DNA of 64,000 bases from the NCBI RefSeq assembly GCF_027579695.1, contig NC_083570.1:4433001-4497000 (forward strand), in the 5' to 3' direction. The first letter of the stretch is position 1; each line of letters begins with the position of its first letter. The translations under genes were made by a program, and so were the position numbers. Source of the stretch: Neoarius graeffei. Its lineage: Eukaryota > Chordata > Actinopteri > Siluriformes > Ariidae. Below are positions 1 to 64,000 of this stretch, one piece after another. The notes beneath the pieces are model-generated. The model was not told where the DNA came from. It saw only the letters and a program-made list of their open reading frames with translations, and did not search any database.

Positions 1-510
1 CCAGTGGCTCCACCGCATGAAAGATGCCAACGCGCGGATCACCCGTTGGTATCTGGCACTCCAACCCTTCAATTTCAAGGTGGTCCAAAGGCCGGGGGCG
101 CAGATGGTCGTGGCGGACTTCCTCTCCCGTCAAGGGGGGGGGAGTCGGCTGCGGGCCGGACGGGCGCTCGGCCTGATTCGGGCGGTGGGGGTATCTGGCA
201 GTGGGGGCGTGGTCAAGCGCCGGTCTGTGACAGGAGGGCGGAGCCAGGGAAGGTGAGTGGCAGCATCACTACACCTGAGGGTAATTAACCTGTGTTTGTG
301 TGTCTTCCCAGTAACCGCGCCCTATTTAAGGAGGCAGAGGGAGAGCAGAGGAGAGCTCTTCCCGGGACAAGAACACAGCGTGTGTGTGTGTATTTACCAG
401 AGTAAAACGGTGTTGTTATACTGAAAAGTCAGGCAATAAAAAGCCTATCCGTACCTGAAGCTTTGTCCTGCCGTCCTCTGTGCTCCACCCACACCTCAGA
501 GAGCTCTACA
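1..510 (+). mobile_element. 3' end of a Gmr1-like Ty3/gypsy LTR retrotransposon (fossil)
   Basis: The first ~140 bases encode the C-terminal end of a retroelement RNase H region, with motifs such as WLHRMKDAN and ITRWYLALQPF. The same segment occurs near 48620-48770 in the better preserved element further right. It runs directly into an LTR (194-510). The element enters from the left edge, so only its 3' end is visible. RNase H followed at once by the LTR, with no integrase in between, fits the Gmr1-like gene order seen at 44221-49074. It is a fossil copy, and what lies left of the window is unknown. Confidence 0.85.
194..510 (+). repeat. 3' LTR of the Gmr1-like gypsy element
   Basis: The sequence aligns by eye with the LTRs at 44221-44518 and 63319-63606. 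Shared blocks are the GGCAGC start, the GTCAAGCG..GGTCTGTGA block, the CCTGTGTTTGTG stretch and a GCTCCACCCAC block near the end. It ends in ..TCTACA, against ..TTGCTACA in the others. It has a TATTTAAG box and an AATAAA signal near 436. It is about 317 bp and more diverged from the other two LTRs than they are from each other, so it is a separate subfamily or an older copy. Confidence 0.75.
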
Positions 511-810
511 AAAGCCTTCCCAGAAGAGTGGAGCTCATTATAACAGCTTTATGCTTGCTTTACCAAAATTCTCTCTCTGTATGTGAAATGTTCACTAACT
601 GGTTTGACCAGATTACGACCATCACTGAAGATAAATTTAACACTATGTTCACCAGAACACAGACAAATTTAATCAGCTTTTACAGAATCCTTCTGATTGA
701 TACACACATTGAAATTAAAGTTCAAATCATATCACTGACTAAAGCACCTGTTTCTAGATGGGAAACTATAATTAAGATCATTTAATTCTGGAAAGATTTC
801 TAGTTCTCAC

Positions 811-1410
811 CTGTTTCTCAGCTCTTTCTGCTGCGGCTGTGACGGTGTCGTGACCTTTGTGATTTTCCATCATACACAAATAACAGATGCAGGTTTGATC
901 AGTACGACAGTAGAGCTCAATCAGCTTGTTATGCTCAGAGCAGATCTTCTCTTGGAGTTTTGCTGAGGCTTCAATTAATATGTGTTTTTTCAAAGCAGGA
1001 ACTTCAAGATGAGGTTTCAGATGAGTTTCACAAAATGAAATCAAACACATCAGACAGGACTTGACAGCTTTGTGTTTTCTCCCGGTGCAGAAATCACACT
1101 CCACATCTCCAGGTCCAGCGTAACAGTGAGCAGGAGAAGTAGATTGGAATTCAGTCTTCTTCAGTTTCTCCACCACTTCAGGCAGCATATTGTTTCTGCG
1201 TAGAACAGGCCTTGTCGTGAAAGTGTCTCTGCACTGAGGACAGCTGTAGACGCCCTTCTGATCCTTCGGATCCCAGCAGCCATTCATGCAAACTTTACAG
1301 AAACTGTGACCACAGGGGATAGTCACCGAATCTTTCCGGAGATCCAGACACAGTGGACACATGAACTGGTCCTGAGAAAGCTGATCTACTGAAATACTGG
1401 CCTCAGCCAT
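811..1410 (-). CDS. finTRIM first exon (RING plus B-boxes), partial gene
   Basis: This is the first coding exon of a finTRIM-type protein, read from the ATG at 1410 to a GT donor just left of 811: 600 bp, 200 codons, open. The RING finger shows CPLCLDL, IPCGHSFC and [10 protein letters not shown] (about residues 18-65). Two B-box-type zinc-binding stretches follow, including [15 protein letters not shown] and [20 protein letters not shown]. The exon ends in ..ERAEKQ, exactly as in the two complete genes (42397-42987 and 61882-62472). Exons 2-6 are not found to the left, where intron-like sequence runs to about 585 and then meets a gypsy LTR. Either the gypsy element sits in intron 1 and the other exons lie outside the window, or this is a partial duplicate. 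The RING fold is intact, which favours a gene or a recent relic. Confidence 0.8.
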
Positions 1411-1476
1411 TTTCCTGAAATCCCACCGAGAGAGAGATCAGTTTTGTTTTGTCTGAAAGGAGTGACTTCCTTATTC

Positions 1477-1478
<2 letters not shown>

Positions 1479-1534
<56 letters not shown>

Positions 1535-1535
1535 C
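1479..1535. repeat. Compound (GT)n(GA)n microsatellite
   Basis: A run of GT dinucleotides passes directly into a run of GA dinucleotides. It lies about 70 bp upstream of the finTRIM start codon on the minus strand. Shorter GA-rich runs occupy the same place upstream of the other two first exons (about 43003 and 62490). Confidence 0.9.
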
Positions 1536-1756
1536 AGTTTGTTTTCTCCAAAATGACGAGTTACTTCCTGGTCCTGTGTCTGTGAAAGAGAGATAATGAG
1601 AGAGGAGGAGCACAGAGAGGTCATGAACACTCCTCTATTAACCATTTCATCTCCCTTCAGTGCAGAAATATCACCCATGTAGCCGCACTGATTAGGATTA
1701 ATTTCATGAAATACACACAGATAATGGTGGCCAGATGAAGCTTCAGGAAGAACATC

Positions 1757-2099
1757 CATAAACGCTTATCCTGTGCAGGGTCGTGGGTAAGCTGGAGCCT
1801 ATCCCAACTGACTATGGGTGAGAGGAGGGGTTCACCCTGGAGAAGTCGCCAGGTCATCAGAGGGCTGACACACAGAGCCAAACAACCATTCACACCTATG
1901 GTCAATTTAGAGTCACCAGTTAACCTAACCTGCATGTCTTTGGACTGTGGGGGAAAACGGAGCACCCGGAGGAAACCCACATAGACACGGGGAGAACACG
2001 CAAACTCCACACAGAAAGGGCCCCATCAGCCACTGGGCTCGAACCCAGAACCTTCTTGGTGTGAGGTGACAGTGCTAACCACTACACCACCGTGCTGCC
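1757..2099 (-). repeat. tRNA-headed teleost SINE
   Basis: A full-length copy on the minus strand. The 5' head (GGCAGCACGGTGGTGTAGTG, at the right end) has tRNA-like box A and box B sequences. The conserved body includes GACATGCAGGTTAGGTTAAC. The 3' tail domain, here diverged, corresponds to CAGCTGGGATAGGCTCCAGC. The family resembles the widespread fish Mermaid / V-SINE type, but the exact family name is an inference. This copy is more diverged than those at 34753 and 39709. Confidence 0.85.
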
Positions 2100-2608
2100 C
2101 TGCAATCATAAGATTCATTAGTGTAATGACTATGATATTTAATGAAATTAATATCTAATAAATAATAATAGCTGATATCTGTCAAGCCAAAATGACCATT
2201 CATTTATTTCTAAAACGGCTACAAACAAGATGTGTGTTATTTTGAAGTTTGTATCTACAATACTTAATGAAGTAATATTACTCCTGATACTACAAATCTC
2301 GTTTTTTTACAGTTTTTCCACACAAATGAAGATAAAGAAACCACTTAATGACCTAAAACCCTGATTTGGAACAGAGTGTGTGAGGGTTTCTGAAATACAT
2401 GAGGGTGCAGATCCACTGAGAGCTCTGTAAACCTGTCAGAGAGTTTATGATGGAAGATTTCAGGAAATAAAAGACAGAGATGAGAATTGTGTGAACAGTA
2501 GTTTCACCAACAGAGGGCGCGAATGAGCAGTAGTGGAAATGCCGGCTCTCTCCCCCCCGTTGAAAATCTTATCACGTGCCTTCATTCCAGTGTTGCCAAC
2601 TTGGTGAC
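2100..2608. other. Intergenic, nothing recognised
   Basis: AT-rich sequence with no convincing open frame, RNA gene or repeat structure. It lies between two minus-strand SINEs, upstream of the finTRIM first exon. Confidence 0.5.
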
Positions 2609-2993
2609 TCTCTCTCTCTCTCTCTCTCATTATCTGTAGCCGCTTTATCCTGTTCTACAGGGTCGCAGGCAAGCTAGAGCCTATCCCAGCTGACTACGGG
2701 CAAAAGGTGGGGTTCACCCTGGGCAAGTCGCCAGGTCATCACAGGGCTGACACATAGACACAGACAACCATTCACACTCACATTCACACCTACGGTCAAT
2801 TTAGAGTCACCAGTTAACCTAACCTGCATGTCTTTGGACTGTGGGGGAAACTGGAGCACCCGGAGGAAACCCACGCAGACACGGGGAGAACACGCAAACT
2901 CCGCACAGAAAGACCCTCGCCGGCCACGGGGCTCGAACCCGGACCTTCTTGCTGTGAGGCGACAGCGTTAACCACTACACCACCGTGCTGCCC
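2609..2993 (-). repeat. tRNA-headed teleost SINE with (CT)n tail
   Basis: A minus-strand copy of the same SINE as at 1757-2099. On the plus strand the (CT)n run at 2609-2628 is the simple-repeat tail, and the tRNA-like head ends at about 2993. It abuts the 5' region of the hAT-type transposase gene that follows. Confidence 0.85.
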
Positions 2994-3957
2994 CTTTTCT
3001 TCACTGTGACACTAAAATAAATCACTGCATTTTACTCACCCAGCCTCAGTCACTTCCTCACCTCGTCCACTGTGTGTGCGCCCCTGACATCAACTAAACA
3101 TCTGGCTAGCTAGCTCATCATGTCTCAGTCTGAACTGTACACTCAGAAATACAGAAAGGAGTGGGAATCAAACCCTGAACTCAAAGGCTGGTTGAAACAG
3201 TTTATTGGGGATGATACACAGGCATACTGCCTGTATTGTAAGGCTGATTTCTATGCCAAACTTTGTGACATAAAAAAAACACATGGCAACTCAAAAACAT
3301 ACTCAAAAGTCAAAGTCTTATAACAGTTCCACCCAAAGCAAGCTGCCATTAATGTGTAAAAAAATTGACTCTGCAAAAAAGGCTGAAGACACCATGGCAT
3401 TAGCTATTGCTGAACACTGTTCCCTGCTGGCATGTGATCACATTGGGGAAGCATGTAAAGCTGCTTTCTCAGACTCCACTGCTGCTACTCACTTCAAAAT
3501 GCACTGGACAAAGTGCACGGAAATGATTAATGGCGTTCTAGCACCATACTTTCTAAAAAAATTGGTTGCAGATGTGGGTGGCCAGCGTTTCAGCCTCCTC
3601 CTCGATGAGTCCACAGATGTAAGTGTTTCTAAGTACTTGGGGGTTGTGATAAGGTACGTCAGTGACACCAAACACACAACTGTCTCAACATTTCTGGGGC
3701 TAGTTGAGTTGGAGGGAGGAGATGCCAGATCTATAGCCCGAGCTGTTGTGGCTTTCTTGGAGAAGTGTTGTCTTAAAAAAGAGAAACTCCTGGGGATAGG
3801 GACTGACAATGCCACCGTTATGGCTGGGATTAACAATGGGGTTCATAAAGTGCTGAAGGAGGAGTATGGCCTTAAAGATCTGGTTCTTATTCGCTGTGTA
3901 TGTCACTCCCTGCAGCTTGCTGTGAGCCATGCTTCCAATGACACCATTCCCCATATA

Positions 3958-5549
3958 GGCCATGGGCCCAGTATGGTCCACTTGCATCCCCCCCACAACT
4001 CTACAAAACAAGATTTTTTTTTTAAAGCATTGGGGTCCTCTGAAGATGAAATCAACTGGTAACAGTAAGTATATTGGTTCTCACTCTTCATTTTCCTCAA
4101 ATATTGGATCGCACCCCCAAAACGTTAAATTTTCACCAATATTGTGCCATAATTTGGGTCCGATTACCATATGTAATATATTGAAAGAAAGGTAATTGTT
4201 TACTGGTTAAGATGATATATGTCAAGTTTAGATCTGATGGTGCTAAGTATTTTAAAATTTAGACCTACAGTAACAGTTGTACCCCACTTGTCCCTGCACT
4301 ATCCCGAACAATCAGTGAAAATTTTAATTCCACATAATACCAAGCCACAATGAACTTAATAAACAACATTAATATACTTAGGGACAATTTACATGAATAT
4401 ACCTTTCATTTGATACCATACATAGCTTCTTACCATACCAAGTCTGCCAGATATGACAATCAGACAATCTTGTAATATGACTGTAGTGATTACAATAATT
4501 CTCAATATATAAATGCAATACAGTTTCAATTGAAGGTGAAGCAACAATTAAGTGTTCATTTTATTGACATTGTTTTGTGTACTAATGCTTCATCCAGATT
4601 CACTTACAGGGCTACAAGCATATCAAGTATGAAGCAGATTTACCTGTCATGTGCAAGGGAATCATCAGGTCGTATACTTTCCATATTTAAGTTTTACTTT
4701 CCAGCCTAAAGACAACTAACTGTATCATTTATGATGTATAGTTTTGTGAATACTTTTCTGTTGACCTAACCAGGTGTTTAGTTTACATATTCCCTAATAT
4801 GTTTAAATGAACGCTGAGTTCAAAATAATGGTTTTTACATGCACCAAAGTGGTCCATGGCATAAACAGGTATTGAGCTTATATTGCTATATATAGTATGA
4901 ATGTAGACCAATGTGAAAATATAAAAGCATCTTTTGGCAATACAGTTGTTTTTCATGAGTATCATATTTGGCAGACTTGCTATGGTAAGAAGCTATGTAT
5001 TGTATCAAATGAAAGGTATTTTCATGTAAGTTTTCACTAAATATATTAATGTTGTTTATTAAGTTCATTGTGGCTTGGTATTATCTCATCTCATCTCATT
5101 ATCTCTAGCCGCTTTATCCTTCTACAGGGTCGCAGGCAAGCTGGAGCCTATCCCAGCTGACTACGGGCGAAAGGCGGGGTACACCCTGGACAAGTCGCCA
5201 GGTCGGCTTGGTATTATGTGGATTTAAAATTTTCACCGATTGTTCGGGATAGTGCAGGGACAAGTGGGGTACAACTGTTAGGTCTAAATTTTTAAATACT
5301 TAGCACCATCAGATCTAAACTTGACATATATCATCTTAACCAGTAAACAATTACCTTTCTTTTGATATATTAGATATGGTAATCGGACCCAAATTATGGC
5401 ACAATATTGGTGAAAATTTAACGTTTTGGGGGTGCGATCCAATATTTGAGGAAAATGAAGAGTGAGAACCAATATATTTACTGTTACCAGTTGATTTCAT
5501 GTTCAGAGGACCCCAATGCTTTAAAAAAAATCTTGTTTTGTACAGTTGT

Positions 5550-5580
<31 letters not shown>

Positions 5581-5612
5581 GGGTGCATGTGGACCATACT
5601 GGGCCCATGGCC
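3958..5612. mobile_element. Non-coding element with very long terminal inverted repeats
   Basis: Both ends read inward as GGCCATGGGCCCAGTATGG. The inverted arms continue for roughly 500 bp: left about 3958-4455, right about 4966-5612, with a SINE splitting the right arm. TA is present on each side (3956-3957 and 5613-5614), consistent with a TA target duplication. There is no transposase frame inside. The unique centre is about 500 bp and AT-rich. A C-run in the left arm matches a long G-run in the right arm (5563-5583). It sits inside the hAT transposase gene and breaks it. Family unassigned; a foldback-like MITE mobilised by a TA-targeting transposase is the simplest reading. Confidence 0.75.
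5085..5206 (-). repeat. 5'-truncated teleost SINE with 11-bp target duplication
   Basis: Only the 3' domain of the SINE is present, on the minus strand. It is flanked on both sides by CTTGGTATTAT (5074-5084 and 5207-5217). The matching place in the opposite arm of the surrounding inverted repeat has the sequence uninterrupted, which gives the empty site directly. Confidence 0.92.
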
Positions 5613-6293
5613 TAATAGTGTAGAGTACTTGCTACGGGATACTTATAACTGGTTTTCAGTGTCTCCAAAGCGCAGGGAGGCCTACAAAGCACTATATGAG
5701 ACCATCAACTGTGGGGAGAAACCCTTACAAATAACCAAGGTGTGTGCTACACATTGGCTCTCCATTGAACCAGCGGTTTCACACATTTTGGACCAGTGGG
5801 AGGCGCTTAAACTGCATTTCACAGTCACCAAGTCCAGTGAACACTGCTACATGGCTGAGGTTTTATACTCCATGCACAATGATCCTCAAAACATCTTGTG
5901 TCTGACTTTTTTGAAGTCAGTGCTGGGTGAGGTACAGTTGGCCATCAAGGCTTTTGAGGGAGAGCAGGTAGATCTTCTTAAACTTCTTGACAGCTTGGTT
6001 AGCCTGATAAAGTCTGTGAGTAACAGGGTGCTGAATCCACTGGCAAATATTGATCTACTCAAAGAGCCAACTGATGGATACATCAGTCCCAAACCGTACC
6101 TTGGTTTCCTTTTTGAGTCAAAGGCAGCCGAGCTCCATCTTGCGCCTGAGGAAAAGGACAATGTCCGAAAGCAGTGTGTAGCCTTCACCATCTCCCTCAC
6201 TAATGAGTTGAGGGTGAGACTGACGGACAACATCGAAGCATTGCAGTACATGTCAGTTTTCAATGTACAGTAGAGGAAACTCTGAAGCACAAT

Positions 6294-6978
6294 CAGTGGC
6301 GATTCTAGGGTCTAGTGGGGCCCCAATCAGAAATTCATTGGGGGGCCCCACCACCGCCCGCCCACAACAAATAAAAACAACATAAATAAAGTATGGTCAT
6401 GCTAGCGCGAGTGAAACAAGACTAGCACCATTTGCACTACATCATTCATTATCAACGGTAGGGAAAAATACTATTGTCTCTGTTCATTATTATTGCTACT
6501 GACTTACCACCATCTTGCTTTCTTCTCCCCTCGTCTTCTTTTTTCTTCTTTCTTTTTTCACTCCCGGATGGATAGTTTCTCTTCATAAAATTTAGCCATG
6601 GAGGTCTACCAACACACAATATGTGCACGTTAATAGCCTACAGGGTTTCCGATTTGTGCAAACATGTGGTTGCACGCGCAGGAAGGGATCCCTCTGCAGA
6701 CTGCAAGCGCTGATTGCTTGAAGACTTTTGTCACTCAAAAATGTGGTCACACAATTGGCTGCTTAGCATTTTGTTCCTCCCAACAGCTTATTGTAAACGG
6801 GAAACCCGTGAGAGTCAGACTCAGCGAATGACTTTTCAAAACGCAAATTTCGATTCTTCTTCACTCTCGACTCGCAAATTTCTCTATCAACTGCTGTGCA
6901 AATTTCGACTCTCTGTCGCCACCTGGTGGGGGCCCCAAGCAGCTGATTGGCTTGCCTGGTGAGAAAAAATCGCCTCTG
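6294..6978. mobile_element. Non-autonomous hAT element (MITE) inside the transposase gene
   Basis: The ends are CAGTGGCGATTCT and, inverted, CAGAGGCGATTTT. It is flanked by a perfect 8-bp target duplication AGCACAAT (6286-6293 and 6979-6986). The 8-bp duplication and CAG..CTG ends are standard for hAT. It is 685 bp with no meaningful coding frame. It interrupts the hAT transposase gene between the middle block and the dimerisation domain. Confidence 0.9.
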
Positions 6979-7677
6979 AGCACAATAAGAGCCTGGGAGA
7001 AATAGAAAAAATAGCCAAGCTCCTTGGCTACTCTCCTGCACAGATAGACAAGATTGCCAAGCAATGGCGTGTCATCCATCTTAGTAAGTGAAATGAAACA
7101 AAAAACACAGTGGGCTTCTGGAGTGAGATTTGGAAGTTCAGGGATGCAGCTGATATCAACCCATTTCAGGAACTTGCCATGGCTGCTGTGTCTGTGTTGT
7201 CTTTGCCACATTCGAATGCTGAAGTCGAGAGATTATTCAGCCAGATGAGTGTGGAAAAAAGCAAACTTAGAAATCAGATGTCCTTGCAGACCCTTAACTC
7301 CATCCTGTATGTCCGATTTGGTCTGAAGCTGTCTGGTGAGGCTTGTTATGAGCACAAGCTGCCTGATGATGTTTTGCAGCTCTTTGGCACATCAGCTGCT
7401 TGCTCATTTAAGTCAGCTTCCTCAGTTGCTAAACCTGCCATAGGAAGCCTTGACCATAATGAGGATGACCTACTCTTTCTGTGAGCCAGCACAGCTTGTG
7501 TGTGTGGAGGGAGGGTCTGAAAAAAAAAAAAACAATGAATGTGAATTAGGGCCAGATGAGTTAGCATCATTTACTTACATTGCCATTGACAGTTTTTTTT
7601 TTCTATTGTCTCTTTTTCGTCCATTAAGATTGTTAATGTTGTCACGTTAAAATAGAAAAAAATGTTAAAATGTTATG

Positions 7678-8031
7678 GGCGGCACGGTGGTGTAGTGGTT
7701 AGCGCTGTCGCCTCACAGCAAGAAGGTCTGGGTTTGAGCCCCGTGGCTGGCGAGTGCCTTTCAGTGTGGAGTTTGCATGTTCTCCCTGTGTCCGTGTGGG
7801 TTTCCTCTGGGTGCTCCGGTTTCCCCCACAGTACAAAGACATGCAGGTTAGGTTAACTGGTGACTCTAAATTGACCGTAGGTGTGAATGGTTGTCTGTGT
7901 GTCAGCCCTGTGATGACCTGGCGACTTGTCCAGGGTGTACCCCGCCTTTTGCCCGTAGTCAGCTGGGATAGGCTCCAGCTTGCCTGAGACCCTGTAGAAC
8001 AGGATAAAGCGGCCAGAGATAATGAGATGAG
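7678..8031 (+). repeat. Full-length teleost SINE with 13-bp target duplication
   Basis: Plus-strand copy from GGCGGCACGGTGGTGTAGTG to ..AGAGATAATGAGATGAG. It is flanked by the direct repeat TTAAAATGTTATG (7665-7677 and 8032-8044), the expected mark of LINE-assisted retroposition. Confidence 0.93.
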
Positions 8032-8044
8032 TTAAAATGTTATG

Positions 8045-8470
8045 TTATGACTTCTTATAGGCGCCTTAAGAGCATAAACTGAAGAAAGCAAACAAATAAA
8101 AAAACCCTAAGTAACTCTGCCAGAGTGTCTCTTTTGGGTCACTTTGCCGGTCCCAAGCCTGGATAAAGGAGGAGATTTGGATGTAGAGCGAACAATTCCA
8201 CCCCACATAACAGTGTTTTGATTCTATTTAATATTCTAACATTTAACAGTACAGGACAAAACTGATTTATGTAACGTGGAAAGTGCCTTGAGATAATTGT
8301 ATTATGATTTGGCACTTTATAAATAAAAAAAAATTGACGAAAGTCATTAAGTTATTTTGGGAAGTGATGGCCTATTTCAATGGCAAAATAAAAAAAAAGA
8401 AGAAGAAAGTTCATTTGCAGTTCTAAACATATTTAGGGTGTTTGTTACTCACTTTTTGTCTCTCCCACAA
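8045..8470. other. Intergenic, nothing recognised
   Basis: AT-rich sequence with short A-runs and no supported gene. It may be the 3' remainder of the hAT element that starts near 3000, but I see no inverted copy of a 5' end. Confidence 0.4.
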
Positions 8471-8475
8471 CCATG

Positions 8476-9440
8476 GGCGTCGCCACCATTGAATGTGAAG
8501 GGGGCCTGTCCCCTTCACATTTCATAATTCTTCGTTTGGACCCCTAGCCTAGTAAACTAGACCCACCCGCCTAGCGGCCAAAAATATTTTTGCCTACGAG
8601 TGGCTTTAGCCTCGCACCATATCAACAAAACACCCTGGGCATCAAATCGTGCCCGCCAATCACAACACAAAGTTTTTGTTTGGATTCTTTGGGCGGGCTT
8701 TTGCAGGAGTGATGACAAGGCTGCGCGACGCTGGAGAAAGCACAACAGGAAAGATGGCTACGGCTAGAGAACAGCGCTCATTTGACTCTGCTTTGGAATC
8801 AGTTTTAGAAGAATTAGACTTGGAGTTTTCGTTGAAACATGAGCAGGAAGAGGCTCTCCGCTCATTCCTTTTCAAGAAGGATGTTTTTGCTGTTTTGCCG
8901 ACCGGCTATGGCAAAAGTCTGATCTACCAGCTGGCTCCGCTTGTAGCCAAAAGGATGGGGCTAGTTTGTGCAGTACGAAGAATTAATAAACAGCTTTGAA
9001 ACATTACTTTTTGATTGTTTCTTATTTTCCCGTTATTTTAAATTTAAGGGAAATTATTTCGCCAAACACCACTAAATAAAAATAAAAACTCAAAAACAGT
9101 TTAAGCAAACCCTTGAAAAACACTTGAAAAAAAAAAAAAGAGTTAAGTATGTGGTACAGACCCCAAACTTGTGGTCATTATCTCCAAACTTCTTAATATC
9201 TAGAACCTGTTTATTAATTAATACGCATTTTGAAAACTTATTTATTTCAAGGCCTCTCCCACTGCTTTCTGTCAATCTGACTACGTCACAGTCACTGTTG
9301 CGCTGATTGGTCAGAGCGTTGGCCTATACGCACAGAGACAGTTTGAAAGACAGCGGGTTGTCCCTACCTACACCCTTCGGAAATGTCTACGATCGAGACC
9401 AGACTAAATATTCACATTTACTCTGGCTTGCCAGGCTATT
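8476..9440 (+). mobile_element. Mobile-element fragment carrying a RecQ-like helicase start
   Basis: An ATG at 8754 in an AAGATGGC context opens a frame to 8999. Its N-terminus (MATAREQRSFDSALES) leads into a RecQ-type helicase beginning: a glutamine-less Q-like region (FSLKHEQEEALRSF) and a Walker A motif (LPTGYGKSLIYQ). The frame then ends, and the DEAH box and helicase C domain are absent, so this is a first-exon fragment. CCAAT-type boxes lie just before it (8656) and, inverted, near 9305. The left part shares a stretch with the hAT-like element at 56501-57928: 'tagt.aactagac' followed by 'agtatttttgc'-like sequence. Both also contain CTTGCCAGGCTA. Boundaries and family are uncertain. Confidence 0.5.
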
Positions 9441-9837
9441 GGACCCCCACATTTAACATAAAATATTAGTTCACCCAGCACCGTTTCTCTTGCTTCGTGA
9501 AAGAATCCTTTCCACTTGATCGATAAGAGAATACACAGACCACTGAAAATCCACTCCGGGTTTTCCGGGCGTTCCCTACAACAGCTCACCGCGCGCAGTT
9601 TTCTGGAAAGTAACATGGGAAATCAGTGTATGGGGAAGGAATCATAGAAAGGAAAGCGATGGAGAGAGATGGGTGTTATTCCTGGTGGATTGTGAAGGAA
9701 AGGGGGATGAAAGTTATGAAGTGGTAGAAATTGTGGTGGCACCAATGTAAGAAGGAGTTATATCTATAAATCTATTTGTTATACTGATCTGTAAATGCTA
9801 CTGTAGTACCACCATTGCATGTAGGTTGACAAAACTG

Positions 9838-10125
9838 CACTTGTTCATTGTGTGAAGTTCTCTTTTATGTGTTGTTGCTTGACACAGTGTGATTTTGTGT
9901 TATGAAGACTGCATGATGCCATGTCATTTTTGTTATGAGTATCACTAAATCGGAAAAAAGTAAAATGCACCCACTTAAGTCACTGTTGGTGGTGAACAAA
10001 ATTGCACCTGTTCATTGTGTGAAGTTATTTTTTATGTGTCACCGTTGTGTGATTGGGTGTTATGAAGTTTGCATGATGCCATGTCATGCCTGTTCATTGT
10101 GTGAAATTATGAATATTCTTATTTT
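9838..10125. repeat. Degenerate direct repeats
   Basis: The phrase TGTTCATTGTGTGAA recurs at about 9842, 10010 and 10092. ATGATGCCATGTCAT recurs near 9913 and 10073. A third shared block with 'cacccacttaagtcac' character recurs near 9968 and 10226. The spacing suggests an old tandem duplication of about 170 bp. There is no gene in 9441-10337 otherwise. Confidence 0.65.
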
Positions 10126-10337
10126 TAAACATGCAGTTGAGTGTCACTATTGCTTGGCACAGTGGCATGTTGTGTTACATCAAAAACTAAATAAAAAAGG
10201 AAACACAAAATAAAAATAAAAATACACCCATAAAGTCATCGTTGGTGATAAATTGTGTCACATTCAGAGCAGTGGGTTTAAAAACAGGCTGATGAATATA
10301 TGGACTAGTTGAATGAGGACTTCTTGTTGAGTCAGGG

Positions 10338-11203
10338 TAGACCCCGAAGCCGCCACCAGGCGCCGCTAAAACCGCCATTTAGAATTTGAGCCGCCGCCAG
10401 CCAATAATTTTGTAAGCCAATTTGAGCCGCTATCTAATAAAATTTGGCTGAGCCACTAAGAATTGTGTACATCAAATAATGGGTTTATCCACATCATGAG
10501 CTACAAGAAAAGTGACACAAACATGATCAACTGTACACACTAGTAGTAACACAATAGAGACATATAGGCATACACTGTAGAGATTTAGAACTGATATCAC
10601 AGCACAGAGAGCCACCACAAGCTTGCCGTTGTGACTACCTGTCTGGCTTCCCGCCCCTCACACCATTACCACGATACACTGGGGAACCCGGGAACCCACC
10701 CAGAGCATCAATCGACTCCGATATCGACGAGATGGCTGCATTCTTTGCCGCTGCTGAGGGAAAGTGTAAAGGTATTTTTTTTGTTTGTTTGTTTCACATA
10801 CTTCGAGATTGATTAAAAAAAAGTACTCCACCACTCTACTTTCATCGTAGTAAGATAGCTGCTAGTCCTTCACTGGTTATTGCTAGTGAGAGTAGATAGC
10901 TAGATGCCTTCCTCGAACAATCCAGATTAGCTTATTATTAGCATTGAACTACAACCTTGCTAGATTTATATTTACAATGAAGTAAGAGACCAGGGGACCT
11001 GTGGTAATTTGCTATTTATTCCCCCCATTTGTTTGATCCGTTCGCCCGGATATATGCCACACAGTGACGTCCAGTATCAGCCATTTGTAGCCATAAACAT
11101 TTTGGTGGCTGCAGCAGCCATTAAGGTTTTGGCTGAGTCAGCTAGCCAGCCAATAATTTCATCAGCCAGCCATTATCCTGAAAACAAACGGCTTCGGGGT
11201 CTA
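10338..11203. mobile_element. Non-autonomous hAT element
   Basis: The ends are perfect 15-bp inverted repeats, TAGACCCCGAAGCCG. They are flanked by the 8-bp duplication AGTCAGGG (10330-10337 and 11204-11211). It is 866 bp with no coding frame. The interior has the tetramer-like phrase AGCCAGCCAATAATTT near both ends in inverted sense. Confidence 0.88.
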
Positions 11204-11227
11204 AGTCAGGGTTAGACACCTGTTAGG

Positions 11228-11372
11228 GTACAGTTCAGACTGAGACATGATGGGGTAGCCAGATGTTTAGCTGATGTCAGAGGCGCACACACAGTGGACG
11301 AGGTGAGGAAGTGACTGAGGCTGGGTGAGTAAAATGCAGTGATTTATTTTAGTGTCACAGTGAAGAAACATT
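11228..11372 (-). mobile_element. Inverted copy of the 5' end of the hAT transposase unit
   Basis: Read on the minus strand, this is nearly identical to 2999-3143. That covers the leader (CACTGTGACACTAAAATAAA), the intervening 5' flank, the start codon and the first codons MSQSELY. After that the two copies part. So the window holds the 5' end of the same transposase unit twice, head to head, about 8 kb apart. This copy is truncated after seven codons. Confidence 0.85.
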
Positions 11373-11640
11373 TACAGCCAGGGCGGAAATAGCGGCGGCT
11401 TTGCACATGCGCGATTCATTAGAAGTCTGGAGCAGAGAGGAGAGCCCCGCCCCCGCCCCGCCCCCCCGCTCTGACTGGCTGTGAGTGGTGTGGGGCGGCT
11501 CGCGCAGCACCTGCAGAAATGCACGCGCTTTCATTCCCTGAGGAGATTTCAGTGTGTGCGCGTGCAGGAGGCTGTGAGGCGCCACAGCGCCATTTTCTGT
11601 CTTTAAACGCTTTAAAAATGGAGATTTTTTGGTGATTTTG
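11373..11640. promoter_or_regulatory. CpG-rich promoter-like block
   Basis: A GC-rich island in an AT-rich setting. It contains a run of GC boxes (CCCCGCCCCCGCCCCGCC near 11444), many CG dinucleotides and a GCGCCATTTT motif of the YY1 type near 11587. On the minus strand it lies immediately upstream of the inverted transposase 5' end, so it may be that unit's promoter. On the plus strand a possible 5' exon with donor ATG|GTGAGC near 11813 follows. No coding frame is convincing. Confidence 0.45.
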
Positions 11641-12323
11641 TGTAAATTTTGGCAGCTTTTAGTGAGTCTGTGCTGTTAAAATCACTGTAGCGTCGAATGT
11701 TTGTGTGTATTCGGTACATTAGTGATGTTTAAAGCTTGTTGGTGCCTAATGCTAACCGGTTAGCCTGTGGGAGTAGAATGGTGATGTATGATGGAGTGCA
11801 GTAGCTTTACATGGTGAGCATTTTACAGTCTCTCTGTCACTAGTATTGGGAGTTATTGCTAAAGATAATATAGTTCATAAATCTGAATGAACTGAATCTT
11901 GTGTTAATTATTTTTATTTCAGTTGTTTTCCATGAGTGTGAATGTGTATGAGGAGAAAATTAGTAGCAGAAGTGGAGTAAAGTCTTTAACTGAGTTTATA
12001 AAACACTATAAAGCACAAACAAATCTCCAAACTTTTATTGCCTGCATTTTCATTTCTATCATTACAATGAGCTCTTTATAAATCTTAAAGATACAAATCA
12101 AGTTTTTTTTTCCTTTTCACTGGATATCAAGTCAATTATTCTTGTTTCTGTGCTTTAATTATATTTAAAACTTCCAATCAAATCCATTTTAGTAAAATGT
12201 AGAGCTGCAACTACTGATTATTTTGATATTCAATTCATCTGTCAACTATTTTTCATTAATTGATTAGTTGAATTAAAAATTAATAAACAATATTTAAAAT
12301 ATATATTTGCAGCATTTTAATCA
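11641..12323. other. Intergenic, nothing recognised
   Basis: AT-rich sequence with no supported gene or repeat end. GCTAATGCTAACCGGTTAGC-like phrases near 11747 are common in fish non-coding DNA. Confidence 0.4.
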
Positions 12324-13732
12324 CAGGGTTCCCGCGGGGTTTTAAAAGGTAGTTAATTAAAATAGGCTAAATTATGGCCAGTAAAAAGTAGTAAAAGGTA
12401 GTAAACGTAATCTGACGTGGTAGTAAATTTTTTTTGACCCCCATCCAACTGGGCCTATGTGTTTTCTAATTCGTTTAATTAACCTGCATGCCATAATATC
12501 CATAAATTACTACATTTGGGCGAATTTATTTTTATGTATCAAGGAGGACCGCAGTGAGGAGTTGGTGGCGCATGCGCATTGAATTCCAATAACGGTCGAA
12601 TCCAGTATAAATTTATACCAGAGATTGTTTAGTACAAGACTGACTTTGTTTATACGGCTCTAGTCGAATCTATCTGTTCACCCGACTGGCAACATCTGCA
12701 CGAGAATTAAACAATGGGGAAATGCAAATTTTCAGACCTCTGGCTGGAGGAACCTGATTTTAGAGACTGGCTAAAGGCGGTAGATGGCAATCGGCGAGAG
12801 GCGTTCTGCATAGTGTGCAAGAAAACTATTAGCATTACCTGGATGGGAGTGAAGGCTATTAGGTCCCACATGGAATCGAATATCCACCAGGGAAGGATGC
12901 GTGGACGAAATAGACAGCTACCTCTGTCGTTGTTTTGCCGAGGCACTTCTGCGACTACTACGGTCACAACGCCCTCAATCTTGCCTGCTCCGATAAACCC
13001 TGAATCCACCGTTGGTAATACTACCGCCATGGCTACCACCAGCCTTTCAGGACATCAGACGGTCATAACTGGCACTGACTCGCTTGAGGCTGAGGTACTG
13101 TGGTGTTTGGATTTGGCGGTGAAACACCACTTCTTCAGTTCTAACGAAGGCATCGGAGATCTGTTTCGGAGGATGTTCCCGGACTCCCAGATCGCCAAAT
13201 CATTTGCTTTGGCCAGTGACCAAACCAGGTACATGATTAAATTTGGCATTGCCCCTTATTTTAAGAGGCACCTGGTCGAGGCATTAACTAACACCGGACC
13301 TTTTGTAATTATGTTTGACGAGAGCATGAACCAAACGTCCAAGAGGTTATGGGCCACAGTTTCACAGTTCAATAAAATTATAAATTATATGTGGAAGTTT
13401 GTTTTCTTTTATGCAAATGTGCATTACTCCATGTGTAGCCCTAGCAATGGGAGGTTCTATTAGGCGTCCAAAGGGAAAGAGTTACACTACCGGTACATTC
13501 AGATTTTCTTTCTATCTTGTCTCATCAATCCAACTCTTTGGGTAGAGTTGTCACAAACTTGTATGTAGCACATTCACTTGGACTAACACATACACTCAAA
13601 GATTACCTTGTTAAATTGTGAGAAAATGTCCAAATCCAAATTGTCGCTGTGGTAGTAAAAAAAAATTGTGAAGGTAGTAAAAAGGTAGTAAAAAGGTAGT
13701 AAATTCAACATAAAATATCTGTAGGAACCCTG
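12324..13732 (+). mobile_element. Short hAT-type element with a BED-finger gene
   Basis: The ends match as CAGGGTTCC read inward from both sides. Near both ends lies a cluster of GGTAGTAAA-type repeats: three or four at 12370-12430 and four at 13652-13702. Subterminal repeats of this sort are typical transposase binding sites in hAT elements. A clean 8-bp target duplication is not visible. The element is 1409 bp, too short for a whole hAT transposase, so it is a deletion derivative that kept the N-terminal gene part. Confidence 0.7.
12714..13463 (+). CDS. Truncated hAT transposase (BED finger plus N-terminal region)
   Basis: 249 codons from the ATG at 12714. Residues 1-55 form a BED-type zinc finger (FCIVCKKTI ... 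IRSHMESNIHQ; C-x2-C and H-x4-H). A Ser/Thr/Pro-rich linker follows. Next comes a hAT N-terminal region (about residues 125-215) with SLEAEVLWCLDLAVKHHF, FPDSQIAKSFAL and VIMFDESMN. The last aspartate block corresponds to the first catalytic Asp region of hAT transposases. The frame then runs into unrelated AT-rich sequence and stops. A full hAT enzyme is roughly 600-700 residues, so more than half is missing, including the dimerisation domain. The long open frame suggests recent decay, or retention as a DNA-binding repressor-like product; the latter is speculation. Confidence 0.75.
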   Translation: MGKCKFSDLWLEEPDFRDWLKAVDGNRREAFCIVCKKTISITWMGVKAIRSHMESNIHQGRMRGRNRQLPLSLFCRGTSATTTVTTPSILPAPINPESTVGNTTAMATTSLSGHQTVITGTDSLEAEVLWCLDLAVKHHFFSSNEGIGDLFRRMFPDSQIAKSFALASDQTRYMIKFGIAPYFKRHLVEALTNTGPFVIMFDESMNQTSKRLWATVSQFNKIINYMWKFVFFYANVHYSMCSPSNGRFY

Positions 13733-13908
13733 AATCAGCTCTAGTACAGAACTCTTTCTGAACTCGGCTGAATTAAATAACAGTTCACTAACTACAATAC
13801 AACCTTCCTGACATTTATCAGATAATCTCTAACAGGATCGGAATATTATCAAGTGCTCACATCAGCCGAATGAGAGTCAGACTCACGCAAGGTGATGGTA
13901 TTATGTAT

Positions 13909-14805
13909 AACCCCATTTCTAAAAAGTTTGGACAGTGTAAAATATAAATTAAAACAGAATGTGATAATTTGCAAATCTTGGAAACTTTATATTTCATTGA
14001 AAATAGTACAAAGACAACATATCAAATGGTGAAATTGTGAAATTTTATTGTTTTTTGAAAAATATACACTTATTTTGAATTCAATACCAGCAACATATTT
14101 CAAGAAAGAACAGGAGCATGTTTACCACTGTGTTGCATCACCTCTACTTTGAACAACACTCTGTAAATGTTTGGGAACTGAGGAGACCAAGTGCTGTAGT
14201 TTTGGAAGTGAAATCTTGTCTCATTCTTCCCTGATATACAGTACAATTTCATTTGCTCAGCAGTTTGGGGTCTCCTTTTGTCATGTTTTTCTTTTCATAT
14301 TGCGCCAGATGTTTTCAGCAGGAGACAGGTCTGGACTGCAGCAGGCCAGTTTAGCACCGACTCCTTTACTCTGAAGCCATGCAGTTGTAATATGTGCAGA
14401 TTGCGGTTTATCTTGCTGAAAGAAGGAAGATCTTCCCTGAAAGAGATGTCATCTTGATGGCAGCATGTTGCTCTAAAACATGTTTATATCATTCAGCATT
14501 AATGATGCCTTCCCAGATGTACAAGCTCCCCATGCCATGTGTACTAATGCCCCCTCATACCGTCACAGATGCTGGCTTTTAAACTGTGCACTGATAACAA
14601 GCCAGATGGTTCCTCTCCTCTTTAGCCTGTAGAATGTGGTGTCCATAATTTCCAAAAAGAATTTCCAATTTCTCTTTGTCAGACAACAGGACAGTTTTCC
14701 ACTTTGCCTCAGTCCAATAAAGTAAAAGAGCTCTGGCCCAGAGAAGGCAGCAGTGTTTCCGGATGGTGTTTGTATCTGGTTTTAACTGGGATTTGTGGAT
14801 GCAGT
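13909..14805 (-). mobile_element. Decayed Tc1-like transposon, left part
   Basis: It begins TAACCCCATTTCTAAAAAG after TA, a diverged version of the terminal repeat of the Tc1 element at 50106. It follows the same internal order on the minus strand, including the TTGCTCAG, CCCTGAAAGAGATGTCATC and CCCATGCCATGTGTACTAAT blocks. The transposase frame is destroyed by many changes. A gypsy element interrupts it at 14806, and the sequence resumes at 33359 with GATAAACTGTTTTCACAGAC up to about 33415. CAGT is duplicated at the junctions. Confidence 0.85.
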
Positions 14806-16194
14806 TGTAACTCTGCCTACCTGGGTAGGCTTCTCGTTGCTATCTAATAAATCTATTGCATCTAATAGTCAACTGAGTTCTTATCCCTGGGTTCGAACAG
14901 GAGGACTGCAGTAGTGAACACTTTTAACACAGTGAATATTATAGTATTACCGCCACACCACACAATAACACAGACAACAACAATTAAGGTTTATAAAAAA
15001 TTATTCTGTATTGTTACATTTAACTCAGAAGAGGATCAATAGAAGTCAATATCTAAATCTAAAATGGATCTAGTTTCAGTGTGCAGAGGGAATTATGACG
15101 TGATGGAAAATGAATGTGAGGTGTGAAACAAATGTGGTGTAGTACTACATGAATATCTGTAATGTGGAACGAATACTGTGTAATATCAATATATAATATC
15201 AATGAATGTTATGTAGTGTTAAATAAATGGGGTGTGATGTTAAATGAGTGTGGTGAAATGTAAATTTAGTGTTGTGTAAAGCTAAATGGCAATCACAGTG
15301 AAATTAGGGCATTCGGTGTACCATACCCAAAATCAGGATATAAAGGAAGAAGTATCAATCAGGTATAATAGGCACAAGACAATATAAAGTAATGATATAA
15401 AATATTTGCAGTCTATACAATCGTTAAACAGGCACAGAATAGTGTGAAATATATGGAAAATTTAAAATCTAAATCTACCCTTTGTTGGATCCAATAACCC
15501 CAAAAGCAAAAGGAATAAAAGAAAGATTGTCCTCTGAGATCTCAGGAAAAAAAAGAAAAGTGTCAAAACAAAGTATCAAAAGGGATGAAGAAAGTATCTC
15601 AAAAAACCTATGCAGTTCTGTACTCCGAGTTCGTAAGTATCAGTCCACTCCTACCGCTCTCTTCAACATCAATCCTTCGAAGGCGAATTATGTGGCAGCA
15701 ACAGAGTTAGTCCAGGACCAGGGCAGAATCCACAAGTCGTACGGCATTTGGGGGGACCAGCCAGGATATCTTTCAATTACAAATGGAACAAAAATCTTCT
15801 GCGGGAACCAAAATCTTGGGGGATCACTATTGTTGTGTGGGTATGTTGTGTGGATATGTTGGTGTGGTGTGTGTGTAATCAAAATCTATTTATTCATTTG
15901 ATCGCTAAATCTATGCTTTATCCGTGGAATCAATGGGGCGTCTGGTCTGAGGAAAAAAAAAAGATGAACGCTAGACTATGTGTTCGATGCTTACGTTCCT
16001 TAGGGAGTGTCTATGAATATCCAACCACGGTCATAGCTAATACCTATGGGAATTCCCCAGGGAGCGTCTGTAAATATCTCCCTACCCCCAACAACAACTT
16101 AACAGCAAAGGGGTTATACACTATGGACAAGTGAAAGGGTTGATGTATGAAAAATCACTGACTGAATGTGGTGCAATAACTCATGGGGGTTACA
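14806..16194 (-). repeat. Left (3') LTR of the Gypsy12-like element
   Basis: 1389 bp. On the plus strand it starts TGTAACTCTGCC and ends GGGGGTTACA. It matches 31973-33358 along its full length with few differences. Open frames inside it, such as the one near 15482, are present in both LTRs but look like chance frames. Confidence 0.93.
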
Positions 16195-16275
16195 CTCTCC
16201 CCCTCTAAACCGCATGAGTCTCTGCATGCAAGTAAGGCTTAACAGAGTCCTGTAGTGCCTGGAGCAGTGTAGTTT

Positions 16276-19200
16276 CTAATTCTCAACCAGTGAGCTAATT
16301 GCTAAAATTAGGGGTTTCCCTAACTCATTATAAGTTAGTCTTTGGGGCAGATTCTTGGGCCTACTTGAGCGTCTGACTTCAGGCTGTTCTTCTGGCATAA
16401 CCATATCATCAGGGTTCTCAGGCTCTGAACTAGGGAGAGGTATGGACTCTGGTTCTGGTTCATGGATTTCTATTATGACATGGTCTGGGCTCTGAGCTCT
16501 GGGGGGTGAGATAACAGTGTTCCTCTGTGGAGGGGTTACTTGAGGCTCAAGATGGGCTTCAACACTCTGGGGCTCAGAGACGACTTCAGATGTCTGTGGG
16601 ACATTTGTGGGCACTTCAACATGTGGCCTGGGCTGTGGCCTGACAGCTGGTTCAGGCATACGGTCTCTCCGCAGCATGAAGGGTCCATTAGTGACAAAGT
16701 CTGGCACTTGGGTTACTGGATACAGCTCGTCCATGCTGTCTGAGGAGTCACCTTGCAGGCCATCTGGACATCCTGGCTGGTCTTTGTCTCCTTGGGCTCT
16801 AGATCTCAGTCTCCTGGTGACCACCACATGAGGATCTGGCTCCTCTGCATCCTGCAGAGGCAAGAATCCACATGGCAACAGAAGGTCTCTGTGTAAGGTT
16901 CTGTGGGGGCCGCTTCCAGTTTCAGGCTTTACGATGTAAACTGGACTGTCACCAATCTGTTCTATCACCACGTGGATCTTGTGCTCCCATCGGTCGGCCA
17001 GCTTGTGTTTGCCCCTGAGGTTCACATTCCGGACAAGAACTCTGTCTCCTATAAGGAGTCTTGCAGCTCTGACCTTCTTGTCAAATTGGACCTTGTTTTT
17101 GTCCCTTGATTTCTGAGCACTCTCAGTGGCCAATGAGTAGCTCTCTCAGAGGTGCTGTCGGAGGCTTTCAACATACTCTGAGTGTGTCTGAGGGTTCCCA
17201 GTGTCAGGACTGATTCCCAGGATGAAATCTACAGGAAGTCTTGGCTACCTTCCAAACATCAATTCATATGGTGAGTAGCCTGTCGTATCATTTCTCATGC
17301 AGTTATAGGCATTCACTAAGGGCTTAACAAAGTCTCTCCAGTGGTGTTTTTCTTTATCTTCCAAGGTTCCCAGCATTCCCAGCAGTGTCCGGTTAAATCT
17401 CTCCACAGGATTTCCACGAGGATGGTATGGGGTTGTTCACACTTTAGTTGCTCCTATGACTGCACAGAGTTCTTTGATGGTTTTGGATTCAAAATCCCGA
17501 CCTTGGTCACTCAACAAACGACTGGGGAACCCGTAATGCACAATGAAGTTCTCCCACAGGGCCTTAGCGATGGTTTTTGCCTTTTGGTCCCTTGTAGGTA
17601 CTGCTACTGAGAACTTTGTGAAGTGGTCTGTGATTACAAGTATATTCCGTGTGTCATGACTGTCTGGTTCCAGAGACAGGTAGTCCATGCAGATGAGATC
17701 AAGGGGGTATGTTGTGGCGATGCTCTCCATCGGTGCAGCTCTTTGGGGGACAGCTTTCCTTCGGAAGCAGCGTTCACACCTCAGGCACTTCTCTTCAACG
17801 TCCTTGGCCATGCCAGGCCAGAAGAATCGGGCACAGGCAAGATGTAGGGCACGCTCTGCACCAAGGTGGCCAACCTCGTTGTGTATGCCATGTAGAGCTC
17901 TCTGGTGAAACTGTTTGGGCAGCACCAGCTGATACACAGGCCTGTTGTGATCAACCCACTTGCGGTACAGCACTCCATCTTTCAGCTCCAGCTTATGCCA
18001 CTGTCATAACAGAAGCTTTACTTCAGGGTGTTCTGAGCGGACTTCTGTGTGACTGGGCTTTGCCACTCTCGCTACAAGGCCAACAATGTGACGAATGTGT
18101 GGATCATCTGCTTGTGCCCTGCGCCAATCGGCTGATGTCATTGTTGGTATAACGTCTTGACCAAAGGAATCAGGGACTGAGGATGCATCAATGGCAAGTG
18201 ACTCAGCGATAACTGCGTCTGAGCAGGGTTCATTCATGGAGACCACATGATGATGTTGGCATACGGCGGAGAGCACCTCGCAGGAGATGGTGGGTCCAGC
18301 CATATCCATGAACCTTTCCTTTAGGTCTTCTACTTTGTCTCTCTCTTCGACAAAGGCGTCATCTTCACAAGGGGGATCTTGAGGTCAACGGGACAGCCCA
18401 TCAGCATCTCCATTGGCCTGGCCTGCTCTGTACTTGATATTGAAGTGGTAGGTGGAGAGGGCAGCTAACCATCTATGACCAGCAGTATCCAGTTTTGCCG
18501 ATGTCAACATGTATGTAAGGGGTTATTGTCTGTCAGGACAGTGAACTCACCCCCATACAAGTAGTCATGAAATTTTTTGCAGACTGCCCACTTAAGGGCT
18601 AAGAACTCTAACTTGTGAGTGGGATAGTTCTGTTCACTCTTTGAGAGACCTCTGCTGGCATAAGCCACTACTCTGAGCCATCCTTCTTGCTCTTGATAGA
18701 GGGCAGCGCCCAGCCCCTGCCTGCAGGCGAGTGTGTGGAGAATGTAAGGCAATTGTGGATTGGCAAAGGCAAGAATGGGGGCAGAGGTCAATCTGTCAAT
18801 CAGGGTGTGAAAGGCAGTGTCGCATTCAGGAGTCCACTCATCTCCAAACGGAACATTTGGGTTGGGGTGACTCTCTGTACTAGGCCGTTTGTACACTTTC
18901 CCTCTTTTCCTTTCTGGGTGATAACCTGCTGTCAGATGGTTTAATGGTTTGGCTATCTTTGAGTACCCTTCAACAAAATGTCTATAGTACCCTGCGAAGC
19001 CTAAAAAACATTTAAGCTCTTTTCTGTTAGAGGGGCGGGGCCAGGTTTTGAGGGCTGAGACATTGTCAGGGTCAGTGTGAACTCCCTGAGCGTCTACAAC
19101 ATGACCTAAATAATTGACTGATGTCTGGAAAAAGTGACACTTCTCTGGGGATAGCTTCAATCCATAATCTCTCAAGCGTGTGAGTACTTTCATTAATCGA

Positions 19201-19388
19201 GCTTCATGTTCTTCTAACATCTCTGAGAAGATGATCAAGTCTTCGAGAAAGACAAGCACTTCATTCAGATGTAGATCACCAACACACTTCTCCATAAGGC
19301 ATTGCAAAGTACTTGGCGCATTTGTCACACCTTGGGGCAGCTGGTTGAATTCGTAGAAGCCTAATGGACATACGAATGCAGTCTTGTA
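16276..19388 (-). pseudogene. Gypsy12-like pol, 3' half (reverse transcriptase end, RNase H, integrase), fossil
   Basis: On the minus strand, about 19388-18870 carries the later reverse transcriptase blocks (CPLGFYEFNQLPQGVTNAPS, the LVFLEDLIIFS active-site region, FLGFAGYYRHFVEGY). About 18860-18504 carries RNase H (HKLEFLALKWAV, FTVLTDNNPL). 17973-17437 carries the integrase zinc-binding region (HNEVGHLGAERAL ... CLRCERC) and the start of its catalytic core (LDLICMDYLSL, VITDHFTKFS). 17133-16276 carries a C-terminal integrase part ending in a Pro/Glu-rich tail. It is a broken copy with several interruptions. Confidence 0.85.
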
Positions 19389-19912
19389 CACTGCAAAAAA
19401 GGCCCTTCTAGAAATAAGCCTAATATTCCTAAATCTAGCCAAATTATCTTGTATTGAGCAAAAAAATCTGCCAGTGGGGTAAGCAAAATTTACTAGGTTA
19501 GAATTCTTAAAACTAGCAAAAAAGCCTAGTCACTGGAAAATCATAATGTGACATAAAACTAGACAAAAAGGCTAGAATTTGAGCAAACTGAGCTTATTAC
19601 AAGCAATACAATCATATTTATTTAAGACAAAGTAACTTAAAATGAGAAATTTAGTCTCTTAATTAGCTGACTGTTAGAATTTATATCTTGAAATAAGATT
19701 AACAACCAGCCAAAATATTCTTAAAATAAGCATTTTATTATATTAATTGAGCTGACTTTAAGAATTAATACCTTGAAATTATTTTAATAACTAGCCAAAA
19801 AAGTTTAAAACAAGACACAATATCTTAAAACAGCACAATAAAAATAAGCTAATTCATCTCAAATTAAGGCACCAGAAGCATCTTGTTTTTAGCATTTCTT
19901 TCTTTATTATGT

Positions 19913-20025
19913 GAACCGGCATGGACCCCTGGTGGAAAAATCAGAGTAGGCTACTGTATATCTAGCAGGTACCATGTTGAAATAGCTTAGCACTAAAGTT
20001 TCAGAGTTAGCTAACAGTTAAATGT
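19913..20025. repeat. Internal direct repeat of the CACTA element, copy 1
   Basis: Shares with 23009-23154 the blocks AACCGGCATGGACCCCTGG, ATCAGAGTAGGCTAC and TTTCAGAGTTAGCTAACAG, in the same orientation. The other copy has about 40 extra bases in the middle. One copy lies downstream of the accessory gene, the other in its first intron. Confidence 0.85.
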
Positions 20026-20271
20026 TTTGAGAAGATATGCAGCTATTCAAGCAATATAAAAACTAAAAAAATAAAAACACAACAAAACAGTTGCAGCTGC
20101 TGGTTTGAATATTTGACAAAAACAAACATGTCTTTTACACAGGTCTCTCAAACAGAAAAAAAAAAATCTCTTACTTGTTCCATGAAGGACCTCAGCAAAC
20201 ACGTGGCCAACATGGGCCTGACTCTCAAACTCTTTTTCTTTTGGTTGTTAGAGATGTCAATAGTCAATCAC

Positions 20272-23200
20272 TCAATGAAGGACCTCCACTCGGCAATGGC
20301 TTTTTTTGTAGGAACCAGTTACATCTCGGTCATGGAGGGAGTCCTGGAGAACCTCAGTTTGCAATACTGAGAGCAGTGTGGAAATGAACTTTGGATAAGT
20401 GAGGTGCAGGCAATAGTAATACCCCAAGAGGTAGAGCAGGCCTTCATAAAACTTCTGTCTGTCAAAGGTGGTCACTGGTGTGTTTCCAATGGCGATCAAG
20501 CAGTTACCCTCACAGACGAGCAAAACTGGACAGGACAGGGGTCGCTGGCACAAGTATGCATCAGGGTCTTCTGAAGCCTATAGATGACAAGAGCGTAAGT
20601 TTAGGAAATCACAAGAAACAAAAACCTTGTCCTGGACTGGGATTCTTCCAAAGAAAAACACAACAATTAGGTCACTGACAACACATAAATGACAGAGGCT
20701 TACCACAAAATAGAACTGAAAAAATAAATACTTTTAGTCTTACCGTAAGGACATGGAAAACAGCCTCGCTGCTTGCGCCCAGCCTCTTAGGTGGCGTAGT
20801 GCTGGATGGGAAGAGCAGTGGCAGGGCTCTGAACACAGCAGTGGCATGTTCCACTAATTTGAAAGAAAGCACAACACAAGGCAGTATGAGTACCCACTCA
20901 TCATGAGATCTCAAAATATAAACTTGGACAAATCAAGGTATACAGTGACCTCACCTCCATCCAACATTTTAGGTGGTTTCATCACTTTTTTCATCACCCC
21001 ATAAAATTGGACCTTTGAATAAAAGTCGTCCCATCTATTTCTCATCTCTGAGACGTAGTGGGCATTGTTTGGCTGTATTATCCTTTGCAACTCATCTAGG
21101 ACCTGAAAGACATTCAAAAACGTGTAAATTATTTCCATTACCGGTCCGTCCAACAGGTTGATGACTGATGTCTCTTCAATTAAAACCTAATGGTTAAAGG
21201 CCCCTAATGACCCCAAATCATGTACTGAAAGCTACAAAAAGGTCAGGACTGGTTACGAGGGGATTTACTTACATGATCCAAGTCTTTGAAACAAGAATAT
21301 GCCTCCAGAATCTTGCTGGGTCGGTCTTGCTCTTTGATAGTGTCAGAGGTTATAAAGCATCTTCTTGACTCAAACTCCAAGTTCAGCAGATGGGTTACTG
21401 AAGCTTTGTTTGGCTTCTTGGACCGGCACATCTCTTGCAGTGTATTGTAGTGCCTTGCCTGGCTTTTCTGGCTGTCCAAGACGTCACCCAAACCACCTAC
21501 AGGAATTATATTTTTTTTAAAAAAGGGTTAGAGGTGTAAAAAAATATTAGGTTTCCCCCCTTTTTTTGTTCATAGAGTATTGCATTGTTCAAATACTAAC
21601 ATCCCTGGACTTAAACTTTTGCAAGGCCACTTACCCATGGCCTGTTTTCTTTTGTTTGAAAATTGAGCATAGCAATCTCTCCCACACATCTCAACTTGAC
21701 AACTTGAGACTAGCTGCTACTTCCCACAAAAACTTGTGTAAACAAAGTGTATTAAGTTTGATACATACCTTCATCACTGCTATCCAGGTGTTGCATTGGG
21801 GTGCTGACTGGGGACCGCTCAAGAATGACCGTAGAAGCACTTGAATCCCCGTCGTAGTCACTTGTAGTCATTTCCCCGACATCACGACGTTGTTTCTTTG
21901 CAGGAGGAGTGCCCTTCTTGGGGCTTCTAACATTCGATAGCCTCTTCATGAGCTTTTTGGCAACATGCTCCTGCCATAAAAACAGTAAAGATTAAAAGAT
22001 GACACATGACAATGTTTTCACAATAAAAATAAAAACACAAGCAGGGAGATGAAAATGCTTACCCAGTCTTTTATCATTGGATAATATTCCACCAATTGCT
22101 TTGCCATGGCATTGACCTCTGGTCTGGTGGGGTATCTGGCATCTTCTGTGGTTCTTGCAATTGAGATCATATTACACATAGTGTTTCTAATGAGCCGGCA
22201 GAAGAGCTCCTTGGATAAATCCACGATGTTGTCAGTCCCCAGCCGTTTCTGCTCGAAGAAGGAGCGTCGCACCTGTTCAAGTTCACTGTCTGTGTAAACT
22301 ATGTATTCTGGGCTGGACACAACCACAAACTTGGAAGTGTTGGGCTCTTCTGGTGAAAGACCACTGCCTCCAGTCGCTGATGGTTGTGGTAGTTCAGCAG
22401 CAGTTTCCACCTAAAATACATTCACAATTACACATTACATCGGATAACTTTCCATCATAAATATATTCCCACACAATGAGTTTTTTACACTGTAATAATC
22501 ATATGGCCCAGCCAAATTGTAAAACCCATACAACATGACACCCCTGTGCAATAACAATAAACTATTATATAACTGCCTTCGAAGAACAGAGATCATGCTG
22601 AATTTAGTTTAAATATGGATTTACACTATTGTTACACTGACTGGTCAAGCCTTTTTTTCTTTAACCAAAAAATGAGCTTTGGCTAAAATAAATACAATTT
22701 TAAAATGAAAATATTTGTAAATTGATACTGCCACATAGGCCTGTGGATGCACTTAACTATATTTTATCATTATCTTAACTTACCGTTTCATCTTTATTCA
22801 CAACAAGCCATATAGCCCGCAGCCTGTGAAAATTTTCAGGACCAGGAAACAGATCCTTGATGTCATCTTGAGTAAGTGAAGGCAGTAACTCTTCTCCAAT
22901 CTTGGCAGCTATAGAAAAAAAAGTAGTTAGTGCCAAGACACTGAGCTTATCACTGACTTAATTCAGCCTTGTGTCCATAAATCCTATATATAATATATTT
23001 TAAGTGAGTAGAACCGGCATGGACCCCTGGAAAAATCAGAGTAGGCTACAATATATCTAGCAGGTTCCCTTGTTGTACTAGCCTGCTAGTTAGCTATAAG
23101 GTCCAACTGTCCTGGAAACTTAGCACTAAAGTTTCAGAGTTAGCTAACAGTTAAATAATTTCCTCAGTTAAACTTCATGCACTTTTGCAAAGATAGCATC

Positions 23201-23436
23201 GAAAAACTAATGTTTGACAATAAAAGGCACAATATTAACCGTAGATACATGCACAAGGATATTTTTTGAGATTTACCATGCTAGCTAGTTAACTTCATGG
23301 ATTTTAGCACACAACCCGACCTAGCAAGGCAGGTTAGACACATAAAATTAAAAAAGTTAATGTTAATAAAACAGATAACTTAACCATATATCGTACCTCT
23401 AAGTGTAGCAATTGCAACTTCGTCCAGTTGATCCAT
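20272..23436 (-). CDS. CACTA accessory gene: SAM-like protein, 8 exons
   Basis: Exons on the minus strand by GT/AG signals and phase: 23397-23436, 22784-22908, 22063-22410, 21769-21970, 21273-21496, 20955-21186, 20744-20853, 20272-20577; about 528 residues. All junction phases agree. Residues 14-55 look like a SAM-type helical domain (GEELLPSLTQDDIKDLFPGP). The middle has a conserved-looking block (RYPTRPEVNAMAKQLVEYYP, then KKLMKRLSNVRSPKK). A basic, then Ser/Asp-rich linker follows, and the C-terminal part is unassigned. Fish genomes hold many such 'SAM domain-containing protein 3-like' models, which I take to be CACTA accessory genes; that link is inference. A seven-A run at 20301-20307 probably adds one base, changing the last few residues before a nearby stop. 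A TnpA-like DNA-binding role is possible but not shown. Confidence 0.75.
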
Positions 23437-24127
23437 TACTGCGGCGCGATTCCAAACACTGTCTGCTTGCAAAAATAGCTGCTTGCATTTGAAATCCAAC
23501 GACTGTCTTAGCACTCTTCTCTACAGAAAATTGCGCGAACACATTTGGAATATACCATTTTCAGGGTAGGGTCGGGGGTGCGGCCGGCGGGCCAAAATAA
23601 CTTAGGATTGCCTCTATATTTTTATTGAATTGAAATTCCTTTAGATAATTTCACTAACTTATAATACATATTAAGCCTGTGTATAAGATAATTAATTAAT
23701 GACTGGTTGCTACTCTTATGAGACCCAGAGTTATGGTCACTTCCCCTTGATGACCTAATGTGATAAACCAACCAGATCGCCCCAAACATCCAAAAGTACA
23801 GGTGATCTAAGAAGTGCAGTGTCATGTCAACAAGCCAGCTAGTTTAGCTAGCTAGACTCTACAACCATGATTTGGCGCTGTGTAATCCGCTTTGTTTTTG
23901 TAGGTCTAACCCTCAAATCTTTATTGAGTCATATAAATTCGGCTCATAGTCGTAGTCCAGATTTCCGTGTTGTTTGTGGAATCGATGGTTGTACCAAAGA
24001 ATATCGCATCTACAACTCACTTTGGTATCATATTTGAAGAACCCATTCTGAACACTTTGACAGTGGCAGCAGCAACTTAAGGAGGGAAGGAAGGACAGCA
24101 ACCTCAAGACTGGACCTCACATCAGCA
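23437..24127. promoter_or_regulatory. Shared divergent promoter region of the CACTA genes
   Basis: The two CACTA genes have start codons at 23436 (minus) and 24128 (plus), only 691 bp apart and pointing away from each other. Both 5' ends must start within this stretch. It holds a GC-richer patch (about 23570-23600, GGGTCGGGGGTGCGGCCGGC). No clear TATA box is assigned. Confidence 0.6.
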
Positions 24128-24614
24128 ATGGATCGAAACACTAACAACGTGTGGGCATATAGGTAAACCACCTGCGTTACTTAAGTCAGCGGTTTTCAAT
24201 TGGGTAGGCGCGTGTTGCGCATCCATTGGGAGTGCCAAAAGGTCCCCAAAGGCAAGCGCAGCATGGCTGGGAAATAGCTTAAGTATAGCCTACGGGGAAT
24301 GCATGAAAAACAAGCCTGCCAGCCTCTGAGAATGTAGTTTTATTGTACTTGCGGTGGTTATTTGTTCTACTGCGTATGGCATGCACGAGACCGAGTAGAA
24401 TCACTGAACATTAATCGCCATCAAAGCCTTCACTACAACTGTGCATTTCAATGTGTGCAAAAATAAACTGTTAGGTTAGCCTAAGGTCAAACTCACAACA
24501 TCTATGAAGTGTGGCTTTATTATTGCAGGTATTTGACAGACCCGATTATAAAGCATATGGCTGATTTATTAATCCACCTAAAGTAGCCTTTACTTTGGTG
24601 CATGAAAGTGCACC

Positions 24615-24645
<31 letters not shown>

Positions 24646-27600
24646 TTTCAGAACTAATGTTTTGCCAATGGGTTTCTTTTTCAAATTGTGACTTAAATGC
24701 ATGATGTCAAAGTTATAGTAGGCTATTGGGCCAATATGATGGGTTGTTGTAGTATTGGATCCAACCCCAGTTATGGGTTTGTTTTAAATAGATACCTTTT
24801 ATTATTCCAGTGTAGCAAATATATGTTGATGCACAAAGACTGCCTTTTATGAGTTTGGGCCCCTGCTCTTCTAATATTTGCATGTCCATGAATACAGGCC
24901 AACTAATGCAATGGGGGAGAACAGAGAGAGTCCAACAGAGGATGCAGTGGAGAACGCTGAGCAACCAATGGAGGATGCAATGGTGGAAAATGTAGAGCGA
25001 CTAACGGAGGATGCAACGGTGGAGAACAGAGAGCAACCCTGTCCTGATTTTGTCATCCCAGAGCATTTTGGTGCTTTTGACAATTCAGTGTCATTGTACT
25101 CTGGCTTTGACAACAGCACCCTCACCTCTCCATGGCACCCTACTATGTCCCAGACTTGTGACTGTACCATGCTAACAACTTTGAATATACCAGATGTTCC
25201 AAGTGAGCCTGCAGATGGCCCCTCTGCATCACACCAATCTGAGGTATGCATATGAATAGTTTTCTGAGCACACAATAACAATCTTTTATAATGCTCCATG
25301 TATCTTCTTGTCATTAGATTGTTCTTGTGTGTGTGTTGGTCAGGGTCAGTAGTTGATATTTTATCTATCTATATACCACGGTTGGCCCTAATAGCCCCCT
25401 GCTCCCCCACAATCAGCCAATACTGCTATTAGAGCAGGTTCATTTCTTCAAACACATTACCTGCTGCACTCCAAGGTTACCGCAAACATGTATGCAAGAT
25501 ATTTTGTTATGTATGTGGCTTGGTCACTCTGAAGATGAAGAAGAAACACTTGACAATTCATAACAATAGTAGGAGCAGTGAATCTTATCCTCTTGGTCTT
25601 CAATGCAAATACTACTTGTCACTCCAATCATTAAAGCTCCAAGATCTATCTGCAGCATAAAGTGTAACTCATTGTATGCGGATGCTATTTCTTCAAGAAA
25701 AATGAAATGACCAAAAAATACACATCTGATGACTGGTTTTTTTTTTTGTTGTTGTTAAAGGATGACTCCTGCCAGGACAGTCTGACCAAACAAGCTACTG
25801 CTATTGTGTTGACTGCAAGAGAAAGACACCATCTTTCGCAGGTCTGTCCGCATGCAACATTACTATATAATTTATTCTTTGGCTGTGTTGATCATCTGCA
25901 ATGTCAAATCTGATAATTTGATAATATTTACATTTGTCCATAAACTGTCACAGACTTATTTATCATCATGCTTTATTGCTCTGTCATTCAATTGGTAAGT
26001 TCATTGTTTCCACAGTTTTTTTTTTAAAATAATTATTATCATTTATTCATTAATCCTCATTGAAAGGGGGGTGTAATCTCTGTCTCTGTAGAGGGTAGTA
26101 CAAAACGATTCTTTTATATATATATTGGACTATTGTAATTATATCTTATTTGTCTTTTTGGGCCTTTTTTTCAGACTGGTGTGAATGAAGTTGTGGCTGC
26201 AATGCAACAGTACCAAGCTTTGTTGGTGACCAATCTGAGGAGTCGGCTACAAAGAGTATTCCAACAACACCAGGGAAGTGAACTTGAAAAGGAGGCTCTG
26301 GCGGTATTTGACCAGTTGGAGGATCCGTTTGCCTCTGTTTCAACAACGTACAGGCAGGACTGTGTGATTAAGGACTATTTCCATTTTGTAGAGTCAGAGG
26401 AAGTTACTGTTGGGTATACTGCTTGCTTTCTTAAAAAAGGAGCAAAAAGAGTCCTCTCTACCAGACCCAAATGTTTTCAGTATGTTCCTCTGATCAGAAG
26501 TCTGGAGCAGTTATTGTCCCATCCAAAAGTCCTGGCAATGATAGATGAGCCACAGAAATACAGAAGTGGGTATTTGTATGACAGTACAGATGGTGAATTC
26601 ATGAAATCACACCCCTTATTTTCTGCCCGACCCTCTGCCTTACAGATAATCCTTTACTCTGACGAAATTGAACTTTGCAACCCGCTTGGGTCTCATGCTT
26701 CCAAGAATAAGTTGGTAATGTTTTATTATACACTTGGAAACATTAATCCAAAATATAGATCAAAACTGGCTTCAATTCGCCTACTCGCCATTGCAAAGAA
26801 GAGAGAACTCTCTGAATGTGGAGTTGATGGAATTTTGGGAAGGCTGCATGAGGACCTAGTAAGGCTATACGAGGGTGTTAGAATTCAAATTGGGGATGGT
26901 GAACGTGAAATATATGGAGCATTAGTTTCTATATGTGGGGACACTTTAGCTCAGCATGAGCTTTGTGGTTTTAAAGAGGGTGTTGGTTTTGTTTTCAAGA
27001 AATGTAGGCAGTGTGAATGTACATTTGAGGACATGCAGTTGTATTTTGATGAGGATTACTTTGAAGAAAGAAACATAGAGAGACATATGCGGCAGTGTAG
27101 TGATATTGAGAAGGCCAATACTGAGTATCTCAGAAACAGTTTAAAAACTACATTTGGGATCAACAGAAGGAGTAAACTGGTAGAATTCCCAGCTTTTAAC
27201 TTGATCCAACAAACACCCCAAGACATCATGCACGTAATTCTGGAAGGCATTGCCCCATTAGAAATAAAATGTGTGATGAAACACTTAGTACTTTTAGGAC
27301 TACTTGACTTGGATGTTCTCAATAGTGTGTTACTTGCATTTCCCTACTCTCTACTTGATGTCAGAGATAAACCAAGCCCTATAAGCTATAGCACATTAGC
27401 ATCCAGTGACAATAAATTAAAGCAATCCTCAGGCCAAATGATTGTTCTACTTAAAATTCTTCCATTTCTGATTGATAGAGTTAAAGGTAATGAGTACCAC
27501 ACAGTCATTCTTGAGCTGATAGAAATAGTTCAAATTTTGTTTGCTCCTGTTATTGGTCTACAGACTATCAACAAATTGAAAACACTCATTGAACAGCACC

Positions 27601-28316
27601 TAACACATATGAAGAACCTTTTCCCAGATAACAACATCACTCCAAAGCAACATTATTTGATTCATATTCCATCTCAGATTAAGCTACTGGGACCAATTGT
27701 CTGTCATATGTGCATGAGATTTGAATCAAAGCATTGCTTTTTCAAACAGTGGGCTTCAAAACTAAACTTTAAAAATGTTTGCAAGTCCTTAATAAGGCAT
27801 AATCAAATGTATGAATGCTGTCAGAATGTTAGTAGTTCCGAACACCCTATTTTTTCAAATGATTGTACATTGGGACCGATATCAGAAATAAGCAACATGT
27901 CATACTTAAAAGAAAAAATGAGAGCCTTTCTTGGAAATGATGAGGTAAACCATGCAGTGTCTGTAAAATGGATTAATCTAAATGGCAACAAATACATACG
28001 GGAAAAGTCATTAATTGTGAGTGATGTTAATTCTGATCTGCCAGAATTTGGACTTTTAAGACATATCTATGTGATTAATTCATCATTGTTTTGTTTTGAG
28101 TTCATGCAGTACAACACCATTTGTTATAATAGAGATTATATGGCATATCAATTAGAGATCCCAAACTTGGCACAAGCAACTGAACTGATATCTGTCAATA
28201 ACCTTGTAGATTTCACTCCGTATTACAGCTTTACTCACAAGGATATGGTCTTTGTCCCAATGAAATATTACCTCGGAGATGTGATTGGGCTACACAAAGC
28301 CTCATCTGATGTATAA
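24128..28316 (+). CDS. CACTA/EnSpm transposase (TnpD-like), 4 exons
   Basis: Exons 24128-24162, 24898-25243, 25761-25841 and 26175-28316 join in phase to about 867 residues. The ATG at 24128 opens a 35-base exon ending at GT. Residues 12-127 are acidic with short TEDA/VEN-type repeats. The large last exon carries the enzyme. Features shared with plant TnpD / Transposase_21 proteins, in order, are: LYSDEIELCNPLGS (Asp about 317), SICGDTLAQHELCGF followed by C-x2-C (Asp about 410), QDIMHVILEGI (about 503-513), and PKQHYLIHIPSQIKLLGP with MRFESKH (about 645-674). The catalytic assignment is inference from spacing. No stop or frameshift was seen. An AATAAA signal lies at about 28482. It is a candidate active enzyme. 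Confidence 0.82.
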
Positions 28317-28796
28317 AAGGCACACTGTTATTCTGCTATTAGCTGTGGCTCATATTCAGTCATGGAAATTTGGCAAAAAGTTATTGAAATGTTATAAAAT
28401 TCATTTAGTGGGCAACACAGAACTGGTTAATAGCTTTTTCTAAATCAGTCAACTGTATTGCATGTTTGTCTTGTTTGACAATAAATGAATTATTTTTTAA
28501 AAAATTGCTGTCATTTCTTAAAATTCTTAAATTGAGAAGTTGTGCAAGTGGTCTTAATCTTAAAATAAGGAACATAATCTTCATCCTTTGCTTGGATAAT
28601 TTGCAAAACATGTCCATACCTTGTTGCTAGTTAAATTGAGCTTGATCTTAGCTGGTAAATCTTATTAAGAAAAAGTTAGATATATTTTCTCAAAATGAGA
28701 CTATTTTTCTCATGTGAAAAATGCTTGTCAAGATTCTTCTTCTTGTTAGACTAAAAATAGGACAAATTTTCTAGAAAAAAGCCTTTTTTTACTTTC

Positions 28797-30263
28797 TTAA
28801 AAATCTGTTTTTGCAGTGTATTTATCTTCTTCAGCCACTTCAACTTGATAATACCCAGACTTGAGGTCCATCACAGAAAACCATTTGGCTCCATTTAGGG
28901 CGGTGAAGGTCTCCTCGATGTTCGGGAGGGCGTAAGCGTCTTTGATGGTGCGGGTATTCAGCTTTCTGTAGTCAACACATAGACAGATGGTTCCATTCTT
29001 TTTCCGTACAACTACGATCGGGGAAGCAAATGGGCTTTCTGACTCTCGGATGATTCCTGTGTCAAGCAGTTTTCTCAGGTGCTGTTTTACAGCTTCTCTG
29101 TCACACGGGTGGATGGGCCTTGATCTTTCTTTGAATGGGGTATCATCTTGTAACCTAATGTGATGCTTCACTACAGTGGTATGGCCGTATGTCAGATCGT
29201 CTGTGGCACAAACTTCAGGGATACTGTTAAGTTTCTCTGTGACACGCCTTTTCCATTGTTCAGGGATAGGGGAATTCTCAAGGTCAAATCTGAGTAGGCC
29301 CGGAGATGAGTCAGGAAGGCCAGAAGCACGTCGGTCAGGATCGAGTGGGGTAACACAGTGAGCTGCTGATAGCTGTGCAAGAATGCTCTGTTGATGTAAC
29401 GTTATGTCATGGTCACTCAAGTTGCGCAGGATGATGGGGACTTTACAGCTGGCTTCACTTGGGACATTTACAAGAGCAGACTCAAGGAGTACTCCACCTG
29501 GCAATGGACAGTGTTCATGTGGCTCAAGTACAAAGTCAGTGTGGTGGGCAATCTTTCCTACCCTGACAATGCCAGTGGTGCATAGCTTCTGCTTAGCAGG
29601 TATGGTGAGGGTTCTCCGTCCTTGCAGCTTCACAGTGTGTGGGTGTTTTGTGGTCTCATGGGTCTTTGCAATATGTAGGAAAAGCTGTGCGTAGCTGCCA
29701 TCAGAGTGAGCTTGGAAAAGGGATTTGAGGCCATCATGTCCAATGCCGTGTTGGTAAAGTCGGTCAAGGACGTTTGTTCCAATCAAAAGGGGAATTTTAC
29801 TGTTTAAGTGATGTTCTGGAACTACAAGCACAAGAGTCCTCAAATCTGCCTTCTTTCCAGTTATGGTCTGGGGAAAGAAGATGTTCACTTCCACATAGCC
29901 CAGATACGGGACATTCTGGCCACCTGCACCCTCGATTTCAAGAAGAGTATGGATAGGTTGGATAGGGAGAGGAGACAAAAATTCATTGTGGAAAGACTCT
30001 GAGATGGTCGTAACCTGTGAACCAGTGTCCAGTATGGACTCACATGGCACACCTTCAACATAAACTGATGCTGCACAGCGAGGGCCAATAAGTCCTGAGG
30101 GTAAGGGAGGAATGACATGGTAGTTTGTTCCAGCGTGTCTCTGCGTAGTGGCTTTACATTCTGCTGTGGTGGGACTAAAGTTACTTAAACTCTCAGCTCC
30201 TGGGCGTCCCTGTACAGGCGCTGTCAGCAGTTTAAATGAGGGTGAAAGGTGTTCTGTTGGCAT
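28797..30263 (-). pseudogene. Gypsy12-like pol, 5' half (protease and reverse transcriptase start), fossil
   Basis: On the minus strand, an aspartic protease region (CESILDTGSQVTTIS, about 30035) is followed by a linker. The first reverse transcriptase blocks come next (SPFASPIVVVRKKNG, CVDYRKLNTRTIKDAYALP, FSVMDLKSGYYQVEV) and run up to the CACTA insertion. The frame overlaps the end of gag by about 40 bases in a different frame. That is the arrangement in which this family is known to use ribosomal frameshifting. Confidence 0.85.
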
Positions 30264-31867
30264 CTGAGACGGTCCTGTCTCTCCCTCAGTTCAGCTTTCT
30301 TCTGGTACACCAGCCCTGGGTTAGCATTGTGGGAACACTTGGCAGCGATGTGCCCATCTCCACCACACCTGAAGCAGAACCATGCCCTCAGCATCCCTGG
30401 AGACACTGCAGTCTTTTGGTGAGTGTAGTTGGCTGGAGGACAACCACTGCGTTCGATGTTACTACTTTCTCTTTCAACTTTTGCATGGTGTGACAATATT
30501 TCAACTTGCCTCGTTAATGCCTCAATTTTCTTTTCCAGCTCACTGTTGTCTTGGGTTTCCACCTGTGCATCCAGCTTCACTGGTTTCTTTTCCTGCTTTG
30601 AGTCCTCACTTTGTTGGTGCTGGGCCATCCGGACAGGGTCAACATCGTAAGAGGGCATGCCAAGAATGGAATGGGCGTGTGCTGCAGCTCTAGTGGTTCC
30701 TAAGTGCTTCTTCATACGCTCATACTTGGCGGGCCTACGGTCTTCTTCAGTTCTCAACATCAGGAGCAGGTCAGGGAATGATGGTGGGTTCTCTTTCTTG
30801 GGCTCCAGCTGCAGGCTCATGATGAGGTTCTGGTCCCAACAGCCCCTGCAGAACTGGCGGAGTAGCAGCTTGCTTGCATCGTCACATGAGGCTCCCCCTC
30901 TAGACGTGGCTTTGGTGAGGAGTGTGTGCAGTCTATTTAGATACATGGAGGGCTTTTCACCACTGTTCTGGCTACAGTTCAGAAAGGCTGCAAACAATTC
31001 TTCCCTGTCTTCCACCACGCCAAATGCAGAGTCAAGGTGTGTGACATAAGTGTCTGGTGATGAGGTTATGCCGAGTGGCTTTACTACATCAGTAGCGGGG
31101 GTCAGTAAACTTTCCAGGATCTTATGCACTTTTTGAGTGTCACTTAAAGAGGGGTCACTAATCAAGAGGTCAGCCTGGGCATGCCAGGTCTCATAATCAA
31201 CTTCACCATTGGGCCTTGGGGTGTGGCCAGAAAAGGTGCGAAGCCTGGGGTGATGGAGAGAGTGTAGTGGGGCAGACTCAGTGCGGATGACATGCTCAAC
31301 GATCATTCTCTGAATGTGTGGAGGGTTTACTACACTATCATCCATGTGAACAGGGCTAGCTGGAACACTGGGAGAGGGTGTACTGGGAATGTGTGGACTT
31401 GACATGGCTTGGTGTGTCATTCTGGGATCACAGGTGGTAGTGGGTGAGCTACGATCAGTATCTTTGGCAACTTGCAGTTCACCTTGAAGTGCTTTGAGGA
31501 AGCCTGCAGTGTTAGAACCTGCCACAGCCCTGAGTTCATACAAGTAGCGTTGAGCTAGTTGCTTTCCTGCCTCCTCTTCATACATTCCTCTTATGGTCCT
31601 GACATGCCATGTCTCATTGGGGTCATGTGGGCTTGCTATCCTGCCTAACACTATGGGGTCAATTTTAGTGATGGACTTATTTGATGAATATTCTATTAAA
31701 ACTCTACCCTGTGGCTCATTCTCTTTATCTGGTATCCTAACAATTTTACTAATATTTCCATTAATTGAAAATACCTGCTCTATTTCTTCATTGGTGTAGA
31801 TGTCTTCAATGCCTGTGGCAAAGAGGGATTTTTGTCCGTCGACACTAAAACGATCACAAAGATCCAT
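30224..31867 (-). pseudogene. Gypsy12-like gag with PNMA-type N-terminus and CCHC knuckle (fossil element part)
   Basis: 547 codons on the minus strand. The N-terminal ~90 residues (DLCDRFSVDGQKSLFATGI, then EIEQVF) resemble the N-terminal domain of vertebrate PNMA / ZCCHC12-type proteins. Residues about 215-390 form a capsid region of the same kind (RLRTFSG, YETWHAQADLL, KILESLL, FLNCSQNSGEKPSMYLNRL). A CCHC zinc knuckle (CFRCGGDGHIAAKC) lies near residue 505. It is known that PNMA genes were domesticated from a Gypsy12-type gag; this sequence belongs to that lineage by domain make-up. It is part of the interrupted retrotransposon, not a host gene. Confidence 0.85.
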
Positions 31868-31972
31868 TGCTTTGGGGTTGTGCTTAAGTTAAAAAGGTTA
31901 ACTACTGTGTATTGTGGGTAGGCAGGGTTAAACTACGAAAAGCAATCCTCCTGGCTGGCTCACCACTAATTA

Positions 31973-33358
31973 TGTAACTCTGCCTACCTGGGTAGACTTC
32001 TCGTTGCTATCTAATAAATCTAATGCATCTAATAGTCAACTGAGTTCTTATCCCTGGGTTCGAACAGGAGGACTGCAGTAGTGAACACTATTATATTATA
32101 GTATTACTGCCACACCACACAATAACACAGACAACAACAATTAAGGTTTATATAAAATTATTCTGTATTGTTACATTTACCGCAGAAGAGGATCAATAGA
32201 AGTCAATATCTAAATCTAAAATGGATCTAGTTTCAGTGTGCAGAGGGAATTATTACATGATGGGAAATGAATGTAAGGTGTGAAACAAATGTGGTGTAGT
32301 ACTACATGAATATCTGTAATGTGGAAGGAATACTGTGTAATATCTATATATAATATCAATGAATGCTATGTAGTGTTAAATAAATGGGGTGTGATGTTAA
32401 ATGAGTGTGGTGAAATGTAAATTTAGTGTTGTGTAAAGCTAAATGGCAATCACCGTGAAATTAGGGCATTCGGTGTACCGGACCCAATATCAGGATATAA
32501 AGGAAGAAATATCAATCAGGTATAATAGGCACAAGACAATATAAAGTAATGATATAAAATATTTGCAGTCTATACAATCGTTAAACAGGCACAGAATAGT
32601 GTGAAATATATGGAAAATTCAAAATCTAAATCTACCCTTTGTTGGATCCAACAACCCCAAAAGCAAAAGGAATAAAAGAAAGATTGTCCTCTGAGATCGC
32701 AGGAAAAAAAAGAAAAGTGTCAAAACAAAGTATCAAAAGGGATGAAGAAAGTGTCTCAAAAAACCTATGCAGTTCTGTACTCCGAGTTCGTAAGTATCAG
32801 TCCACTCCTACTGCTCTCTTCAACATCAATCCTTCGAAGGCGAATTATGTGGCAGCGACAGAGTTAGTCCAGGACCAGGGCAGAATCCACAAGTCGTACG
32901 GCACTTGAAGGGGGGAACCAGCCAGGATATCTTTCAATTACAAATGGAACAAAAATTTTCTGCGGGAACCAAAATCTTGGGGGATCACTATTGTTGTGTG
33001 GGTATGTTGTGTGGATGTGTTGGTGTGGTGTGTGTGTAATCAAAATCTATTTATTCATTTGATCACTAAATCTATGCTTTATCCGTGGAATCAATGGGGC
33101 GTCTGGTCTGAGGAAAATAAAAGACGAACGCTAGCCTATGTGTTCGATGCTTACGTTCCTTAGGGAGTGTCTACGAATACCCAACCACGGTCATAGCTAA
33201 TACCTATGGGAATTCCCCAGGGAGCGTCTGTAAATATCTCCCTACCCCCAACAACAACTTAACAGCAAGGGGGTTATACACTATGGACAAGTGAAAGAAA
33301 GGGTTGATGTATGAAAAATCACTGACTGAATGTGGTGCAATAACTCATGGGGGTTACA
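31973..33358 (-). repeat. Right (5') LTR of the Gypsy12-like element
   Basis: 1386 bp, the partner of 14806-16194. It ends GGGTTACA and is followed by CAGT, the target duplication. The Tc1-like host sequence then resumes. Confidence 0.93.
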
Positions 33359-33415
33359 CAGTGATAAACTGTTTTCACAGACGATGGTTTTCAGAAGTAT
33401 TCCTGAGCCACAACG
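33359..33415 (-). mobile_element. Decayed Tc1-like transposon, right part
   Basis: Continues the Tc1-like copy that stops at 14805. The block TTTTCAGAAGTATTCCTGAGCC matches the counterpart near 51050 in the complete Tc1 element. The rest of the transposon beyond about 33415 is not recognisable. Confidence 0.75.
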
Positions 33416-33651
33416 TGTAACTTCATGTGTTGTATGAAAACTGAAACTTGCAAAGTCGATAATTTGAGCTTTGAGGTGCTGCACAGAATTGTTACCAAAT
33501 TATAAAAGAATCATTATTATCATTGTAATGCTGTAGTGAGAGTTTATACAAGATAAATTGTGATACGTTTAACTCAATTTCATTTCCTGACGTCAGTCTC
33601 AAAGAAAACTTGTGGGTTTTTTTTTGTGTGTGTTTGTTTTTTCAGATGTAC

Positions 33652-34060
33652 ATTTCAGAAAATCTTCTCTGCTTTCTGGCTGTGGTGGTGAAATCATCTG
33701 CTGAACTGCTGCAGCTGTGGAGAGAAACAGAAATAAAGACAAAAGCATCATAAGTTTGTCTAAAAGTTGGAAAAAGGTAAAGGTGATTGTTCGTGAAAAC
33801 ATTTTCAAGCAGTATTTTATTGAAAGTATTTGTCAATGGAGCAAACTGGCTACAAAAATGAATCAGGAATAAATAAACCTCTGAGCTAGTCCTCATGCTA
33901 ATGTAATGCAGATCAAGTAATAAAGTTTATTTATTGATGGGGCATAAAGGCATATGGCTGTTGCTGAGCAAGTAAAGTAAAAACTAAATATTGTGTTTCT
34001 CCAGCAGGAACAGCTCCACGTACCATGTGGACGGATTTGGTTGAATTCCTCCTTACAGAA
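33652..34060 (-). pseudogene. finTRIM relic: one short exon plus part of another
   Basis: 33652-33708 is an intact counterpart of the short finTRIM exon 5 (AVQQMISPPQPESREDFLK), with AG acceptor and GT donor; it is 57 bp against 54 bp in the complete genes. 34024 to about 34060 matches only the 3' end of exon 4, next to a GTACG donor. The remaining exons are not found to the right. The orientation is the same as that of the two complete genes, so this is what remains of a further copy of the tandem unit. Confidence 0.75.
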
Positions 34061-34569
34061 TTAACATCGTTGGATTTTGTTCAATTTCTTTTAAATGAAG
34101 TTCTAAGGAAAGGTACAAATATTAGCCCCACCCTTAAATCACCATCAGTCCACCCCTACACTTGAACATCATTACATTTTCATACAAATTGAGTTGTGTG
34201 AAATGTTAGAAATTTGCAAATCTGAGACCGTATCAGTTAGAATGTCTGGGTTTCTAATTCCATTAGAGATAATCATTCATTTTTACTGTAAATGAATAAC
34301 TTTAAATAATGATGGACAGATGAAGCTTCATGAAACACTGAAGCTTTCCAGCTAATTGCGTTGAAATGGTTCATTTCTTGAGGCTTCACTTGTTGACTAG
34401 AGAAACCTGCTGGTCAAGCTATTAATCATAAAATCATCCAGACAATACACAGGCTGGTGCACAGCAGTTCATCAAACCAGTCTGATATAAAGATACGTTC
34501 GTAAGTATATTCTAAATATCGATATTTTGAAGAATGTTGATTTTCTGGAATTCCTTTTCCTCCTTATAC
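34061..34569. other. Intergenic, relic flank of a finTRIM unit
   Basis: No gene. A stretch near 34315-34350 (GATGAAGCTTCATGAAACAC) matches the region upstream of finTRIM exon 1 in the complete units (about 43220 and 62702). It therefore probably belongs to the same relic. Confidence 0.45.
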
Positions 34570-34752
34570 TGTTAGGACTGGGACTGTTTTGGCCTCTAGA
34601 GGCCGCTGTTATTTCCTGTTTTTTGTCTATGTTTGTTTTGGCCTCTAGAGGTCGCCACTGTGTCCTGTGGTTTGTGTTGATTGCCTGTTTTCATTAGTGT
34701 CACCTGTTTCCAATTTATTTTGTGTATTTTTACCCCCCTGAGTTCAGTCCTC

Positions 34753-35131
34753 GGGCGGCACGGTGGTGTAGTGGTTAGCGCTGTCGCCTCACAGCAAGAA
34801 GGTCCTGGGTTCGAGCCCCGGGGCCGGCGAGGGCCTTTCTGTGTGGAGTTTGCATGTTCTCCCCGTGTCCGCGTGGGTTTCCTCCGGGTGCTCTGGTTTC
34901 CCCCACAGTCCAAAGACATGCAGGTTAGGTTAACTGGTGACTCTAAATTGGCCGTAGGTGTGAATGTGAGTGTGAATGGTTGTCTGTGTCTATGTGTCAG
35001 CCCTGTGTCAGACCTGGCGACTTGTCCAGGGTGTACCCCGCCTTTCGCCCGTAGTCAGCTGGGATAGGCTCCAGCTTGCCTGCGACCCTGTAGAAGGATA
35101 AAGCGGCTAGAGATAATGAGATGAGATGAGA
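34753..35131 (+). repeat. Full-length teleost SINE with 14-bp target duplication
   Basis: GGGCGGCACGGTGG.. to a (GATGA)n tail. Direct repeats TGAGTTCAGTCCTC occur at 34739-34752 and 35132-35145. It is close to the family consensus, so it is young. Confidence 0.94.
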
Positions 35132-35383
35132 TGAGTTCAGTCCTCTTGTCATGGAGTCTTTGTGCTATGTATAAGCTCCAGTTACCTCTGTTCCGATTTC
35201 CTCGTCCATGTCCTCGTGTTCTTTGTATTTTTGCTTTCTTTTGGACTTTGTGGATTTTGTTTTTTGACTTTGTGAATCTTCTGAGCATTTAGTATTTTTG
35301 CCTTTTCTTTTCTAGTTTTTTGGGCTTTTGTATTGACTTTGAACTTTTGGAATTTTTTATTTTTTTCCCTTAAGATCTTCTGA

Positions 35384-35753
35384 TCGGCGGCACGGTGGTG
35401 TAGTGGTTAGCGCTGTCGCCTCACAGCAAGAAGGTCCTGGGTTCGAGCCCTGGGGCCGGCGAGGGCCTTTCTGTGTGGAGTTTGCATGTTCTCCCCGTGT
35501 CCGCGTGGGTTTCCTCCGGGTGCTCCGGTTTCCCCCACAGTCCAAAGACATGCAGGTTAGGTTAACTGGTGACTCTAAATTGACCGTAGGTGTGAGTGTG
35601 AATGGTTGTCTGTGTCTATGTGTCAGCCCTGTGATGACCTGGCGACTTGTCCAGGGTGTACCCCGCCTTTCGCCCGTAGTCAGCTGGGATAGGCTCCAGC
35701 TTGCCTGCGACCCTGTAGAAGGATAAAGCGGCTAGAGATAATGAGAGAGAGAG
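35384..35753 (+). repeat. Full-length teleost SINE with 11-bp target duplication
   Basis: Flanked by AGATCTTCTGA (35373-35383 and 35754-35764). It has the same orientation as the SINE 250 bp to its left, but the target duplication differs, so the two are independent insertions in the same solo LTR. Confidence 0.94.
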
Positions 35754-35943
35754 AGATCTTCTGAGCGTTTTGGATTATACTTTTTGGATTTTTGTAAATA
35801 TTGTAAATAAACCTTATGATACTTTTTGTCCTTCCGCCTCACGCCTCTGCATTTGAGTCATCCCCCTGTTGGCCTAGTGGGGGTTTGCTGGATTATCACA
35901 CCAGTGAACCAGGTTTGAATCCCAGCAAAACCCTAACATATAC

Positions 35944-36504
35944 ACATCTGTTTGTCCCAGTTGTGTTTGTATATATGTTTTAAAAGTATAAGTCGTTTTG
36001 CTGAAGTTTCTCAGAACGAATTGGAAGTGACTGTTGTAATCTGTGTGTATGGTAAACCCTATTTTGATTGCTTCTCATTGCAAGAGGTTCACGAGTCTGA
36101 CTCAAGGCGCATACAACTGGATGCTATAAATCTTACAGTGTCACAGGATCAGTTAATTTTTCAGTACTCCACTCAATTATTGATCCTCTGTTTGTGTAAT
36201 TTTGTATCAATGTGTGTGTTCCATGGGTGGAAGTGGTCTGTCCCAGAATAAAACTCCTCACGAATGCATGAACAGTCATGGATTGGAATACTACATGCAG
36301 CCTTTCATTGACAATTTATCAGGATGAATGGAGTGTCAACCTCAGTCTCGACCTTTCCTTGGAGATGGTTCTTTTGATGAAGGTATTTTGTTAAATGCTG
36401 GTGTGATGATAGATGTTAGAGTAGAAGATCCGACATGGAATTAGAACTATATTAGACATGCTAATGTTGAGAAAGTGGCGCAATCAAAAACCTGACTGAG
36501 ATCT
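35944..36504. other. Intergenic, nothing recognised
   Basis: No convincing frame, repeat end or RNA gene. It lies just outside the left border of the first segmental duplicate. Confidence 0.4.
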
Positions 36505-36569
36505 TTCCCGTATCATCTGTTAATGCATGTGTGCTGGCTTCAGTTTCTTAGTAAACTCAACTGTGCTTT

Positions 36570-36979
36570 GAAAGAAAGAAAGAAAGAAAGAAAGCACAAC
36601 TTTATTCATCACACACTTGTGAAATTTCCTCTCTGCATTTAACCCATCTGAAGCAGTGAACACACACATGCACACACACACATGAGCAATGAGCACACAC
36701 ACATACCCAGAGCAGTGGGCAGCCATGCTAACAGCGCCTGGGGAGCAGTTGGGAGCTCAGTGCCTCGCTCAAGGGCACCTCAGCCCAAGGCCGTCCCATA
36801 TTAACCTAACTGCATGTCTTTGGACTGTGGGGGAAACCAGAGCACCCGGAGGAAACCCACGGAGACACGGGGAGAACATGCAAACTCCACACAGAAAGGG
36901 CCCCGCTGGCCACTGGGCTCGAACCCAGAACCTTCCTGCTGTGAGGTGACCATGCTAACCACTACACCACCGTGCCGCC
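36570..36979 (-). repeat. Composite teleost SINE with (GAAA)n tail
   Basis: The minus-strand head is the same tRNA-like GGCGGCACGGTGG sequence. The 3' half differs from the other SINEs here: it holds a CTCGCTCAAGGGCACCTC block and a CACACA-rich stretch, and it ends in a (TTTC)n tail (plus-strand GAAA run 36570-36594). It is absent from the matching place in copy B (about 54465). Confidence 0.85.
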
Positions 36980-37008
36980 AAAGTTCTGTTCATATCTGCA
37001 AGTTTTAT

Positions 37009-37197
37009 TCAGTGTTCCATCCCTCTGCAGACTAACTCGTATATGGAAGCAATGAGTGCCTCGCTGCAGTCGCCATCAGTCCCGCCCATGAGCCTGGCTC
37101 TCAGCCAGCTCTCCCTCATGAAAAGAACATCAACACTTTTGCTGTCTGCATGAAGCAACTGCTGAAGCTGTTTAACTGCTAAACTGCTCAAAGCAAG
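37009..37197 (-). CDS. Putative last exon of an unknown gene, copy A
   Basis: 62 codons plus stop after a CACAG acceptor, beginning LALSSLAVKQL and ending ELVCRGMEH. The stop TGA overlaps the poly-A signal: the minus strand reads TGAATAAAA, so AATAAA starts inside the stop codon. That marks a 3'-terminal coding exon rather than a chance frame. Copy B (54485-54673) keeps the frame, stop and signal with about a dozen amino-acid changes. The motif SWLRARLMGGTDGDCSEALI is unchanged in both. I do not recognise the family. It lies 1.45 kb downstream of the finTRIM stop and could be a neighbouring gene's last exon or an alternative finTRIM end. Confidence 0.55.
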   Translation of the reverse strand, partial: LALSSLAVKQLQQLLHADSKSVDVLFMRESWLRARLMGGTDGDCSEALIASIYELVCRGMEH

Positions 37198-37206
37198 CTG
37201 TGACAC

Positions 37207-38650
37207 GTTGAGCGTATGTTTGAACAGCTAACCAGGCTTCTAAAGCATAAAAATGAGGGCAAGTCGAAAGTTCTCAGACAGATGTTATAATTTCAAAAGG
37301 TGTGAAAAACATCCCCCAGAATTCTACAAAGAAGGAATTCTCTGATGGAAACACCACTTGCAGAAATGTTTAGACTTAAATGGAGGATATGTAGAGAAAT
37401 AACTTTATTTTCATGAACAAAGATTTTTTTTCAGCTTGTCTTAAAACTTTTTGACTTCCCCTCGTATTAAAATTTTAATCTGCTTCCGATCTCTCCAAAG
37501 TAACAGGTGTTAAAAAATACCAGAATGAATCCTGGACTGCTTTCTTTACATGTTTTAAAACTGGATGGGATGAACATGCACCATTGTCAGAGCTGATGTT
37601 ATGGAAAATTAATCAACACCTTCTGACCAATCAGAACAGAGAACTGTATTGGACTTGTTGCTTTATTTTATTGAAAATGAAAAGAATCACAGACAGGTCC
37701 AGTTCACAGAGACAGATTTATCATCATTATTCACACAGACAATATATGACAACATTAAAAGAGATGTTTTTTGGAGGAAAAAGTCAGTTGTAGGTTGGCA
37801 GTGATTTTCACAAACATATTTAAGACACTGTAGTTATTTCCCACAGATTAAATAATCTAAAAATATCCATCCAAAGTGAAGAAAAACCCCGTTGCGTATC
37901 AATCCAGCAGCTTGCTGACATCCTGACCTCAGTATTAAAAGCTTCTGTCTGAAAATGAGTTCATCACAGAAACTCCATCACTGGGGGAAACTTTATTCTC
38001 CTGTGCTCTTATCTTTTATTCTGCAAAGCTTTGATTGTAATATTTGGATAAAAATCCCAAACTCACAGATAAACCTGGATTTATAAGGTTCTATCTGTGG
38101 GCCAATCATCATCCAGGCTGAATATGGGATGAACATGACATCGGCAGCCTGAACCGATCATGTACTGGATGTTCTAATGGAGTTTAAATATTGTTCAATG
38201 TTTTACAATCAAATCTCAGGGTTTAGAAACAACTTCAGATTTGAAAAAGTGAATGTGGATTTTACATCTTAGAACACAAGCAGAAAAATCAAATTCATTC
38301 CAAAAGTGATGTTTTATTTTTATATAGTGTGACCTGAACAGGTTTAAAATGTTGTTCTGTTCTGGCTTTTTTACTGTTTATTAGTTATTTAATGAGACGC
38401 TGCTTAATATGAAACAAACACAACTTTATAATGCGAAGGTCATGAGATCATTTTCTTTTTAAATTTGACGAGTTTCTTGTCTGACAGTTAATTTTCAACA
38501 TTTCCTTTTTAATTATTTTAAATTATTCATCTGTTTTAATTTAAATATTAAAATGAGTGTTTTGTGCAGCTGGATTGTGTTCTAGTGAAACAGACGACTG
38601 AGCAACAATGTGACAACGTGCAGGAATTTTACAGAAAACACTACACACTT
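37207..38650. other. Conserved non-coding stretch downstream of finTRIM A
   Basis: No convincing gene. From about 37440 on it matches 54728-55906 almost base for base, including the plus-strand open frame near 37584, which has no recognisable domain. It includes the finTRIM 3' flank. AT-rich. Confidence 0.5.
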
Positions 38651-41600
38651 TTATTCTGGATCACACAATCTCGCTGTAGAACCAGAAACCCAGGGGAGCC
38701 AGAGCCCAGCGTATAGAGGCTGAGTGAATGTGGTGTGGACTCTGTGGAGGAGCTTCATCGTGTCAGAGACGCTGTAGAAGGACAGAGTTCCTGCACTGTG
38801 ATCCACATACACTCCTATTCTGGAGGGTGATGGAACTCTGAGATCAGTCTTAATGTTGTTGTGCCAGAAAGAGAGAGAAGAAGAAGAACAACACCACAGA
38901 CTCCAGGACTGATTGTTGCCTCCAAACCCACACTCATTACCCAGTCCTTTCCTGCTGATGTCTTTATATGAGACTGATATGTACACACCAGCACCGCTCC
39001 ACTCCACCTCCCAGTAACAGCGTCCACACACACTCTCCTTACACAACACCTGCTCCCAGTAATCAAATCTCTCTGGATGATCAGAGTAACGCTGCGCTCT
39101 CCCACTGTTTCTCACCTCTCTGTTCTTCTCAGACAGAATGAGGTGACGATGTACCGTGTTGGGATCCAGAGTCAGATAACAGAAATCTAAAATAAGAGAG
39201 AACCAAACTCAACAATGTGAACATGTTGGGTTTAATTCACACAATCTATTTAAACGAAGAGAGAGTGTGTGTGTGTGTGTGTGTGTGTTTTAGACGTACA
39301 TTTCAGAAACTCTTCTTTGCTCTGTGGTTCTGGTCCTGAAATGATCTGAACTGCTGCAGTTGTGGAGAGTAAAATGGAAACATTAGTTTGTGTAAAAGAT
39401 GGAAAGAGTTTAAAGGTGCTGACTGCAAAGTTCTCTGAAATTAAAAAAAAAATTCTTGTGCATGACATTTTCCTCTCTCATAAGATCAAGATCATGCGGA
39501 CGAGGTGTAAACAGTTTGATGTGCTGAGAGTCACTTTTCTCCATTCGGAGACCGTTTTCCTACTTCTTGAGGTAAACAGTGTGGCCCTACGGAAACAGCC
39601 GAACACCAAGAGCCTTAACTAATGAGCATAACTCTGGGACTGCATCACACCAAGGTGGCGATGTGCAGAAAACATCATGACAATTAAAATTAAAAAATAC
39701 CAGCAGATGGCACGGTGGTGTAGTGGTTAGCGCTGTCGCCTCACAGCAAGAAGGTCCTGGGTTCGAGCCCTGGGGCCGGCGAGGGCCTTTCTGTGTGGAG
39801 TTTGCATGTTCTCCCCGTGTCCGCGTGGGTTTCCTCCGGGTGCTCCGGTTTCCCCCACAGTCCAAAGACATGCAGGTTAGGTTAACTGGTGACTCTAAAT
39901 TGACCGTAGATGTGAATGGTTGTCTGTGTCTATGTGTCAGCCCTGTGATGACCTGGCGACTTGTCCAGGGTGTACCCCGCCTTTCGCCTGTAGTCAGCTG
40001 GGATAGGCTCCAGCTTGCCTGTGACCCTGTAGAACAGGATAAAGCGGCAAGAGATAATGAGATGAGATGAATGAAATACCAGCAGATCGCATTACATTCA
40101 AATCCTGAAATGTATGTGCACGCGTTCACAGCTTCAAATGGTTTAAAGTCAGAGGAGGAGTTTTGCTGTGCTTGAGCGTATTTGTGACAAAAATAAGGGC
40201 TTTTTCTTCTCAATTTAGCCACAGATGTATTTATTCTTCTTGAAAAGTGTTTGGCAAACCGGCTACCGGATTTGGGACACTACGACATCCTGAATTATTT
40301 GACATTTGGGATTTGTAAACACACCAGAAATACTAAAGGCAGACAAAACTACAGGTGCCTACCAATATTCCGAGGTAGGTTTTGGGCCAGAATGTTTTGG
40401 GAAATTTCCAAAAAAGAAAAATTGTGCTGGTCGTTGTCAAACACAAAGCTTGGCCAGATGAACAAATCTGCAGTTACGATGATGTCATGTGAAAGACCCC
40501 TATAACTCCGTACTCAGGACTATGGAGTCGAGCCCATGCATTCTAAAGCTAACGGAGCAAAGAACTGGCCAGAATGATTTAGTTATCTGTCCAAAAAAAA
40601 AAGAAATGCCATCTAACCTTGCTCCATCTTGCAATTACACTCACTCGGCAGGCTTTCCTTTTCTTCAGCTTTGAGCTGAAGTGCCCAAGAGTGGCGGCGT
40701 GCATGTACGCAGAGGCTTTGCTCTCCTATGATGAACTAAATTTCGTTGTACATTTGTGCAGTGAGAATAAAGGCATTCTATTCTATTCTATTCTTTCCTG
40801 CTGGCTTTTAGGTGGTGGCAGAGCCGAGTCCACCATGTTTGCCCAGGCCGACTTGTCTTGGTGAACAGTAGGTCAAACACGCCCCATTGTGGTCACGTGA
40901 TATTCTTGCTCATTTGCTTCAGCAATTTTTGGAATTGTAAAATGCAGGACGCTTTTTATCTCGGCAAAACATTTACACACAGGACACAGTGTGTTTGTGC
41001 AGCAGCGAAACATCTCGAAACTCCAACAGGAACAGCAAGAGAACATTTTACCCAGAATTCAACTTTGCAGTCAGAACCTTTAAAGTGATCCAGTCAGTTT
41101 ATTCATTTTAAATCAGTGTTTTAGTTCAAAGTGTCGGGTGAATAAAGTGTCTGCAGAAAAGAAAGCAGGAGCATCGCTAAGAAATAACACATCACTGTGT
41201 TTCTCCAGCAGGAACAGCTCCTCTTACCATGTGGAGGGATTTTGTTGAATTCCTCCTCACAGAATTCCTCGAGTCTCTTTTTCAGATCTGAGAGAGAATT
41301 CCTCACTCCATCAAATGAGAGATGTTGATGGACAGTGATGCTGGATGTGTGAAAATCTGGTCTCTGAAATTGAGGAGACCGATGTCCTGAAGCTAAAACC
41401 TACAGAAAGCAAATGAAATTTAAAACCCACTTGTGATGTCAGACAGGGACATTTATTGTTCCCTTAATGAGAGGTGTTTTAGAGAGTGTGTGAGGAACAG
41501 CTGGCTCTGTAGATCAGACAGTGAGTGTTACCTGGAGGAAATGGATGTGATCGTGTGTGTGTGAAAGCTGCTCCAGCTCAGTGACTCTCCTCTGAAGATC

Positions 41601-41773
41601 AGCAATCTCCTGCTCCAGTTGCTCCAGGAGTCGTTCAGCTCGACTCAGTTCAGCCTTCTCCTGATCTCTGATCAGCTCCGTCACCTCCCAGCGCTTTTTC
41701 TCCATGGAGCTGATCAGCTCAGTAAAGATCCTCTCACTGTCCTCCACTGCTGTCTGTGCACTGAGCTGTTAGG

Positions 41774-41837
<64 letters not shown>

Positions 41838-42987
41838 GATTTAAAGCTCATCTATCATTCCCTCTCTTACTGGGACTGTAAATGACTCGTTGTCCATGTT
41901 GTGTGTGGTTCTAGGAGCAGCTCTGTCTCTGCTCACTGCTCACCTTTATAGTGTTCACAGCCTGTTTCAGCTCCTGCACCTTCTTCTGCTTCTCCTGGAT
42001 TCTCTGCTGGGATTTCATCTGCTCCTCCTTTAACTCACTCTGAGGACAAATAAAATACATTCAACTTTTTATACAGTACGAGCGAACTGGTTACATATTA
42101 ATGTCAGTTCAAAGTACATTCATGTTTCTTACAGCTGTGAATGTTATGTACTGTGTGTGTGTGTGTGTGTGTGTGAAATGTTTGCTAACTGGTTTGACCA
42201 GATTATGACCATCATTGAAGATAAATTTAACTCTTCACCAGAACACAGACAATTTTAATCAGCTTTTACAGAATCCTTCTGATTGAGACACACATTGAAA
42301 TTAAAGTTCAAATCATATCACTGACTAAAGCACCTGTTTCTAGATGGGAAACTATAATTAAGATGATTTAATTCTGGAAAGATTTCTAGTTCTCACCTGT
42401 TTCTCAGCTCTTTCTGCTGCGGCTGTGACGGTGTCGTGACCTTTGTGATGATCCATCGTACACAAATAACAGATGCAGGTTTGATCAGTACGACAGTAGA
42501 TCTCAATCAGCTTGTTATGTTCAGAGCAGATCTTCTCTTGGAGTTTTGCTGAGGCTTCAATTAATGTGTGTTTTTTCCATGAAGAAACTTCATAGTGAGG
42601 TTTCAGATGAGTTTCACAAAATGAAGCCAGACACATCAGACAGGACTTGACGGCTTTGTGTTTTCTCCCGGTGCAGAAATCACACTCCACATCTCCAGGT
42701 CCAGCGTAACAGTGAGCAGGAGAAGCAGCTTGGACTTCAGTCTTCTTCAGTTTCTCCACCACTTCATCCAGCATGTTGTTTCTGCGTAGAACAGGCCTTG
42801 TAGTGAAAGTGTCTCTGCACTGAGGACAGCTGTAGACGCCCTTCTGATCCTCCTGATCCCAGCAGCCATTAATACACACCTTACAGAAACTGTGACCACA
42901 GGGGATAGTCACCGCATCCTTCAGGAGATCCAGACACACTGGGCACCTGAACTGGTCCTGAGCTACTGACATACTGGCCTCAGCCAT
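38651..42987 (-). CDS. finTRIM-type E3 ubiquitin ligase, copy A, 6 exons
   Basis: Exons 42397-42987, 41944-42039, 41532-41765, 41228-41399, 39300-39353 and 38651-39186 join in phase to 560 residues with no stop. Exon 1 holds the RING ([24 protein letters not shown]) and two B-boxes. Exons 2 and 3 (96 and 234 bp, lengths characteristic of finTRIM and TRIM25-like genes) encode a coiled coil ([40 protein letters not shown]). Exon 5 has the VQIISGPEPQSKEEFLK linker. Exon 6 is the PRY-SPRY (B30.2) domain with LTLDPNT, RYCYWEVEW-type and [12 protein letters not shown] motifs. FinTRIMs are fish-specific, cytosolic, and thought to recognise viral components through B30.2. The upstream flank holds the start region, a GA run and a SINE (43275). 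Two SINE or LINE-tail sequences lie in the intron before exon 5. Confidence 0.9.
39709..40073 (+). repeat. Teleost SINE in finTRIM A intron 4, with 14-bp target duplication
   Basis: Flanked by AAATACCAGCAGAT (39695-39708 and 40074-40087). The empty site is seen in copy B at about 58373. It therefore inserted after the duplication, or was lost from B, which is unlikely for a SINE. Confidence 0.94.
40725..40797 (+). repeat. LINE 3'-tail fragment with (ATTCT)n
   Basis: AACTAAATTTCGTTGTACAT..CAATAAAGGCATTCTATTCTATTCT-like sequence is the usual 3' end of L2/CR1-type fish LINEs with its short-repeat tail. The same fragment occurs in copy B at about 59037-59090, so it predates the duplication. Sequence to its left (40640-40725) may belong to the same LINE. 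Confidence 0.6.
41775..41837. repeat. (CA)n microsatellite in finTRIM A intron 2
   Basis: A long CA run directly beyond the exon 3 acceptor. It is shorter in copy B (61293-61329). Confidence 0.93.
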
Positions 42988-43274
42988 TTTCCTGAAATCA
43001 CAGAGAGAGAGAGAGAGATCAGTTGTTTTTCTCCGAAATGAGGAGTTACTTCCTGGTTCTGTGTGTGAAAGAGCAATGGAGAGAGGAGGAGCACGAACAC
43101 AGAGAGATCATGAACACTCCACTATTAACCATTTCATCTCCCTTCAGTGCATAAATGTAACCTATGTAGCCGCACTGATTAGGATTAATTTCAGAAATAC
43201 ACACAGATAATGATAGCCAGATGAAACTTCATGAAACACTAAAGCTTTCTTGTAAGGATGGGTGGATTGATATC

Positions 43275-43649
43275 TCATTCTCATCTCATTATCTGTAGCT
43301 GCTTTATCCTGTTCTACAGGGTCGCAGGCAAGCTGGAGCCTATCCCAGCTGACTACAGGCGAAAGGCGGGGTACACCCTGGACAAGTCGCCAGGTCATCA
43401 CAGGGCTAACACATAGACACAGACAACCATTCACACACATTCACACCAACGGTCAATTTAGAGTCACCAGTTAACCTAACCTGCATGTCTTTGGACTGTG
43501 GGGGAAACCGGAGCACCCGGAGGAAACCCACGTGGACACGAAGAGAACATGCAAACTCAGCACAGAAAGGCTTTCGCCAGCCACGGGGCTCGAACCCGGA
43601 CCTTCTTGCTCTGAGGCGACAGTGCTAACCACGACACCACTGTGCCGCC
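43275..43649 (-). repeat. Teleost SINE upstream of finTRIM A, with 12-bp target duplication
   Basis: Flanked by TGGATTGATATC (43263-43274) and TGGATCGATATC (43650-43661), which differ by one base. The empty site is visible in copy B at about 62750. It sits about 290 bp upstream of the start codon and so may lie within the promoter region. Confidence 0.92.
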
Positions 43650-43661
43650 TGGATCGATATC

Positions 43662-44220
43662 ACATTATGAATATTTTTGATCCATTATTGTTCAGTCTTG
43701 AGAATCAATCCTTCTATTAAAATATCAATAAGAGGGACTGCTTTAAAGTGCTGATTTCATTAATTTAATTTAATTAATTTTTAACATTTTTTTTCGTTAT
43801 GATAGGAATTTGATTTCCTTTCACCTTCTTGCTCCACTCCCAACAGTGGCAGTAGTGAGGCAGTCGTGAGAGCCCAGGTAAACTACTGCCATAATTAACC
43901 TTGACAGAAAATGTTGATTTAACACACAGTGTTTTCAGTGATCATTATGTGGGTGGTGTACACTGAGCTCGACATGAAATCTGGAGAGCTCAGAGCCTAT
44001 TCCCCGCTGTAGAGACGAGTGAAGCCATCTGGCCGCCATCTTACCCTCCCATCGCGTGTATTTGGCTCATGTGTTTAACCGTGGTATCTGATCAACTTTG
44101 CCCAAAGAAAAGTATCTCCTGACTTTTTTCCCCATCTCATTACCTCCTCTTATTTTCTCAACTTCACCCACATTCCTTACATATTTGTGTAGCGCTCCCC
44201 TTCACTGTTTTTTTTTTTAC
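43662..44220. other. Shared flank between finTRIM and the gypsy insertion, copy A
   Basis: No gene. It matches 62755-63318 closely, up to the T-run directly before the LTR. This shows that the gypsy elements at 44221 and 63319 occupy the same site in both duplicates. Confidence 0.6.
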
Positions 44221-44518
44221 TGTGGCAGCAGGGACGTGGTCAAGCGTCGGTCTGTGAATGGAGGGCGGACTCAGGGAAGGTAAGTGGCGGAATCACTGCA
44301 CCTGACAGGAATTAACCTGTGTTTGTGTCTCTTCCCCAGTGACCGTGCCCTATAAGAGGAGAGGGAGAGCGGAGGAAGGGAGCTACTCCCCAACCTGGAT
44401 ACTTGTGTGCGTGCGTGTGTGTATGTGTGTAGTTAAAAGCTGAAAAGCTTCAATAAACGAATTTTTGAGAACTCAGTTCTGGCCTGCCATGCTCCACCCA
44501 CCTAGAACACTTGCTACA
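44221..44518 (+). repeat. 5' LTR of the Gmr1-like element
   Basis: 298 bp, TGTGGCAGCA..TTGCTACA. AATAAA lies near 44453. The same LTR stands at the same flanking site in duplicate B (63319-63606). Confidence 0.9.
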
Positions 44519-44562
44519 GTGGTGCCGAAACCCGGGGAAGGAGCGCAGGAGAGAACAGCCCC

Positions 44563-45269
44563 ATGGAGTCCTCCCCCTTCAAGGACCTGATCCATGCCCT
44601 TGCCACGGCCCAACAGAGCCAGGCGCTGGTCGCCCTCCGGAAGGAACAGGAGCAAAGGTTCGAGGCCCTGGTGCTGGCGCAGCAGGAAGATCACCAGGCA
44701 TTCTGGCACCTACTCTCGTCGGTGGGGTCCACCACCTCCACCACCGCGGGCCCTCCCCACCTTACCCTAATGAAGATGGGCCCACACGACAACCCCGAGG
44801 CCTTCCTCACTCTCTTTGAACAGGCAGCAGAGGTGTGGGGTTGGCTGGTGGAACAGCGCGCTGCACGCCTCCTCCCCCTGCTCATGGGCGAGGCGCAGCT
44901 GGCCGCGCTACAGCTCCCCGCCGACAGCCGGCTGGTTTATGCGGACCTCAGCAGGGCCGTCCTCCAGCGCGTAGGTCACACTCCGGAGCAGCAGTGGCAG
45001 CACTTCCGCACACTGCGCCTGGAGGAGGTCAGCCAGCCGTTCGCGTTTGGCCAGTAACTCCGGGACGCCTGCCGCTGGTGGCTGAGGGCCGACAACCATG
45101 ACACCATCGATCTGGTGGTGCTGGAGCAGATCGTCGCACGACTTCCGGAAGGAACCGCGGAGTGGGTCCAGTGCCATCACCTGGCGTCACTGAATCAGGC
45201 CATCGAGCTGGCAGAGGACCATATGGCGGCCGTTCCAACGGCAGGACAGCGTGTCTCCCCTTCTCCCCT

Positions 45270-45305
<36 letters not shown>

Positions 45306-45700
45306 CTTCTGTTCCTCGCCCCATTCCCCCACCGCAGAGGCGGGGGCCAGCTCCACCCCAGCCGGCCCGCCGCACCTGCGGTGTCCTACCATTTCCTACT
45401 TCCATGTCTGTGTCTTCCCCCCCTCAGGTGAGTGATATCCGGAACACCGGTGCAGAGAGAGAGCCTGGGCCAGTGTGCTGGCACTGTGGGGAGCCAGGGC
45501 ACCTCCAGCATCAGTGCTCAGCGATGGAGGTGGGCGCGGTGGTCCGGATCCCCGACGCGCCAGGAACTACCCACGATCGGGACGCAGTATATCGCATACC
45601 GGTGAGTATCCAAGGGGATACGTATCAGGCTTTGGTGGACTCTGGCTGTAATCAGACCTCAATCCACCAAAGCCTGGTGCAAGACGAGGCATTGGGAAGA
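44563..45700 (+). pseudogene. Gmr1-like gag and protease, with SCAN-like capsid region (fossil)
   Basis: The capsid C-terminal region (about 44850-45240) holds the blocks FRTLRLEEVSQPFAFGQ, LRDACRWWL, VLEQIVARLPEGTAEWV and LNQAIELAEDHM. These are the blocks of the vertebrate SCAN domain, which is known to derive from a Gmr1-like gypsy capsid. A CCHC knuckle (CWHCGEPGHLQHQC) and a protease active-site block (ALVDSGCNQTSIHQ) follow. A CT-dinucleotide run lies within the region at 45272-45303. Part of a broken retrotransposon. Confidence 0.82.
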
Positions 45701-46081
45701 GCACAGTTGGTGAAGGTGTTGTGTGTGCATGGGGATGTTCACAACTACCCTTTAGTGTCGGTCCACATTCTGTTTCGAGGGGAGAAATTTAGAGTACAGG
45801 CGGCAGTTAATCCTCGCCTTACCCACTCGATAATTTTGGGGACTGATTGGCCGGGATTTCAGGATTTAATGACGCACTTAGTGAAGAGTGGGTCCTGCCG
45901 TAGTTCAGCAGGGGGAGGTCCCGGTGTGGCATTGGCGGGAGCAGCTGTCACAGATCTGTCTATGTCATCACCGCGTCAGAGTGAGGAGCAGCAGGCCCCT
46001 CTTCCCCCTCTCGGGGAATCCCTCGCGGATTTTCCGTTAGAGCAATCGTGAGACAAGTCTCTGTGGCATGCGTTTGACCAA

Positions 46082-47185
46082 GTGAGAGTAATCAATGGTC
46101 AAATGCTCCAGCCAAACGCCACCCCATCCTTCCCCTATTTTTCGATTATTAAGGATGGGTTATACCAAGTGACGCAGGACATTCAGACTAAGGAACAAAT
46201 AACCCAACTTTTGATCCTAAAGAGCCGCCGCAAATTGGTATTCCAGGCAGCTCACTTTAATCCCATGGCTGGACACTTAGGGCAGGATAAGACACTAGCC
46301 TGAATACTGGCCCAGTTCTATTGGCCACGGATTCGCAGTGATGTCCGTGGGTGGTGTACGGCATGCCGCAAATGCCAGTTAGTAAATCCAACGGCCATCC
46401 CAAAAGCGCCTTTGCACTCTCTACCATTAATCGAGACCCCGTTTTAAAGAATTGGGATGGGTCTCGTCGGGCCATTAGTTCGGTCAACACGAGGGTATCG
46501 CTTTATTTTAGTTCTGGTGGACTATGCAACACGATATCCAGAAGCAGTGCCACTTCGCAATATCTCCGCACGTAGTATTGCAGAAGCACTCTTCCACGTC
46601 ATCTCCCAAGTCGGAATCCCCAAAGAGATTCTGAATGATCAGGGCACTACGTTTATGTCACGCACACTGCGCGAACTGTATGGGTTACTGGGAATCAAGC
46701 CGATCCGCACCAGCGTTTATCACCCACAAACAGACGGCTTAGTCGAACGGTTTAATCGCACCCTCAAAAACATAATTAAAAAATTTGTAGGCGAGGACGC
46801 ACATAACTGGGATAAATGGCTCGAGCCCTTGCTTTTTGCAGTGTGAGAGGTCCCACAAGCCTCCATGGGGTTCTCCCCATTTGAATTATTATATGGGTGT
46901 AAGCTGCGTGGCATCCTAGATGTGCTGCGGGAAAATTGGGAGGAGGGAACTTCCCCGAGCAAAAATGAAATTCAATATGTTATTGACCTGCGTGCAGAAC
47001 TCCACACACTCACACACCTAACCCAGGAGAATTTGTGGCAGGCTCAAGAATGTCAAGTCCGCCTGTACAACAGGGGCATGCGCCTTAGGGAATTCACACC
47101 GGGAGACAAAGTACTCGTGTTGTTGCCCACGTCAAGCTCTAAATTAATCGCTAGGTGGCAAGGACCCTTTGAGGTCACACGGTGA
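46082..47185 (+). pseudogene. Gmr1-like integrase (fossil)
   Basis: An H2C2 zinc-binding region (AAHFNPMAGHLGQDKTLA, then C-x2-C near 46365) is followed by a DDE core with LVLVDYATRYPEAVPL, ILNDQGTTFMS and YHPQTDGLVERFNRTLK. A C-terminal region with GFSPFELLYG and FTPGDKVLVLLPTSS comes next. It lies before, not after, the reverse transcriptase. Confidence 0.87.
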
Positions 47186-47206
47186 GTCGGGGACATCGAC
47201 TATGAG

Positions 47207-48785
47207 GTGAGGCGAACGGACAGGGGTGGGGCGTTACAGATATACCACCTCAATCTGTTAAAATGGCGCAAGGAGGTCCCCCTGGCGCTGGTGTCGGTGG
47301 TTACAGAGAAGGTGGAGCTGGGGCCGGAGGTTCAAAAGGGAAAATCGGCATCACCCACCTCTCCGGTCCCCTGTGGAGCCCACCTCTCCCTGACCCAGCT
47401 CGCGGAGGTCGCCTGGTTGCAAACAGAATTTTCTGACGTGTTCTCACCCCTGCCCGGCTGCACCCACCTCATAGAACACCACATTGAGACACCCCCGGGG
47501 GTAGTAGTGTGCAGCCGCCCTTGCAGACTGCCCAAACACAAGAAAAAGGTGGTTCGGGAAGAACTTGAGGCCATGCTCGAAATGGGCATCGTCGAGGAGT
47601 CCCACAGTGACTGGAGCGGTTCGGTGGTCTTGGTTCCCAAGGCCGACGGGTCGGTCCGGTTCTGTGTGGACTATAGAAAAGTCAACGCGGTATCTAAATT
47701 TGACGCATACCCAAAGCCTCATATTGACGAGTTGCTCGATCGACTAGGCACGGCTCGTTTTTATTTGACACTGGATTTGATAATGGGATATTGGCAGATC
47801 CCCTTGACTCCACTATCCTGAGAGAAAACGGCCTTTTCCATACCGTTTGGCTTACACCAGTTCGTCACTCTTCCGTTTGGGCTGTTTGAGGCGCCCGCTA
47901 CATTCCAGCTGCTTATGGATAGGGTCCTCCACCCCCACGCCACCCATGCGGCCTCATACCTAGAAGACATTATTATTTATAGTAATGACTGGTCGCGGCA
48001 CCTAAAACACCTGAGGGCCGTCCTGGGGTTGCTGAAGTGAGTGGGGCTCACAGCCAACCTGAAGAAGTGTGCGATTGGGTGGGTGGAAGTACGGTATCTG
48101 GGCTTCCACTTGGGCAATGGGCAAGTGCGTCCCCAAATCAATAAGACAGCAGTGATTGCGGCCTGCCCGAGGCCCAAGACCAAAAAGGGGGTGAGACAGT
48201 TCCTGGGGCTGGCTGGCTACTATTGTAGGTTTATACCTAATTATTCGGACATCACCAGCCCGCTAACTGATCTCACTAAAAAAGGGGGCACCAGATCCGG
48301 TACAGTGGACGGAGCAATGCCAGTGGGCTTTCTCTAAGGTAAAGGCTGCACTGTGTGGGGGGCCACTTTTGCACTCCCCTGACTTTTCTCTCCCTTTGTC
48401 TTACAGACGGATGCATCGGATAGAGGGCTGGGGGCTGTTCTGTCCCAGGAGGTGGAGGGGGAGGACCATCCAGTGCTGTACATCAGCCGCAAGCTGTCGG
48501 TGCGCGAGGGCAGGTACAGCACCATAGAGAAGGAATGCCTTGCCATCAAGTGGGCGGACCTCGCCCTCCGCTACTATCTGCTGGGGTGCTCTTTCACCCT
48601 CTGGTCGGACCACGCGCCCCTGCAGTGGCTCCACCGCATGAAGGATGCCAATGCGTGGATCACCCGTTGGTATCTGGCACTCCAGCCATTTAAATTTGAG
48701 GTGGTCCACAGGCCAGGGGTGCAGATGGTTATGGTGGACTTCCTCTCCCATCAAGGGGGGGGGGAGTCGGCTGCAGGCTGGACGG
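47207..48785 (+). pseudogene. Gmr1-like reverse transcriptase and RNase H (fossil)
   Basis: The reverse transcriptase shows EAMLEMGIVEESHSDWSGSV, CVDYRKVNAVSKFDAYPKP, FYLTLDLIMGYWQIPL, the ASYLEDIIIYS active-site block and FLGLAGYYCRFIPNYS. RNase H (about 48400-48780) has TDASDRGLGAVLSQ, EKECLAIKWA and LWSDHAPLQWLHRM. It runs straight into the 3' LTR. The copy has several interruptions. Confidence 0.87.
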
Positions 48786-48815
48786 CTTCCCGGTCTGAGT
48801 CGGGCGGTGGGGGTA

Positions 48816-49074
48816 TGTGGCAGCGGGGGCATGGTCAAGCAGCGGTCTGTGAATGGAGGGCGGAGTCAGGGAAGGTAAGTGGCGGAATCACTGCACCTGA
48901 CGGGAATTAACCTGTATTTGTGTGTCTTCCCCATTGACCACGCCCAATAAGAGGAGAGGGAGAGCGGAGGAAGGGAGCTACTCCCCAACCAGGATACTTG
49001 TATGCGTGCGTGTGTGTATGTGTGTAGTTAAAAGCTGAAAAGCTACAATAAACGAGTTTCTGAGAACTCAGTTC
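48816..49074 (+). repeat. 3' LTR of the Gmr1-like element, end missing
   Basis: Matches the 5' LTR up to GAGAACTCAGTTC, but its last ~45 bp are absent. In their place AAAGAACTCAGTTCA repeats the last bases, and LINE-derived sequence follows. Confidence 0.85.
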
Positions 49075-49279
49075 AAAAGAACTCAGTTCAATCATTTTTT
49101 CGGAAAAAAAAGATTGTCTAGAGTTTTTCAGTTCCTGATTGTAGAGTTGAAGACTTGTTTTATAGATTTGGTAATGGATGTGAAGTTTAGTTTTATGCCA
49201 CTTGCGTTCAGCCATCCTACATTCTTTTTTTTTTTTTAGTTTTAACAGAGGGAGCATTTCTCCAAGGTGCTTTTTTCTT

Positions 49280-50103
49280 TCAAGATATTAGCTTGATTCT
49301 AGCAGGGGCTACAGTGTCAATAGCCTTAAGGGTTTTAAAATTTAAATCTTCTAAGAGACAATTTACAGAATCTGAGGAAAGTGTAGGGGTCAGAGAAATG
49401 GCCTCCATAAAAAGTGTACAAGTACTATCATTAATGTGTCGCTTCTTGACAGATTGTGATTGTAAAAAAGTGACAGGGGTGATCTTCATATCAAGGAAGA
49501 TACAGAAGTGGTCAGACAGAGTGATATCAATAGCTGAAAGAAACGATGAGTCAAAGCCCTTGGTGATAAACAGGTCTAGGGTGTGGCCTTGGCTGGAAGT
49601 GGGCCCAGAAACCTGTTGTGACAGTTCAAAGGTGTCTAGCAGGTTATTAAATTCTTTGGTACTGTTGTCACTGGGATTGTCAGTATGAATATTAAAGTCT
49701 CCTGCAATAGAAATACAATTATGTTCTAAAGAAATTATAGAAAGGAATTCAGAAAATTCATCAAGGAACCTACTACAGTATTTTGGTGGTCTGTATATAA
49801 TCACTAGTAGGATAGCGGGTGAACATTTCAGAACAGCAGCAAGGTATTCAAATGATGAGAAGTCTCCAAACAATATCTGCTTGCATTGAAACATATCAGA
49901 ACTGATAATGGCAACCCCTCCCCCCTCTTACCGACTCTAGAAGCGTCAATGTAGTTGAAGTTGGGTCTGGCTGACTCATTAAGAACAACCTCTCTGTTAT
50001 TTGGATCACGCCAAGTTTCTGCGATGAACATGAGGTCTAATTCGTGACTGATAATCAAATCATTGATCAGAAGGGATTTGTTTGCAAGTGATCTAATATT
50101 TAG
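49280..50103 (-). pseudogene. LINE ORF2, apurinic endonuclease domain
   Basis: Read on the minus strand: NIRSLANKSLLINDLIISHE, LDLMFIAETW, then a frame change near 49900-49830. Then come VIIYRPPKY, ISIAGDFNIH and ITLSDHFCIFLDM. These are the Mg-binding and catalytic blocks of the exonuclease-endonuclease-phosphatase fold (AETW, GDFNIH, SDH). The Tc1 element interrupts ORF2 directly upstream. The coding line is broken at least once within the domain. Confidence 0.85.
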
Positions 50104-50105
50104 TA

Positions 50106-51708
50106 CAACCCCGATTCCAAAAAAGTTGGGACAAAGTACAAATTGTAAATAAAAACGGAATGCAATAATGTAGAAGTTTCAAAATTCCATATTTTATTCA
50201 GAATAGAACATAGATGACATCAAATGTTTAAACTGAGATAATGTATCATTTAAAGAGAAAAATTAGGTGATTTTAAATTTCATGACAACAACACATCTCA
50301 AAAAAGTTGGGACAAGGCCATGTTTACCACTGTGAGACATCCCCTTTTCTCTTTACAACAGTCTGTAAACGTCTGGGGACTGAGGAGACAAGTTGCTCAA
50401 GTTTAGGGATAGGAATGTTAACCCATTCTTGTCTAATGTAGGATTCTAGTTGCTCAACTGTCTTAGGTCTTTTTTGTCGTATCTTCCGTTTTATGATGTG
50501 CCAAATGTTTTCTATGGGTGAAAGATCTGGACTGCAGGCTGGCTAGTTCAGTACCCGGACCCTTCTTCTATGCAGCCATGATGCTGTAATTGATGCAGTA
50601 TGTGGTTTGGGATTGTCCTGTTGAAAAATGCAAGGTCTTCCCTGAAAGAGACGTCGTCTGGATGGGAGCATATGTTGCTCTAGAACCTGGATATACCTTT
50701 CAGCATTGATGGTGTCTTTCCAGATGTGTAAGCTGCCCATGCCACACGCACTAATGCAACCCCATACCATCAGAGATGCAGGCTTCTGAACTGAGTGCTG
50801 ATAACAACTTGGGTTGTCCTTCTCCTCTTTAGTCCAAATGACACAGTGTCCCTGATTTCCATAAAGAACTTCAAATTTTGATTTGTCTGACCACAGAACA
50901 GTTTTCCACTTTGCCACAGTCCATTTTAAATGAGCCTTGGCCCAGAGAAGACGTCTGCGCTTCTGGATCATGTTTAGATACGGCTTCTTCTTTGAACTAT
51001 AGAGTTTTAGCTGGCAACGGCGGATGGCACGGTGAATTGTGTTCACAGATAATGTTCTCTGGAAATATTCCTGAGCCCATTTTGTGATTTCCAATACAGA
51101 AGCATGCCTGTATGTGATGCAGTGCCGTCTAAGGGTCCAAAGATCACGGGCACCCAGTATGGTTTTCTGGCCTTGACCCTTATGCACAGAGATTCTTCCA
51201 GATTCTCTGAATCTTTTGATGATATTATGCACTGTAGATGATGATATGTTCAAACTCTTTGCAATTTTACACTGTCGAACTCCTTTCTGATATTGCTCCA
51301 CTCTTTGTCGGCGCAGAATTAGGGGGATTGGTGATCCTCTTCCCATCTTTACTTCTGAGAGCCGCTGCCACTCCAAGATGCTCTTTTTATACCCAGTCAT
51401 GTTAATGACCTATTGCCAATTGACCTAATGAGTTGCAATTTGGTCCTCCAGCTGTTCCTTTTTTGTACCTTCAACTTTTCCAGCCTCTTATTGCCCCTGT
51501 CCCAACTTTTTTGAGATGTGTTGCTGTCATGAAATTTCAAATGAGCCAATATTTGGCATGAAATTTCAAAATGTCTCACTTTCGACATTTGATATGTTGT
51601 CTATGTTCTATTGTGAATGCAATATCAGTTATTGAGATTTATAAATTATTGCATTCCGTTTTTATTTACAATTTGTACTTTGTCCCAACTTTTTTGGAAT
51701 CGGGGTTG
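50106..51708 (-). mobile_element. Tc1-like DNA transposon, structurally complete
   Basis: 1603 bp between TA dinucleotides (50104-50105 and 51709-51710). The terminal inverted repeats begin CAACCCCGATTCCAAAAAAG and match perfectly for about 64 bp. A second inner copy of the AAAAAAGTTGGGACA core lies about 175 bp inside each end (about 50297 and 51500). That is the IR/DR layout with paired transposase sites. It sits at the start of ORF2 of the LINE. The near-perfect ends and single visible lesion indicate a young insertion. Confidence 0.95.
50543..51400 (-). CDS. Tc1-like transposase, one premature stop
   Basis: 285 codons from the ATG at 51400. Residues about 20-130 are the paired-like double helix-turn-helix ([20 protein letters not shown], then [15 protein letters not shown]). 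The catalytic region has WSDKSKFEV (first Asp) and FQQDNPKPH (second Asp). A TAG follows VRVLN where the family has Trp (WPACSPDLSPIENIWH). The frame continues open after it through SPDLSPIENIWH (Glu, a DD34E arrangement) to about 50330. So only one nonsense change separates this from a whole enzyme of roughly 355 residues. Transposase activity from this copy is not expected. Confidence 0.93.
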
Positions 51709-52029
51709 TAGAGCGGCTTTAATAATTTTAGTGCTAAGGTGTTTTAGCAGATATTCTTCAGTCTGTCTCTGAGGGACAGGTACTAGGTTTGATCTAGATA
51801 CTGAACATGCTGAGAAGATGTTTTTATTTGGTCTAAAGGTGATCAGAATGGGAATGGCTAGAATGACTTCATTACTGGGTCTCTGCTTGACCTTGTCCTT
51901 AAAAGGCGTAGTGTCTTTGGTTGTTTTGATGACTTCTTTTGAGGGAGTAGGGAGGGGCGGGGAGAGTTCCGGGATGATGGGAAGGGGAGTGGGAGAGGGG
52001 GTTTTGAGGGAAGACTTGGGGGTTTGATA

Positions 52030-52375
52030 TGGGGAGTGGGTGGACGTGGGGAATGAAAAGGGGTGGCTGAACTGGTGTTGTTCTGTTCATTCAGTTTGTT
52101 CATGCTAGGTGGGGAAAGGATGTGGGGGTTGGGTGAATGAAGGGAATATAGAGGGCTGGCTGAAATGGTGTTGTTCTGGTCAATCAGTTTGTTCGCGCCA
52201 GGTAGGGATAAGGTGTGGGGTGTGGGAAGGCGAGGGGAATGGAGAAGGCTGGCTGAACTGGTGTTAATCTGTTCAATCAGTTTGCTCATGCCAGATAGGG
52301 GTTGAGGACAGTGGGGGTGGTAGGGGCTGGCTATAATGGCATTGCCCTGGGAAACCATTTTGTCCATGCCAGCTG
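52030..52375. repeat. About 90-bp tandem repeat in LINE ORF1
   Basis: Four copies of a ~29-31 residue unit read on the minus strand, each with the pattern NKLI(D/E)QNNT.SASP.HSP followed by a Pro-rich stretch. Copies sit at about 52030-52105, 52106-52195, 52196-52285 and 52286-52375. Confidence 0.8.
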
Positions 52376-52541
52376 AAAAGGGCCAGGGAGAGGGAGGGGA
52401 CAGGGAACAGTGGAGGGGGGGAGGGGGATGAGAGCAGGAAGGAGGGTGATAGGAGGGGGGTAGAGGAGTGGGAGAGGGTGTAGGGGGGGAGTGGCTGGAG
52501 GATTCAAGCCGCCGAGCAGAGTCAGCAGCTCTAGGTGATGA

Positions 52542-52852
52542 AGCGATGGTCTCCGTCGCCAGGGGCAGATCGACAGCCACAGGTTGCAGGGTGATGGTGT
52601 CCATCGCCGGGGGCAGATCAGCAGCCACAGGTTGCAGGGTGATGGTCTTTGTCGCCGGGGCAGATCAGCAGCCACAGGTTGCAGGGTGATGGTCTTTGTC
52701 GCCAGGGGCAGATAAACAGCCACAGGTTGCAGAGTGATGGTCTCCGTTGCCAGGAGCAGATCAGCAGCCACAGGTTGCAGGGTGATGGTCTCCATCGCCA
52801 GGGGCAGGTCAGCAGCCACGGGTTGCAGAGTGATGGTCTCCATTGCCAGGGC
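52542..52852. repeat. 48-bp minisatellite in LINE ORF1
   Basis: Six to seven copies of GATGGTCTCCGTCGCCAGGG-type units of 48 bp. They encode a 16-residue repeat with the core ETITLQPVAADLPLA on the minus strand. One unit (about 52639-52686) is one base short and shifts the frame. Confidence 0.9.
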
Positions 52853-54235
52853 ATCAGGGTATAGAGCTGTGCTGGGTGCATCTGGAACTGATGGTGAGGC
52901 AGGGGTCTCCGCCACACTAAGGCCCCAGGCCTTAGAAACTGCACCAGTGGCGGGGGAGACTGTCGCTGGGCCATAAGGCTGTTTAGCCAGGCCTGAGGTC
53001 TCTGAGGCTGTAGCTGGCGGGGCAACATGCAGTTGAGATGGGCTAGAAGCCTTTTTAGCTGGTGAAATAGGGGACTTGGTCTTGTGGTAATCCACAGTAT
53101 GAAGTAGGTTTAAGGTAAGTAGTGCCATACCAGCTCTATTTAGATACAGTCCATTTTCAGTGAAGAGGTATCTGCATTGCCAAAATAAATTAAAATTTTC
53201 AATAAAGTTCACTTTATGTAGGGGGCAGGCAAAAGAGAGCCAAGTGCTTAATCCAAGCAGTCTAGTGAATCAGCCTATGCCCTGGTTTGATGGAATAGGG
53301 CCGCTGACATAGGCCTCAATATCCAGGGAGGCTAACAGGTTTAGGAGTTCGACAGAGTCGGCTTTTAGTTTCTCTGATTGTTGCTTGGAGATGTCATTTG
53401 ATCCAATATGCACAATAATTTTGGTCACAGCTTGGTGAATTTCTAATAGCTCTGGGATTTTTTCTGTTATGTCACAAATCACATCATGTGGGAAGCAGTA
53501 TGTTTTGGAGTTTCTGCCCATGTTGATATATTTTATAGAGGAATCACCAATAATCAGGGTTGTTATTTGTTCTGTGGTGTCGAATTGCTGTTGTTGCGGA
53601 CAAGCAATTTTGGAGAGCCTCGGGGCAGCGTTAGCATCGTTAGCATGAGGCCTTGTTCGCTTACCCACTGCTCTCTTCTCAGAACGGCGTCGGGACGGAA
53701 CCATGTCGATGGACGATGGACCAGGCGCATGTATAAGCGGGTCGAATCTGTTTCCCAGTTGCAGAGAAAACTGCGGTGGTGCTTGGGTTTTTTTACTTGT
53801 TCCTCTGGTGAGAGCCCACAGCTGTTCCTTAGGCCTACATTGTTGACTGGTAGTCAGGGACGGCCATCCTGTAGCAGAGCTAATCTCAGGCGGTTGAGAC
53901 GCACACTCCGGTGGAATCACTAATTTGTGGGGGATCGAATTATTTTTCGGCTTCACTCCGGAAGCAGTCCAAACGGCAGTGTCATTAGAGACCGATGTTG
54001 ATTCACGAGTTAGCGTTAGCTTAGCCGAGTCGGAGCAGGATTTAGCTAACGTTAGCTTAGCCTCCGGTACATTCTGGGCTGATGCTGCGTTAGCATTTTG
54101 GCTCGGTGGTACTGATGGATTGCTCACAGAGTTTTTCAGATGAAAAATCGTTGTTTCAAGTAATGCAATTTTCTGTAAATATCCATCACAGCCTTTGCAG
54201 GGCGACATGTCCGGCCCGGGTCATATCAGTGAAAT

Positions 54236-54484
54236 CGTGAGTAGCGGCGCTCCTTGGGAACTCGCAGTACACAGGGTGTATCCCACCTCTCGCCTGTAGT
54301 CAGCTACAGGCTGACTATTATACAGTGTATCCTTCTCTTTCATATATTTCTTCTCCCTTATCTATAATTTACTTACGTATATAGTAAGTTTTGGACCTTG
54401 CCCATATCATCTGTTAATGCATGAATGCTGACTTCACTTTCTTATGAAACTCAGCCGTGTTATGTTCATATCTGCGATTTTTAT
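54236..54484. other. Junction between the LINE and duplicate B
   Basis: Holds a SINE-tail scrap (GGGTGTATCCCACCTCTCGC, about 54276-54295) and AT-rich sequence. From about 54400 it matches the left border of copy A. No gene. Confidence 0.5.
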
Positions 54485-54673
54485 TCAGTGCTCCAGCCCT
54501 CTGCAGACTAACTCGGATACGTAAGCAATGAGTGCCTCGCTGCAGTCGCCATCAGTCCCGCCCATGAGCCTGGCTCTCAGCCAGCTGTCCCTCATGAAAA
54601 GAATCTCAACACTTTTGCAGTCAGCCCGAAGCAACTGTCGAAGCTGTTTAACTGCTAAACTGCTCAAAGCAAG
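54485..54673 (-). CDS. Putative last exon of an unknown gene, copy B
   Basis: The counterpart of 37009-37197: 62 codons plus stop, LALSSLAVKQLRQLLRADC to ..ELVCRGLEH, after a CACAG acceptor. The TGA again overlaps AATAAA. Frame and length are kept despite substitutions, which suggests selection for some time after, or before, duplication. Upstream exons are not identified, and the family is unknown. Confidence 0.55.
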   Translation of the reverse strand, partial: LALSSLAVKQLRQLLRADCKSVEILFMRDSWLRARLMGGTDGDCSEALIAYVSELVCRGLEH

Positions 54674-55906
54674 CTGTGGCACGTTGAGCATATGTTTGAA
54701 CAGCTAACCAGGTATCTGAAGGATAAATATTAAAATTTCAATCTGGTTCTGATCTCTCCAAAGTAACAGGTGTTAAAAAATACCAGAATGAATCCTGGAC
54801 TGCTTTCTTTACATGTTTTAAAACTGTATGGGATGAACATGCACCATTGTCAGAGCTGATGTTATGGAAAATTAATCAACACCAACACCAATCAGAACAG
54901 AGAACTGTATTGGATTTGTTGCTTTATTTTATTGAAAATGAAAAGAATTACAGACAGATCCAGTTCACAGAGATAGATTCATCATCATTATTCACACAGA
55001 CAATATATGACAACATTAAAAGAGATGTTTTTTGGAGGAAAAAGTCAGTTGTAGGTTTACAGTCATTTTCACAAACACATATTTAAGGCATTGTAGTTAT
55101 TTCCCACAGATTAAATAATCTAAAAATATCCATCCAAAGTGGGGAAAAACCCCGTTGCGTATCAATACAGCGGCTTGCTGACATCCTGACCTCAGTATTA
55201 AAAGCTTCTGTCTGAAAATGAGTTCAGCACAGAAACTCCATCACTGGGGGAAACTTTATTCTCCTGTGCTCTTATCTTTTATTCTGCAAAGCTTTGATTG
55301 TAATATTTGAATAAAAATCCCAAACTCACAGATAAACCTGGATTTATAAGGTTCTATCTGCGGGCCAATCATCATCATCCAGGCTGAATATGGGATGAAC
55401 ACGACATCGGCAGCCTGAACCGATCATGTACTGGATGTTCTAATGGAGTTTAAATATTGTTCAATGTTTTACAATCAAATCTCAGGGTTTAGAAACAACT
55501 TCAGATTTGAAAAAGTGAATGTGGATTTTACATCTTAGAACACAAGCAGAAAAATCAAATTCATTCGAAAAGTGATGTTTTATTTTTATATAGTGTGACC
55601 TGAACAGGTTTAAAATGTTGTTCTGTTCTGGCTTTATTACTGTTTATTAGTTATTTAATGAGACGCTGCTTAATATGAAACAAACACAACTTTATAATGC
55701 GAAGGTCATGAGATCATTTTCTTTTTAAATTTGACGAGTTTCTTGTCTGACAGTTTTTAACATTTCCTTTTTAATTATTCATCTGTTTTAATTTAAATAT
55801 TAAAATGAGCGTTTTTGTGCAGCTGGATTGTGTTCTAGTGAAACAGACGACTGAACAACAACAACGTGGCAACGTGCAGGAATTTTACAGAAAACACTCC
55901 ACACTT
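54674..55906. other. Conserved non-coding stretch downstream of finTRIM B
   Basis: Matches about 37440-38650 with few differences. Nothing else recognised. Confidence 0.5.
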
Positions 55907-58900
55907 TTATTCTGGATCACACAATCTCGCAGAACCATAAAACAAGTAGAACCCAACCCCAGCGTATAGAGGCTGAGTGAATGTGGTGTGGACTCTGTGG
56001 AGGAGCTTCATCGTGTCAGAGACGCTGTAGAAGGACAGAGTTCCTGCACTGTGATCCACATACACTCCTATTCTGGAGGCTGATGGAACTCTGAGATCAG
56101 TCTCAATGTTGTTGTGCCAGAAAGAGAGAGAAGAGGAAGAACACCACAGACTCCAGGACTCATTGTTGCCTCCAAACCCACACTCATTACTCCATCCTTT
56201 CCTGATGATGTCTTTATATGAGACCGATATAGACAACACACTACCATACCCGCTCCACTCCACCTCCCAGTAACAGCGTCCACTCACACGCTCCTTACAC
56301 AACACCTGCTCCCAGGCATCAAATCTCTCTGGATGATCAGAGTAACGCTGCTCTCTCTCACTGTCTCTCAGTGCTCTATTCTTCTCAGACAGAATGAGGA
56401 GACAATGTGCCGTGTTGGGATCCAGAGTCAGATAACAGAAATCTAAAATAAAAGAGAAAAACAAACTGAACAATGTCAACATGTTGGAATTAATTCACAC
56501 CAGTGGCGGCTGCTGGTTTTTAAAACAGGGGAAGCCCATTTTACGCATTCATCGTAAAACCTGTAGGCCGGATATCAAAGCATAGAAAGGTGTGCCCCAT
56601 TAGCATAGTGAACTAGACAACCCTACCTAGTGGCAGAAAGTATTTTTGCTTGTACATTTCATGTTATAGTCTGGCTTGCCAGGCTAGTGCCTCATATCCT
56701 TAATCAAAAATATCAAACATCCCAAAATCACTGGCTATTCAATGAAGAGCCTTGAACATCATACCCTGATATGCAACACAGAGTCTTTAACACAACACCC
56801 AGCTGTGCAACACATCCTTGAACATCTTCTGCAACACAGTCTGGAAATTCATAACCAGGTAGGCTATGCAACACACAGAACCTTGAATATTATACCCAGG
56901 TATAACCTATAACACAGAGCCCACCATTCTCTTAACATTACTGAACAATATACACACTTCACATTCATGAACATGAACACTATTTATACACAAATTCTGC
57001 CCTCCGCTCCTTTTCCAGAAAATGGTCTGTGACCCTGTCATACCAGCTGGTTGTGCTTTCCAGAGACTTCACCAATTTCTGTTAGCAGCTAGCACTGCAG
57101 ATCCCAATAAGGCTCAGGCTAGCCTACAACCAGATTGAACTACAAATGAAATAAAAGAGTGAATTCACGAATGATCAAACTGATAGAATGGATGAAAGTT
57201 AACGGTGCACAATGAGTAATATTTACATTTATTTACAGAGTAATGCACAGAGACATCAATGAGAAGAAACGTTTATATGAAAAGAAATTCGGACAGCACT
57301 TTGGCACACGACTACACTTTCTCGACATCCGCTAGGGACTGGCTGATCATGCTTCCGTGTTCCTCGCTGAAATACCGCCCTCCTCATATCTTTCAAACAC
57401 TACCTCTAATAATCCTTTATCAGCCCGGCTTCTTGTCCCTCCCACTGTCTCGTTTACCCCCAGAGATACCCGGCTTCCCTGGAAGTGACGATTTTGTTGA
57501 TTTTAACCAATGACAACTAGCCGAAATTGGCTGTTCAGTGCCGGCTCGTAGACTGCAACGGATACCCAGCTGCCAGTCAGTGTTGCCAGATACTGCTGAC
57601 GTTTCCATCCCAAAATATGTTCAAAACCCGCCAAAATGCACTTAAAACCGCCCAATCTGGCAACACTGCTGCCAGTCCATAGAGCCCATTGAAATAAGAA
57701 AGGTTACAGCCTGGCAGCAAAGGTGATTCTCATAGCGAACTACAAGTTCGTCAGACATCACTCAAATAAGTTACAGGATAGTTATGAACATAAATACAAT
57801 CTTGGGCATATATTGCGTTATGCAAGTTATTGTTTTAATGAGAATTCAAAGTCGTAGACGCCACAGTTTGGGGAGAGAATTTTAGGGGAAGCTCGGCTTC
57901 CCTTGTTGTCTCTGAGAAATCACCCCTGATTCACACAATATATTTACGTGAAGTGTGTGTGTTAGACATACATTTCAGAAAGTCTTCTCTGCTCTGTGGT
58001 TCTGGTTCTGAAATGATCTGAACTGCTGCAGCTGTGGAGAGAAAAATGGAAATATGAGTTTGTGTAAAAGATGGAAAGAGTTTAAAGGTGCTGACTGCAA
58101 AGTTCTCTGAAATTAAAAAAAAAAAATTCTTGTGCATGGCATTTTCCTCTCTCTCATAAGACCAAGATCATGCGGACGAGGTGTAAACATTTTGATGTGC
58201 TGAGAGTCGCTTTTCTCTATTTTGGGACCGTTTTCCTACTTCTTGAGGTAAACAGTGTGGCCCTACGGAAACAGCCGAACACCAGGGGCCTTAACTAATG
58301 AGCATAACTCTGGGACTGCGTCACACCAAGATGGCGATGTGCAGAAAACATTGTGACAATTAAAATTTAAAAATACCAGCAGATCGCGTTACATTCAAAT
58401 GCTGAAATGTATGTGCACGCATTCACAGCTTCAAATGGTTTAAAGTCAGAGGAGGAATTTCGCTGTGCTTGAGTGTATATGTGACAAAATAAGGGCTTTT
58501 TCTTCTCAATTTAGCCACAGATGTATTTATTCTTCTTGAAAAGTGTTCAGCAAACCGGCTACCGGATTTGGGACACTACGACATCCTGAATTAGTTGATA
58601 TTTGCGATTTCTAAACACACCGGAAATACTAAAGGCAGACAAAACTACAGATGCCTACCAATATTCCGAGGTAGGTTTTGTGCCAGAATTTTTTGGGAAA
58701 TTTCCAAAAAAGAAAAATTGTGCTGGTCGTTGTCAAACACAAAGCTTGGCCGGATAAACAAATCCGCCGTTACGATGATGTCATGTGAAAGACCCCTACA
58801 GTATAACTCCATACTCGGTACTGTGGAGTCGAGCCCATGCATTCTAAAGCTAACATAGCAAAGAACTAGCGAGAATGATTTAGTTATCTGTCCAAAAAAA

Positions 58901-61292
58901 AAAATGACATACCATCTAACCTTGCTCTATCTTGCAGTTGCACTCACTCGGCAGGCTTTCCTTTTCTTCAGCTTTGAGCTGCAGTGCCCAAGAGTGGCGG
59001 CGCGCATGTACGCAGAGGTTTTGCTCTCCTATGATGAGCTAAATTTCATTGTACATTTGTGCAGTGACAAAGGCATTCTATTCTATTCTTTTCCGCTGGC
59101 TTTTAGGTGGTGGCAGAGCCGAGTCCACCATGTTTGCCCAGGCCGACTTGTCTTGGTAAACAGTAGGTCAAACACGCCTCATTGTGGTCACGCGATATTG
59201 TTGCTCACTTGCTTCAGCAATTTTTGGAATTGTAAAATGCAGGACGCTTTTTATCTCGGCAAAACAGTTACACACAGGACACACAGTGTGTGTGTGCAGC
59301 AGCGAAACATCTCGAAACTCCAATAGGAACAGAAATAGAACATTTTCATCATCATCATCATCATCATCCTTTGGCAACCGAGGCCAGGATGTCGGCAACA
59401 ATAGCATGCCACACAGCATGGTCTCTCATTGCCTGACTCAGTTCACCAACTTCGATACCCGAGTCCCTTGATAGCATGTGCGGGTATGTTGTTTTGCGGT
59501 TACGGATCAGGAGACTTTGGTTCCATAGCAGAAGAGTTGAGATGACCTTGCTCTCTGCTCTTAAGCAGTGTCCGGCAAACTGGAGACATCGACGCATTAG
59601 AGTATCTGAAATAGAGGGTAGGTTTCCATAAATTCTCTTTTTTGTTGTGTGCTCAGACCAATGAATATTCTGTACCCGGCGAAGAAGGTTCATATTTGTC
59701 CCGTCCAGTCTTCTTTGAGTTGATTTTGTTAGAGTCCAGGTCTCTGCGCCATAGAGAAGAACTGGTTCAACTAGATACTGGAACAGGAAGACTTTATAAT
59801 CCCTTGGCAAGTTTGAGTGCCAGAGCTTTAGAAGCTTGTTACAAGCTGCCCAGGCTAGCGATTTTCGAACTTTAAAGTCCTTTTCAGAGTCCATTATCCA
59901 CGCTCCAAGATATTTGAAGTCTTGTACTCTTTTGATGTTTGGTCCAGAAAGAGATTTCAGATTGTGGGAGCTTTCAGTAGTGTTGATGTACTCTGTCTTG
60001 CTCTCGTTACAATAAAGCCCAATAAGAGCGGCTGCCTTTTCTAGGGACTGGAGCAGCGCTTCAGCGTCTTCAACTAGTTCTGTGATAAGCGCCAAGTCAT
60101 CTGCAAAGTCAAGGTCTGTTAGGTGTTGTGCCAGGTGTCTTCAACAATGCCTAGGTTGGATCTGTAGACCCCTGACGTTCAGATTGTCAAGGGATAGGCG
60201 AAATATGTAGTCGAGGACAATGACGAAGATGAAAGGAGCGAGGGTATCGCCTTGCAGTACCCCAGTTGAGCTCTCGAAAAACTCTGTCTCTCCATCTGAT
60301 GAAATAACAGTAGCCTCGGTATTAATATATAATGACTTTATAGCCTCAACAATAGGTTCAGGAATTCCATAGAGTGGTAGAATGTTGAATATGGCTTGTC
60401 TACTTATCGAATTGAATGCCTTACAAAAGTCCACGAAGCATAGCGTCAGTTCCTTATTATGCTTCTGCATTTCTTCAATGATACGCCATAGTGATAAGAT
60501 ACTGTAATGATACGCCGTAGTGATAAGATACTGTAATGATACGCCGTAGTGATAAGAACGTTTTACCCAGAATTCAACTTTGCAGTCAGAACCTTTAAAG
60601 TGATCCAGTCAGTTTATTCATTTTAAATCAGTGTTTTAGTTCAATGTGTCAGGTGAATAAAGTGTCTGCAGAAAAGAAAGCAGGAGCATCGCTAAGAAAT
60701 AACACATCACTGTGTTTCTTCAGCAGGAACAGCTCCTCTTACCATGTGGAGGGATTTTGTTGAATTCCTCCTCACAGAATTCCTCGAGTCTCTTTTTCAG
60801 ATCTGAGAGAGAATTCCTCACTCCATCAAATGAGAGATGTTGATGGACAGTGACACTGGATGTGTGAAACTCTGGTCTCTGAAATTGAGGAGACCGACGT
60901 CCAGAAGCTAAAACCTACAGAAAGCAAATGAAATGTAAAACCCACTTGTGATGTCAGACAGGGACATTTATTGTTCCCTTAATGAGAGGTGTTTTAGAGA
61001 GTGTGTGAGGAACAGCTGGCTCTGTAGATCAGACAGTGAGTGTTACCTGGAGGAAATGGATGTGATCGTGTGTGTGTGAAAGCTGCTCCAGCTCAGTGAC
61101 TCTCCTCTGAAGATCAGCAATCTCCTGCTCCAGTTGCTCCAGGAGTCGTTCAGCTCGACTCAGTTCAGCCTTCTCCTGATCTCTGATCAGCTCCGTCACC
61201 TCCCAGTGCTTTTTCTCCATGGAGCTGATCAGCTCAGTAAAGATCCTCTCACTGTCCTCCACTGCTGTCTGTGCACTGAGCTGTTAGGACAC

Positions 61293-61331
<39 letters not shown>

Positions 61332-62472
61332 AGATTTAAAGCTCATCTATCATTCCCTCTCTTACTGGGACTGTAAATGACTCGTTGTCCATGTTGTGTG
61401 TGTTTCTAGGAGCAGCTCTGTCTCTGCTCACTGCTCACCTTTATAGTGTTCACAGCCTGTTTCAGCTCCTGCACCTTCTTCTGCTTCTCCTGGATTCTCT
61501 GCTGGGATTTCATCTGCTCCTCCTTTAACTCACTCTGAGGACAAATAAAATACATTCAGCTTTTTATACAGTACGAGCGAACTGGTTCCATATTAATGTC
61601 AGTTCAAAGTACATTCATGTTTCTTACAGCTGTGAATGTTATGTACGGTGTGTGTGTAATGTTCACTAACTGGTCTGACCAGATTACGACCATCACTGAA
61701 GATAAATTTAACATTCTCTTCACCAGAACACAGACAATTTTAATCAGCTTTTACAGAATCCTTCTGATTGAGACACACATTGAAATTAAAGTTCAAATCA
61801 TATCACTGACTAAAGCACCTGTTTCTAGATGGGAAACTATAATTAAGATGATTTAATTCTGGAAAGATTTCTAGTTCTCACCTGTTTCTCAGCTCTTTCT
61901 GCTGCGGCTGTGACGGTGTCGTGACCTTTGTGATTTTCCATCGTACACAAATAACAGATGCAGGTTTGATCAGTCCGACAGTAGATCTCAGTCAGCTTGT
62001 TATGTTCAGAGCAGATCTTCTCTTGGAGTTTTGCTGAGGCTTCAGTTAATGTGTGTTTTTTCAAAGCAGGAACTTCAAGATGAGGTTTCAGATGAATTTC
62101 ACAAAATGAAGCCAAACACATCAGACAGGACTTGACAGCTTTGTGTTTTCTCCCGGTGCAGAAATCACACTCCACATCTCCAGGTCCAGCATAACAGTGA
62201 GCAGGAGAAGCAGCTTGGACTTCAGTCTTCTTCAGTTTCTCCACCACTTCAGCCAGCATAGTGTTTCTGTGTAGAACAGGCCTTGTAGTGAAAGTGTCTC
62301 TGCACTGAGGACAGCTGTAGACGCCCTTCTGATCCTCCTGATCCCAGTGGCCATTAATACACACCATACAGAAACTGTGACCACAAGAGATAGCCACCGG
62401 ATCCTTCAGGAGATCCAGACACACTGGACACCTAAACTGGTCCTGAGACACTGACATACTGGCCTCGGCCAT
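55907..62472 (-). CDS. finTRIM-type E3 ubiquitin ligase, copy B, 6 exons
   Basis: Exons 61882-62472, 61439-61534, 61047-61280, 60743-60914, 57972-58025 and 55907-56442 have exactly the exon lengths of copy A and the same phases, giving 560 residues. The RING, B-boxes and coiled coil are nearly identical to copy A, apart from changes such as [11 protein letters not shown] for IPCGHSFCKVC. All zinc ligands are kept. The B30.2 domain (exon 6) differs mainly in two surface-loop segments: GYGSVLSI where A has GAGVYI, and [10 protein letters not shown] near the C-terminus where A has LWLPWVSGSTA. A hAT MITE lies in intron 5 and a LINE in intron 4, both outside the splice signals, so the gene should still be expressible. 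Same expected role as copy A. Confidence 0.9.
56501..57928. mobile_element. Non-autonomous hAT element in finTRIM B intron 5
   Basis: It starts CAGTGGCGGCTGC and ends ..ATCACCCCTG, flanked by the 8-bp duplication ATTCACAC (56493-56500 and 57929-57936). The empty site is visible in copy A near 39238. It is 1428 bp with no transposase. The phrases GGGGAAGCCC and inverted GGGAAGC.CGGCTTCCC lie near its ends. Confidence 0.92.
59347..60554 (-). mobile_element. 5'-truncated LINE (RTE-like reverse transcriptase end) in finTRIM B intron 4
   Basis: Flanked by AGAACATTTT (59337-59346) and AGAACGTTTT (60555-60564), a 10-bp target duplication with one change. The empty site is in copy A near 41040. On the minus strand it encodes the later reverse transcriptase blocks ([25 protein letters not shown], then an ADDLALI block) and the C-terminal region ([25 protein letters not shown]). 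A short out-of-frame interval near 60100-60140 separates the two frames. It ends in an (ATG)n tail, plus-strand TCATCATC at 59347-59368. The microsatellite tail and the C-terminal motifs suggest the RTE group; the clade is inference. At its 5' end stand two and a half copies of a ~30-bp repeat (60478-60554). Confidence 0.85.
61293..61329. repeat. (CA)n microsatellite in finTRIM B intron 2
   Basis: A CA run beyond the exon 3 acceptor, the counterpart of 41775-41837 but shorter. Confidence 0.92.
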
Positions 62473-63318
62473 TTTCCTGAAATCACAGAGAGAGAGAGAT
62501 CAGGTTCGTTTTCTCTGAAATGAGGAGTTACTTCCTGGTTCTGTGTGTGAAAGAGCAATAGAGGAAGAGGAGGAGCACAAACACAGAGAGATCATGAACA
62601 CTCCTCTATTCACCATTTCATCTCCCTTCAGTGCAGAAATGTAACCCATTTAGCTGCACTGATTAGGATTAATTTCATGAAATACACACAGATCATGATG
62701 GCCAGATGAAACCTCATGAAACACTAAAGCTTTCTTGTAAGGATGGGTGGATCGATACCACAATATTAATATTTTGATCCATTATTGTTCAGTCTTGAGA
62801 ATCAATCCTTCTGTTAAAAAATCAGTAAGAAGGACTGCTTTCAAGTGCTGATTTCATTAATTTAATTTAATTATTATTTTTTTATTTTTGGTTAGGATAG
62901 GAACTAGATTTCCTTTCACCTTCTTGCTCCACTCCCAACAGTGGCAGTCGTGAGGCATTCGTGAGAGCCCAGGTAAACTACTGCCATAATTAACCTTGAC
63001 AGAAAATGTTGATTTAACACACAGTGTTTTCAGTGATCGTTATGTGGGTGGTGTACCCTGAGCTCGACATAAAATCTGGAGAGCTCAGAGCCTATTCCCC
63101 GCTGTAGAGACGAGTGAAGCCATCTGGCTGCCATCTTACCCTCCCATCGTGTGTATTCGGCTCATGTGTTAAACCGTGGTATCTGATCAGCTTTGCCCGA
63201 AGAAAAGTATCTCCTGACTTTTTTCCCCATTTCATTACCTCCTCTTATTTTCTCAACTTCACCCACATTCCTTACATATTTGTGTCGCGCTCCCCTTCAC
63301 TGTTTTTTTTTTTTTTAC
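62473..63318. other. finTRIM B upstream region and shared gypsy flank
   Basis: Contains the finTRIM 5' flank with a short GA run (62488-62500). The AT-rich remainder is collinear with copy A (42988-44220) apart from the SINE there. No further gene. Confidence 0.5.
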
Positions 63319-64000
63319 TGTGGCAGCAGGGACGTGGTCAAGCGTCGGTCTGTGAATGGAGGGCGGACTCAGGGAAGGTAAGTGGCAGAATCACTGCACC
63401 TGACAGGAATTAACCTGTGTCTGTGTCTCTTCCCCAGTGACCGCGCCCTATAAGAGGAGAGGGAGAGTGGAGGAAGGGAGCTACTCCCCAACCTGGATAC
63501 TTGTGTGTGTATGTGTGTAGTTAAAAGCTGAAAAGCTTCAATAAATGAGTTTTTGAGAACTCAGTTCTGGCCTGCCGTGCTCCACCCACCTAGAACACTT
63601 GCTACAGTGGTGCCAAAACCCGGGGATGGAGCGCAGGAGAGAACAGCCACATGGAGTCCTCCCCCTTCAAGGACCTGATCCATGCCCTCGCCACGGCCCA
63701 ACAGAGCCAGCACCAGGTGCTGGTCGCCCTCCGGAAGGAACAGGAGCAAAGGTTCGAGGCCCTGGTGCTGGCGCAGCAGGAAGATCACCAGGCGTTCCGG
63801 CAGCTACTCGTGTCAGCAGGGTCCACCACCTCCACTGCCGCGGGCACTCTCCACCTCACCCTAATGAAGATGGTGGGCCCGCACAACGACCCCGAGGCCT
63901 TCCTCACTCTCTTTGAGCAGGCAGCAGATGCAAGGGGTTGGCCGGTGGAACAGCGCGCGGCGCGCCTCCTCCCCCTGCTCATGGGCGAGGCGCAGCTGGC
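63319..64000 (+). mobile_element. Gmr1-like gypsy element at the duplicated site, 5' end (fossil)
   Basis: 5' LTR 63319-63606, a primer-binding-like site from 63608, and the start of gag from about 63651 (ESSPFKDLIHALATAQQSQ). It is truncated by the window end. It is the duplicate of the element at 44221, with the same left flank, and differs by short indels. Its state further right is unknown. Confidence 0.88.

Follow-up and report, generated by a model that had tools for sequence, protein, structure and literature searches.

The window, that is, the whole stretch of 64,000 nucleotides analysed here (C2:4433001-4497000, in a genome of 2.34 Gb and 38 contigs), contains a transposon of 9,430 bp at 19389-28818, which is of the CMC type (EnSpm/CACTA-like). 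Its ends are marked by CACTGCAAAAA, which reads inwards on both sides, from 19389 on the plus strand and at 28808-28818 on the minus strand, and both of these ends sit in an imperfect inverted repeat of 28 nt (75%). The left terminal inverted repeat (19389..19416, plus strand) has CACTGCAAAAA as its core and is imperfect past it; the core of the right one occupies 28808..28818 on the minus strand. A TA target-site duplication flanks the element at 19387..19388 and 28819..28820. These ends and the TA on both sides had already been described in an earlier note on this DNA. A lone CACTGCAAAAA is within chance (six matches at one mismatch or fewer, 3.1 expected), and the case for the boundaries therefore rests on the paired ends, the duplications, and seven other insertions in the genome. 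CTTAAAATAAG-like motifs are found in both subterminal regions, of which the left one (19389..19838) has many and also contains an 85-bp tandem repeat in 2.1 copies (19636-19815), and the right one extends over 28499..28818. The terminal 770 bp hold 13 such motifs where 1.85 are expected, a number reached in none of 200 simulations, and the middle of the element averages 0.82 per 770 bp; the contrast is inflated because the motif was picked after inspecting the sequence. Within the window, blastn finds no further copies of the element, and Rfam gives no match at the gathering threshold.

The transposon is inserted in a minus-strand Ty3/gypsy element (14806..33358), whose gene for reverse transcriptase it splits. 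The LTRs of the gypsy element (14806-16194 and 31973-33358) are both bordered on the outside by CAGT. To the right of the insertion, the open frame matches positions 12-92 of the RVT_1 profile at 29.2 bits, just below the cut-off of 29.6, and the one to the left matches positions 90-204 at 74.4 bits, so that the two profile pieces abut at the insertion. Between the LTRs, 36 of 1,379 aligned sites differ (about 2.6%; JC distance 0.027). Because the gypsy gene is interrupted by it, the transposon must be younger than the gypsy insertion.

The two genes of the element

The transposase gene is predicted on the plus strand in four exons at 24128..24162, 24898..25243, 25761..25841, and 26175..28316, the second of which contains, within its coding sequence, a tandem repeat of 36 bp (24906-25038). 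The model has GT..AG introns, encodes 867 aa, and contains no internal stop, which agrees with the earlier proposal of a four-exon gene of about 867 residues. The longest open frame has 725 codons compared to a maximum of 208 in 500 dinucleotide-matched simulations, and is therefore not explained by chance. Exon 4 carries the catalytic-type residues D317 (26661-26663), D410 (26940-26942), C431/C434 (27003-27014), H458/C462 (27084-27098), and E511 (27243-27245) and, downstream of these, a DUF4218 domain (Pfam, 5.5e-8; 6.9e-8 with the whole protein). In an alignment of six rows, namely the window copy, its sibling on C1, and four older copies, D410, C431-x2-C434, H458, and E511 are identical throughout. 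D317 is present in five rows, with L054, which also contains stops, being gapped there, and C462 likewise in five, with a gap in L056. The residues stand in the order D, D, C(2)C, E, and we take the D-D-E residues to be catalytic from their positions. In place of an H(3-4)H motif before E the protein reads H458-x3-C462, where the cysteine may stand in for the second histidine as a ligand. Exon 4 is free of frameshifts and stops in the window and C1 copies; all four older copies (L054 and others, fetched in part) have frameshifts or stops in it. Transposase_21 (Pfam) is absent from the transposase at E<=5, and exon 4 has no match among solved structures at the same threshold. The AlphaFold2 model of exon 4 alone, with a mean pLDDT of 34, is too poor for judging the fold. 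Scans of viral_contigs and genome_contigs with exon 4, and of phages by tblastn, detected no relatives outside the own genome; these are non-vertebrate collections, and such scans reach close relatives only.

The accessory gene is predicted on the minus strand in eight exons at 23397..23436, 22784..22908, 22063..22410, 21769..21970, 21273..21496, 20955..21102, 20744..20853, and 20272..20577. All seven introns are GT..AG and, as had been claimed, their phases agree, and all ten introns of both genes are GT..AG in the window copy as well as in the C1 sibling. The frame is open over 500 codons. Of the earlier model with eight exons and about 528 residues, the exons thus stand, but the length does not, and the last codons of the window gene look frame-shifted. 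The end of exon 8 looks shifted against its relatives, and in this exon the window and C1 copies differ by one base in a homopolymer. Most of the long genome-wide matches to exon 8 break off between residues 90 and 95 of 101, in keeping with a frame that is shifted over the last codons. One decayed older copy, L046 (C9:55.07 Mb), aligns through the tail of the window copy and has a stop as well as a gap close by. For the older families, tblastn with the accessory protein yields separate segments whose extent largely corresponds to the predicted exons; some of them continue into an intron.

Exon 4 of the accessory gene encodes a basic, nuclear-localisation-like stretch (identified by eye). The protein has no known domain in Pfam and no match among solved structures, both at E<=5, and a search with exon 8 found no relatives outside the own genome in the non-vertebrate viral_contigs, a search that reaches close relatives only. 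In fishes, proteins of this sort presumably carry the annotation 'sterile alpha motif domain-containing protein 3-like'; a literature search for accessory genes of this SAM-like type in transposons of fishes gave no paper that combines these features, and the term occurs in none of the papers listed (15 of 310). In a multi-copy region on C1, an accessory-type domain was seen in tail-to-tail orientation with a neighbouring gene that resembles DDE transposases only weakly. A stretch of 691 bp separates the two start codons of the element (23437..24127) and is presumed, by its length and composition only, to be a shared promoter region.

Related copies, gene layout, and selection

Searches with the left and right ends revealed eight young insertions, the window copy and seven others on C1, C9, C17, C6, C23, C20, and C25; the lists of end and exon 4 matches are lower bounds. 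Such a search had been suggested in the earlier note, which also considered whole autonomous copies to be uncommon in vertebrate assemblies, and in this genome just two of the eight young insertions are of full length. The full-length sibling on C1 is 98.96% identical to the window copy (98 mismatches in 9,402 aligned sites), and twelve small indels between them all lie outside the coding exons. In C1 the accessory gene is interrupted by an unrelated insert of 1.5 kb, which splits exon 2, and the stop codon of the transposase is changed. We considered that the changed stop codon might be the old state and rejected this because all five deletion derivatives have the stop of the window copy. That the insert might be a derivative of the family itself was rejected as well, its best match to the element having an E of only 1.8.

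The five deletion derivatives (C9, C17, C6, C23, and C20), which are spread over several chromosomes, have a length of 1.5 kb and all join 19954 to 27866. They retain the left piece 19389..19954 and the right piece 27866..28818, except that C17 stops early within the latter and has no right end, and that C20 has no left end. The junction spans a 3-bp match (read by eye). One junction common to five derivatives points to a single deletion followed by repeated transposition. The remaining insertion, C25, is a rearranged copy. Both ends are present in six copies, and in five of these the 2-bp flanks match, reading TA in the window copy, C23, and C25, TG in C9, and AA in C6; the flanks of C1 are mismatched (CA/TA). 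A 3-bp target duplication fits none of the six. A strict TA target, as in ESTA-like lineages, was rejected given TG at C9 and AA at C6.

When seven of the young copies are compared (C25 left out, gap columns dropped), each has two to seven private changes (mean 4.7) in about 1.35-1.5 kb and four sites are shared by subsets, so that their relationships resemble a star. Neutral rates amount to a few changes per billion sites per year. At rates of this kind, the private changes would have taken on the order of one million years to accumulate. Older relatives are 71-89% identical at the left end, 75-80% at the right end, and 65-88% in transposase exon 4. The eight insertions, the star pattern, the differing 2-bp duplications, and the host LTRs, which are 2.6% apart, together support a recently active family; at the level of the family, the recent activity proposed in the earlier note thus finds support.

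The orientation of the two genes was examined at 24 transposase loci from the exon 4 matches, a list that excludes the six young copies that are derivatives or rearranged and in which neighbouring pieces were merged by eye. An accessory match is present within 40 kb at 15 of these loci, and in all 15 the nearest match is divergent and upstream. Two paired loci adjoin on C6, which leaves 14 independent pairs, 14 of them divergent. The layout was set against all nine accessory exon-3 matches and 31 of the 150 exon-8 matches; those left out are the array on C1 and most of the short matches, all of which, as judged by eye, are more than 40 kb away from every listed locus. Nine loci have no accessory match within 40 kb. 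The exon-8 search scored 150 of 748 candidates, and a missing partner is therefore weak as evidence. C6 has a second accessory match, located on the opposite strand.

Relative to older families, the transposase has dN/dS ratios of 0.15, 0.25, 0.12, and 0.15 (four of four loci), and the accessory gene has ratios of 0.12, 0.10, 0.21, and 0.14 (four of five loci, L045 having given too few codons and L046 contributing just 54). These values are rough, with dS above 1 in five of the eight, and were obtained after removal of the accessory tail and of codons close to a gap, a stop, or a stretch that matches poorly. Between the window and C1 copies the ratios for the two genes are 0.58 and 0.88, as expected for drift after insertion. 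The comparisons show past constraint on both predicted genes and conservation of their divergent layout. The little-studied accessory gene has thus been a conserved and selected part of such elements and not debris, and its role in transposition is directly testable.

Affinities with known transposons

Judged by its ends and predicted genes, the transposon is a two-gene, nearly whole CMC-type (EnSpm-like) element in the broad sense, with the named families compared by description only. Its inverted ends start with 5'-CA(C) and its duplications fall into the range of 2-5 bp, both of which are typical of the CMC type. Like classical CACTA elements of plants it has a second gene beside the transposase and subterminal repeat units near both ends, the motif of these units having been chosen post hoc. 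We refrain from placing it among the classical CACTA elements because the core of the ends is CACTG instead of CACTA, the duplications have 2 bp instead of 3 bp, and Transposase_21 and a strict H(3-4)H are not found. The reading of the earlier note, a near-complete element of CACTA type with two genes, is right in this broad sense. It is an unusually well preserved element of a known transposon kind.

Plant En/Spm elements, which encode a transposase and ORF2/TnpA (PMC4158355, PMC8978399), resemble the window element in the DUF4218, a domain of plant CACTA transposases (PMC8978399), in the presence of a second gene, in subterminal repeats, and in cut-and-paste transposition, and differ by their CACTA core and 3-bp duplications (PMC4158355), whereas the element here has CACTG, 2 bp, and no Transposase_21. 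The divergent layout is a feature seen here, and the comparison with plant En/Spm leaves gene orientation aside. SmTRC1 and other animal CACTA relatives have in common with our element a CACTA-type transposase, 2-bp duplications, a CxxC, and insertions into LTR retrotransposons (PMC1636069). However, their inverted repeats begin with CCC and not CACTG, SmTRC1 has a match to Transposase_21, and the elements are described with one main transcription unit instead of a divergent partner gene (PMC1636069). The EnSpm families of fishes in Repbase are likewise of the EnSpm type and, again in the genome of a fish, include short derivatives with internal deletions (PMC3485254). Among them, EnSpm-N6_DR of zebrafish is a non-autonomous family of 346 bp (PMC3485254) and, compared by description only, differs from the two-gene element here. 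The CMC(T) group shows the same order of residues (D, D, C(2)C, E), 5'-CA..TG-3' ends, duplications of 2-5 bp, and the occurrence of accessory genes (PMC12730594). It has H(3-4)H where we find H-x3-C, and a TET/JBP enzyme as accessory protein, whereas the one here has no recognised domain (PMC12730594).

Mode of transposition and state of the window copy

We are confident that the window contains a young, nearly complete CMC-type cut-and-paste element with two divergent genes, one for a transposase and one for a conserved partner protein. The DDE transposase would cut the element at its CACTG ends and insert it with a 2-bp target duplication. Both outer ends are retained in three derivatives (C9, C6, and C23) and in C25, in agreement with a role in cis. 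By analogy with the second proteins of plant CACTA elements, the accessory protein most likely binds to the subterminal CTTAAAATAAG-like repeats and/or aids transposase assembly or nuclear entry. Both genes might be driven from the shared region between their start codons, and both are expected from their sequence to be spliced in vivo.

Whether the window copy itself could still move, as the earlier note thought it might, is a different matter, and the chances are about even that the family moved recently and this copy is an immobile relic, whose ends could be moved at most in trans. This would be compatible with the preferred explanation. On the branch of the window copy, exon 4 has five private replacements versus one silent change, with three further sites unassigned, and three of the five replacements fall where the five relatives otherwise all agree. 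The altered accessory tail, with its homopolymer difference to C1 and the common end of exon 8 matches, and the drift seen between the two full copies point in the same direction. However, the transposase has neither stop nor frameshift, its catalytic-type residues are intact, the ten introns have kept GT..AG, also in C1, and the alteration of the accessory protein concerns its last codons only.

It is unlikely, in our opinion, that the element belongs to another CMC(T) lineage with short duplications, Mirage-, ESTA-, or Plavaka-like, instead of to EnSpm proper. The duplications of 2 bp instead of 3 bp would agree with this, as would the missing Transposase_21 and the H-x3-C in place of H(3-4)H, and ESTA elements are described as duplicating TA (PMC12730594). 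However, the TG and AA duplications show that TA is not required, DUF4218 is found, and duplications of 2 bp are also given for animal CACTA relatives (PMC1636069). It is harder still to imagine that the accessory gene is a passenger, a captured host sequence dispensable for movement: although it has no known domain, is interrupted in C1, and is not found near nine of the 24 transposase loci, its divergent position in 14 of 14 independent pairs and its dN/dS of 0.10-0.21 against older families argue for a part of the element. That a domesticated pair of host genes merely resembles a transposon is the least probable reading. Two open genes, predicted to be spliced and under past constraint, might look like this, but the inverted ends, the target duplications, the location within a gypsy element, the sibling insertions, and the derivatives with deletions speak against it, as does the near-neutral divergence between the two full copies. 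The young cut-and-paste element with two genes offers a clean start for studying CACTA-type movement in fish-like genomes, since a nearly whole copy, an interrupted sibling, five derivatives, and readable targets are available in one genome.

Somewhat speculatively, the accessory protein may be one of a large group of transposon helpers in this genome, with a C-terminal domain used by several kinds of transposons, although we consider this rather improbable. If true, different kinds of transposons would have a helper domain in common or pass it between them, and the window element would be one of the few nearly whole examples in which it stands alongside its transposase.

The element is surrounded by genes with RING/B-box and PRY/SPRY domains (two frames scanned), and we take these neighbours to suggest the TRIM clusters of teleosts.

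Copies of the accessory exon-8 domain

In a search of the fish's own genome, the domain encoded by the eighth and last exon of the transposon's accessory gene matched at least 22 places between 17.6 and 30.4 Mb of contig C1, at 46-50% identity; the 22 listed are all minus-strand matches, of which 21 are free of stop codons. At one locus inside this region (L057, C1:21849000-21858000) the gene containing the domain and an adjoining gene (L057:3282-4019) are arranged tail to tail. The adjoining gene has at least 29 plus-strand matches in the region (85-100%) and, among the matches listed, one more on C1 on the minus strand (91%), and it bears a weak resemblance to DDE_Tnp_1_6 (E 0.0039, below the cut-off). 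In this multi-copy region the same-strand spacing, which extends across about 12 Mb, looks like a segmental amplification and not like the product of scattered transposition.

Many contigs of the genome contain short matches to residues 56-93 of the domain, about 100 of them when 150 of the 748 candidates were scored, and in this sample they lie in open frames that are often 58 amino acids long. They probably belong to a related family of genes or transposons that is large and has a different exon layout.

The transposon and its young copies

In the sibling copy on C1, exon 2 of the accessory gene is interrupted by an insert of 1,526 bp whose ends, read by eye, are inverted (TGAGGTATTTCAC...GTGAAATACCTCA). 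Sequence comparison with both the element and the window found the insert to be unrelated to either, and it is a different transposon nested in this copy. A rearranged young copy on contig C25 (L043, C25:48462400-48464700) carries an inverted 349-bp left-end fragment within the right part of an internally deleted derivative. The element itself holds two direct copies of one stretch, one downstream of the accessory gene (window 19913-20028) and the other in its first intron (23011-23161), which match at 86.7% identity along 75 bp and at 100% along 38 bp.

The gypsy host and other features of the window

The Ty3/gypsy element that hosts the transposon (14806-33358) has LTRs of about 1.39 kb and a gag matching PNMA (E 8.5e-22), with additional weak RRM and zinc-knuckle matches, and its reading frames contain breaks apart from the transposon insertion. 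Additional mobile-element remains lie at 3274-6273, 12711-13463, 50543-51409 (-), 44506-48910 and 59364-60608 (-). They include hAT-like frames with DUF4371 and a BED finger below the cut-off, a LINE-like reverse transcriptase (RVT_1 match below the cut-off) and, by eye, a Tc1-like frame and a second gypsy-like element.

Five minus-strand RING/B-box or PRY/SPRY reading frames (778-1437, 38651-39208, 42358-43107, 55907-56494 and 61843-62499) form a putative TRIM-like gene cluster; the domain scan covered two of the five, and the other three were judged similar by eye.
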